DNA of 40,067 bases from assembly GCA_023249105.1 (NCBI GenBank), contig JAHFDG010000036.1:1-40067 (forward strand), given 5' to 3'. This document shows positions 1-40,067 of this stretch, one piece after another. Below the pieces are notes generated by a model. That model did not search any database and had not been told where the DNA came from. It saw only the letters and a list, made by a program, of their open reading frames with translations. How positions within the stretch are numbered: the first letter of the stretch is position 1; the number at the start of each line of letters is the position of its first letter. A program made the position numbers and the translations under genes. The stretch is from Candidatus Methanoperedens sp. (GTDB taxonomy: Archaea > Halobacteriota > Methanosarcinia > Methanosarcinales > Methanoperedenaceae).

Positions 1-47
1 GGAGATAATTTTTCATACCTTTTTGCTATAGCTTCCATACTTTCCAT
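1..47 (-). CDS. 5' end of a leftward gene (partial)
   Basis: An ATG at 45-47 on the minus strand opens a frame that stays open for 15 codons to the window edge and encodes MESMEAIAKRYEKLS. An alternative ATG lies at 36-38. A TATA-like TTTATA on the minus strand sits about 25 nt upstream of the first ATG, as expected for a leaderless archaeal transcript. The fragment is too short to assign a family. Confidence 0.4.
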   Translation of the reverse strand, partial: MESMEAIAKRYEKLS

Positions 48-70
48 AGTATATATTATAGATATTATGG

Positions 71-76
71 TATAAA
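71..76 (-). promoter_or_regulatory. TATA box for the leftward partial gene
   Basis: Minus-strand TTTATA is centred about 26 nt upstream of the ATG at 47. This spacing puts the transcription start almost on the start codon. No Shine-Dalgarno sequence lies between them, which fits a leaderless mRNA. Confidence 0.35.
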
Positions 77-93
77 TATTATTTGATGAATAG

Positions 94-213
94 TCAAGTT
101 ATTTAATTACAAACCCTAAGAAGATTGCATTCGATTATGAGCACGGGTTTGAGAGAACGAAGGATGAGAAGGCTTGTGAAGAGTGCGGGTACCGGTTGTA
201 TTGTGGGGACTGA
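94..213 (+). pseudogene. C-terminal relic of a PD-(D/E)XK / helicase-type protein
   Basis: After a stop at 91-93 a short frame runs to a TGA at 211-213 and ends in ACEECGYRLYCGD. The spacing F-E-x-T, then C-x2-C-x5-C, just before the stop resembles the Cys-rich C-terminus of RecB/Cas4-type Fe-S nuclease domains, including those at the end of archaeal UvrD-like helicases. There is no plausible start codon or N-terminal region, so I read it as the stranded 3' end of a deleted gene. The family assignment rests only on the Cys pattern. Confidence 0.4.
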
Positions 214-228
214 AATAGAATCAGAATC

Positions 229-609
229 ATGACACCACATTTCTGGCGCAACCCTGTGTTTTTCGGTTTGCTGGGTTTAATCCTGGTAGCTACTCCGTGC
301 CTGTATTATTTTTCCATGGGAATACCGGGAACCATGGTCACTGAGACCGAATCTGCAGATGGCAATAGGACTGTGGTTGTCGAAACAGTTCGTCAGGGAA
401 CGTTCAATCCTTTTCTCTTGATTTTTGTTATTGGAGCTACTGTAGCTGCTCTGGGTTGTTATCGAAACACTTTTATGGCATGGGTTGGAAGCATTTTCGT
501 TCTTGTTTACTCAATGCTTGCCGTCTTTAGTATTGGATTGCTAATATTGCCTGGCGCTTTGCTCCTCATTATAGGAATCGCATTAAGGACAATTAATAAA
601 AACGCATAG
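229..609 (+). CDS. small integral membrane protein, unknown function
   Basis: This 126-residue protein has about four hydrophobic segments at roughly residues 10-30, 59-76, 80-102 and 104-120. A short polar loop containing TVTETESADGN lies between the first and second and would face one side of the membrane. I recognise no catalytic motif or family signature. The ATG at 229 is the first in frame, and no clear Shine-Dalgarno sequence precedes it. The gene stands alone between the nuclease relic and the TPR gene. It is probably a genuine membrane protein because its hydrophobic pattern is regular, but its role cannot be inferred. Confidence 0.6.
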   Translation: MTPHFWRNPVFFGLLGLILVATPCLYYFSMGIPGTMVTETESADGNRTVVVETVRQGTFNPFLLIFVIGATVAALGCYRNTFMAWVGSIFVLVYSMLAVFSIGLLILPGALLLIIGIALRTINKNA

Positions 610-666
610 TTCTTGATCCAGAACTGGTTATTTTCTTCATCATTCCAGTCACCACTATTCAGAAGG

Positions 667-674
667 ATTATATT
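667..674 (+). promoter_or_regulatory. TATA-like box of the TPR gene
   Basis: TTATATTA is centred about 27 nt upstream of the ATG at 697. No ribosome-binding site lies between them, so a leaderless transcript is likely. Confidence 0.35.
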
Positions 675-696
675 ATCCCTGAAAGTATTCTGAATC

Positions 697-1458
697 ATGC
701 CTCATGACTTTATTAACGATATAGAAAATGTTCCTCTGAAGAATATCAAAATTGATGGAATAATCATGGCTGCCGACCTTGTTACAAAACGGAGATATAA
801 CGAAGCAAAGAGGGTATTAGGAAAAGTTTTGAAAGCGTGTCCCGACGATGCTGGTATAATGTGTCTTCTTGCTAATGTTCATATCATGGACGAAAAATAC
901 AGTGATGCAGAAAAGTGGCTTGATAAAGCGTTATCTATAGAACCTGAAAATCCTCAGGGTCTTTACCATATGGGTGTAGTTTACCATGAACAGGGAAAAT
1001 TTGATGAGGCAATTGAGATGTACCAGGATGCGATCAAGAATTTTCCCAAAAAGAATAAACATGATATAGCTGAAGCATACCAGAATCTCGGATGTTCATT
1101 ATGGGAAGCCAGGAGAAGGGAAGAGGCTCTGGAGGCATGGAAGACCTGCCTGAAATACAATCCTTCACAAAGATATGCAAAGAAGAATTTAAAAGATTTT
1201 ACCAACGCATACGGGATGGGAAAATCACCTGTAGGAATGGATGATATATGGGCATTTGTGGATTTAAAACAGAAAGAATATTTATCTGTTAAAGGCAAGG
1301 ATAGTTTTGATGATACGGACGATGGGAATTCTGTCCTGAATAAGATCATGGATGCCTGGAATACTCATATAGCTGAAAAGTACGGAAAAACGCTGGACAG
1401 GATGAATTCTAAAGAAAAGATGAAATTATTCAATGAAATTAAAGTGTTTACGAAGTAA
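697..1458 (+). CDS. tetratricopeptide (TPR) repeat protein
   Basis: The 253-residue protein has about four consecutive TPR units at roughly residues 25-55, 56-90, 91-123 and 126-160. They show the usual A-x-G-x-Y/F and P-E-N-P-type turn residues, for example the segments around YSDAEKWLDKAL and FDEAIEMYQDAI. TPR arrays form helical superhelices that bind other proteins, so a scaffold or chaperone role is likely. The C-terminal 90 residues (WAFVDLKQKEYLSV onward) are charged and have no recognised domain. There is no signal peptide, so it is probably cytoplasmic. The first ATG is taken because a TATA-like box lies about 27 nt upstream. A later ATG at residue 24 would also leave the TPRs intact. 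Confidence 0.85.
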   Translation: MPHDFINDIENVPLKNIKIDGIIMAADLVTKRRYNEAKRVLGKVLKACPDDAGIMCLLANVHIMDEKYSDAEKWLDKALSIEPENPQGLYHMGVVYHEQGKFDEAIEMYQDAIKNFPKKNKHDIAEAYQNLGCSLWEARRREEALEAWKTCLKYNPSQRYAKKNLKDFTNAYGMGKSPVGMDDIWAFVDLKQKEYLSVKGKDSFDDTDDGNSVLNKIMDAWNTHIAEKYGKTLDRMNSKEKMKLFNEIKVFTK

Positions 1459-1482
1459 CCATTCCTTTCCAACAAACTAATA

Positions 1483-2313
1483 TTACTTTTTCATGCAGCA
1501 CTTCTTGTACTTCTTACCAGAGCCACATGGGCATGGATCATTTCTGCCAATTTTTTTCATCTTTTTCTCAGGAGTTTTAGACTCTGGATAAGATATCCTT
1601 CTTAGGTAGCTGATCCTCTCTCTGGAAAAATGCTCAAGCGGGCTCTTCATAAACTTGAAATAGCTCTGCTCTTCTTCCGGTAGATTCAAGACCCAATCTA
1701 CAGTATGTCGATCTATTACATCGGTATCAATTCTCCCATCTTCAAATGCTTTCCGCACCAGTGGCAGAAGGTTCGGATCTTTGTATGAAAGCAATTCATC
1801 TGAAAGGAATGCTGCAAAAGTCGGATCGTTGGTATCATCGAAAAGCTTAGATAAGAAAAACTTTATTTCTTCTGTTCTATCAGGGTACTGACGGGAGATC
1901 ACGTTCAAAGATGTTGCGATCGAACCTCGAATATATAGATCAAGTGTTTCATCAAGAACACATTCTTTCAGTCGTTCTATTGCAAATTCACCAAAGGCAG
2001 CAAGCAGCGTCGGGGTGCTTTCTGTTATCCACTCACCTAACAGATCAGTCTTATCCCTCATTATATCAAGAAGAAGATCAAGAGCTTCTTTTGTTTTTAG
2101 GAGAGGTAAAATATGAATAACATGGTATGGCGCCCACCCGTCACCAGGACCACCATGATTCCAGTATTTGTCATTTTCAAGGATATTTTTAAGGTGAGGG
2201 AAGGCATCGTCTCTTGAAGCTATCTCCTGCGCAAGACCTGGTGGAACTTCAAGGCAAAGCGAAACCATTTCGTTTATCAGAGGTTCAGTTTTCATATCGT
2301 TATATTTTGACAT
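1483..2313 (-). CDS. SEC-C motif protein with helical-repeat body (DUF1186-like)
   Basis: The C-terminus carries a SEC-C zinc-binding motif, [17 protein letters not shown] (C-x-C-x8-C-C), as on the SecA C-terminus. The rest is alpha-helical with HEAT-like segments ([17 protein letters not shown], then [14 protein letters not shown]) and resembles DUF1186-type proteins, which end the same way. SEC-C modules bind zinc and mediate protein or ribosome contacts; the substrate here is unknown. The frame is open up to a TTG at 2382, but that codon has no ribosome-binding site and lies close to the shared promoter. I therefore favour the ATG at 2313, with another at 2295. It is transcribed divergently from the 84-residue gene at 2418. 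Confidence 0.75.
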
Positions 2314-2384
2314 GTTTCTTATGTCAACATCGTCTCTGAAATAATTTGCGATAAAACTGCATCCAGGAAAAGCCACATTCAAAA

Positions 2385-2394
2385 GGTTTAAACC
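2385..2394. promoter_or_regulatory. palindromic GGTTTAAACC, shared divergent promoter element
   Basis: This perfect 10-bp palindrome lies between the divergent genes. Its TTTAAA core is about 28 nt from the ATG at 2418, the right distance for a TATA box and a leaderless rightward mRNA. The same core could serve the leftward SEC-C gene. Confidence 0.4.
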
Positions 2395-2417
2395 ACAAAT
2401 GGCAGAAATATATCACC

Positions 2418-2672
2418 ATGGATGAAATCGTTGAACAGGCAAAAGCTCAGTTGATGATGATCGAGAAGATATATGGTCTGAATATCATTAATCGTGATGA
2501 GACGGCAGGTCTCATTGCTGCAAACGTAGATAACAACAGACAGGTCTTAGCGATCTGCAGTTCCCTGAATTCATGGATTCTACTCAATAAGAAAAAAGGT
2601 GATGTTGTAATCCCACAGGATGTACTATCGCGACTTTTCGAAACCACCAGATGGCAGGGGAAACATGCATAA
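2418..2672 (+). CDS. small conserved-looking protein of unknown function
   Basis: This 84-residue soluble protein has an N-terminal helix (EIVEQAKAQLMMIEKIYGLNI) followed by a mixed region with ICSSLNSWILLNKKKGDVV. It has no signal peptide, Cys cluster or catalytic motif that I recognise. The start follows a TATA-like TTTAAA at the spacing of a leaderless promoter, which supports it being expressed. It is 22 nt upstream of the TIM-barrel gene and may be co-transcribed with it. Confidence 0.55.
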   Translation: MDEIVEQAKAQLMMIEKIYGLNIINRDETAGLIAANVDNNRQVLAICSSLNSWILLNKKKGDVVIPQDVLSRLFETTRWQGKHA

Positions 2673-2694
2673 GCAAGCAGGTTAATGATGATTT

Positions 2695-3381
2695 ATGGCT
2701 GATATACCCAGGTTAATGCTGGGCACTTCTCCCTTCATAGGTGCAGGTCAGTTCGGTTCAAAGTCTCTGGATTACCGAAGGCAGTTCTTTGATAATCCTG
2801 ATAATATGACCAGGCTTTTTGTGCATTCAGCCAAACTTGGAGTTAAGGCAGTTCAGCTTGTCGGCTATCAACCTCTGGTCGCGGCATTAACGAAAGCTGA
2901 AGAGATTTCCGGTGATTTCTTCGTTGTGGTAACGATTCCCAGAGGAGATTTTGCAAGAAATCTTGATCTTGTTTCACCTCTTGAGCCAGAGTTTGTTTCT
3001 GTGCATGCCCAGTTCTGTGATGAAAATGATGACAGGTTAAATGAGTGGATCGATATGATCAGAGATGCTGGAGCCAAACCTGCAGCCTCCACCCATTCTC
3101 CAGGAACAACAATTCCACTGCTTGATGACATGGGTTTTGAAGCATATCTTGCACCGGTGAATCCTATCGGTTATGGTATGGAACCGGATATCGAAAGCAC
3201 TCTAATGGCACTTTCGCAAACAAAGAAAGCAGTTATCGCTATCAAGCCTCTGGCAGCAGGAAAACTTTCTCCGGAAAGGTCATTATTTGAATATATCTAC
3301 AGGTATGCAGATTCCATCTCAGTTGGAATTGCTTCAGAGGAGGAGATGGCAGAGACTTATTCAGCAGCTTTCACACAGTGA
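2695..3381 (+). CDS. TIM-barrel protein, aldolase/aldo-keto-reductase-like, unknown substrate
   Basis: The 228-residue protein starts PRLMLGTSPFIGAGQFG and continues as alternating beta-strands and helices (VKAVQLVG, FFVVVTIP, FVSVHAQF, AKPAASTHSP, AYLAPVNPIG, AVIAIKPLAAGKL, SISVGIAS) as in a (beta-alpha)8 barrel. The LGTSPF opening and the late IKPLAAGKL strand resemble the aldo-keto reductase superfamily. No Asp-Tyr-Lys-His catalytic tetrad is evident, so enzymatic assignment would be a guess. It has no signal peptide and is probably cytoplasmic. It follows the 84-residue gene with a short gap, suggesting a two-gene unit. Confidence 0.65.
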   Translation: MADIPRLMLGTSPFIGAGQFGSKSLDYRRQFFDNPDNMTRLFVHSAKLGVKAVQLVGYQPLVAALTKAEEISGDFFVVVTIPRGDFARNLDLVSPLEPEFVSVHAQFCDENDDRLNEWIDMIRDAGAKPAASTHSPGTTIPLLDDMGFEAYLAPVNPIGYGMEPDIESTLMALSQTKKAVIAIKPLAAGKLSPERSLFEYIYRYADSISVGIASEEEMAETYSAAFTQ

Positions 3382-3401
3382 TAAGAATTGTGATAGTTTT
3401 A

Positions 3402-5312
3402 TCAAATTACTTGATCGGCGAGCCTGAAAGAGAATACCTTCGAGTAAAAATTAAGTTCGGTATCAAGAGCACGTTTGATATTCTCAGCACGGCGGAATCC
3501 ATGCTGCTCTCCTTCGAATGGCAGGTATGAGACAGGTAATCCCTTGCGACTCAAAGCATTGAACATCTTTTCAGTCTGATCAGGCGGGACGACTTTATCT
3601 TCAAGTCCCTGGAAAAAGATCACTGGACAGGACAAGTTATCTATGAAATTTATTGGCGAGCGCTTCTGGTAAAGATCCCGGCACTCTGGATAATGGCCAA
3701 TCAACCTGTCAAGGTACCGCGACTCGAACTTGTGTGTCTCCTTTCTCATTGCTTCCAGATCGCTTACGCCGTAATAATCTGCCCCTGCTTTGAAGGTGTC
3801 CCGGAAAGTAAGAGCGCAGAGCGTCGTATAACCACCCGCGCTTGCGCCGCGAATGATAAGCCGATCTATATCCACCTCGCCCAGATTAACAAGGTGCCTG
3901 GCCCCGTTCATGCAGTCGTCAACGTCAATGACTCCCCATTGACCATTGAGACGCAGTCGATATGCTCTGCCATAGCCAGTGCTACCGCCGTAATTCACAT
4001 TGAGGACCGCAAACCCCCGGCTGGTCCAGTACTGGATCATGAGGTCTAATTTACTTGAAACGGCAGATGTCGGCCCTCCGTGTGATATAACCAGCATTGG
4101 TGGCTTTTCGCCAGGCGGAGCTATGTAGTCCAGGTTTTGCTGCGGATAAAAGAAAGCATGTGCTGTCAGCCCATGCTCAGTTGGAAACTCTATCGCCCGT
4201 GGAATGGATATATATCCGGCATCAATTACTATATCGGTTGAGCGGCGAAGAACCTCGATTCGCTCGGATTGCAGATCGAGCTGGACTACGGAGGCAGGTT
4301 CAGCCGGTGATCCGGCGACAAATACGACTTTATCTGACCTGGCTCGAAGATAGGAGATATCGGTGTATGATGTTTTTATCGACCGGAGCTTTTTCGTTGC
4401 AGTATTTAGATTTGCCAGCTTCCAGATTCCTTTCTCATTATATGTGCAAATGATGTTATCGGGTGAAACGAAGGAATAGGTGGACATTCCAAAGAACCAC
4501 TGGGGTGCTCCAAACTCGACTTCCATCTCGGTGACAGGTTCAATACGCCCTTTGATCCAGCGATAGAGGTTCCACCAACCTGTCCGGTCAGATACAAAAT
4601 GCAGGATGCCATCTGGAGACCATTCCGGCTGGAAGATGGATTCGTCAATGCCACCTGCCACTCGTTTTATCTTGCTAAGACCTCCTTCCGCCTTCAGTTC
4701 ACCAACCCAGAGTTCAGTCCCATCCCAGGGCATGTTAGGATGATTCCATGTGAGCCATGCCAGATAAGATCCATCAGGACTGAGGCGCGGCGACGAGTAA
4801 AAGTCGTTCCCTGAAACGAGCACCTGACCTCTTTTCTTTCCATGTATATCGATGTCAATCAAAGTATTGACTGGTTCGCGCTCTGTAAAAGTATGGTCTT
4901 CGCATACACAAATCAACCTGTCACGATGACGGTCTACAATCCCATCAGCATATCGCAATTTTCCTTCAGGGGTGATAGGTCGCGGCTGGCCTCCAGGATC
5001 CTGGCAATAAATACGCTGATCGGAGAAATTGGAGAAGTAAACCGCCCCCGCATGGATAACGAAAGCACCGCCACCGTACTCGTGTACCCGGGTTCTGGCA
5101 TTGAATAGAGAAGGAGTGATGTCGATGATCTGCCCTTCCGGGGAGCGCCGCACAACGACGCACCTGCCGCCTTCTGCAGGTCGCATCTCAATCCAGTAGA
5201 TATTATCCCCATCAAGAACAACCTGCTCAAGCCTGATCGTTCCGGAGGCGATCATGTCCGATGTTATTGGTGATTTCCAGGAACCATATGGAGCTACCTG
5301 CAGCTTTGTCAT
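3402..5312 (-). CDS. S9 family prolyl oligopeptidase / acylaminoacyl peptidase
   Basis: The 636-residue protein has an N-terminal beta-propeller (repeated SPDG-x-LAW and W-x-PDG blades, about residues 40-370) and a C-terminal alpha/beta hydrolase. The catalytic triad is visible: Ser491 in GASAGG, Asp572 in LEDKVVPP and His604 in GEQHGFR. HGGPT near residue 415 fits the oxyanion-hole motif. Enzymes of this family release peptides or N-acylated amino acids in the cytoplasm. No signal peptide is seen, and length and domain order are typical. It lies 28 nt downstream of the radical-SAM gene on the same strand, so the two may share a transcript, but no functional link is evident. Confidence 0.93.
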   Translation of the reverse strand: MTKLQVAPYGSWKSPITSDMIASGTIRLEQVVLDGDNIYWIEMRPAEGGRCVVVRRSPEGQIIDITPSLFNARTRVHEYGGGAFVIHAGAVYFSNFSDQRIYCQDPGGQPRPITPEGKLRYADGIVDRHRDRLICVCEDHTFTEREPVNTLIDIDIHGKKRGQVLVSGNDFYSSPRLSPDGSYLAWLTWNHPNMPWDGTELWVGELKAEGGLSKIKRVAGGIDESIFQPEWSPDGILHFVSDRTGWWNLYRWIKGRIEPVTEMEVEFGAPQWFFGMSTYSFVSPDNIICTYNEKGIWKLANLNTATKKLRSIKTSYTDISYLRARSDKVVFVAGSPAEPASVVQLDLQSERIEVLRRSTDIVIDAGYISIPRAIEFPTEHGLTAHAFFYPQQNLDYIAPPGEKPPMLVISHGGPTSAVSSKLDLMIQYWTSRGFAVLNVNYGGSTGYGRAYRLRLNGQWGVIDVDDCMNGARHLVNLGEVDIDRLIIRGASAGGYTTLCALTFRDTFKAGADYYGVSDLEAMRKETHKFESRYLDRLIGHYPECRDLYQKRSPINFIDNLSCPVIFFQGLEDKVVPPDQTEKMFNALSRKGLPVSYLPFEGEQHGFRRAENIKRALDTELNFYSKVFSFRLADQVI

Positions 5313-5340
5313 TTTAGCTTTTCTCCTTTTATAATTTCAG

Positions 5341-6567
5341 TCATAATTGGGGCCCTATATGACCATTAACGGTCTGGCAAATTACAGTTTTCAACCCCGT
5401 TCCAGAGAGAATTTTCCAGACATTGATCATTTCTTCATATTCCGGCCTTTGTATGTATAATCTTCGAAATGCTGGCCTATAATCCAGTACGCAGATCTGC
5501 AATTGCTCATCGATCTTACTTATTTTCTCCCCCATTTTCTCGATCTCTTCAAGTGAGATGAGATCTTTGTTGTAAGGAATTCCAATACCAACGAACACTT
5601 TTTCTGAATAATTATCCACAATATACTTAACTGCATTCCATGCAGTTTCCAAATATTTTCTGGCTAATTCCCTGTTCTTTACACCTGTTATGTGCGTAAA
5701 GGTATCCAGTTCGAGGCTTTTGAGGTCTATTCCTATATCAGTCATGCCAGCTTCAACGAGTTCATCCAGATAATCAGGTGTGAGTATCGAACCATTAGTA
5801 TCCACATGAAAACGCGCGTTCTTGTCAGGGTTTTGCTTTCTTAATTCCCTGAGATATTCAATTAACCATTTCCTGTTCAGGGTGCACTCTCCTCCCGAAA
5901 TAGCCATCCTATCCACCCTGTAGCTTTTTCTCGCATCGCTCAGGAGTAAAGCAGCTTCTCTTGGAGTGAGTGCAATTTCTCTCCCATTATACGTTGAAGT
6001 CCAGTTCTGGCACTGCATGCACTGGAAGTTACATCCGCAGGTAAAACATGCTGTTTCTATATAACCACTGGACTTTTTCAAACGCCACGGAGTACCCACC
6101 CCTCCAACAGCATGTCCCATCCAGCCGTGAACAGGTCTTTTTGGAGTAACTTCCGGTCGTGTGTTAATATTCATTCTTTCTTTTACTGCTGTAACGCAGC
6201 ATGGTCTCAGTTCACCATTCACAAGAACAGCGCAGCTCCAGCATCCCCCGGTTTTGCAGGGAACGAACAAATCACCTTCACCAGGAAATTCACATACCTC
6301 ATAACCGCACATCTCAAGTGCCTTTTTGACAGTAATTCTCTCCGGAACTGAAATAATTGCTCCGTCAACTGTAATAGAGAGGCTCTTTCCATTCTGGATT
6401 TCGATCATCTGAATAGCTTCATAAGGACAGGCAAGATTGCATGCGCCGCATCCCGTGCATTCCTCAGAATACCCAACATATCTGCTTGAACATGCTATTT
6501 CATCGCAAAATCCGCAGTGTCTGCATTTATCCAGATTTTTTTCAGCAATATACGGCATCCTGATCAA
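5341..6567 (-). CDS. radical SAM protein with ferredoxin-like and 2Fe-2S-like domains
   Basis: The N-terminus has two Cys clusters, C15-x2-C18-x2-C21-x4-C26 and C37-x2-C40-x2-C43-x3-C47. The second is a classic [4Fe-4S] ferredoxin motif. Residues 60-125 resemble a 2Fe-2S ferredoxin fold with Cys104, 109, 112 and 123/124 (CKTGGCWSC). The radical SAM core follows: C179-x3-C183-x2-C186, then GGE at 225-227. The overall layout resembles glycyl-radical-enzyme activases and PflA-like proteins, with an extra electron-transfer front end. It should cleave S-adenosylmethionine reductively, with electrons passing through the N-terminal clusters. The substrate is unknown, and no glycyl radical enzyme is in the window. 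Confidence 0.88.
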   Translation of the reverse strand: MIRMPYIAEKNLDKCRHCGFCDEIACSSRYVGYSEECTGCGACNLACPYEAIQMIEIQNGKSLSITVDGAIISVPERITVKKALEMCGYEVCEFPGEGDLFVPCKTGGCWSCAVLVNGELRPCCVTAVKERMNINTRPEVTPKRPVHGWMGHAVGGVGTPWRLKKSSGYIETACFTCGCNFQCMQCQNWTSTYNGREIALTPREAALLLSDARKSYRVDRMAISGGECTLNRKWLIEYLRELRKQNPDKNARFHVDTNGSILTPDYLDELVEAGMTDIGIDLKSLELDTFTHITGVKNRELARKYLETAWNAVKYIVDNYSEKVFVGIGIPYNKDLISLEEIEKMGEKISKIDEQLQICVLDYRPAFRRLYIQRPEYEEMINVWKILSGTGLKTVICQTVNGHIGPQL

Positions 6568-6726
6568 TCCCCTCTGTTTGAATAAGTAACAGCTTCAACA
6601 TCGGTAAATCTGCAGCCTTACAGGTTCAATAGATGATAGGAAGCGTTATGCCATATAATATTTGCCGTCAAAGTATTACGAAACCAATAAAAATAAGCAC
6701 ATACAGGTTGATGACCATTTCAATTT

Positions 6727-7164
6727 ATGCCGGACTCTCACTATCGCCTCGTTAAACATTTCGCAAAGCCCGAGCCTGGCGAGTATGTGCCTATCGAATC
6801 TATCGAGATGACGAGAGAAACGGTAGCATGGTCGCCCAAATTGAAGCAGAGCATTTATGTCACTCCAGACATGCCAGATGCAGGTGAACTTAAGCGTGTA
6901 CGTGAGGTCAACGTGCTCAGGGTCGTAAACCAACTCTCAGGAAGCATATCTACTATCGAGCTGACGGATGAAGAAAAAGAGCAGTTCGAGAACGTCTATA
7001 AGGCATATCAGGAAAAAGGCGGACAGATACTTTTCAGCCGCAAAAAGGTAGGCAGGAAGACCGTATCCTTTTTTGAACTCTCAGAGGGAAAAGAAGATAA
7101 AGACCGAAAGAAAGAAATCGAGGTAAAAAGTATGCTGCTGTCAGAGAAGTTCGAAGGAGAATAG
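6727..7164 (+). CDS. unknown small protein coupled to the DUF1998 helicase
   Basis: This 145-residue charged, soluble protein has no signal peptide or membrane segment. Its C-terminal third is rich in Glu and Lys (EGKEDKDRKKEIEVKS). The middle (TIELTDEEKEQFENVYKAYQEKGG) is predicted helical. I recognise no family. It ends 4 nt before the helicase ATG, and the helicase ribosome-binding site (GGAG at about 7156) lies inside its 3' end, so the two genes are translated as a unit. A subunit, adaptor or regulator of the helicase is a reasonable inference. Confidence 0.65.
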   Translation: MPDSHYRLVKHFAKPEPGEYVPIESIEMTRETVAWSPKLKQSIYVTPDMPDAGELKRVREVNVLRVVNQLSGSISTIELTDEEKEQFENVYKAYQEKGGQILFSRKKVGRKTVSFFELSEGKEDKDRKKEIEVKSMLLSEKFEGE

Positions 7165-7168
7165 AAGA

Positions 7169-9724
7169 ATGTCCATAGCAGGCTTGCTTCATAGCATCAA
7201 ATCTTCCCGAAGCTATGAGAACCAGATCGTCCATGTAGAAGAGATACCTTCCAGGCAGCCTGAACACGCTTCCCTCGAATTAAAGCCTTTAATCAATTAC
7301 GCATTGGACCAGATAGGTATAAAACAGCTTTACAGCCATCAGGCAGAGGCTATCATGCATGCCCGTTCGGGAAAGGACATCGTCCTCGTAACGAGTACAG
7401 CGAGTGGGAAATCCCTGTCTTATATGATCCCGATTTTTGAAGCGGTTATGGCTGATCCAAAAGTAACTGCCCTCTATATAGCTCCGCTCAATGCCCTGGT
7501 CAACGACCAGCTTAAGAATTTCCTTGAATTAAGAGATGAAATGGGCATAGATGCAGACATAAGCAGGTACGTAGGCACAATGAACGAGGATGAAAAACGA
7601 GAAGTAAGGTACGGGAACTCACAGATCATTCTAACGAATCCTGAAATGATCCACCTGAGTTTTTTGCCATGGCATCGCATCTGGAAGAAATTCCTCTCAA
7701 ATCTTAAGTTTATAGTTGTGGACGAGAGCCACTATTATCGCGGGGTGGTGGGGAGCAACATGGCAAATCTCCTGAGAAGGCTCAACCGCGTCTGCACATA
7801 CTATGGCATACGTCCTCAGTATATCTGCTGCTCAGCTACCATAGGCAATCCCGGAGAGCACACTGGCGCCTTGATTGGCAGGAATGTTACCGTAATAGAT
7901 AAGGATGGCTCAGGAAGGGGTCCCCAGAAGTTCATGTTCTGGAACCCGCCTTTTTACGTCAACGAGCAGGGATTCAATGTAAGACGGAGCACATTCGGCG
8001 AGTCCCTCAGTCTTTTCAACAGATTTGTGCAATACGGACTTCAGACCATTGCTTTCACTCGCGCAAGGCAGGCTGCTGAGAGGATGTATGTAGCAGCCAG
8101 AAGCGGTTTAAGAGAAAAAGGACTGGCAGAAAAGATTTCCCCTTACAGGGCAGGATATTTCGGCAAAGAGCGCGAGGAAATCGAGAAAAAGCTATCCGAT
8201 GGCAGTATCCGCGGAGTTATTTCAACCAATGCCCTTGAGCTTGGCATAGACGTCGGTGGGCTGGATGCTTGCATTATCGACGGCTATCCCGGCACTATTA
8301 TGAATACAAGGCAGCAGGCAGGAAGGGCTGGGCGAGGAAACGGTGAGAGCATTGTTGCACTGGTAGCAAGTTCAAATGCCCTTGACCAGTATTACATGCG
8401 ATACCCAAAAGAGTTCTTTGAACGGAACTGCGAAGAGGCTGTGCTCAACGTTTCAAATCCGTATATTCAGGCAGGTCATGTGCTGTGCGCAGCAAAAGAG
8501 ATGCCGCTCACAGGCAATGATGAGAAATACTTCGGCAGCGGGTTAGTGAGGATAATCGAATTGCTGGAGGGTGAGGGACTATTAACAGGAGGCGATAGCA
8601 AATCTGCCGTGGATCCAAATCCTCATGGACAGGTATCCATCCGGGGTATTGATAAAGACGCGTACTCCATATTCGCATTCAATGGAGGAAGGCGCATTCC
8701 GATAGAGAAAGACATTGAAAAGGCACTCGCTTTCAAGGAAGCCTTCGAGGGCGCCATATATCTGCATATGGGCACACCGTATCATGTCAGCAAGCTTGAC
8801 CATGAAAAGAAAGAGATCCACGTAGAAGAAACAAAGGCAGAATACTATACCAAAGCTCTGGTGAACTCTGAAATATTCATAAAAGAGAAATACACGGAGA
8901 AAAACCTGCCTTCATGCATGGATGCAAAAGTTGGACTTGGAGCAGTTGAAGTGGTGGAGCAGGTTACAGGTTATAAGAAATTCAGATATTTCAGTGAAAC
9001 TGTAATTGGAGAGGAATCTCTTGAGATGCCCAAACTCTCCCTTGAAACAGTCGCCCTCTGGGTCGAACTTCCGGATAGATTTACTGAGCTTGTTGAAAAG
9101 CATGATCGTGATTTTCCTGGCGGTATTCATGCTATCGAACATGCAATGATAGCCATGTACCCTCTGCGTCTTTTAGCCGACCGGAACGATGTAGGCGGCG
9201 TATCCACCCCAGGTCACAATGACCTCAATGGTAAGTGCGGGATATTTGTATACGATGGACATCGCGGAGGGGTGGGATATGCTGAAAGAGGATATGAAAT
9301 AATAACCGATATTCTTGAGGTTACACTTAAAGCGATAGAAGGATGTCCGTGCAGCGACGGCTGCCCGAGCTGCATCCAGTCGCCGAAATGCGGCAACCAC
9401 AACAATCCGCTGGATAAGCATGCAGCATTAATGATTTTGCATGAATTGCTGGGCAAACCTCCTTATGTGCCAAAAAAGATAAAACCTCAGAAAAGTCCTG
9501 TACCTGCGCCAGAAAAGTCTGATAAGCCTGTCGGCACAGGGGCAGCGCTTGATAGAGTCCGAAGCCAGCTGAGGCGGGATGCGCTGAAGGTGAAAGAGCC
9601 TGCAACTGGGGGAATTTCGCCAAAAGATAAGAAGCCTGTTTCCCCTGAAGAGAAAAAGATTATGGAAAAAATAAAACAGATAGAAGAATTGCAAAAACGG
9701 CATGAGTTGAAGAAACGGAAATAG
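7169..9724 (+). CDS. DEAD/DEAH-box helicase with C-terminal DUF1998 (MrfA/YprA-like)
   Basis: The 851-residue superfamily 2 helicase has a Walker A motif TASGKS (77-82), motif II DESH (185-188), motif III CCSAT, and motif VI QQAGRAGRG near residue 385. The C-terminal DUF1998 domain has a Cys cluster, CPCSDGCPSCIQSPKC, at about residues 726-741. This is the architecture of MrfA/YprA and Hrq1-like 3'-5' DNA helicases; MrfA acts in repair of mitomycin-type DNA damage. A basic, low-complexity tail of about 90 residues after the DUF1998 domain is extra. It sits in an operon with the preceding 145-residue gene. No MrfB-like exonuclease gene is adjacent. Confidence 0.92.
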   Translation: MSIAGLLHSIKSSRSYENQIVHVEEIPSRQPEHASLELKPLINYALDQIGIKQLYSHQAEAIMHARSGKDIVLVTSTASGKSLSYMIPIFEAVMADPKVTALYIAPLNALVNDQLKNFLELRDEMGIDADISRYVGTMNEDEKREVRYGNSQIILTNPEMIHLSFLPWHRIWKKFLSNLKFIVVDESHYYRGVVGSNMANLLRRLNRVCTYYGIRPQYICCSATIGNPGEHTGALIGRNVTVIDKDGSGRGPQKFMFWNPPFYVNEQGFNVRRSTFGESLSLFNRFVQYGLQTIAFTRARQAAERMYVAARSGLREKGLAEKISPYRAGYFGKEREEIEKKLSDGSIRGVISTNALELGIDVGGLDACIIDGYPGTIMNTRQQAGRAGRGNGESIVALVASSNALDQYYMRYPKEFFERNCEEAVLNVSNPYIQAGHVLCAAKEMPLTGNDEKYFGSGLVRIIELLEGEGLLTGGDSKSAVDPNPHGQVSIRGIDKDAYSIFAFNGGRRIPIEKDIEKALAFKEAFEGAIYLHMGTPYHVSKLDHEKKEIHVEETKAEYYTKALVNSEIFIKEKYTEKNLPSCMDAKVGLGAVEVVEQVTGYKKFRYFSETVIGEESLEMPKLSLETVALWVELPDRFTELVEKHDRDFPGGIHAIEHAMIAMYPLRLLADRNDVGGVSTPGHNDLNGKCGIFVYDGHRGGVGYAERGYEIITDILEVTLKAIEGCPCSDGCPSCIQSPKCGNHNNPLDKHAALMILHELLGKPPYVPKKIKPQKSPVPAPEKSDKPVGTGAALDRVRSQLRRDALKVKEPATGGISPKDKKPVSPEEKKIMEKIKQIEELQKRHELKKRK

Positions 9725-9776
9725 TCTATGGTTTTAGGATTGATTTTAGCATAGCTCTGCAAGCTTAATATACATA

Positions 9777-9821
9777 GTGATATATATCACAATATCACAT
9801 ATAGTATGATATTGTGATATA
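9777..9821. promoter_or_regulatory. AbiE operator: 15-bp inverted repeat plus overlapping palindrome
   Basis: A perfect inverted repeat has a left arm at 9783-9797 (TATATCACAATATCA), a 9-nt spacer and a right arm at 9807-9821, ending directly before the AbiEi start at 9823. A second perfect palindrome, GTGATATATATCAC, overlaps it at 9777-9790. The site thus holds four ATATCAC/GTGATAT half-sites. AbiEi proteins are known to repress their own operons by binding inverted repeats, so this is the likely autoregulatory operator. Confidence 0.75.
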
Positions 9822-9822
9822 A

Positions 9823-10461
9823 ATGAAAATGAGTATTTTGCTCAAAAAGCTTCATCTAGAAAACAAAGAGTTCGTTACGTCAGAGGAGATGGAAGCGTAC
9901 TGCAAATCAATGAAGTTGGACTATGCCACAGTAGTCCGATATTTCATTGCACGAGGCTACGTGACAAGGATATTCAGAGGAATATTCTATGTGAAATCCA
10001 TTGAGGAGCAAAAGCTCGGAAGAAGCAAATACAACCATCTGGAACTCGTGGCAAGAGGGCTGGAGCTTAAGAACGTGAGTAACTGGTATTTTGGGTTGCA
10101 CACTGCACTTAAACTCAATAATATGACTCATGAATATTTTGCAGTGGAGGATGTAATCAACGATACGCTATTCAGGGCAACCCCCATAACTATAGCTGGC
10201 TACAAGTTCAAGTTTATCAAGTTATCGCCTTCGCTGGTTGGTTTTGGAATAAAGAAAAAAGATGAGTTCGTCAGATATTCAGACCCTGAAAAGACTGTCC
10301 TTGACTTCATATACATTTGGAGGTACAATGGAATCCCGGACGACAAGATAGTCCATGATATAGCGGAATGGGCTAAACACGCTTCAAAAGAGAAGTTGAG
10401 GAGCTATGCAAAGAAGTATCCGAAAACAGTGGTGGAGATGGTGGAGAAGGTGATTGGGTGA
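9823..10461 (+). CDS. abiEi: AbiEi-type antitoxin / autorepressor
   Basis: The 212-residue protein has an N-terminal winged-helix region (FVTSEEMEAYCKSM through VRYFIARGYVTRIFRGIFYV, about residues 18-60). It continues with the AbiEi C-terminal core, recognisable from LVARGLELKNVSNWYFGLHTAL and SDPEKTVLDFIY. In type IV AbiE systems this protein neutralises the AbiEii nucleotidyltransferase toxin without a stable complex and represses the operon. The stop overlaps the GTG start of the next gene (GTGA), so the pair is translationally coupled. A strong operator lies immediately upstream. Confidence 0.85.
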   Translation: MKMSILLKKLHLENKEFVTSEEMEAYCKSMKLDYATVVRYFIARGYVTRIFRGIFYVKSIEEQKLGRSKYNHLELVARGLELKNVSNWYFGLHTALKLNNMTHEYFAVEDVINDTLFRATPITIAGYKFKFIKLSPSLVGFGIKKKDEFVRYSDPEKTVLDFIYIWRYNGIPDDKIVHDIAEWAKHASKEKLRSYAKKYPKTVVEMVEKVIG

Positions 10462-11393
10462 GGGCTGATTTTGTAAATGAAATTGCCAGAATCCTCAACA
10501 TCAAGAGAAAGGATATGATCGAAAAAGACCTTATCCTCCACCAGATATTGTCTGATCTCTCAGATGACAGGTTTTTCTCTGCAAATTTCCTCTTCAAAGG
10601 AGGCACTTGCCTTATAAAATCGTACTTCGGCTATCTCAGATTCTCGGAGGACATAGACTTCACATGGAAAGACCAGAGCGTGTTTAATGGAATGTCGCAG
10701 AAAGCGATAAGGGCTTACTTGTCTAAGGTCATTGATAAGATAGGTGAAGTCTTTGAGAAAATTGCCGAAAAAAGAGGCATGGATTTCAAGTGTGAAAAAA
10801 GTAATGCCGATTACATCGAGTTCGGCGGAGGCAACAAAACATGTACGCTCAAGATATGGTACGTTTCCGAAACACTGAACCGCCGGAGCTTCCTTAAAGT
10901 GCAGATCAACTTTGTCGAAATAATGTGCTTTCCACCTAGGAACGGACAACTGAGCGGATTGCTTACAGGTGAGCATGAGGAGCTTGAGGCGCTGTTCCCC
11001 GATTATGCAGAATATACCAATAAGATAAACTTTGGCATTTACGACATCCACGAGATACTCAGCGAAAAAGTCCGGGCGCTTCTTACAAGAGAAGGAACAA
11101 AGGCAAGGGATTTCCTGGATGTCTATTTTATCTGCAAGCGTTTCGACATCAAGTTGGAGGATGTAGAAGGGTGCATAATCATCAAGACGAAATTTGCCCT
11201 TGATCTCTACGACAAGTACAGGTCTAATTTGAAAGACAAAATTGTCCTCCTCCAATCTGGAAAGATATTTGTGTGGGGTGGAGAAAGGGACCTGCTTCTG
11301 TCAGAGATAGATAATACTGATTTCTACTCCTTCCTAACCGAGTTCCAAGATTTCCTGAAGGATATTGTCAAGAGAATCGAGTCTGTATGCTGA
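10458..11393 (+). CDS. abiEii: AbiEii-type nucleotidyltransferase toxin
   Basis: The 311-residue protein has the AbiEii/DUF1814 nucleotidyltransferase signature: KGGTCLIK (47-54) followed by the acidic motif SEDIDF with Asp65 and Asp67. Farther on is the conserved LSEKVRALLTREGTKARDFLDVYFI segment at about residue 200. Such enzymes transfer nucleotides to tRNA or other acceptors and arrest growth unless the antitoxin is present. It starts at a GTG that overlaps the antitoxin stop by four bases. All catalytic residues I can check are intact, so the system appears functional. Phage-defence activity is known for some relatives but not shown here. Confidence 0.88.
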   Translation: MRADFVNEIARILNIKRKDMIEKDLILHQILSDLSDDRFFSANFLFKGGTCLIKSYFGYLRFSEDIDFTWKDQSVFNGMSQKAIRAYLSKVIDKIGEVFEKIAEKRGMDFKCEKSNADYIEFGGGNKTCTLKIWYVSETLNRRSFLKVQINFVEIMCFPPRNGQLSGLLTGEHEELEALFPDYAEYTNKINFGIYDIHEILSEKVRALLTREGTKARDFLDVYFICKRFDIKLEDVEGCIIIKTKFALDLYDKYRSNLKDKIVLLQSGKIFVWGGERDLLLSEIDNTDFYSFLTEFQDFLKDIVKRIESVC

Positions 11394-11408
11394 CAAGCTC
11401 TGCTCTGG

Positions 11409-12194
11409 TTACCATTTAAACAACTCGTTTTCTTTTAAATTCAAAATAAGCCTCCATTTTTTGTTTATTCCATTTTTCTTTTTTGGCAATGTGTTCGATA
11501 AATGAACATACCTGAATTTTCCTATCCTTCCTTCAAGCTTTTTTGTATCCTGTTTTACAAGATCAAGAAGGAAGCCGAGCCTTCTTGCCAGCGAATAATT
11601 TTCCATTCTCAAGGCATAATTTATCATCTTGTCGAAATCAAACTGCTCTTTGTTGTTGTGGAGCGCTTTGAATATTTCTATGATTGAACCAGCATATTCC
11701 TCCCTGTCAAGACAATCGATTATTGTTTTTTCCTTGTCTGCAATGTTAATCTCGGCATCCGATATCTTTATTTTCTCAAAACCAAAAAATTTTCTTTTAC
11801 TGACCCTAACAAACTTGTATAAATATCCTTGAAATTCCAGGGGGCTTTTTCGTTCTGTTGTTGCAGCAAAAACATAAAAAGGCATCTGCTCCGTGAAACC
11901 ATAATATGCAAGCGCTGTCCTGTACGAGACATAATAATTAGTCACCAAATTTGATAAGGTGATAAAAGGATGTTCCGCCCAGCCTTCCCTTCCTTCAAGA
12001 GGCACGATAAGGTATTTTCCCTTTTCGATTCTTTCCAGCCAGCCTTTTTTCTTAAGCCTGTGGAGCATAACCCTTATCTTACCTTCGGAAAATTTGAAAG
12101 ACGCCTTCACATCTTCCACGGTTATGACTTTCCTGTTTTTTATTGCGAAAGTCGAAAGCAGGTCATACTCCTGTTTTGATAGGGATTTAATCAT
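11409..12194 (-). CDS. orphan AbiEi-like transcriptional regulator
   Basis: The 261-residue protein has an N-terminal winged helix (ITVEDVKASFKFSEGKIRVMLHRLKKKGWLERIEKGKYLIVP, about residues 19-65). An AbiEi-like body follows (VSYRTALAYYGFTEQ and NIADKEKTIIDCL). It is unlike the AbiEi at 9823 in most positions and has no AbiEii partner next to it on its own strand. It converges on the AbiEii gene with a gap of only 15 nt. A near-perfect 37-bp palindrome covers its upstream region. It may be an antitoxin that lost its toxin or a regulator for the divergent nuclease gene. Confidence 0.8.
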   Translation of the reverse strand: MIKSLSKQEYDLLSTFAIKNRKVITVEDVKASFKFSEGKIRVMLHRLKKKGWLERIEKGKYLIVPLEGREGWAEHPFITLSNLVTNYYVSYRTALAYYGFTEQMPFYVFAATTERKSPLEFQGYLYKFVRVSKRKFFGFEKIKISDAEINIADKEKTIIDCLDREEYAGSIIEIFKALHNNKEQFDFDKMINYALRMENYSLARRLGFLLDLVKQDTKKLEGRIGKFRYVHLSNTLPKKKNGINKKWRLILNLKENELFKW

Positions 12195-12198
12195 TTTA

Positions 12199-12235
12199 AT
12201 ACATCATAATTACATATTATGTAACTATTATGTAT
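12199..12235. promoter_or_regulatory. 37-bp near-perfect palindrome, probable operator
   Basis: The sequence is symmetric around position 12217, with 16 of 18 base pairs matching. The core is TTACAT-ATT-ATGTAA (12210-12224), flanked by ATACAT (12199-12204) and ATGTAT (12230-12235). It lies 5 nt upstream of the orphan AbiEi-like gene and about 90 nt upstream of the divergent nuclease gene. A TATA-like TTTATAAAG follows at about 12242. It is well placed to control either or both genes. Confidence 0.7.
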
Positions 12236-12325
12236 CATAGTGTTTATAAAGCTATCTTAATCATCTTTCAAAACAGTCAGAAGTAGGCAAAATTATTCTT
12301 CAAATACAACTAATGAGGTATCAAG

Positions 12326-13591
12326 ATGGTTGACTACGAAAGAATTCAATTTATCATACAGGCTTATAAAAATGACCCCGAAAGCGTATACAATACCTGG
12401 TTCATCAACAATGAAGCAAGGTTAAAAGCCTTTGGAGCGATTCGGAGAGGCGTTGAGCAGGTCATAAAGGACATCAAAGAGAATACTTTCCCTACCGATT
12501 TTAAGGGTTCTTCCCTTGAAGTAGTCTTAACCGCCATAACTGAGCAAAAACAAGTCTTTGAAGGAGCCGCTCATCCATTTTACTGGAAACCAAAACTCAG
12601 AATCCCGGATATTTATGAGAACGATACAAATAAATCAGTTTTCGGCCAATTCCTGGAATCATGCCTTAAAGCCAGCAGAGAGGAACAGATCATCAAAGAG
12701 ATCATCAAACTGAAGCAACAAAATATTAAAGGACTGGGTCCATCGGTGGCAAACATTCTGTACTTTATCCATCCAACAATTATCCCGCCATTTAACACGG
12801 CCATGGTAAATGGGTTTAATTTATTATTCAAAGAAAAGAAAAAGCTGGGTTCCTGGGATGATTATCTGGAAATGCGGGATACCATTCTACAGGTAAATGA
12901 CAAATTTAAGAATCTGCTATCGAAGGACGTGGGGGCAATTTCGGGATTGCTTTTTGATATCGGTGTAGGAAAAGTTGTGGTGGATGAAAATGCTGAGATT
13001 GTAATAGAAAAAGAGGACAAAAAAAGAAAAGAACTTCTGAAAAAAAGGCATGATGAAGTCCGGGCTGAGATGGAAGAAGAGAACATGCACACAAAAATCC
13101 AATATTTACTCATGAAGATTGGAAAATCTCTCAATTACGATGTCATTGCGGCTTCAAATGATCGGACAAAGTCATATAACAATGAAAATTTTTCGTTCAT
13201 TTCTTTACCAAAACTACCTGAGATAGAGGTTGGAGATGAGGTAAAGAAAACGATTGCTCTTATTGATGTAATCTGGTTTGAAAAAGGCACCAATAAACTT
13301 GTGAGTGCCTATGAGATAGAAAAAAGCACATCAATTTATTCAGGTATCCTGCGTTTGACGGATTTGGCGCTAACTCTACCAAATTCAGAAAAGATATCGC
13401 TCTACCTGATTGCTCCCGAACAAAGAGAAAAGGAAATTATAGCACAATTGAAAAGACCGTCCCTTATAGCGAAAGAAGGTATTAAAATATCATATATTTT
13501 ATTCTCCGAACTGTGCATGCATTGCGATTCTATTTGCAAGTTCGGGGATGATTATACTATCATGGAAAAGGTCGCAAAGTGTATAAAATGA
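12326..13591 (+). CDS. putative HhH plus PD-(D/E)XK nuclease (restriction-like)
   Basis: The 421-residue protein has a helix-hairpin-helix-like segment at about residues 133-150 (NIKGLGPSVANILYFIHP), set within a helical N-terminal half. A charged linker (220-255) leads to a C-terminal nuclease-like domain. There ALIDVIWF supplies Asp314 and AYEIEKSTSIYSGILRLTDL supplies Glu330, Glu332 and Lys333, the D...ExEK pattern of PD-(D/E)XK folds. The combination suggests a DNA endonuclease, perhaps a restriction or defence effector. No methyltransferase is adjacent. It is divergent from the orphan AbiEi-like gene across a 37-bp palindrome. A ribosome-binding site (GAGGT) precedes the ATG. The function is inferred from motifs only. 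Confidence 0.65.
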   Translation: MVDYERIQFIIQAYKNDPESVYNTWFINNEARLKAFGAIRRGVEQVIKDIKENTFPTDFKGSSLEVVLTAITEQKQVFEGAAHPFYWKPKLRIPDIYENDTNKSVFGQFLESCLKASREEQIIKEIIKLKQQNIKGLGPSVANILYFIHPTIIPPFNTAMVNGFNLLFKEKKKLGSWDDYLEMRDTILQVNDKFKNLLSKDVGAISGLLFDIGVGKVVVDENAEIVIEKEDKKRKELLKKRHDEVRAEMEEENMHTKIQYLLMKIGKSLNYDVIAASNDRTKSYNNENFSFISLPKLPEIEVGDEVKKTIALIDVIWFEKGTNKLVSAYEIEKSTSIYSGILRLTDLALTLPNSEKISLYLIAPEQREKEIIAQLKRPSLIAKEGIKISYILFSELCMHCDSICKFGDDYTIMEKVAKCIK

Positions 13592-13684
13592 TTCTTCAGC
13601 AATTATATATATTATTTTTAATCTTAATTTTATAGACCTTTTATTTACAAAATAGAAAAGAATCGATATTAATTTCTTTTATAA

Positions 13685-13715
13685 TTTAAACCGTAGTCCT
13701 CTTAAGAAATAAGAG
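13685..13715 (+). promoter_or_regulatory. TTTAAACC...CTTAAG...ATAAGAG upstream element (YHS gene)
   Basis: This sits 24 nt before the first YHS gene and begins TTTAAACCGTAGTCCTCTTA, then GAAATAAGAG. A closely similar sequence recurs at 21736-21763, and shorter matches occur at 19409, 22354 and 26150. The preceding 13592-13684 stretch is AT-rich with T-runs and may end the nuclease transcript. Confidence 0.4.
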
Positions 13716-13738
13716 TATTACAATTATAGTGAATAGTT

Positions 13739-13906
13739 ATGGCTATAGACCCCGTATGTAAAATGCCTATCGAAGAGATGAGTGCCCAGCACAAGACTAC
13801 ATATCAAGGAAAAACATATTATTTCTGTGCCGCAGCCTGCAAGAATGCATTTGAAACTAACCCTGATAAATATCTGAAAGAGAAAACATGGTGGAAATTC
13901 TGGTAG
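13739..13906 (+). CDS. YHS-domain microprotein
   Basis: The 55-residue protein is essentially a single YHS domain: MAIDPVCKMPIEE, then YQGKTYYFCAAACKNAFETNPDKYL. It has Cys7, Cys30 and Cys34 and the conserved aromatic stretch Y-Y-F-C. YHS domains occur in copper and heavy-metal ATPases and in metal-handling proteins and probably bind metal through these Cys residues. The tail KEKTWWKFW is unusually aromatic and basic and could contact the membrane. It is about 46% identical by eye to the YHS protein at 18998. It heads the surface/ABC/thiol cluster. Confidence 0.8.
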   Translation: MAIDPVCKMPIEEMSAQHKTTYQGKTYYFCAAACKNAFETNPDKYLKEKTWWKFW

Positions 13907-13977
13907 ATAAGAAATGACGGCGGAAAGAGCGAGTTTTATCGCAGTCTGGAATTTAAAGACAAAGCCACGGGTTGAAT

Positions 13978-14832
13978 ATGATTAAATACCTAATAATTTT
14001 TACCTTAATTTTATTTACTGCATCCTTAGCAGGTGCTTCGACAGATAATTTTTTGGTAAAAGAAAATATATTTAATGAAAGCGATGTAGGATTTTCAAAA
14101 GTCTTTGTGGATGGGTTCGGTGTTAATTCTAATGGCTTTACGCTTATTTTAAGGACATACGAGAGACTTCAAGGGACCCGGTTTAAAACTTTGCTTGCTG
14201 ATGTCGAATATGTTTTAATAACACAGGGGCAGGTTATTTATTCTAAAAAAGTTGAACAGATTCCATTACCTGCTGAAACCGATGGCACAACCACGCTCAG
14301 CCATCATCCGCATGTCGCTCTGGAAGAAGGTAAAAATTATACGGGCATAGCGAGAGTTTATCTTTACAGGCAGGGCATTCCTGAATACTACCTGACTTCA
14401 AGCTCGAGTTTTACTGCAAGAAACGATGCTGAAATAACAGAGGTCTTTGGAGATGGTATAGGCGCAAGCGCTACCATTAAAAGCAAGTCCATGGTTCCCC
14501 TGAATGCCAGAATCATCTTTACCCTGAAACAGGGTGAAAGAATTATTGAAACCAGGGAAATTGCAGCCCCATCTATAATGTCGAACGACAAGGAAAAAAC
14601 CGTGAACATCCTGTGGAGCAGCAATTTGAATGAAGGAACATACATGGTCTCAGTACTTTTACAGGGGAGAGATATAACTGTTAACCATGATAAGATTTTC
14701 ACTGTTGAGAAAAAAACATTTGTTGCTAATATCACAAACCAACCGGTAAACAGTAAGCGCAGCGTTCCAGGTCTTACATCAATTTTAGCAATCCTGGCAA
14801 TATTTGTTCTAATTTATAGACGGAGGAGTTAG
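13978..14832 (+). CDS. secreted surface protein with PGF-CTERM-like tail
   Basis: The N-terminal signal peptide is KYLIIFTLILFTASLAGA. The C-terminus, VPGLTSILAILAIFVLIYRRRS, has the short PG motif, hydrophobic helix and Arg cluster of an archaeosortase sorting tail (PGF-CTERM-like). The mature part of about 230 residues is rich in beta strands and looks like two Ig-like modules (EVFGDGIGASATI and MVSVLLQGRDITV). It precedes a two-permease ABC system by 3 nt and is probably its extracellular partner, by analogy with MacB-type systems. I chose the ATG at 13978; a TTG two codons upstream (13972) is also open. Confidence 0.75.
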   Translation: MIKYLIIFTLILFTASLAGASTDNFLVKENIFNESDVGFSKVFVDGFGVNSNGFTLILRTYERLQGTRFKTLLADVEYVLITQGQVIYSKKVEQIPLPAETDGTTTLSHHPHVALEEGKNYTGIARVYLYRQGIPEYYLTSSSSFTARNDAEITEVFGDGIGASATIKSKSMVPLNARIIFTLKQGERIIETREIAAPSIMSNDKEKTVNILWSSNLNEGTYMVSVLLQGRDITVNHDKIFTVEKKTFVANITNQPVNSKRSVPGLTSILAILAIFVLIYRRRS

Positions 14833-14835
14833 GGA

Positions 14836-16011
14836 GTGGCTCATGATGTTAGAGCTGCCCTGTTCTATTCAAAAAAAGATATCTTTAAAAACAGAAAGAT
14901 TTTCATATTCATAACGCTGGCAATAATTTTTGCAACTGCTAATATAATCTTTGTTAATGGGTTTATGGATGGGATGATATTCAATGACGTGGATAACACG
15001 GTTGAGTCTTCCATAGGTCATTTAAATATCTACCCTAAAGAAGATGAACGATTTATAGATGGTCTTGGGATAAAAGAAGAAAGGCTGGAAGCGATAAAGG
15101 AAGTAGAGGCATATTCTCCCAGGGTATCTGCCAGCGGAGTTTTGTCTTACAAAGAACTATCATCATCTATTGTAATATTGGCTCTGGATCCTGACAGAGA
15201 GGGCAGAGTGACGAGACTCCTCGAGAAACTCGATAGCGGCGTTGCTATAAATTCCAATGACAAAGATGCAATTCTCATCTCTTATCGCCTTGCTGAAGAC
15301 CTTAAATTAAATACAGGAGATGAAGCAACTCTTGCCTTTGAGAGCGGGGAAGTCAGGGTATATAAAGTTAAGGGAATAATTCGCACCGGTAACCTGGATT
15401 TTGATAGTTCTACCGTTATTATGCCCCTGAACGAGGCAAACAGGCAGCTTGGTATTGATAATAAAGCATCAGTTATTCTAATCAAGCTTCTGGATAAAGA
15501 GATGGCAGATCTATACAAGCCTTTATTAATGCAGAATTTGGGGGTAAATAATATAAAAACATGGAAGGAAGAGATTGAGTTTTTATTGCGTTTTTCAGAC
15601 GCGTGGAGAAGTTTTTCCCGCATTATATCGGCAGTGGGTTTAATTGCCGCAGCGATTTCGGTTGGAATCTTGATATATATAAATGTAATTCATAAAAAAA
15701 AGCAGATCGGGATAATGAAAGCCCTTGGAGCTAAAGACTCCTTTATTTTTAAAATATTTATAATGGAAGCTGTAATTTTTGGTCTCATAGGCGTCTCCAT
15801 CGGAGATATTCTCGGATACCTCGCTATCAAGTATACGGAAGCATATCCTTTTTATGATGATGTTATGAAGGCGTGGATAAGTGCAAGGTTCGACAGCTCT
15901 TTACTCTATAACGCTACTCTTGTTTCGTTTACAGTAACGATACTGGCAGGGGTATACCCTGCTATCAAAGCAAGCAGGGTGGATATTATCAAGGCGATTT
16001 GGGGAGAGTAA
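14836..16011 (+). CDS. MacB/FtsX-type ABC transporter permease (first paralogue)
   Basis: The 391-residue protein has an N-terminal membrane helix (IFIFITLAIIFATANIIFV), a large extracytoplasmic MacB_PCD-like domain (about residues 45-265) and three C-terminal helices ending in YPAIKASRVDIIKAIWGE. The IGIMKALGAKDSFIFKIFIMEA segment is the typical FtsX coupling region. Such permeases transmit mechanical force or extrude lipoproteins and peptides rather than import solutes. The start is a GTG at 14836 preceded by GGAGG. The gene abuts its paralogue at 16012, and the two probably form a heterodimer. Confidence 0.9.
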   Translation: MAHDVRAALFYSKKDIFKNRKIFIFITLAIIFATANIIFVNGFMDGMIFNDVDNTVESSIGHLNIYPKEDERFIDGLGIKEERLEAIKEVEAYSPRVSASGVLSYKELSSSIVILALDPDREGRVTRLLEKLDSGVAINSNDKDAILISYRLAEDLKLNTGDEATLAFESGEVRVYKVKGIIRTGNLDFDSSTVIMPLNEANRQLGIDNKASVILIKLLDKEMADLYKPLLMQNLGVNNIKTWKEEIEFLLRFSDAWRSFSRIISAVGLIAAAISVGILIYINVIHKKKQIGIMKALGAKDSFIFKIFIMEAVIFGLIGVSIGDILGYLAIKYTEAYPFYDDVMKAWISARFDSSLLYNATLVSFTVTILAGVYPAIKASRVDIIKAIWGE

Positions 16012-17169
16012 ATGTCAGCTGTATTTTTTTATGCAATGAAAGACGTTAAGAAAAACAGGAGAGCGTTTATTTTTATTACCATAGCAATTGCCCTTTCAAC
16101 TGCGAATATAATTATCATAAACGGTCTCGTAGATGGTATGACAGATGATTTAGTAGAAAAAACCATTGAAACTTCATCAGGGCATCTGAGCATTTACCCA
16201 AATGAGCAGGATAGGTATATAGAAGGGCTGGGTATAAAGGAACAAAAACTTGAAGGTATTGAAGGAGTGGTTGCTTATTCTCCAAGAATTACAGCAGGTG
16301 GTGCTGTATCTTATAAGGAAAAATCCAAATCCATAAAAGTATTAGCTCTTGAGCCTTCAAAAGAAAACAGAGTAACAATCCTTTTAAGCAAAATCGATTC
16401 TGGTGAAACCCTTGAGGTCAACGATAGAAACGCAATTTTGATTTCATATAGAGTCGCTGAGGATTTAAAAGCGAAAATAGGGGATGATGCGACAGTGGTA
16501 TTTGAAAATGGTAACACCAAAGTTTTCAGAATTAAGGGAATACTGCGCACAGGTACAGCGATGGACATGAATACGGTTATACTAAATTTCGAAGTAGCTG
16601 AGGAGCAGCTTGCCCTGAACAATAAAGCCTCGATCATTCTCGTTAAACTTTCTGACATGGCTCTTTCCGGGCAATATAAAAATAAGATTGTTCAGGAGCT
16701 TGGAGTACAGAAAGTCAAGGAATGGAAGCAGGAGGTTGAATCCATCCTGAGCACAAAAGAAACATTCAGGAAGATAAGTGCCACCATAAATGCAGTCGGG
16801 TTATTTGCATCCGCAGTTTCTGTAGGTGTGATATTGTATATAAACATCCTGCATAAACGAAGGCAGATAGGTATAATGAAAGCTGTTGGGATGAAGGATT
16901 TCCAGATATTGTCGGTATATATTATCGAGGCGCTGCTTCTCGGAATAATAGGTATACTGATTGGAGATGCACTTGGATATGCAGGCACAAAATACATGGA
17001 AGCTCACCCTTTTTCCGACCCGATTACGGGTACTATGTCACCAAGATTTTACCCTTATCTACTCTATGATGCTTCATTAGTTACTATGCTCACTGTAATT
17101 CTGGCTTCGATGTATCCAGCACTGGTTGCAGGAAGGATGAACATCATAAAAGCAATATGGGGAACTTAA
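16012..17169 (+). CDS. MacB/FtsX-type ABC transporter permease (second paralogue)
   Basis: The 385-residue protein is collinear with the preceding permease: an N-terminal helix (AFIFITIAIALSTANIIII), an extracytoplasmic domain with the shared SSGHLSIYP and YSPRI-A-GG motifs, then three helices and the ending PALVAGRMNIIKAIWGT. IGIMKAVGMKDFQILSVYIIEALLLG is the FtsX-family coupling segment. The pair is clearly a tandem duplication that has diverged throughout. There is no gap to the gene before or after, so all three ABC genes are one operon. Confidence 0.9.
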   Translation: MSAVFFYAMKDVKKNRRAFIFITIAIALSTANIIIINGLVDGMTDDLVEKTIETSSGHLSIYPNEQDRYIEGLGIKEQKLEGIEGVVAYSPRITAGGAVSYKEKSKSIKVLALEPSKENRVTILLSKIDSGETLEVNDRNAILISYRVAEDLKAKIGDDATVVFENGNTKVFRIKGILRTGTAMDMNTVILNFEVAEEQLALNNKASIILVKLSDMALSGQYKNKIVQELGVQKVKEWKQEVESILSTKETFRKISATINAVGLFASAVSVGVILYINILHKRRQIGIMKAVGMKDFQILSVYIIEALLLGIIGILIGDALGYAGTKYMEAHPFSDPITGTMSPRFYPYLLYDASLVTMLTVILASMYPALVAGRMNIIKAIWGT

Positions 17170-17838
17170 ATGAAGATAATAAAAACAAAGGATCTGAAAA
17201 AAATATACTGGCTGGGAAAGATAGAGGTAACTGCCCTTAACGGTGTTGATGCGTCTGTTGAAGAAGGTGAGTTTGTTGCCATCATGGGACCCTCAGGCTC
17301 TGGCAAATCGACTTTTCTAAACATGATTGGCATGCTCGATACTCCAACTTCGGGTGAAATACATATAAATAGCAATGAAGTGACAAAAATGAACAGCAAT
17401 GCGAGGGCGGAGTACAGGCTGAAGCACATAGGCTTTGTGTTCCAGTTCTTCAACCTATTCATGGAACTCACAGCTCTGGAAAATGTGATGTTTCCCATGA
17501 TGCTTTCAGGTCATCCTTTTTACAAAGAAAGAGCAGAGGAGCTACTTGAAATTGTGGGATTAAAAGCGAGGATAAACCACCTGCCTTCAGAGCTTTCAGG
17601 AGGAGAGCAGCAGCGAGTAACCATAGCAAGGGCGCTTGCGAACAAACCCAAACTGTTACTGACAGATGAACCCACTGCAAACCTCGATACTAAAACCACA
17701 AAAGAAATAATGGAAGTTTTCATAAGGCTTAACAGGGAGCAGCACCAGACCATAATCATGGTAACGCATAACCCTGAACTCGGGGCAAAGGCGGACAGGA
17801 TAATACATTTCAAGGACGGGAAGATAGTAGAGGGATAA
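17170..17838 (+). CDS. ABC transporter ATP-binding protein (LolD/MacB type)
   Basis: The 222-residue ATPase has all core motifs: Walker A GPSGSGKST (40-48), Q-loop near FQFFNLFMELTALENV, signature LSGGEQQ (142-148), Walker B LLLTDEP (162-168), D-loop NLD and switch His in MVTHNPELG. The length and the FFNLFMELTALENVMFP segment fit the LolD/MacB/SalX branch, which pairs with FtsX-like permeases. It is co-transcribed with the two upstream permeases and should power export or release at the cell surface together with the PGF-CTERM-like protein. Confidence 0.95.
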   Translation: MKIIKTKDLKKIYWLGKIEVTALNGVDASVEEGEFVAIMGPSGSGKSTFLNMIGMLDTPTSGEIHINSNEVTKMNSNARAEYRLKHIGFVFQFFNLFMELTALENVMFPMMLSGHPFYKERAEELLEIVGLKARINHLPSELSGGEQQRVTIARALANKPKLLLTDEPTANLDTKTTKEIMEVFIRLNREQHQTIIMVTHNPELGAKADRIIHFKDGKIVEG

Positions 17839-17927
17839 TGAAGGTAAAAACAAACTACGACTATAGCCAGAAGAAACTGCTGGGGAATGAGGCTGAGGTA
17901 GAAGTAGCAGAGAATAGATACTCATAA
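17838..17927 (+). CDS. very short ORF after the ABC operon, doubtful
   Basis: An ATG overlapping the ATPase stop by one base (TAATG) opens 29 codons, MKVKTNYDYSQKKLLGNEAE and so on, ending in a TAA. The coupled start supports translation, but there is no recognisable domain. It could be a leader peptide, a small subunit or the 5' remnant of a lost gene. Confidence 0.3.
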   Translation: MKVKTNYDYSQKKLLGNEAEVEVAENRYS

Positions 17928-17999
17928 ATAAGAATAATGACCCAATATAAGTATTAATACAATCAATCCATACCTTCGCGATGTAATTGGGTGATGTAA

Positions 18000-18998
18000 A
18001 TGGTTAGTGATCAGGGCTCAATTGATCAGAAACTCAGAATATACCTTGTAGGCTTTGCTTTCCTTTTATTCTCCATCCTCGTTGTCGGGCTTTTCATCTT
18101 TCTGACCAATCCCTATCAAGCTGTCGGATTTACGCTTTCTTACGTTGCAGGTTTATCCATGATATTCCTACCCTGCACCCTTCCTCTGGCTTTCATCATC
18201 GTACCAATCGCCATGAATGAGAGCCCAAAAAAGGGTTTGATGATGGCGTTATTGTTCGGGGCAGGAATGATGGTCACCTTCAGTTTATACGGAATCGCCT
18301 TTGCCTCTATAGGCGAGATAACAGGCTTGTTAACAGCGAATGTGATTGCCGGGATAGTGGGCGGGGCACTGGCATATGTTTTCGGTCTCTCTGAAGTTGG
18401 TCTGATAAAGATGAAAATCCCGGGGATAGAGTCTGCTTTACCGGGTTTTATTCAAAAGCAGGGAGATTATGTTAAAGTATTTCTTCTCGGGCTTTTACTG
18501 GCAAACGTTGGTATAGGCTGTCCTAACCCTGCTTTCTATGTTCTTCTGACATACGTTATCGGTACGGCAAACATTTTTACGGGCTGGTCTATTATGGCAA
18601 TACATGGTATAGGAAGGGCAACCCCGTTGATCTTTCTGGTCATACTTGGTATCCTTGGAATTAATGCCACATCAAACATTTCAAAAAGAGTGGGCTCGGT
18701 AAGAAAAGCGACGGGCTGGGGAATGATCGTTGTGGGTGCGATCCTGTTCACGATCACTGGATTGTTCAGGGGCTGGTTTGAAGAAAGCGCATTCCATGAA
18801 AGCTGGAATAATATTATAACAGCGCTATCCGGAGGAAGGATAGGTGAGGTTGAGGCGATGAGTTCAGAAAAAAGCATAATCCTTGAGACAGTACCTCAAT
18901 GGCTCGGTCCTTATGTCCTTATCCTTTTACTGGTTGTACCCATAATATGGTATTTCTATAAAAAACAGAAAAAAGAAACGGACAAAGAGGTGATGTAA
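18000..18998 (+). CDS. CcdA/DsbD-type transmembrane thiol-electron transporter
   Basis: The 332-residue protein has about eight membrane segments. Two intramembrane Cys lie in the diagnostic positions: Cys59 in FLPCTLPL, the first helix of repeat 1, and Cys174 in GCPNPAFY, repeat 2. CcdA proteins carry reducing equivalents across the membrane for cytochrome c maturation or extracytoplasmic disulfide reduction. The first helix (LVGFAFLLFSILVVGLFIF) and the C-terminal helix (YVLILLLVVPIIWYFY) flank the core. It overlaps the YHS gene downstream by one base, and a thioredoxin-like gene follows. It may serve the cytochromes at 29.8-35.4 kb, though that is inference. Confidence 0.85.
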   Translation: MVSDQGSIDQKLRIYLVGFAFLLFSILVVGLFIFLTNPYQAVGFTLSYVAGLSMIFLPCTLPLAFIIVPIAMNESPKKGLMMALLFGAGMMVTFSLYGIAFASIGEITGLLTANVIAGIVGGALAYVFGLSEVGLIKMKIPGIESALPGFIQKQGDYVKVFLLGLLLANVGIGCPNPAFYVLLTYVIGTANIFTGWSIMAIHGIGRATPLIFLVILGILGINATSNISKRVGSVRKATGWGMIVVGAILFTITGLFRGWFEESAFHESWNNIITALSGGRIGEVEAMSSEKSIILETVPQWLGPYVLILLLVVPIIWYFYKKQKKETDKEVM

Positions 18999-19144
18999 TG
19001 GCAGTAGACCCTGTATGCGGGATGGAAGTGGATGAAAAAAAGGCAGCTTCGAAGGAGTATAAAGGCAAGAAATATTATTTCTGTTCGCCCACATGCCATT
19101 GGGCATTTGAGATGAAACCTGAACAGTTCATCAAGGAGGGATAA
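18998..19144 (+). CDS. YHS-domain microprotein (second)
   Basis: The 48-residue protein is a bare YHS domain, MAVDPVCGMEVDEKK, then YKGKKYYFCSPTCHWAFEMKPEQF, with Cys7, Cys29 and Cys33. It is close to the protein at 13739 but keeps the canonical PVCGM motif, where the other has PVCKM. The ATG overlaps the CcdA-like stop (TAATG). The thioredoxin-like start is 2 nt downstream, so all three are one translational unit. A metal-binding partner of the thiol system is plausible. Confidence 0.8.
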   Translation: MAVDPVCGMEVDEKKAASKEYKGKKYYFCSPTCHWAFEMKPEQFIKEG

Positions 19145-19145
19145 G

Positions 19146-19376
19146 ATGGTCAGTGTCCAGATACTTACGACTCCATCGTGCTCCAGTTGCGCCGCTGTTG
19201 AAAAAATGCTTGATAAAATGGGAGTGAAATATGAACTGATAGATATTACGAAAAATCCAGAGATATTGCAGAAATATCCAATTATGGCTGCTCCTGGCGT
19301 TGTTATAAACGGGAAACTTGAATTCACAGGAGTGCCAAAGGAAAAGGAACTGGCTGAGAAGATCAAGGATGTATAG
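19146..19376 (+). CDS. small thioredoxin/glutaredoxin-like protein (CxxC)
   Basis: The 76-residue thioredoxin-fold protein has the redox motif C12-S-S-C15 near the N-terminus (TTPSCSSC) and the conserved cis-Pro in AAPGVVING. This minimal form is typical of archaeal MTH895-like thioredoxins. The preceding CcdA-like protein could transfer electrons from cytoplasmic thioredoxin, and this protein could be its donor since it lacks a signal peptide. It is the last gene of a three-gene unit. Confidence 0.88.
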   Translation: MVSVQILTTPSCSSCAAVEKMLDKMGVKYELIDITKNPEILQKYPIMAAPGVVINGKLEFTGVPKEKELAEKIKDV

Positions 19377-19408
19377 GTTTTTAAATATTGAGAAAAAATT
19401 TTTGTGAA

Positions 19409-19430
19409 TTTAAAGCAAAACCCTCATAAA
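19409..19430 (+). promoter_or_regulatory. TTTAAAGCAAAACCC upstream element (SDH protease gene)
   Basis: This begins TTTAAAGCAAAACCC and lies 43 nt before the protease start. The same 15-base core occurs identically at 26150, and TTTAAACCAAAACC occurs before pspA at 22354. An ATAAAATA stretch just downstream could be the TATA box. Confidence 0.4.
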
Positions 19431-19473
19431 ATAAACACGGGAATAAATATTGTTGAACTTTGCGGAGGCGAGC

Positions 19474-20334
19474 ATGTCAGAAAGATGTATTTACTGCGGT
19501 ATGGAAATTGAGGGCGAAGGAATTGCTAAAGAAATAGATGGAGATAAAATAAAGTTCTGCAGCCGGCACTGCGCAGTTATGTTCGAAGGGCTTGAGAAAA
19601 AAGGAAGGATGAAAGTAGTGATCATGGCAGAGCGGAATGCTATAATCGAAGACATAGAAAAGGAAAGGGGTACTAAGGTCATAACATTGATCCACAGAAG
19701 AGAGCCATGGGAAGAAAAGGATGAAAATTATATCAGCATCGAGGATACCGAGCATGTCTTGATGAATATAAGACAGACTTCCAGAGATAAGAATGTGGAT
19801 TTGATTCTCCACACGTCAGGCGGGCTTGTATTAGCCAGTGAAATGATCGCCATGGCAGTTAAGAACCATCCTGCAAAGGTTACAGTTATAATCCCTTTCT
19901 ATGCCATGTCCGGCGGCACGCTCATTGCGCTTGCGGCAGACGAGATTATTATGGAGAAAGACAGCGTGCTTGGACCTGTTGACCCGCAATTAAAGGATAT
20001 GCCTGCAGGCGCCTTGATTTCGCTGCTTGAGAGAAAACCGATAGAAAGCATTTCTGATGAGAACATAATGCTCTCAGAAGAAGCCAGGAAGGGTATAGTA
20101 AGAGTGCAAAAATTTGTAGAATGGCTTCTTGAGGATAAGATGGGAAAAATGAAAGCAAAGAAGCTGGCTGAGTTCTTGACAGGCGGGTACATGACCCACG
20201 ATACATCAATTGTATTCGAGGTTGCAAAGGGGTTTGGCTTGAACGTCAAGCATGGCGTTCCCAAGAAAGTATACGACCTATTCAGGACATTTGAGTTTGG
20301 TGCATGCCCAAGGCCGCAATATGCGAAATATTGA
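19474..20334 (+). CDS. SDH family serine protease (ClpP fold) with N-terminal TRASH/YHS zinc finger
   Basis: The N-terminus has CIYCGM (Cys5, Cys8) and FCSRHC (Cys29, Cys33) in a TRASH/YHS-like metal-binding finger. The rest is a ClpP/crotonase-type serine peptidase (SDH_sah, DUF114): LILHTSGGLVLASEM (about 110-124), catalytic Ser146 in AMSGGTLIALAADE, then DSVLGPVDPQL. The family is related to SppA. Most archaeal relatives have an N-terminal membrane helix; here a metal finger replaces it. I start at the ATG at 19474, which has GGAGG five bases upstream, rather than the TTG at 19450. It follows the thiol cluster under its own promoter. Confidence 0.88.
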   Translation: MSERCIYCGMEIEGEGIAKEIDGDKIKFCSRHCAVMFEGLEKKGRMKVVIMAERNAIIEDIEKERGTKVITLIHRREPWEEKDENYISIEDTEHVLMNIRQTSRDKNVDLILHTSGGLVLASEMIAMAVKNHPAKVTVIIPFYAMSGGTLIALAADEIIMEKDSVLGPVDPQLKDMPAGALISLLERKPIESISDENIMLSEEARKGIVRVQKFVEWLLEDKMGKMKAKKLAEFLTGGYMTHDTSIVFEVAKGFGLNVKHGVPKKVYDLFRTFEFGACPRPQYAKY

Positions 20335-20342
20335 ATTAAGAT

Positions 20343-20993
20343 TTAAACAAATTTTACGCCAAGGTCAGACAAACCATTTCTGATTGCCATATTTATCAGA
20401 AAAGGTGTCAGAGATTCGATCATGCGTGATTCTTTTAATGGCCCACCATCCAGAGGTCTAACGCTGTGTATTTCTCGCGTCAAGTCCATTACAACCTGCT
20501 TTGCATCATTATCATCGCTGCAAATAACCACATCGGCATCAATTTCCAGATCAAGGTTGCATAATTTTCGGTAGGAAAGGTTATGGTAGGCTGACACCAC
20601 TTTTACTCCCGGAAGCATACGCTGGATACGGAGGGCAGCGCATCCCTCTTCTGGCGGTGTGTACTCAAACCACTTGTTCTTCTTCATAGGCACAACAAGA
20701 GAAATAACTATCTGGTTTTTTAAAACCGGGCGCAGGCATTCAATAAGCTCTAATCCGGCCTCGTATGGGACTGAGATAACAACAACATCGGCCTTTTCCA
20801 CTGCCTCTTTGTTACTGGTTCCATCAATACGGCATTCTAAGCCGCGATCAGTGAGCTGGCACACATACCCGCATGCAGCGTTTTTTGCTTTCTCAATATC
20901 TCGTGAGCCGATATATATATCATGACGCTGCGCCCATCTGCAGGCTAATCCTTCACCAATTCTACCCGTGCCGCCTAGGATAGCTATTTTTAT
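20343..20993 (-). CDS. fno: F420H2:NADP oxidoreductase, apparent AUA start
   Basis: The translation matches F420-dependent NADP reductase: the N-terminal Rossmann motif IAILGGTGRIGEGLACRWA, GSRD for the NADP phosphate, VISVPYEAG, and the C-terminal PLDGGPLKESRMIESLTPFLIN and GLSDLGVKF. The family transfers hydride between F420H2 and NADP in the cytoplasm and is 210-225 residues long. This frame gives 216 residues only if it begins at ATA (20991-20993). No ATG, GTG or TTG lies between the upstream TAA and a GTG at 20864, which would remove the whole NADP site. A strong Shine-Dalgarno match precedes the ATA. It follows the tautomerase gene by 31 nt on the same strand. Confidence 0.85.
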   Translation of the reverse strand: MKIAILGGTGRIGEGLACRWAQRHDIYIGSRDIEKAKNAACGYVCQLTDRGLECRIDGTSNKEAVEKADVVVISVPYEAGLELIECLRPVLKNQIVISLVVPMKKNKWFEYTPPEEGCAALRIQRMLPGVKVVSAYHNLSYRKLCNLDLEIDADVVICSDDNDAKQVVMDLTREIHSVRPLDGGPLKESRMIESLTPFLINMAIRNGLSDLGVKFV

Positions 20994-20995
20994 AG

Positions 20996-21005
20996 GACCA
21001 CTTCC
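20996..21005 (-). promoter_or_regulatory. Shine-Dalgarno sequence supporting the AUA start of fno
   Basis: The minus strand reads GGAAGTGGTC, matching 8 of 10 bases of the archaeal consensus GGAGGTGATC. The GGAAG part ends 7 nt before the ATA at 20993, ideal spacing for initiation there. Confidence 0.6.
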
Positions 21006-21024
21006 TGATTAATTGTGCCTTTCT

Positions 21025-21417
21025 TCAAACATCAATCCTGAATCCAATATCCACCTCGGAGGCAGGCTTTCCACCTCTGATGCCCCAGTTCTCTAAAGGC
21101 GGCTCGTGCAGGACGATTATAATATCATCACCCTTTATACCGGGATTCTTAGCAAGATTATTAACTATAGCCTGAAAAAGTTGTTTCTTGGCTTCGATTG
21201 ATCTGCCCTTGAACATCGTTATCTCGATTATCGTAATGTCATCTGTTTTGCTTGATCGGGCTTCGAAATTATCGGCATCAAGCTCATAAAGCCTCTGCTT
21301 CCGGTCATAGTCCGGTATTTTTATTGATTGTACGAGAGCCTGATGAACCCCGTCCAGTAACGCTTTTTTATATTCTTTGGATTTTCCTTCCCGGATCTCT
21401 ATTTTAACAAGTGGCAT
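21025..21417 (-). CDS. tautomerase / 4-oxalocrotonate tautomerase-like protein
   Basis: The 130-residue protein opens MPLVKIEIREGKSKEYKKALLDGVHQAL. This has the Pro1 that acts as catalytic base after Met removal and the first strand-helix of the tautomerase superfamily. The second half (DDITIIEITMFKGRSIEAKKQLFQAIVNNLA) repeats the fold, making it a double-length member as in Tautomerase_2-type proteins. It probably isomerises keto-enol substrates in the cytoplasm; the substrate is unknown. It precedes the F420:NADP reductase by 31 nt, so both are likely co-transcribed. Confidence 0.82.
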   Translation of the reverse strand: MPLVKIEIREGKSKEYKKALLDGVHQALVQSIKIPDYDRKQRLYELDADNFEARSSKTDDITIIEITMFKGRSIEAKKQLFQAIVNNLAKNPGIKGDDIIIVLHEPPLENWGIRGGKPASEVDIGFRIDV

Positions 21418-22018
21418 AACCCTACTGAATTCTGTAATTCATCCTAAATGTTTTATTGCTACACTTCTTTTAAGAGCTATGAAAGCTGCGTTAGTATTTA
21501 CAAAAATTCCAATTTAAACAACGACTAGAGTGATCACTATTCGATCTACATGCTAAGTTAATCCTCGCGCTTATCCTTTTAAGCGCAGGAAGAATGGCAT
21601 TTACATGTTCCCTTGGCAATTTTCTTTACTTTTCTAATCTTCAATGTCTTCACCTCTTTCAAGCAAATTATTTTTATTCTTTAATTGTCTTTTGGTTTAA
21701 GTTTGCAAAATTTTATTAAGTTTTTTCTTTACCTATTTAACCAGAAGTCGCTTAAGATAAGAGATTTATAAGGATACTGGGAGGTGAAAAATAGTATGTA
21801 ACGACTGCAGCAAGCATACAACTTTGTGCAACAGCCTATCCTCATGAGAGCGACATGAAGATTTCGCTATGTGCACTCAGAGTTGTCGCTTGCAAAGCAG
21901 CCGTTCAAGAGCTTATATGCAGAAGGAAAAATCGAAAAAATACAAATAAATGTTCCATATTGTTTAAAACTGATTTGCCTTAATGTTGATGCCCACACAT
22001 TGAGTTGCTTAAGCAGAT
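21418..22018. other. 601-nt gap with promoter-like signals but no convincing gene
   Basis: The stretch contains the palindrome AGTGATCACT at 21529-21538 and a 7-bp hairpin at 21567-21586 (GCGCTTA / TAAGCGC). A T-rich run follows at 21665-21730, then the CTTAAG-type element at 21736, a TATA-like TTTATAAGG at 21765 and a strong GGGAGGTG at 21779. After that ribosome-binding site the nearest ATG is followed directly by TAA. A loose stem, AGCGACA / TGTCGCT (21849-21855 with 21884-21890), lies beyond. It may be a small RNA or a decayed gene. Confidence 0.4.
21736..21763 (+). promoter_or_regulatory. second copy of the TTTAA-CC...CTTAAG...ATAAGAG element
   Basis: It begins TTTAACCAGAAGTCGCTTAA and continues GATAAGAG. 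It matches the element before the YHS gene at 13685 in order and nearly in spacing, sharing TTTAA, CC, AGTC, CTTAAGA and ATAAGAG. It is followed by TATA-like and ribosome-binding sequences but no intact gene. Confidence 0.4.
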
Positions 22019-22213
22019 TCACTTTTCAATAACCAGAGCGCCTATGTATCCGCAGTCCTTACATTGGTACATATATCCAATTTGCCCTCCGAGATAGTAC
22101 GTAACATTACTGGAATTACAGACAGGACATAGCAGGACTGTTTTTGGATGAATTTTCTTCCCTTCTTCCAGAATCAACTCCTCAATTTTGTCGATATCTT
22201 CGTCATTTTCCAT
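22019..22213 (-). CDS. small zinc-ribbon protein
   Basis: The 64-residue protein has an acidic N-terminal helix (NDEDIDKIEELILEEGKKI). A zinc ribbon follows, with CPVC (about residues 29-32) and CKDC (about 51-54). The layout C-x2-C-x18-C-x2-C with the YQCKDCGYIGALVI ending is typical of archaeal small zinc ribbons of unknown function, possibly binding nucleic acid or protein. It is alone on its strand. Upstream of its ATG lies an ACCACGTGGT palindrome at 22246-22255. Confidence 0.75.
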   Translation of the reverse strand: MENDEDIDKIEELILEEGKKIHPKTVLLCPVCNSSNVTYYLGGQIGYMYQCKDCGYIGALVIEK

Positions 22214-22353
22214 TGTACAATTCCATATTTATTAAGTCTTCTTTAACCACGTGGTCATGAGACGCTACCGCTATGAATATTGATGGATAACATAATAAAT
22301 TCATAGCTTCGATTTATTAAAAAACAAAATCAAATCGCTGTATTTTTTCTCAA

Positions 22354-22380
22354 TTTAAACCAAAACCAGCTTAATTAAAG
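22354..22380 (+). promoter_or_regulatory. TTTAAACCAAAACC upstream element (pspA operon)
   Basis: It begins TTTAAACCAAAACCAGCTTA and lies about 70 nt before the PspA start. It belongs with the elements at 13685, 19409, 21736 and 26150. The match to the 19409 and 26150 copies is TTTAAA-S-CAAAACC. Confidence 0.4.
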
Positions 22381-22452
22381 AAGTACTTTTTAGATGGTGA
22401 AAATCAGAAAGAATAATATTGAAATTGTTTGATAAAATAAGGAGAAAAAACC

Positions 22453-23154
22453 ATGGGACTTATAGACAGGATGAGCACAGTTATTAAAGCAAAAGTGAAT
22501 AAAATTTTAAATAAATTCGAAGACCCGAGAGAGACTCTTGATTACTCTTATGAGAAGCAGCTTGAACTCTTACAGAACGTCAAACGCGGAGTGGCTGAAG
22601 TAACTACTGCAAAGAAGCGGCTCGAATTACAGAAGGTAAAACTTGAGCAGAACATAACAAAACTGGACGAGCAGGCACGGGGAGCCCTGAAGGCTGGGAG
22701 GGAAGACCTGGCGAGGATTGCGCTTGAGCGGAAGAGCACATCACTGGCTGAAATAGAGAGTCTCACGAAGCAGATAGCTGATATCGCAAAAGAGCAGGAA
22801 AAACTCATGGCAACGGAAAAGCGCCTGTCTGCAAAGGTAGAGACCTTCCGCTCAACAAAGGAAACCATCAAAGCCCAGTACAGCGCGGCTGAAGCTCAGG
22901 TAAAGATTACAGAATCTGTTAGCGGCATCAGCGAAGAGATGAGCGATGTGGGGCTTGCAGTCCAGCGTGCACAGGATAAAACCGAGGGCATGAAGGCGCG
23001 TGCATCTGCGCTGGATGAACTTGTGGAAGCAGGCACGCTTGAGGATGTTACCGGGGGAACTAAAGACGATATCGATCGGGAACTCTCTAAGATAAAGTCA
23101 AAGGGCGAAGTAGATGAGCAGCTTGAAGCGCTAAAGAAGGAGATGGGAAAATGA
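22453..23154 (+). CDS. pspA: PspA/IM30 family membrane-stress protein
   Basis: The 233-residue protein is almost wholly alpha-helical coiled coil, starting GLIDRMSTVIKAKVNKILNKFEDP, the amphipathic helix and DP hinge typical of PspA/Vipp1. Members polymerise into ESCRT-III-like rods and stabilise damaged membranes from the cytoplasmic side. AAGGAG precedes the ATG by 8 nt. The stop overlaps the start of the PspAA gene by four bases. The operon order PspA, PspAA, HtpX, PspAB matches the known archaeal/actinobacterial arrangement. Confidence 0.95.
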   Translation: MGLIDRMSTVIKAKVNKILNKFEDPRETLDYSYEKQLELLQNVKRGVAEVTTAKKRLELQKVKLEQNITKLDEQARGALKAGREDLARIALERKSTSLAEIESLTKQIADIAKEQEKLMATEKRLSAKVETFRSTKETIKAQYSAAEAQVKITESVSGISEEMSDVGLAVQRAQDKTEGMKARASALDELVEAGTLEDVTGGTKDDIDRELSKIKSKGEVDEQLEALKKEMGK

Positions 23155-23441
23155 TAGTGCGGTTGATGGGAGAGGGACAATACGAGCTTGATAAGAAACA
23201 TCTTGATGTGGTCAATAAAATCGATAATAACATAGTCAAAATTGTTAAAAGAGGAAACGAAAAAGCCGTCAAGATAACCTTCAAGATAGAATTCAAGAAA
23301 CTTACCGACTATGTACGCAAGAATGGAAAAAAGATCCCTGATGAAATCATCACGCCAAGCGATATAATCATACCGCCTGCTGACCTTACGCTTGAGGAGG
23401 CTCGGAAGATTTTCAAGGGTGAAGGGCTGATAGAGGATTAA
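23151..23441 (+). CDS. pspAA: PspA-associated protein PspAA
   Basis: The 96-residue protein opens MIVRLMGEGQYELDKKHLDVV, the characteristic start of PspAA, and has the small mixed alpha/beta fold of that family, ending in DLTLEEARKIFKGEGLIED. It overlaps the pspA stop by ATGA, indicating coupled translation. PspAA is found with PspA in archaea and actinobacteria and is thought to modulate it. No signal peptide is present. Confidence 0.88.
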   Translation: MIVRLMGEGQYELDKKHLDVVNKIDNNIVKIVKRGNEKAVKITFKIEFKKLTDYVRKNGKKIPDEIITPSDIIIPPADLTLEEARKIFKGEGLIED

Positions 23442-23503
23442 GATCATGAATTACAGCTATTTCTAATCTCTACTGAAGTGACGACATTACAGGAGTGTTT
23501 AAA

Positions 23504-24391
23504 ATGAAAAAGTGGTACCGCGATTATGGACTTCAGGCACGCATGATGCTAACTATGTTCTTGCTTGCTGCTGTGTATCTTCTCTTTCTTGTTGTTTTAT
23601 CAGAGTACGGAGGGGTAGGGACATACGGTTTGATTGTCTTTGCAGGTTTTTTCCTGCTAATTCAGTTTTTCTTTTCAGATAAGCTTGTGCTCTGGAGCAT
23701 GGGCGGGCGTATTGTCACCGAGCAGGAGGAACCGCGCCTTCATGAAACAATTTCAAGACTCTGCGCAATAGCCGATTTACCAAAGCCGAAAATCGCTATT
23801 GTGGATAGCAATATCCCCAACGCCTTTGCAACAGGAAGGAGCAAAGGAAGCGCAGTCGTAGCAGTTACGACTTCCCTGAAACAAAGGTTAAGCCAGCCAG
23901 AGCTTGAAGCAGTGCTTGCCCATGAGTTGAGCCATGTCAAGAACAGGGATATGCTTGTTATCACGATTGCAAGCTTCATATCCACGGTTGCCTTTTTCCT
24001 TGTACGAAATATGCTTTTTTTTGGGGTGGGAGGCAACCGCGATCGGAGGGGAGCAGGCGCTACGGTAATCATTTTCGTGGTCTCTCTTGCGGTATGGATC
24101 ATAAGTTTCCTGCTCATACGTGCCCTTTCAAGATACCGCGAGTTCGCTGCTGACAGGGGTTCTGCAATAATCACAGGACAGCCTTCACATCTTGCTTCGG
24201 CGCTTATGACAATCAGCGGGGTGATGGAAAGAGTGCCTTCTCGCGACTTAAGGGAAGTGGAAGGCATGAACGCATTCTTCATCATACCCGCGATTTCAGG
24301 GGATTCTATAATGAATCTCTTCTCAACCCACCCGACGGTAGAGGCACGCATACGTGCGCTTTCTGAGATGGAGAGGAGGATGGAGTTCTGA
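23504..24391 (+). CDS. htpX: HtpX-family M48 zinc metalloprotease
   Basis: The 295-residue protein has two N-terminal membrane helices (about residues 13-33 and 41-58). The M48 active site is AHELSHVKNRD with ligands His140 and His144 and catalytic Glu141. Two further helices (about 152-170 and 180-200) lead to the third ligand region RYREFAADRG. HtpX degrades misfolded membrane proteins with its active site on the cytoplasmic side. A GTG at 23495 is in frame but overlaps the AGGAG ribosome-binding site, so I start at the ATG at 23504. It sits in the PspA operon and abuts PspAB. Confidence 0.93.
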   Translation: MKKWYRDYGLQARMMLTMFLLAAVYLLFLVVLSEYGGVGTYGLIVFAGFFLLIQFFFSDKLVLWSMGGRIVTEQEEPRLHETISRLCAIADLPKPKIAIVDSNIPNAFATGRSKGSAVVAVTTSLKQRLSQPELEAVLAHELSHVKNRDMLVITIASFISTVAFFLVRNMLFFGVGGNRDRRGAGATVIIFVVSLAVWIISFLLIRALSRYREFAADRGSAIITGQPSHLASALMTISGVMERVPSRDLREVEGMNAFFIIPAISGDSIMNLFSTHPTVEARIRALSEMERRMEF

Positions 24392-24949
24392 ATGGGGTTT
24401 CTTGATGCGCTGTTGGGCAAAAGCAGACTCCCAAAACCAAAACCCGACAAACTGTTTGCAATGTCCACAGCCTACGTCACTCTTAACACCAACCTTAACC
24501 TAAAATCAGAGGGCGCAGGTATCTGTTTTAAACCCATTGAAGCTTCAAGGTTCCAGAACACTGAGCTTGAAATCTCGCAGCTTCTTGCCCAGAGCTGCAA
24601 AGAAACGAATACCCTCTATAAGCTCAGGAAGGATTCATACGGATACCTCTGGGTTATTCTACACGACCCTGATTTTGAGGACCTGGTGAGCACGCTGTAT
24701 ATGGTAAGCGAAACCCTGGTGGAACATGATTTTGGCGAGCAGCTGCTCTGCGCGGTTTTCAAATTCAAGGACGAATCAGAGGTTTACTGGATTTATAATT
24801 TTAAACAGGCAGCGTTTTACCCATTTGTGCCAAAAGGAAAACATAGGGACTTATCATACGAATTCAGGCTTCGCTCAATTATGGAAAAAGAACTTCCCAT
24901 AGAAAAGGAAGTGGATCGGTGGTATCCATTGTGGGATATTCCACTATGA
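24392..24949 (+). CDS. pspAB: PspA-associated protein PspAB
   Basis: The 185-residue soluble protein opens MGFLDALLGKSRLPKPKPDKLFAMSTAYVTL, as in the PspAB family found beside HtpX and PspA. The middle is an alpha/beta domain (LLCAVFKFKDESEVYWIYNF). Its role is not well defined; it is regarded as a helper of the PspA/HtpX response. The ATG starts directly after the HtpX stop, so translation is likely coupled. There are no membrane helices. Confidence 0.85.
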   Translation: MGFLDALLGKSRLPKPKPDKLFAMSTAYVTLNTNLNLKSEGAGICFKPIEASRFQNTELEISQLLAQSCKETNTLYKLRKDSYGYLWVILHDPDFEDLVSTLYMVSETLVEHDFGEQLLCAVFKFKDESEVYWIYNFKQAAFYPFVPKGKHRDLSYEFRLRSIMEKELPIEKEVDRWYPLWDIPL

Positions 24950-24968
24950 GATGTGACGGTGCAGATTC

Positions 24969-25982
24969 ATGGAAAAATATGAGATTGTCATCATCGGCGC
25001 AGGTCCGGCTGGACTCAGTGCTGCTGGAGTTTTAGCTGAAGCCGGAAAAGAGGTTCTCGTATTAGAGAAAAACAGAATCATCGGACCAACGATATGTGCT
25101 GGCGGTCTAACTACTAAAGATATGGATATTATTCCAAAAAATATTGTTGATGCTGAATTTAATCATTTAATTCTGCATACAGTAAAAGGAACTTATGAAA
25201 TTGATCTGGGCAGTCATCCTGTATTCACAGTGAGTAGGGAAAAACTTGGACAGTGGATGGCTAAAGAAGCGAAAAAGTCCGGCGCAGAAATCAGGATGGC
25301 ATGCTGTGTTAAGGAGATAAAAGGAAATCATGTTCTTGTAAATGGTTGCAAAGAAATCGGTTATGATTATCTGATAGGCACGGACGGTTCTAACTCGCTA
25401 GTCAGGAGATACTTAAATATTCCTGTTAAAAAAACGCAAATAGCAGTCCAATACATCAGCAAAACTCAAAGATGCGACATAGAGGTATTTTTAGACGACT
25501 TTAAAAATGTTCTTAAATACGGATGGATATTTCCACATAGCAGTTTCACCTCTATAGGATTGGGAGGATGGACAAGGAATGCTGCAATGCTCAGGCGCTG
25601 CCTTGATGGGTTGTGCGATAAGCTCTTCGTCGAGAGAACAAAACTTGAAGCTGCAAGTATCAACTTTGATTATAGAGGGTTTGTTTTTGGGAATAAGTTT
25701 TTAGCTGGCGATGCGGCTGGCTTTGCATCGGGACTTACCGGTGAAGGAATCTATCAGGCTATTTTATCAGGGGAAGAGGTTGCAAAAGGAATTCTGAATA
25801 AAAATTATGGATATCCTGGAATTAAGCATCTTTTAAAAGTGAAAAATAGCCAGGAAAAACTGCTGCATATCCTAAGTATAAACCGATGCATACCTCATAT
25901 TGTTTTTAATAGTTTCATCCCTCTTCTTTTGAAGAGGAGGAATTTATGCAGAATGGTGAATAACAAATATGGTCTGGTGTAA
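24969..25982 (+). CDS. FAD-dependent oxidoreductase, geranylgeranyl-reductase-like
   Basis: The 337-residue flavoprotein has the N-terminal FAD dinucleotide motif IGAGPAGLSAAG (residues 9-20), an acidic end to strand 2 (VLEKN), and a second FAD contact FLAGDAAGFASGLTGEGIYQAILSG near residue 240. These are the hallmarks of the geranylgeranyl reductase/digeranylgeranylglycerophospholipid reductase branch, which saturates isoprenoid chains of archaeal lipids. At 337 residues it is shorter than most true lipid reductases (about 390-400), so the substrate may differ. It follows the PspA operon by 19 nt; a link to membrane lipid state is plausible. Confidence 0.82.
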   Translation: MEKYEIVIIGAGPAGLSAAGVLAEAGKEVLVLEKNRIIGPTICAGGLTTKDMDIIPKNIVDAEFNHLILHTVKGTYEIDLGSHPVFTVSREKLGQWMAKEAKKSGAEIRMACCVKEIKGNHVLVNGCKEIGYDYLIGTDGSNSLVRRYLNIPVKKTQIAVQYISKTQRCDIEVFLDDFKNVLKYGWIFPHSSFTSIGLGGWTRNAAMLRRCLDGLCDKLFVERTKLEAASINFDYRGFVFGNKFLAGDAAGFASGLTGEGIYQAILSGEEVAKGILNKNYGYPGIKHLLKVKNSQEKLLHILSINRCIPHIVFNSFIPLLLKRRNLCRMVNNKYGLV

Positions 25983-26327
25983 TAATATAGGTGCTGGTCA
26001 CATATGGAACGGGTTCATAAACGCAGCGTCATTCTTTTGCTGCATCTTCATAAATTCGTACTTGAGACCACTGTCACTTTTAATTAAATCTAACAAATAA
26101 TCCGCCGTTTTTGCTATAAAAATAAAAAACCAGCAAATGTTGTTGGCTTTTTAAAGCAAAACCCGATTAAAGGATAAGCACCGATACTAACATGTTAAAA
26201 AATCAGAGGTGTAGTCTTGGATACACATTGTAGAGTTCTTTTGGACTAGAACAGAGCAAGCTACAAGAAAAAGTAACAGTGTAAAAATTGATGTCACAAC
26301 TAAGGCAAATCAATTGAGGTAGAAAAA
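25983..26327. other. 345-nt intergenic region with an upstream element
   Basis: No coding frame or RNA gene was recognised here. The main signal is the element at 26150-26172. The last 15 nt before the next gene carry a good ribosome-binding site (GAGGTAG). Confidence 0.5.
26150..26172 (+). promoter_or_regulatory. TTTAAAGCAAAACCC upstream element (130-residue gene)
   Basis: It begins TTTAAAGCAAAACCCGATTA and continues with AAG. The first 15 bases are identical to the element before the SDH protease gene at 19409. It lies about 155 nt before the start codon, so the mRNA would have a long leader if this is the promoter. Confidence 0.4.
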
Positions 26328-26720
26328 ATGAATTCACTTGCAGTTATTAGAGCGAATGACAATTCCAAATTAAAAACAGCACTTTTTGACCTTGTGAAGT
26401 ATGGTCATATGTCATACGCCAGCGTACCAAAAAAGCTTGAACCAGGTTTTGCAGACAACATACTTGTAAATGTAATGAGGACTCCATTAAAAAGCAGGTG
26501 CACGGCTGCGGCTGTTGTGCCGTTGATGGATTCAGCCTGTGCTGCTATTCATAGACTGAGGAGAATTCATCCTCCGGCTCATGTGATAATTGTGAGTCCG
26601 AGGCATGAGATTTACCACGAACTGATAGATTATATCGAAATGTTGCCAGAGGCTTTCACACGTAAGCGCCCCATTCAAAAAAGAGCAAGTTATTCCTTTA
26701 TACAGTCTAGATATGTTTGA
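26328..26720 (+). CDS. small protein of unknown function
   Basis: This 130-residue protein appears soluble. It has two Cys (in SRCTAAAV and DSACAAI) and a C-terminal basic region (RKRPIQKRASY). I recognise no family. The stretch HVIIVSPRHEIYHELIDYIEMLPEAF looks like a strand followed by an amphipathic helix. A strong ribosome-binding site (GAGGTAG, 7 nt upstream) supports translation, and the shared upstream element supports regulated expression. It is followed by decayed repeats, so it may itself be a marginal remnant. Confidence 0.5.
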   Translation: MNSLAVIRANDNSKLKTALFDLVKYGHMSYASVPKKLEPGFADNILVNVMRTPLKSRCTAAAVVPLMDSACAAIHRLRRIHPPAHVIIVSPRHEIYHELIDYIEMLPEAFTRKRPIQKRASYSFIQSRYV

Positions 26721-26749
26721 AAGCATTACTTGAAGATAAAAGTGAAGCT

Positions 26750-26770
26750 CCCCACAGCAGAGCTGTGGGG
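26750..26770 (+). repeat. hairpin CCCCACAGC-AGA-GCTGTGGGG
   Basis: A perfect 9-bp stem with an AGA loop lies 30 nt after the 130-residue gene. It could act as a terminator or be the end hairpin of a decayed IS200/IS605-like element. A related hairpin follows at 26822. Confidence 0.5.
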
Positions 26771-26821
26771 CATCTCCTGGTTCCTCGTTTTGTTGTTGCA
26801 TTTCTGGGAGGCTGTACCCAA

Positions 26822-26838
26822 CCGCAGCAGAGCTGCGG
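26822..26838 (+). repeat. hairpin CCGCAGC-AGA-GCTGCGG
   Basis: A perfect 7-bp stem has the same AGA loop and the same GGGG-C/T-AT flank as the hairpin at 26750. The two look like diverged copies of one element. A small palindrome, GTCACA-T-TGTGAC, follows at 26865-26877. Confidence 0.45.
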
Positions 26839-26922
26839 GGTATTCCGATAAAATAAACAAACTGGTCACATTGTGACTGAATCTTCCGGAAACGAGAGAT
26901 TCAATTATCATGGCATGCGATA

Positions 26923-27063
26923 ATGTATATCGCAAATTTCTCTGAACGTGTGGTGGATATTGTAGTAGAAGCCGTAGCTACCCCAACACCTGCAACATCC
27001 GGATTTGAGATAGTGCTTGGATTGCTGGGCACGGGTCTTGCATATCGGTTGAGACGCAAGTAA
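26923..27063 (+). pseudogene. orphan CTERM sorting tail (relic)
   Basis: A 46-codon frame ends in ATPTPATSGFEIVLGLLGTG, then LAYRLRRK and a stop. This is a threonine/proline spacer, a GFE motif, a hydrophobic helix and an Arg/Lys cluster, the anatomy of a PGF-CTERM-like archaeosortase signal. There is no signal peptide or mature domain upstream, so I read it as the 3' end of a lost surface protein. An 86-nt homologous copy lies at 39177-39262. Confidence 0.6.
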
Positions 27064-27185
27064 TGAGCAACCGCAGCTAAACAGTGAATAGTGCCGCTAC
27101 TTCGAGGTAGGGATCAGGAAAAGTCCCACGTAGCAGTCTTATAGTCAGAATTTCATCGAGCACCTTGCAGATATAGCTCCTTAGA

Positions 27186-27572
27186 TCATTTTGTTTGGAT
27201 CCCTCGTGTATTCCAGTGGTTGACCTTTAATAGAAACTTATGCCATGATGACGCCAGAATCAAAATAGCCAGCATTATCACTGCTAATTTCAAATAATAC
27301 AATAAATAAAAAATGTTCCAACCAAATGGTGTTGAGGGTAATCCAAAATGTTCAGCCAACTCAACATATAAACTATGTAAGCCAATTAATGCCCCAGTAA
27401 CAAGAACTAATTTGAAATTAGTCTGCAAGAATGATCTATTCATAGTTACAGCGACACCTATACTAGAAGAAGAGATTTTATTCCATAGCATCCAGCATCT
27501 ATACGCATAAAACGCTCCAATGCTTATAAATATCAGAGAAATTATAATTCCGACCAAGGAAATGTTGCTCAA
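27186..27572 (-). CDS. integral membrane protein of unknown function, four helices
   Basis: The 128-residue protein has hydrophobic segments at about residues 6-26, 52-70, 84-102 and 103-112 (SLVGIIISLIFISIGAFYA, FKLVLVTGALIGLHSLYVEL, IFYLLYYLKLAVIMLAILIL). His residues lie at the membrane boundaries (GLHSLYVELAEHFG, SSWHKFLLKVNHW) and could bind haem or metal, though no family is recognised. It is divergent from the DOMON gene with about 180 nt of AT-rich sequence between them, so it may share regulation with the cytochrome block. Confidence 0.6.
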   Translation of the reverse strand: MSNISLVGIIISLIFISIGAFYAYRCWMLWNKISSSSIGVAVTMNRSFLQTNFKLVLVTGALIGLHSLYVELAEHFGLPSTPFGWNIFYLLYYLKLAVIMLAILILASSWHKFLLKVNHWNTRGIQTK

Positions 27573-27753
27573 TTTCTATATCCTCCTTTTTGCATCAACT
27601 AAATAATACTTCGCTCTTAAGCTGTTGTTGGTTTGAATTAGTTAAGTTAAAGCTGTTTTTTGTTAAATTTAGTTAAATTGCATTTATTAGGTATTTTCTT
27701 TTATTTTCTATAGCACAAAGAACAAAAAGACAAACAAATATTGTTTATATTAC

Positions 27754-28584
27754 ATGAAAAGAAACCCCTCAACCCAGGTAGCAATGAAGTCTCTTTTTTC
27801 CACGTATTCGAAAAGGATGTATTTGAAAGGCATCGCAGTAATGTTGTTTTTGCTTTCTTTTGCCAGCGTTAGCTCTGCTTTCCATGAAAGCATACCAAGC
27901 ATTATACCAAGTATAGATGGACAAATTCAGGAGAATGAATATCAAAACCACTACAGGGACACCAAAATAAACATGGATGTTTACTGGACGCTGTATAAGG
28001 AAAATATATATCTGGCACTGAGAAGCCACGCTAAAGGGTGGATGGGAATCGGCATAGACCCTACAGGCTCTCTGATGCAAGGAGCGGATATAATTCTGGG
28101 ATATGTGAAAGACGGTAAACTGTTTATCCAGGATAATTTTGCCAATTCAGCCGTAAACCGCGCTCCTGATACCGTTCTTGGCGGAAAAAATGACATTCTG
28201 GAATCTGCTGGTTCCGAAAGTGACAAAGGTACAGTTATCGAGTTTAAAAGGAAACTCAATACCACAGACAGTTTTGACAGGGCTTTAACGGATAATGAGT
28301 ATAAAGTCCTGTTAGCATACTCAGAATCAGATGACCTGACCAGCTACCATCCAGTAAAATCAACGGCATTTATAAATTTCTTTTCAGGCAATGTACGGAA
28401 TGAAGATACAGATGATGTAGGGAAGGAAGGCAGCATCGTAAAAACCCAAAATCCAGCAACCGATTCCATCCCAGCCGAAAAGGATCGGTACCAATCTTTC
28501 CTTACCATGCTTACCGGAGTAATATCAATTGCAGGCATAACAATTGCTTTGCTTATTATTCCGGAAAGGGGGAGAAGTAAATGA
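27754..28584 (+). CDS. membrane-anchored DOMON-domain protein (possible b-type haem carrier)
   Basis: A signal-type helix (about residues 24-42, GIAVMLFLLSFASVSSAF) leads to a DOMON domain at about 55-215. It shows VYWTLYKENIYLALRSHAKGWMGIGIDP, then GADIILGYV and KVLLAYSESDD. DOMON domains bind haem b or sugars extracytoplasmically. Met97 (GWMGIG) and His199 (SYHP) sit where axial haem ligands occur in haem-binding members. A C-terminal helix (TGVISIAGITIALLIIP) anchors it. The stop overlaps the next start (ATGA). The TATA-like TTTATATT at about 27742 is close to this ATG, so the ATG at 27784 may be the true start. Confidence 0.8.
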   Translation: MKRNPSTQVAMKSLFSTYSKRMYLKGIAVMLFLLSFASVSSAFHESIPSIIPSIDGQIQENEYQNHYRDTKINMDVYWTLYKENIYLALRSHAKGWMGIGIDPTGSLMQGADIILGYVKDGKLFIQDNFANSAVNRAPDTVLGGKNDILESAGSESDKGTVIEFKRKLNTTDSFDRALTDNEYKVLLAYSESDDLTSYHPVKSTAFINFFSGNVRNEDTDDVGKEGSIVKTQNPATDSIPAEKDRYQSFLTMLTGVISIAGITIALLIIPERGRSK

Positions 28585-29183
28585 CTCATCTACACACGAT
28601 TTCTGCCGAATTGCATACAGGAATGCTTGTCCTGGCATTCATTTCTATTTCACTTAAAATAATTGGAGATAAACTGGGAAAATTCCCAAAGGCAACCCAG
28701 GTTCTTGAGCAGACCGCCTATGTTTCAGCACTGACCGGGTTCTTGTTTCTTATAGTCAGTGCTATAACCGGGTTCACTCAAACCTGGCCAAGGGAGGCTT
28801 TGCTTGCTTCTCCTTTAGTTCTGAACAAGATACTGTTCACGGAATTCGCCATAGTCTTCTGGACGATATTCCTGCTGATCAGGTGGAAGTACGGAGCAGA
28901 TTTATGGAAGAGCTTGAAGCTGAAAACTCTGTATGTTTCAATGGCTCTGGGAGGATTTTTAAGCATAACGCTGACCGGTTCAATGGGGGGGCATGTAGCC
29001 AAGAAAGAGAGCCTGCTTGATCTCTTTTTGCATAAATCGGGAATAAACACCCACGTACCTTTTACCCTGCCTGAAACATGGATAGTTCCAATACTGGTTT
29101 TTATTTTTTCGATTTTAATTATATCCATATTGCTCAGAAAGAAGTATAAAATAGCAAGGGAAGGTGCTATACACGACTCATGA
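28581..29183 (+). CDS. multi-spanning membrane protein with conserved-looking His, DUF2231-like
   Basis: The 200-residue protein has five hydrophobic segments (about residues 14-26, 46-65, 82-102, 116-131 and 168-185). His3, His5 and His12 lie at the start of helix 1, and the GSMGGHVAKK motif comes after helix 4. This resembles the layout of DUF2231-type membrane proteins, which may carry haem b. It is translationally coupled to the DOMON gene by ATGA. A membrane quinone- or haem-linked partner passing electrons to the DOMON protein is a testable idea, not a demonstrated role. Confidence 0.65.
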   Translation: MTHLHTISAELHTGMLVLAFISISLKIIGDKLGKFPKATQVLEQTAYVSALTGFLFLIVSAITGFTQTWPREALLASPLVLNKILFTEFAIVFWTIFLLIRWKYGADLWKSLKLKTLYVSMALGGFLSITLTGSMGGHVAKKESLLDLFLHKSGINTHVPFTLPETWIVPILVFIFSILIISILLRKKYKIAREGAIHDS

Positions 29184-29589
29184 TATCGCTGCACACCGTA
29201 TCGAGAACGTGTATAGTGTAAATACGGTAACAGAAGAAATGCTCAAACACACATTAAACGACTTAAAAAATGTTGGAGGCATTGAAGAATTGGCAGTAGT
29301 AAGCAGAGACGGTTTACTCTTCTGCTCAACCGTATCCCAAAAACAACACGCTGAAAAATTTGCAGCCATGTCAGCTACCTTGATGGGCGCGGCAGAGACT
29401 GCAACATCAATGCTTGGAAAAAGCATTCCTGATAGAGTAATCGTGGAATCAAAACACATGAAGATAATCGGAACATGTGCAGGACCAAAAGCCTTGCTCA
29501 TGGTTATGACCGAACCATACGCTGGTCTTGGATTAATTCTGAGTGAGGTGGCGAAAGCATCCGAGAAAATAAAACGGGTCTTAGGATGA
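29164..29589 (+). CDS. roadblock/LC7 domain protein
   Basis: The 141-residue protein carries a roadblock/LC7 fold: LNDLKNVGGIEELAVVSRDGLLFCST, then MSATLMGAAETATSML and RVIVESKHMKIIGTCAGPKALLMVMT. Such proteins bind and regulate small Ras-like GTPases (MglB type) or organise complexes. The open frame begins at a GTG at 29164 inside the previous gene. GTG 29209 or ATG 29239 may be the real start, since the domain begins near residue 30. It lies between the redox membrane genes and the cytochromes and has no signal peptide, so it acts in the cytoplasm. Confidence 0.85.
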   Translation: MLYTTHDIAAHRIENVYSVNTVTEEMLKHTLNDLKNVGGIEELAVVSRDGLLFCSTVSQKQHAEKFAAMSATLMGAAETATSMLGKSIPDRVIVESKHMKIIGTCAGPKALLMVMTEPYAGLGLILSEVAKASEKIKRVLG

Positions 29590-29844
29590 TATAATGGTGG
29601 CATGCTTAGAAATTGCGCTAAATAGGATAGATACGGAAAATGCTCGCTTTCATGTGCGAAGCCGCTGGCGCTACTCATGCCTGAATCAACAGGACATCAT
29701 GAATTTACTTTCGATTTCTGGATATAGGTTTAAAAGTTTTAAGCAAGCAGTGTGTTTATTTACATTTTATAAATCACAATCCAATTAAAAGAGTAGTAAT
29801 ATACTTTACATGACTTGAAAAGATAAATGAAAGGATAGGTAATC

Positions 29845-32800
29845 TTGAGACAATCAATCGCACTAACAGCGAGCATCGCGATATTGGTACTGGTAGTTCT
29901 TCCAGTATATGCCACAGATAGCAATTTTTCTTACGACTTAAATGCCTCAAATACTACCAATACCACTAACTCAACCGACCATCCCCATTTAACTTATGAC
30001 TTAAATACTTCCAACACCACCAACTCCTCGACCAATCATACCCACTTAATTTCAGACTCGAACACCTCTAATACCACTAACTCAACCAACCACACCCACT
30101 CGAATACAACTGTAAATTCTTCAGGTCCATCGCACGCCCATGCAAACTTGACTTTAGCAGCTACCTTTATACAGAGCAACAATGAGGAAGTAACAGTTAC
30201 CCTTGAGGATTACGAGAAAAATAATCCTTTAACTGTTATGCCGCCTGGCATGCCTCTCAGATTTTTTAAAATAAACGCACAGAACATATCTTACGAATCC
30301 ATCGCCCTTAATGCAACCTACTGTGAAATGGATATAAAGGGTACAGATGAGGAAAAACTCGCTATTTTCAGGTATGAAGCCAATAATTCAACATGGGTTA
30401 TGCTGCCTACAAACGTAAATAAGGAAGAAAACATACTTAATGCATCTGTCAATTCCCTATCTTTATTTGCAGTCAGTTCTCATTCTGAGAATACTTCAGC
30501 ACATATCCATAACGATACAGCCCAAGCTGGGAAATCACACAACTGCGAAAACGTGGAGGATGAACCTATATCTGCCTCTTTCATTTCTGGAGAGTCTAAA
30601 CTTACTCTTGAAATAGAAAGTGACAATACATCAGACTCCTCACCGCCCGGGAGCCTGATTAAATTTTTCAGCATATCAGCCAGGAACTTTTCTTATAGCG
30701 GCGTGAGCATTAAAGCGGGTTACAACGATGCAGTATTAAAAGGAGCTAATGAAAGTAGCCTTTCAATCCTCCATTATACTAATTCAACATGGGTCGTGCT
30801 GCCAACAGAAGTAAACACAGAAGAAAATACTTTGAAGGCGTCCGTGGATTCCTTATCTCTATTTGCAATTTCGTCTTTTTCCGGGACGAGCACGGGCAGT
30901 ATGGGTATGGGAATAGTATCTAACTGTCTGCGTTGCCACGGAAGCAACAGCACTGCATTTGGTGAAGGTATGATGGGAAGCATTCCGAAAGTGAATGAAT
31001 CCATAATGAACCTGAGCATCCATTTGAACCTGAACAATGCAAGTTCTAACCTCAATCAGGCATGCTGGGCATGCCATGCCAACTCAACAACGCCTCCCAA
31101 AAAACATCCTCCGATGTTCAAAGCATCAGCCCTTACCTGTTCTACCTGCCACGTAAACGGCATCGGCAAATTCAATCCTCCGCGAACAACAGAGCATACC
31201 CTGCACGCAGCCAATATCACCGTGAACGCCACATGCCAGCTCTGCCACGGCAAACCGCAGATGATTAATTTCAACGGAAGTACTACAAATTCAACCATTT
31301 CTCATTACGGCAAGAACAGGACTGACATGCTGGATTTAAACAAGACCAGCACTAACTGCTCCTACTGCCACCAGAACCCTGCTTCTGAGTTCTCGGATGT
31401 TTTCAATAAGACCTCAAGGACGAACATAACCCACGATGGCGGCATAAGCTGTTCATCATGTCATGGCACGGGCAGGTTGCACAATTCAACACTCACGAAT
31501 ATGCAAGGCTTTAGTTTATCCAATTGCGTACAGTGCCACGGAACAAGCGGCTTTGCTCCGAAGAAAATAGATGAAAACGTGATAAACCTGAGCATCCATG
31601 CAAACCTGAACAACGCAAGCTCTAACATTAACAGGGCATGCTGGGCATGCCACTCCAATTCCAGTAATGCACCTAACACGCATCCAAGCATATCCATGCC
31701 AGCAAATACCTGCAGTACTTGCCATGTTAATAATACTGTAATCTTCAGTGCACCAAAGACAACAGAACATACCCGCCATGCAGTCAATATCACCGTGAAC
31801 GCTACATGCCAGCTCTGCCACGGCAAACCGCAGATGATTAACCTCAACGGGAGCACTCTGAATTCAACCATTTCTCATTACGGCAAGAACAGGACTGGCA
31901 TGCTGGATTTAAACAAGACCAGCACCAGCTGCTCCTACTGCCACCAGAACCCTGCTTCTGAGTTCTCGGATGTTTTCAACAAAGCTTCAAGGACGAACAT
32001 AACCCACAATGGTGATCTTAGCTGTTCCTCATGCCACGGCATCGGAAGGCTGCACAACTCAACACTCGCGAATATGCGGGGTTATAGTTTATCGAATTGC
32101 GTACAGTGCCACGGGACAAGCGGCTTTGCCCTGAATAAAGTAAGCGAATCATCCATCAACCAGAGTATTCATGCAAACCTGAACAATGCAAGCTCTAACC
32201 TCAATCAGGCATGCTGGGCATGTCATTCAAATATAGTTACGACACCCGAGAAGCATCCGGATATTACTAAACTGCCCAACTCCTGCTCTAAATGCCACAT
32301 CGACGGAGCTCTTAATTTGACACAAAAACAAAAAGGTGTCCAAACAGTGCATGTATCTTCGCATAGCCCGGAAAGCCAAAAGATTAGGACTCCTGCCTGT
32401 ACCCTCTGCCACAGCAATGATGTCCTTGCTTCAGGGAAAACAATAAATTCCACTGTATCTCATTACGCTCAATACCCGAAAGTGGATACCAGGGATTGCG
32501 TAAGCTGCCACCAGAATAAAGAAATCGGGAAAAAGTGGGGGAGCCCACCTGACCCGATAGAGACAATTCGCCTCTCGAATGTTGAAAAGAAGCTGGTCTC
32601 AGACGATATCTGGAAAATTAATCAAAATTACAGCATAGCTATCAGCGAGGTAGATAAAGAGGGTCAGTCAGCTTGGCTTGAACTGTATTATAATGGGAAA
32701 TTGATACAGAAAGAGCTGGTTCCGGAAGGCGGCAGTTTCAAGTACGACACAAAGCTGGTGCAGGAAGGGGGCAATAAGACCATAATCGATCTCAGGATAG

Positions 32801-33249
32801 ATGACATCTTCTATGGAGGTACTGTAAGCTTAATAACATTTAGCGGGCTCTCGCCAAAGCATATACATACCGAAACAAGCAGCGTACAGTGCTATGCCTG
32901 CCATGTTAAAGAATACATGTCCGACATGCCTGATGGGCAGAGGTATTTTGTACTCAAAAAAGAGAGCCAGAATGTCACGTTAAATCAACTGGATATTGAT
33001 TTTACTAGCTCCGAAAGGAAAACATTGTACTCCAACAATTCATGGGATATGGGTAGCGGTTATAAACTCTCGATTAAAGATTTCAGCCTGAATCGGGAGT
33101 ATGTATGGCTTGTACTTACACAAAACGACATTCTAGTAAAAGAGGATTTTGTCAGGGAAGGGGATTATTTCACATATAACACAACATTAAACGGCGTAGA
33201 TATCACGATGTTCCGTCTGAAAGTCGCCAACTTGTTCGTGAAAGGATGA
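29845..33249 (+). CDS. 18-haem c-type cytochrome with PGF-pre-PGF and S-layer domains
   Basis: A signal peptide (SIALTASIAILVLVVLPVYA) precedes about 65 residues rich in Asn, Thr and His with many N-x-S/T sequons. Two PGF-pre-PGF-type domains follow (about residues 110-215 and 242-350; WVMLPTNVNKEEN, WVVLPTEVNTEEN). Eighteen CxxCH motifs then run from residue 361 to 1016 in tandem modules of six (CWACH, CSTCH, CQLCH, CSYCH, CSSCH, CVQCH). Two Methanosarcina-type S-layer domains cover about 909-1000 and 1034-1134. Fused S-layer and multihaem proteins are known in ANME-2 and are thought to pass electrons through the cell coat. The start is a TTG with GGATAGGT upstream. A 3-nt gap precedes the next cytochrome. 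Confidence 0.93.
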   Translation: MRQSIALTASIAILVLVVLPVYATDSNFSYDLNASNTTNTTNSTDHPHLTYDLNTSNTTNSSTNHTHLISDSNTSNTTNSTNHTHSNTTVNSSGPSHAHANLTLAATFIQSNNEEVTVTLEDYEKNNPLTVMPPGMPLRFFKINAQNISYESIALNATYCEMDIKGTDEEKLAIFRYEANNSTWVMLPTNVNKEENILNASVNSLSLFAVSSHSENTSAHIHNDTAQAGKSHNCENVEDEPISASFISGESKLTLEIESDNTSDSSPPGSLIKFFSISARNFSYSGVSIKAGYNDAVLKGANESSLSILHYTNSTWVVLPTEVNTEENTLKASVDSLSLFAISSFSGTSTGSMGMGIVSNCLRCHGSNSTAFGEGMMGSIPKVNESIMNLSIHLNLNNASSNLNQACWACHANSTTPPKKHPPMFKASALTCSTCHVNGIGKFNPPRTTEHTLHAANITVNATCQLCHGKPQMINFNGSTTNSTISHYGKNRTDMLDLNKTSTNCSYCHQNPASEFSDVFNKTSRTNITHDGGISCSSCHGTGRLHNSTLTNMQGFSLSNCVQCHGTSGFAPKKIDENVINLSIHANLNNASSNINRACWACHSNSSNAPNTHPSISMPANTCSTCHVNNTVIFSAPKTTEHTRHAVNITVNATCQLCHGKPQMINLNGSTLNSTISHYGKNRTGMLDLNKTSTSCSYCHQNPASEFSDVFNKASRTNITHNGDLSCSSCHGIGRLHNSTLANMRGYSLSNCVQCHGTSGFALNKVSESSINQSIHANLNNASSNLNQACWACHSNIVTTPEKHPDITKLPNSCSKCHIDGALNLTQKQKGVQTVHVSSHSPESQKIRTPACTLCHSNDVLASGKTINSTVSHYAQYPKVDTRDCVSCHQNKEIGKKWGSPPDPIETIRLSNVEKKLVSDDIWKINQNYSIAISEVDKEGQSAWLELYYNGKLIQKELVPEGGSFKYDTKLVQEGGNKTIIDLRIDDIFYGGTVSLITFSGLSPKHIHTETSSVQCYACHVKEYMSDMPDGQRYFVLKKESQNVTLNQLDIDFTSSERKTLYSNNSWDMGSGYKLSIKDFSLNREYVWLVLTQNDILVKEDFVREGDYFTYNTTLNGVDITMFRLKVANLFVKG
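31009..32520 (+). repeat. tandem in-gene repeat, about 576 bp units encoding six haem sites
   Basis: Units begin at 31009, 31585 and 32158, with spacings of 576 and 573 bp. The third unit is incomplete. The anchor GCATGCTGGGCATG appears at 31060, 31636 and 32209. Some stretches are nearly identical between units, for example CCAGCTCTGCCACGGCAAAC, which points to recent duplication or gene conversion. This explains the six-haem periodicity. Confidence 0.9.
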
Positions 33250-33255
33250 ACAGTG

Positions 33256-35448
33256 ATGGAAGAAATGAGAAAATATCTGCTTTTTATTGTTCTTGCTATC
33301 CAGATGATTAATTTATCATCTGCTGCTAACGATACTAATCCGGATATAATAGTTGTTATTGAGGATGCACGCCACATCTCAAACGAGACTATTGTAATTG
33401 GATATAATGAAACTATAAGCAATTATACAGGCTCCGAACTGAGTTCTGGTCAGGATGTACTGGTCGGTAGTGCTCCCAGAACGTTTCACGAGTCTGTTCT
33501 AACCAATGGTAGTTTTAGTCCAGATTGTACAAGCTGCCACCGCCTTGGAGGAGTTGCGCCAAAGCAGATCGATATTGAAGCATTTAAAAAGAGCGTTCAT
33601 GCAAACCTCAATAACAGAACCAATAATACAGTGGCAGTCGATCCTGTAAATAAAGCATGCTGGGCATGTCACGGCAACGGCAGCAAACCTCTGGGTCATC
33701 CTGAAGAATATAAATCCCCGAGATCATGCGCTTCATGCCATTCATTTACCGCTGCCTATAATGCCCCATTAGTGAAAGGACATACAAAGGCGGGAGAAAA
33801 TCTAACTGTAAAAATAAGCTGCGAGAGCTGCCATGGCAACAGTCTCATGAAAATTGGATTAAATAATGCCAAGGCTAACGTTTCACATTATGGTGGAAAG
33901 GTAATATACAACTCGACAAATTGCCTCTCATGCCATGGAGACTCGATTAATGGCACAAAATGGGGAAATGCACCACGGGTATATTCCCACGCCAGGAACG
34001 GTTCGTGTACAGACTGCCACGGTGTGGGTCGGGTCAAAACGCTCCACGATGCAAACCTGACAATTCCTGCTGAAAGAACATGTATCAAGTGCCACACACG
34101 AGAGAACGCTGTAAAAAAATACGGGGCAGCGGCAATCATTCGCACTCATTACCCGGGCGCGCCTGAGGGGCGGGCAAACACGACTCTTGTAAATGCCAGT
34201 TTTACGTGCTCGCTGTGCCATAACGTAGCTAATACCACTCTCCATAATCGTTCCCTTACTAAAAATCTCTTATATACGAGCAATATTTCACAGAATAATG
34301 TTTCACAAAGCTTCTGCTATCAGTGCCACGGTATCGAAGGAAGCTTTCCCTACAAGCCATCTGTCCAGATTCCTCGCCTTATCCACGGCAACCAGAGTGA
34401 ACACGTTGCCGTGGGAATGAAGATAAACTGCGAGACATGCCACGATTCCAACAGGGTGAGCAGATTCCACAAACCTTCAGCCGCATGGGATAGACCTGTC
34501 GGAAGAATAGCAGATAGTAAAAGTGCCCAGTGTACAGACTGCCATAATACCCATATAAAACAGACAATCCCAAACGTTACCTGCTCAACATGCCACGCCG
34601 GTTATGATTCCTCCCACTACAGTGTCCTGGCAGTAGAAAAGATTAATAAGACCCTCACCTGCGGCGCCTGCCATAACGAGATAAAAAGTCAGTTCCATAA
34701 CCTGACACGACCTGATAAAGACTTTTTAGAACCCCAAATAAAAACAAAGGATACAAGAATTTTATCATGCGACTCATGCCATAACGCTACAGGAAAAGAG
34801 AAATTCCATTACAGCGAGTTCCCCGCAGGAACCATCCAGTCGCCAGGCTGGTATAACTGGAGCAACGGTAGTAGAGTGAATAAATGCTCGGTCTGCCATG
34901 TGAAATATGGCGGAGAAGCGCCATTTAATGCTACAAATCTGACCAATCCCCAGCACAGGGCCGCAACCAACTGTACCCTCTGCCATGGCGGAGATACTCC
35001 CATTGCTCTGCATGTGCTCCAGAAATCAAATACAGCGCCTTATGTCAGAGATATAATTCTAATTCCTCAGAAAAGTTACGCAGGCGAGAACATTTCCATC
35101 AGTGTTCTGGCAGTCTCAGGGTGGGATGCTAATATCACGAACGTAGAGTATTTCATTGACATGGTTGGCGAGGGAGGAAAAGGTAGAAAGCTGGCTCTTG
35201 GGAAAGAGCTTGTTGGAGGGCAGGTGAGAGAGGCTTTTGCAGATATCGATACCTCTGACCTTAAGGAGGGCACACATATAGTTTCAGTGCATGCACAGGA
35301 TTCGAAAGGTAGATGGGGAGATGTGCAGCCTGCGCCGCTTGTGATAGCTAAAAAGACGAACCCCTGGTTTTTATTCAAACACTGGGAACTGATATTTTTA
35401 ATTATGGGTATATTGATATTAATTTACATATTTAAAAAAAATAAGTGA
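33256..35448 (+). CDS. 16-haem c-type cytochrome, membrane anchored
   Basis: A signal peptide (KYLLFIVLAIQMINLSSAA) is followed by 16 CxxCH motifs from about residue 91 (CTSCH) to 573 (CTLCH). An Ig-like domain (VRDIILIPQKSYAGENISI, then VEYFIDMVG and THIVSVHAQDSKGRWGD) follows. A C-terminal helix (WELIFLIMGILILIYIF) with a Lys tail anchors it, so the haems face outward. The first three haem sites resemble those of the 18-haem protein (ACWACHGN, SCASCH). I start at the ATG at 33256; a GTG just before it and an ATG at 33265 are alternatives. It precedes CcmF by 6 nt. It could relay electrons from the membrane to the S-layer cytochrome. Confidence 0.93.
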   Translation: MEEMRKYLLFIVLAIQMINLSSAANDTNPDIIVVIEDARHISNETIVIGYNETISNYTGSELSSGQDVLVGSAPRTFHESVLTNGSFSPDCTSCHRLGGVAPKQIDIEAFKKSVHANLNNRTNNTVAVDPVNKACWACHGNGSKPLGHPEEYKSPRSCASCHSFTAAYNAPLVKGHTKAGENLTVKISCESCHGNSLMKIGLNNAKANVSHYGGKVIYNSTNCLSCHGDSINGTKWGNAPRVYSHARNGSCTDCHGVGRVKTLHDANLTIPAERTCIKCHTRENAVKKYGAAAIIRTHYPGAPEGRANTTLVNASFTCSLCHNVANTTLHNRSLTKNLLYTSNISQNNVSQSFCYQCHGIEGSFPYKPSVQIPRLIHGNQSEHVAVGMKINCETCHDSNRVSRFHKPSAAWDRPVGRIADSKSAQCTDCHNTHIKQTIPNVTCSTCHAGYDSSHYSVLAVEKINKTLTCGACHNEIKSQFHNLTRPDKDFLEPQIKTKDTRILSCDSCHNATGKEKFHYSEFPAGTIQSPGWYNWSNGSRVNKCSVCHVKYGGEAPFNATNLTNPQHRAATNCTLCHGGDTPIALHVLQKSNTAPYVRDIILIPQKSYAGENISISVLAVSGWDANITNVEYFIDMVGEGGKGRKLALGKELVGGQVREAFADIDTSDLKEGTHIVSVHAQDSKGRWGDVQPAPLVIAKKTNPWFLFKHWELIFLIMGILILIYIFKKNK

Positions 35449-35454
35449 TCTGTT

Positions 35455-37467
35455 ATGGATATCGGAAATACGCTTTTATTGACAGCACTCTTCGCTGCCG
35501 TGGCTTCAGTATTGCTGTGTAAACGTAACAATTATTATTTCTTATGGATGCTTCGCTGGACGTTTTTCTCTATTTCATTAGCAGTTTTGCTTCTGGTTTA
35601 CTACTTTATCTCAAAGGACTTCGGTATAGATTATGTATATATGTACAGCGGGGACCAACCCCTCTTATACAGGATAGCTGCTATCTGGGCAGGAAAGGAG
35701 GGAATACACTTACTGCTGGCATGGGCTACCATGCTGTGTATTTTATTTTTCTATACAAAAAACAAAGAAAATCATGGATTCACTCAGAAAACACTATACA
35801 TAGCCTTGATGATTGAAATTTTAATACTGATAATCACTCCCGCCGATTCGCCTTTTAAACCGATAAAGGGAGCATTTAATACAGATGTCTTATCCGGGCA
35901 CGGGTTAAGTCCTAAATTTATTAACCCATGGTTTTTGGTCCACCCGCCCCTGCTGGTTATGGCATATGCGGCAAGTATCATCCTCTTTGCTTCCGCAATA
36001 GTATATCTGTACTCTGGAGAAAAAGATTGGGTCAAGACGGCAAGATCGTGGGGGAGATTTTCCTGGCTTATGTTATCGCTGGGAATGGCGACAGGAGGAT
36101 TATGGGCATATGAGATTATTGAATGGAACGGGTTCTGGAGATGGGATCCCGTTCAGTCAGGTGCTCTCGTTATCTGGCTTGTCCTGACAGCCGCCCTGCA
36201 TGCGATTGTAAGGCACGGGCGAAACGATCAGGAATATGGACTAACCGCCCCGCTGCTGGCTGCATCGGTATTTATTCTGAATATCTACGTAATGTTCATC
36301 ACGCGAAAAGGAGTGCGCGGCTCGGAGCACAACTTTATAGGAAGCGCTGTGTGGTACATTTTGCTCGCCGGGATGTTATTCGCAATAATCGCAGTGTTAT
36401 ATTTGTTTTTAAAGAGAACGCGACCCTGTTCTGGCAAAGTTACTCAAAACCTGAAGCCTGCGTCGCTAAGTTCAATGCGAAGTTCATTCCACGTTACTAT
36501 TCTACTATTGTGTACCCTGGCATTCATACCTTTATGGGGCATCTTCCATTCGCTAATCTCAGAAAAGATTTTTGGCGAATTTATCCAGGTTCCAGAAGAG
36601 GTCTATAATTTCTGGAGTTATCCCATAATTCTATTGCTGACGCTGCTGACCGGCTATTGCATGCTCCAGGGATTAGTAAAGCGAAAAAGTCTCATCTACA
36701 TAATGCTGGTCTGGATTTTCGTCGGAACAGTGACTGCTTTTGTGCCAAAAACGCCTACCCTGCTTAGTTCTGCTTCAGGATTCTATCAGCAATCAACGCT
36801 TCTCGTGCAATCAACAGGGTCTATTTCTATGATATCTTATGTATCAGTATCCCTTTTCGCTATCACAGGAATAATTATCCGGTTTTTGTACACCAAAAAT
36901 CGTTTCTCATATAAGAGCATAGGCACAGGATTAATCCACGCGGGGTTTATTCTGATCGTGCTGGGAGCTGTTATATCCGCATCTTTCAGTAAAGGCGTAT
37001 CTCTCGAATCCACTCTTAAAGAATTAAATACTTTTCAGAATATAGACTCTACATGGAACGCCAGGATAACAGGCGCCAGCATCGTGAATACCCTGGATGG
37101 ATGGGAACAGACACTGAATCTGAATATATATAAAAACGGGGATGCGCATGGATCAGGCACAGTAAGCTTAACGAAAAGTGACCGATCTGGCTATTTCCAT
37201 AGAGTCCTTATTCATCGAACCGTTTTCACAGATATATTAATACATTTTGCTTCGGATGCGATGAGTCAGTATTCAACCCAGCTAAGTGTAAAAGTTATTC
37301 CCTTGATAAATATTCTCTGGGGAGGAATTCTATTGATGATCGGCGGAATTATTGTTCTGATAAACCCGAAGTTTTTCCTCAAAAATTATTGGGAATTTTT
37401 TATTAACTTAAACCAAAAACTGCTTAAAGAGGAAAGGAATTTTTATATGCGGAAAAATGGGAGGTAA
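35455..37467 (+). CDS. ccmF: CcmF-type cytochrome c haem lyase
   Basis: The 670-residue polytopic protein has about 14 membrane helices and the CcmF/CcsA-family tryptophan-rich motif WNGFWRWDPVQSG near residue 224. His residues flank membrane segments (PWFLVHPPLLVMAYA and RHGRNDQEYG). CcmF attaches haem to CxxCH motifs outside the membrane. It is adjacent to the two cytochromes it most likely matures. The C-terminal part (residues 505-620) has an extracytoplasmic beta-rich segment (WNARITGASIVNTLDGWEQ), as in CcmF. The start is the ATG at 35455. Only CcmF is local; CcmA/B/C/E partners are not in the window. Confidence 0.92.
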   Translation: MDIGNTLLLTALFAAVASVLLCKRNNYYFLWMLRWTFFSISLAVLLLVYYFISKDFGIDYVYMYSGDQPLLYRIAAIWAGKEGIHLLLAWATMLCILFFYTKNKENHGFTQKTLYIALMIEILILIITPADSPFKPIKGAFNTDVLSGHGLSPKFINPWFLVHPPLLVMAYAASIILFASAIVYLYSGEKDWVKTARSWGRFSWLMLSLGMATGGLWAYEIIEWNGFWRWDPVQSGALVIWLVLTAALHAIVRHGRNDQEYGLTAPLLAASVFILNIYVMFITRKGVRGSEHNFIGSAVWYILLAGMLFAIIAVLYLFLKRTRPCSGKVTQNLKPASLSSMRSSFHVTILLLCTLAFIPLWGIFHSLISEKIFGEFIQVPEEVYNFWSYPIILLLTLLTGYCMLQGLVKRKSLIYIMLVWIFVGTVTAFVPKTPTLLSSASGFYQQSTLLVQSTGSISMISYVSVSLFAITGIIIRFLYTKNRFSYKSIGTGLIHAGFILIVLGAVISASFSKGVSLESTLKELNTFQNIDSTWNARITGASIVNTLDGWEQTLNLNIYKNGDAHGSGTVSLTKSDRSGYFHRVLIHRTVFTDILIHFASDAMSQYSTQLSVKVIPLINILWGGILLMIGGIIVLINPKFFLKNYWEFFINLNQKLLKEERNFYMRKNGR

Positions 37468-37471
37468 ATAA

Positions 37472-39118
37472 ATGACAAAGATAAAAAATATTGCATATAT
37501 GGCATTGGTAATCTTACTTGTGTCAATTTTTCTGGGCTGTGTAACCAAAGAACAACCAAAAACAACTCAAAAGAATGAAGGCATGGGAAAAGAGATGGAG
37601 AAAGGCACGGGTATGGAGCCTGCTCAAAAAATCAATCTTATAGATAGGAACATTGCCGGCCTGGATAAAGCAAAAACATCTCAGATTATAGAACTTCCTG
37701 ATGGCGCAGTATTTCAGCTTGAAGCAAAACCAGTTGTAAAAAGCATCAATGGAAATGCTATTCGCATGTTAGGCTATAACTCTCAGATTCCAGGACCTCT
37801 GATAAAGGTCAGGCAGGACAGCAGCATCTCTGTTAATTTTACAAACAACCTTGATATGGAAACCACAGTTCACTGGCACGGCATAAGACTGGGAAATAAG
37901 TTCGATGGCGTTCCTGAGGTTACGCAAAAACCTGTCAAGCCGGGAGAAAGCTTCCTTTACAAGCTGGATTTCCCTGACGAAGGCGTCTATTGGTATCATC
38001 CTCACATGAGAGATGATATAGGGCAGGAACTGGGGTTATACGGCAATATTCTCGTTGAACCTCGCTCCCAAAACTACTTTAATCCTGTGGATAAGGAAGT
38101 AGCTCTATTCCTTGACGATATCAAAATCGTAAACGGTGATGTTGAGCCATTTAGCAAAGATTATGCACGCTTCGCGCTGACAGGACGGTTCGGAAATCTA
38201 ATGCTAACCAATGGAGAGACGGACTACCAACTCAACGTGAAAAAAGGTGATGTGGTGCGATTCTATCTCACGTCTTCTTCCAACACAAGACCGTTTAACT
38301 TCTCAATAGAAGACCACAAGATGAAATCTGTTGAGATGAAATTAGTGGGAGGAGACTCCGGGAAATACGAAAAAGAATCGTTTGTGGACTCTATAATTCT
38401 CAGCGTCTCAGAGCGGTATATTGTAGAAGTTCTCTTTGATAAACCTGGCACGTTCAGGCTTCTTAATAACATTCCTGTAAATTACACTACTGCGAAAAGA
38501 ACATACGTGCTTGGCACGGTCAATGTTTCTGAAGCTACTTCTGCAAGCCAAAAACCTGACTTCTTTGTTCTTAAAGAAAATACTGAGGTTATCGACAGTA
38601 TCAAGCCTTTCAAAAAATATATCTCTGCAAAACCAGACTATGAAATAGATCTCACCATAGATATTATGGGTGACCTTGCAAAAGAGATTGCAAGTATGCC
38701 CAGGGCTCTGGAACCTATCGAGTGGGGCGAGGATGAAAATATGGCATTGATGAACAGCATGTCCACCAGTGAAAATGTGAAGTGGATGCTCAAGGATAAA
38801 GCCACTGGAAAAGAGAATCCCAACTACCAGATGAAAGTAGGCGATGTTAAGAAGATCAGGATTTTCAATGATCCAAAGTCGATGCATCCGATGCAGCACC
38901 CGATGCACTTACATGGGCAGCGCTTCCTTGTTCTGGCTCAGGATGGAAAAACCAATGACAACCTTGTGTGGAAGGACACGGTGCTTGTGCCTGCAGGAAG
39001 CGTTGTGGACATTCTCGTGGAATTCACTAACCCTGGAGATTGGCTGATGCACTGCCACATACCAGAACACGCAGAGGCAGGCATGATTGCCTCCTTTAAT
39101 GTAAGTCAAGACCGGTGA
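37472..39118 (+). CDS. multicopper oxidase, lipoprotein
   Basis: The N-terminus has a lipobox-like IFLGC with Cys23, so it is probably a lipid-anchored surface protein. All four copper-binding motifs are present: HWHG (134-137), HPH (176-178), HPMQHPMHLHG (472-482), and HCHIPEHAEAGM (527-538) with type 1 ligands His527/533, Cys528 and Met538. The length and motifs fit three-domain laccase/CueO-type oxidases. These use O2 or other oxidants, so the acceptor in an anaerobic archaeon is unclear. A Met-rich segment (GEDENMALMNSMSTSENVKWM) resembles copper-sensing helices of CueO. GGGAGG precedes the ATG. It is directly downstream of CcmF. Confidence 0.93.
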   Translation: MTKIKNIAYMALVILLVSIFLGCVTKEQPKTTQKNEGMGKEMEKGTGMEPAQKINLIDRNIAGLDKAKTSQIIELPDGAVFQLEAKPVVKSINGNAIRMLGYNSQIPGPLIKVRQDSSISVNFTNNLDMETTVHWHGIRLGNKFDGVPEVTQKPVKPGESFLYKLDFPDEGVYWYHPHMRDDIGQELGLYGNILVEPRSQNYFNPVDKEVALFLDDIKIVNGDVEPFSKDYARFALTGRFGNLMLTNGETDYQLNVKKGDVVRFYLTSSSNTRPFNFSIEDHKMKSVEMKLVGGDSGKYEKESFVDSIILSVSERYIVEVLFDKPGTFRLLNNIPVNYTTAKRTYVLGTVNVSEATSASQKPDFFVLKENTEVIDSIKPFKKYISAKPDYEIDLTIDIMGDLAKEIASMPRALEPIEWGEDENMALMNSMSTSENVKWMLKDKATGKENPNYQMKVGDVKKIRIFNDPKSMHPMQHPMHLHGQRFLVLAQDGKTNDNLVWKDTVLVPAGSVVDILVEFTNPGDWLMHCHIPEHAEAGMIASFNVSQDR

Positions 39119-39134
39119 TTGAAAAATTCACCGG
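39112..39134 (+). terminator. hairpin at the multicopper oxidase stop, possible terminator
   Basis: CCGGTGA (39112-39118) pairs with TCACCGG (39128-39134) around a 9-nt A-rich loop. The left arm includes the stop codon. No clear T-run follows, so terminator function is uncertain. Confidence 0.3.
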
Positions 39135-39172
39135 CCTATCTCATAAGACCATCAAAAGGCTGGATATGCCTG

Positions 39173-39259
39173 GTTTCAACACCTGCAACATCCTGATTTG
39201 AGGTTGTGCTTGGATTGCTGGGCACAGGTCTTGCTTATCAGATGAGACGCAAACAGTGA
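39173..39259 (+). pseudogene. second orphan CTERM sorting tail, with internal stop
   Basis: The frame reads VSTPATS, a stop (TGA at 39194-39196), then FEVVLGLLGTGLAYQMRRKQ. It is collinear with the tail at 26923-27063, with about 80-85% identity over 86 nt by eye. The Gly codon of the GFE motif has become TGA. It is a dead copy of the same 3' end of a surface-protein gene. Confidence 0.6.
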
Positions 39260-39330
39260 GCGAGTTTTATGTGTTGGTTAGAAAGCTCATCTACATCCTG
39301 GAGTTCACCTTGGAATCAACTTTGACTTTA

Positions 39331-39957
39331 TTACTCTCGAATGAAATTCCCATGCCAGGTATGATACCATACCTGTCCTGAGTAACCATTCACATCCAGC
39401 ATACCGTACATTTTGTTATCCTTCTTTACATCAAAATGGTAGTAGCCATAAAACACTCCGCTATCTTCTGCCTTCGTGCCGGGAACCCGGGAATCCAAAA
39501 ACTGCTGGGCAAATCCTTTCGCTTGTTCCTTTGTTACTGTCATCGTTCCTGCCTGTAATCCAACCATACCGTATTTCGTGTTCCACATCATAGTGGGACC
39601 CATTTCAGGAGAAATAATACCGCTGTATTTATCAATGACTACCTGAAATGCCTTGGTTCCTGTACTTTTCTCCTTATATTCAGCATAGAAGTTGAACTCC
39701 CATTCCTCAAGGTCACCGAGTTCCAGGTCAGGAGCATTCTGAGCAGACAGGTATTTCTTTGTAATATCCTTTGCTTGCTCCAGGTTAACCAGGCTTCCAT
39801 TTGAATTATATGGGACGCCGCCGCTTATGAGCATGTTTCCTCCCATCATCTGCATCATGTTCCCCATCATGCTGGCGCCCATCATCCCGGAACCCATCAT
39901 ACCGCCAATCCCTCCATAGCCACTCCATTGAGATGAATACCCTCCATAAGGATTTGT
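39331..39957 (-). pseudogene. Met-rich PepSY-like protein, 5' end missing
   Basis: From the first ATG (39900) 189 residues are encoded: MMGSGMMGASMMGNMMQMMGG, then two PepSY-like repeats (LEQAKDITKKYL with VVIDKYSGIIS, and TKEQAKGFAQQFL with GMLDVNGYSGQVWYHTWHG). The frame stays open upstream to about 39957 with GYSSQWSGYGGIGG, the kind of sequence that follows a signal peptide. It then runs into a TAA at 39973 without any start. A signal peptide is therefore missing. The adjacent transposase end suggests an insertion removed it. Met/His-rich PepSY proteins often bind copper, which fits the neighbouring multicopper oxidase. Expression from the ATG at 39900 would give a cytoplasmic fragment. 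Confidence 0.7.
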
Positions 39958-39972
39958 TACGAAATAACTTGA

Positions 39973-40067
39973 TTATTTATCAACTACTTTTGTGCAAATT
40001 GTATAATTCCATTCTCCATGGAAATCATCCTTTAGAATATTGACATCAGATAGCTCTTCATCTGAGA
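39973..40067 (-). mobile_element. C-terminal end of a transposase (partial at window edge)
   Basis: The minus-strand frame enters from the right edge and ends SDVNILKDDFHGEWNYTICT, then KVVDK and a TAA. The FHGEWNYTI ending recalls the C-termini of archaeal IS transposases (IS4/ISNCY-like). Family and intactness cannot be judged from 31 codons. It ends 15 nt from the broken PepSY-like gene. Confidence 0.5.

Follow-up and report, generated by a model that had tools for sequence, protein, structure and literature searches.

A probable split extracellular electron-transfer conduit in Candidatus Methanoperedens, with an optional DOMON/membrane protein pair

The window analysed here, a stretch of 40,067 nucleotides from the genome of a Candidatus Methanoperedens sp., carries a run of forward-strand genes, called from open reading frames and assigned to domains by Pfam and NCBIfam profiles: a DOMON protein, a five-helix membrane protein (5-TM protein), a roadblock/LC7 protein, an 18-haem S-layer cytochrome, a 16-haem cytochrome, a CcmF haem-lyase paralogue and a multicopper oxidase (MCO), with a methionine-rich PepSY-type gene on the reverse strand behind them. 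An earlier note on this DNA had placed the genes at these positions, which the ORF list and Pfam bear out, and its counts of 18 and 16 haems are the same by CxxCH motif count. It had also described short gaps: this holds for most junctions (-4 bp for DOMON/5-TM, where the reported ATGA coupling is seen as a 4-bp overlap, 3 bp between the cytochromes, 6 bp for cytochrome/CcmF and 4 bp for CcmF/MCO), but not for the 255 bp between the roadblock gene and the S-layer cytochrome. In case of the roadblock/LC7 protein (29209–29589, + strand; PF03259, 1e-14), the listed ORF begins at 29164, yet its true start is probably codon 16 (29209), and therefore the gene need not overlap the membrane protein gene; it is an accessory gene that likewise precedes the S-layer cytochrome in genome G016 and is present as a fused remnant in G014. 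The PepSY-type gene lies where the earlier note saw it (39331–39900, - strand), but its PepSY match (E 0.0036) is under the Pfam cut-off, and it is probably 5'-truncated, since the 45–50 residue N-terminus of its relatives in G014 and G017, including the signal/membrane helix, is missing and an in-frame stop lies upstream.

The S-layer cytochrome (29845–33249, + strand; 18 CxxCH motifs) matches PF07752 in two stretches (8.6e-18) as well as TIGR01567 (3.4e-19). Its layout runs from a signal peptide through an N-terminus of about 350 haem-free residues (no haem up to residue 361, with a weak PGF-pre-PGF match) and haems 1–17 to a C-terminal S-layer duplication; no peptidase M6-like domain was matched in the N-terminus by Pfam or NCBIfam, and a TM scan revealed no C-terminal transmembrane helix. 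Haem 18 is found at residue 1016 in the linker of the S-layer duplication, behind its first half (913–1002) and 118 residues from the C-terminus, and a linker haem is placed similarly in G021 and in G486, a genome of the ANME-like family f3. The second cytochrome (33253–35448, + strand; 16 CxxCH motifs) exhibits one C-terminal transmembrane helix (706–724). Within the S-layer cytochrome gene, a 6-haem block is present in two tandem copies (30937–32100, + strand; residues 365–560 and 561–752) with an identity of 75% at the protein and 81% at the DNA level, and relatives with a complete S-layer cytochrome gene display 12 haems: the 18 haems evidently arose by tandem duplication of this block in a 12-haem ancestor, an example of how such wires lengthen. 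The order proposed earlier, from the anchored 16-haem protein to the S-layer cytochrome, agrees with this anatomy, with the anchor on the former and the S-layer domain on the latter. The 16-haem cytochrome would be tethered at the outer face of the cell membrane via its C-terminal helix and would hand electrons, in a direction and along a path that we infer, to the S-layer cytochrome, which the S-layer duplication with its linker haem would set in the plane of the S-layer.

The adjoining gene encodes a CcmF haem-lyase paralogue of the CcmF2 type (35455–37467, + strand; PF01578, 3e-21). Split loci of S-layer cytochrome, 16-haem cytochrome and CcmF were found 10 times in 8 of the 31 Methanoperedens genomes; because it is syntenic at these loci, the core is not a product of chance but a real, conserved unit. 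The genes are split likewise in family f3 (G486, G051, G482, G035, G039), where complete second genes encode 16 haems, and are fused in the same order in family f2 (G058, G054, G485) and in G019, followed by a CcmF with a 4-bp overlap, and also in G011 and G007 with an adjacent CcmF. On alignment, the fused proteins (G011, G019, G058, G054) match the C-terminal part of the S-layer cytochrome and then the 16-haem protein, which is equivalent to the C-terminal portion of ANME fusion proteins of the MHC-B type; by this homology, the core shares ancestry with the fused proteins. The CcmF tree unites all CcmFs encoded beside a cytochrome (99/99) and separates them from those that are not; inside this group, the window-type CcmFs are a clade of their own (100/100) and a sister lineage, the CcmF2 group being recognised here by synteny in a tree built without published reference sequences. 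Nesting of the window-type CcmFs with the Methanoperedens fused-type CcmFs is rejected (AU p 3.7e-7); tree and AU test thus rule out a recent fission of a giant fused Methanoperedens cytochrome as the origin of the window module. The CcmF is probably dedicated to the window's cytochrome pair, to which it would attach the haems.

ANME MHC-A/B proteins are described as containing an S-layer domain with a haem in the linker (PMC9012536). With the ANME MHC-B/CcmF2 system (Chadwick et al. 2022, PMC9012536) the core shares the S-layer duplication with one linker haem, a haem-free N-terminal region, a final membrane anchor, a dedicated CcmF directly downstream and homology across the S-layer, 16-haem and CcmF parts; it differs in being split into two polypeptides with the anchor only on the 16-haem half, in the absence of an M6-like domain match and of a signal peptidase/8xTMH gene, in the addition of the DOMON/5-TM pair and the MCO, and in a CcmF belonging to its own clade. 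The S-layer-crossing cytochrome adjoining an anchored 16-haem cytochrome, as the earlier note had proposed, is accordingly a conserved unit with its own CcmF, as in the proposed ANME conduit. In Ca. M. manganicus, three 12-haem/S-layer proteins were highly expressed during Mn(IV) reduction, as reported by Leu et al. 2020 (PMC7082337), and G021, which likely matches Ca. M. manganicus Mn-1, contains exactly three module copies, two of them with the DOMON/5-TM pair. Compared with these proteins, the window copy has 18 haems through block duplication; the text consulted does not discuss the 16-haem partner, CcmF, MCO or DOMON pair. The 16-haem cytochrome Methanoperedens_00214 of Ca. M. nitroreducens, up 38-fold on soluble iron, may be the module's 16-haem protein (G014 matches the Ca. 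M. nitroreducens genome). The statement that no described system has this gene set hence stands for the exact set but not for the core, which is covered by MHC-B/CcmF2 and by the 12-haem/S-layer proteins: the core is known in kind, here in a two-polypeptide layout, with DOMON/5-TM and MCO added in some strains only. That this locus forms a conduit for extracellular electron transfer, with a split ANME MHC-B/CcmF2 module as its core and the DOMON/5-TM pair as an optional adaptor, we consider fairly probable. Such a conduit touches the open question of how electrons travel from membrane to S-layer in methane-oxidising archaea: in the split form, the anchored 16-haem half and the S-layer half are separate proteins that can be produced and studied one at a time, something that fused proteins of several thousand residues do not permit.

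The three-domain MCO (37472–39118, + strand; three Cu-oxidase Pfams) displays the complete four-copper set of motifs (HWHG 134, HPH 176, HPMHLHG 476, HCHIPEHAEAGM 527), a methionine-rich stretch near 409–430 and a lipobox-like LGC near its N-terminus, whilst relatives have a plain signal peptide. Full-length orthologues are found only beside window-type CcmFs, directly downstream in 6/6 cases; the MCO is absent from three of the ten modules (G016, G021-C27, G019) and undecidable in one. Three cupredoxin domains, complete copper motifs and the methionine-rich stretch are shared with CueO/CopA-type MCOs, but the closest profile, CueO, is reached with 162 bits against an NCBIfam cut-off of 525, so that the protein does not qualify as a CueO equivalog, and it is tied to a cytochrome operon. 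The likely task of the MCO, which is tied to the module, is to oxidise copper(I) or to remove oxygen, outside the main path. That it is instead the terminal acceptor branch of the conduit, where electrons from the cytochromes would reach O2 and oxygen would be scavenged for a strict anaerobe, appears improbable to us: the complete motifs, the constant position behind the conduit's CcmF and a 4-bp gap that suggests co-transcription argue for this, whereas the best profile being that of a cuprous oxidase (though under cut-off), the methionine-rich stretches, the Met-rich/PepSY/DUF302 genes downstream in relatives and the modules lacking an MCO argue against it.

The DOMON protein (27754–28584, + strand; PF03351, E 1e-22, 81.1 bits against a gathering threshold of 32.7) comprises an N-terminal hydrophobic stretch (signal), an extracytoplasmic DOMON domain (73–189) and a C-terminal transmembrane anchor (251–269). 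Residues M109 and H199, which we take to be candidate axial haem ligands by position match to the AIR12/CDH cytochrome domains, are kept in the alignment of every DOMON paired with a 5-TM protein, the His being replaced by Asn in the paralogue L029. The 5-TM protein (28581–29183, + strand) belongs to no Pfam or NCBIfam family; H5, H12, H138, H151, H158 and E10 are invariant in 8 sequences, and by alignment and charge count the five His cluster on the N-terminal/outer side. In cytochrome b561, four helix His pair on both membrane sides, and DOMON-b561 proteins are of the AIR12/CYBDOM type. The window's pair resembles these in coupling an extracytoplasmic DOMON to a multi-helix membrane protein, but consists of two genes, with a 5-TM protein outside the b561 family. 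As its invariant His lie on the outer face only and do not pair across the membrane, the 5-TM protein is not a canonical cytochrome b561, for which there was also no Pfam match; nor is it a known cytochrome b, no sequence match being obtained in Pfam, NCBIfam or the PDB. An AF2 model from the 8 sequences reached a pLDDT of 75.9 (48 with four near-identical sequences), and a Foldseek search with it returned nothing significant, the best hit being STEAP (E 0.08, TM 0.46); TM1 and TM4 look like those of DUF2231 by eye, with an hhalign probability of 21%. For this protein, which the earlier note had suggested checking for haem b, kinship with a known b-type cytochrome is thus not detectable; because its invariant His are also one-sided, haem b and quinol oxidation are functions that we infer.

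A DOMON gene adjoins a 5-TM gene in 8/8 loci from two phyla. In Methanoperedens the pair accompanies 3/10 modules, each time immediately before the cytochrome genes, and is present without a module in G007; no relic was seen in the 7 modules without it, and no copy on viral contigs. The CcmFs of the three pair-bearing modules are not one clade, and three changes are needed on the CcmF tree. Given this distribution, the pair does not belong to the conserved module: it is an optional, separately mobile module. Of the neighbourhood conservation for which the earlier note had called, the core shows synteny but the pair does so only in part, and the proposed DOMON/membrane exit is not a fixed part of the conduit. 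Sysuimicrobiota bacteria carry the pair, always adjacent, beside molybdo- and copper enzymes, with no c-type cytochromes near it in these loci; no literature linking Methanoperedens with DOMON was found. It is unlikely that the pair is a copper/metal-handling module, such as a copper reductase or copper-site assembly system, that does not feed the conduit and keeps company with genes for MCOs, Met-rich proteins, DUF302 proteins and Cu-ATPases. The bacterial loci do have genes for MCO, cupredoxin and DUF302 proteins and for heavy-metal P-type ATPases near the pair; by inspection, a candidate P-type-ATPase-like gene is nearby in G007 and G021-C27, and a DUF326 protein is near in G021-C45; the five outer-face His could bind copper, and STEAP metalloreductases are the closest, albeit not significant, folds. 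However, a molybdopterin oxidoreductase and an ethylbenzene-dehydrogenase-type (haem b) subunit each occur near the pair in one bacterial locus, the DOMON retains Met and His as would be expected of a haem-b protein, and in Methanoperedens modules the pair keeps its place before the cytochromes.

Our best guess is that the pair acts as a single-haem electron adaptor: at the outer face it would draw electrons from the menaquinone pool, the outer His of the 5-TM protein would hold one haem b or a metal site, and a haem b in the DOMON would relay the electrons to the anchored 16-haem cytochrome. More tentatively, it could represent an undescribed plug-in adaptor, leading from menaquinol or metal through a single outer-face haem b and the DOMON haem b to an extracellular partner, which is shared across domains with the Sysuimicrobiota and was joined more than once to the Methanoperedens S-layer conduit. 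Either way, the membrane step gains a new candidate in this pair. For the family, five menaquinone:cytochrome c oxidoreductase groups have been described (Leu et al. 2020, PMC7327174); with these and with the ANME-2a/b Mco, the pair shares the proposed role of a membrane part adjoining a multihaem cytochrome, but the locus encodes neither an NrfD nor an Fe-S protein nor a recognisable cytochrome b, with no Pfam or NCBIfam match to an NrfD-like or b-type cytochrome subunit among the locus proteins. A 12-haem NapC/NirT-type cytochrome, present in 29/31 genomes, beside some modules and in G000 on contig C70, is an alternative quinol donor and counts against DOMON/5-TM in this role. We regard it as rather unlikely that DOMON, roadblock, MCO and PepSY are all bystanders and that only cytochrome–cytochrome–CcmF is functional, fed by the known oxidoreductases or by this 12-haem protein: the modules without a pair or relic, the availability of these donors and the truncated PepSY gene are in keeping with it, but not the position of the pair before the cytochromes in three modules that do not form one clade by their CcmFs, nor the restriction of full-length MCO orthologues to window-type CcmFs. 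As for the optional adaptor that we favour, its occurrence within the genus is restricted to the window's genome and two genomes matching members of a Mn-reducing enrichment, so that a connection with Mn(IV) as electron acceptor can be put to the test.

ORF, domain and haem-motif analysis of the window bore out the ORFs, domains and haem counts behind an earlier note's proposal of an envelope electron conduit, in which electrons were to leave a DOMON/membrane protein pair for a membrane-anchored 16-haem cytochrome and an 18-haem S-layer cytochrome, and perhaps meet a multicopper oxidase (MCO). The short intergenic gaps described there hold from the S-layer cytochrome via the 16-haem cytochrome and CcmF to the MCO (3, 6 and 4 bp in order) and for the DOMON and membrane genes, joined through ATGA, but not after the roadblock gene, where 255 bp lie before the S-layer cytochrome. 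The roadblock start is probably 15 codons inside the listed ORF, and the PepSY ORF, with an in-frame stop upstream, is without the N-terminal membrane segment found in relatives. Conserved synteny, proposed as a check, was found within the genus for the core: the order S-layer cytochrome, 16-haem cytochrome, CcmF occurs in the window and in genomes G014, G008, G016, G017 and G021 (three loci), but of the 31 genus genomes only three hold the DOMON pair, namely the window's own, G021 (two copies) and G007, the last of these without the module.

Every complete relative of the window's S-layer cytochrome carries 12 haems, and the 18 haems of the window derive from a 6-haem block in tandem copy (copies 75% identical in protein, 81% in DNA). 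G021 has exactly three 12-haem/S-layer genes, the same number as reported for Ca. M. manganicus by Leu et al. (PMC7082337). In genome G003 the 16-haem gene is still present along with CcmF and MCO, but the expected place of the S-layer cytochrome, upstream of the 16-haem gene, is taken by other genes. The ORFs there (G003:C10, stretch L033, 15387-16930) resemble by eye pieces of an IS630-type transposase, and the module seems to have been broken by an insertion. G019 holds CcmF plus mere remnants of the cytochromes: at G019:C50 (L062, 9633-12822) CcmF is intact and the cytochrome remnants have no haem and 2 haems, respectively, and a separate fused giant version is found on C42. At G014:C1 (L030, 15171-17981) the signal region of the S-layer cytochrome is fused to the first ~30 residues of a roadblock protein, a deletion scar which suggests that the S-layer cytochrome was formerly preceded by a roadblock gene.

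The core is a split, compact, haem-duplicated version of an already known conduit type. In G011, G019 and, within the stretch read, G007, as well as in three genomes of another family of the order (f2: G058, G054, G485), a single large polypeptide comprises the S-layer part and then the 16-haem part, with CcmF directly behind; the overlap with CcmF is 4 bp in G019 and the f2 genomes. A further family (f3: G486, G051, G482, G035, G039) exhibits a cytochrome split like that of the window, with complete second genes of 16 haems. This cytochrome/CcmF layout is that described for ANME MHC-B with CcmF2 (PMC9012536), and the likeness extends to the S-layer linker with its one haem. In a maximum-likelihood tree all cytochrome-adjacent CcmFs grouped together (99/99), with the window type as a separate clade (100/100); joining the latter with the fused-type Methanoperedens CcmFs was rejected (p-AU 3.7e-7). 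Taken at face value the tree, which contains long branches, would favour the split as the older state.

The DOMON/five-helix (5-TM) pair is the least known part of the locus, and any function assigned to it is putative. Three of the four genus pairs lie a short way ahead of the S-layer cytochrome (in the window the roadblock gene intervenes), whilst that of G007 is near a 12-haem NapC/NirT-type cytochrome (domain call made on the G021 orthologue, 88% identity). Pair presence requires three changes on the CcmF tree, and hence its association with the module was gained or lost repeatedly. Outside the genus, the 5-TM protein was found in none of the other sampled Halobacteriota; it occurs in 4 of 43 Sysuimicrobiota genomes, each time with a DOMON gene directly upstream. 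Neighbours there include a phospholipid-methyltransferase-like gene, a multicopper oxidase, a cupredoxin, DUF302, a P-type ATPase, an ethylbenzene-dehydrogenase-type subunit and a molybdopterin oxidoreductase, and no CxxCH-rich proteins were found near the pair in the loci examined. Its own distribution and these bacterial neighbours indicate that the pair is an independent unit in redox and copper company. In three of the Sysuimicrobiota loci (L067, L068 and L075; Pfam-tested in L067) the methyltransferase-like (PEMT/ICMT) gene is the one immediately before the DOMON gene. The window's genome has a second DOMON gene, in the stretch G000:C127 3317-5139 (L029), with Asn at the predicted haem His; it overlaps a cytochrome b6-like gene (PF13631/PF00033) by 4 bp, so that here the partner of the DOMON is a true cytochrome b.

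Alignment of eight 5-TM sequences revealed H5, E10, H12, H138, H151 and H158 as invariant. The loops carry 13 K/R on the side assigned as cytoplasmic versus 5 on the other, with the same trend but smaller margins in the bacterial homologues; by this charge count the N-terminus is on the outside, and so are all five histidines, on the same face of the membrane as the DOMON. A two-haem, two-sided b561 path is thus not possible; the residues would be compatible with a single haem b, or else a metal site, at the outer face. Searches with the AF2 model (pLDDT 75.9) returned no significant structural match, the best being STEAP reductases (E 0.08), a possible likeness that serves as a lead only.

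All six full-length MCO orthologues in the genus lie directly behind the CcmF of this module, a strong linkage. The window MCO has the full set of copper motifs, and Met-rich proteins, PepSY and DUF302 follow it in relatives; a CueO-like task, either the oxidation of copper(I) or the removal of oxygen, is a likelier role for the MCO than a main part in respiration.

Upon the established operon structure, ancestry, conservation and domain layout, an electron path can be proposed in which known MK:cytochrome c oxidoreductases or the 12-haem NapC-type protein, with the DOMON/5-TM pair as a further route in some strains, would bring menaquinol electrons to the anchored 16-haem cytochrome; these would then pass along the S-layer cytochrome and, once at the surface, could reduce Mn(IV) or Fe(III) or be taken up by electrodes or partners. 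The published expression of the Ca. M. manganicus 12-haem/S-layer proteins on birnessite (PMC7082337) supports conduit use with Mn(IV). A 12-haem cytochrome with NapC/NirT N-terminus, present in 29 of the 31 genus genomes, is a candidate for the conduit's quinol oxidase; G021, G016 and G007 have second copies of it, which adjoin either the split module or the DOMON pair. Copies of this type lie at L025 6794-7906, L027 14109-15221, L061 4413-5546 and G000:C70 2367-3440.

A further cytochrome ORF, at G007:C49 (L135) 2-12592, starts outside the stretch read; its 4196 residues within the stretch hold at least 98 CxxCH motifs, and it may be the protein with 113 haems that has been reported for Ca. 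M. manganireducens. At 9823-12194 the window has a pair of neighbouring ORFs and, on the opposite strand, a third one; by eye these resemble AbiEi/AbiEii-type toxin-antitoxin genes and a further AbiEi-like protein.
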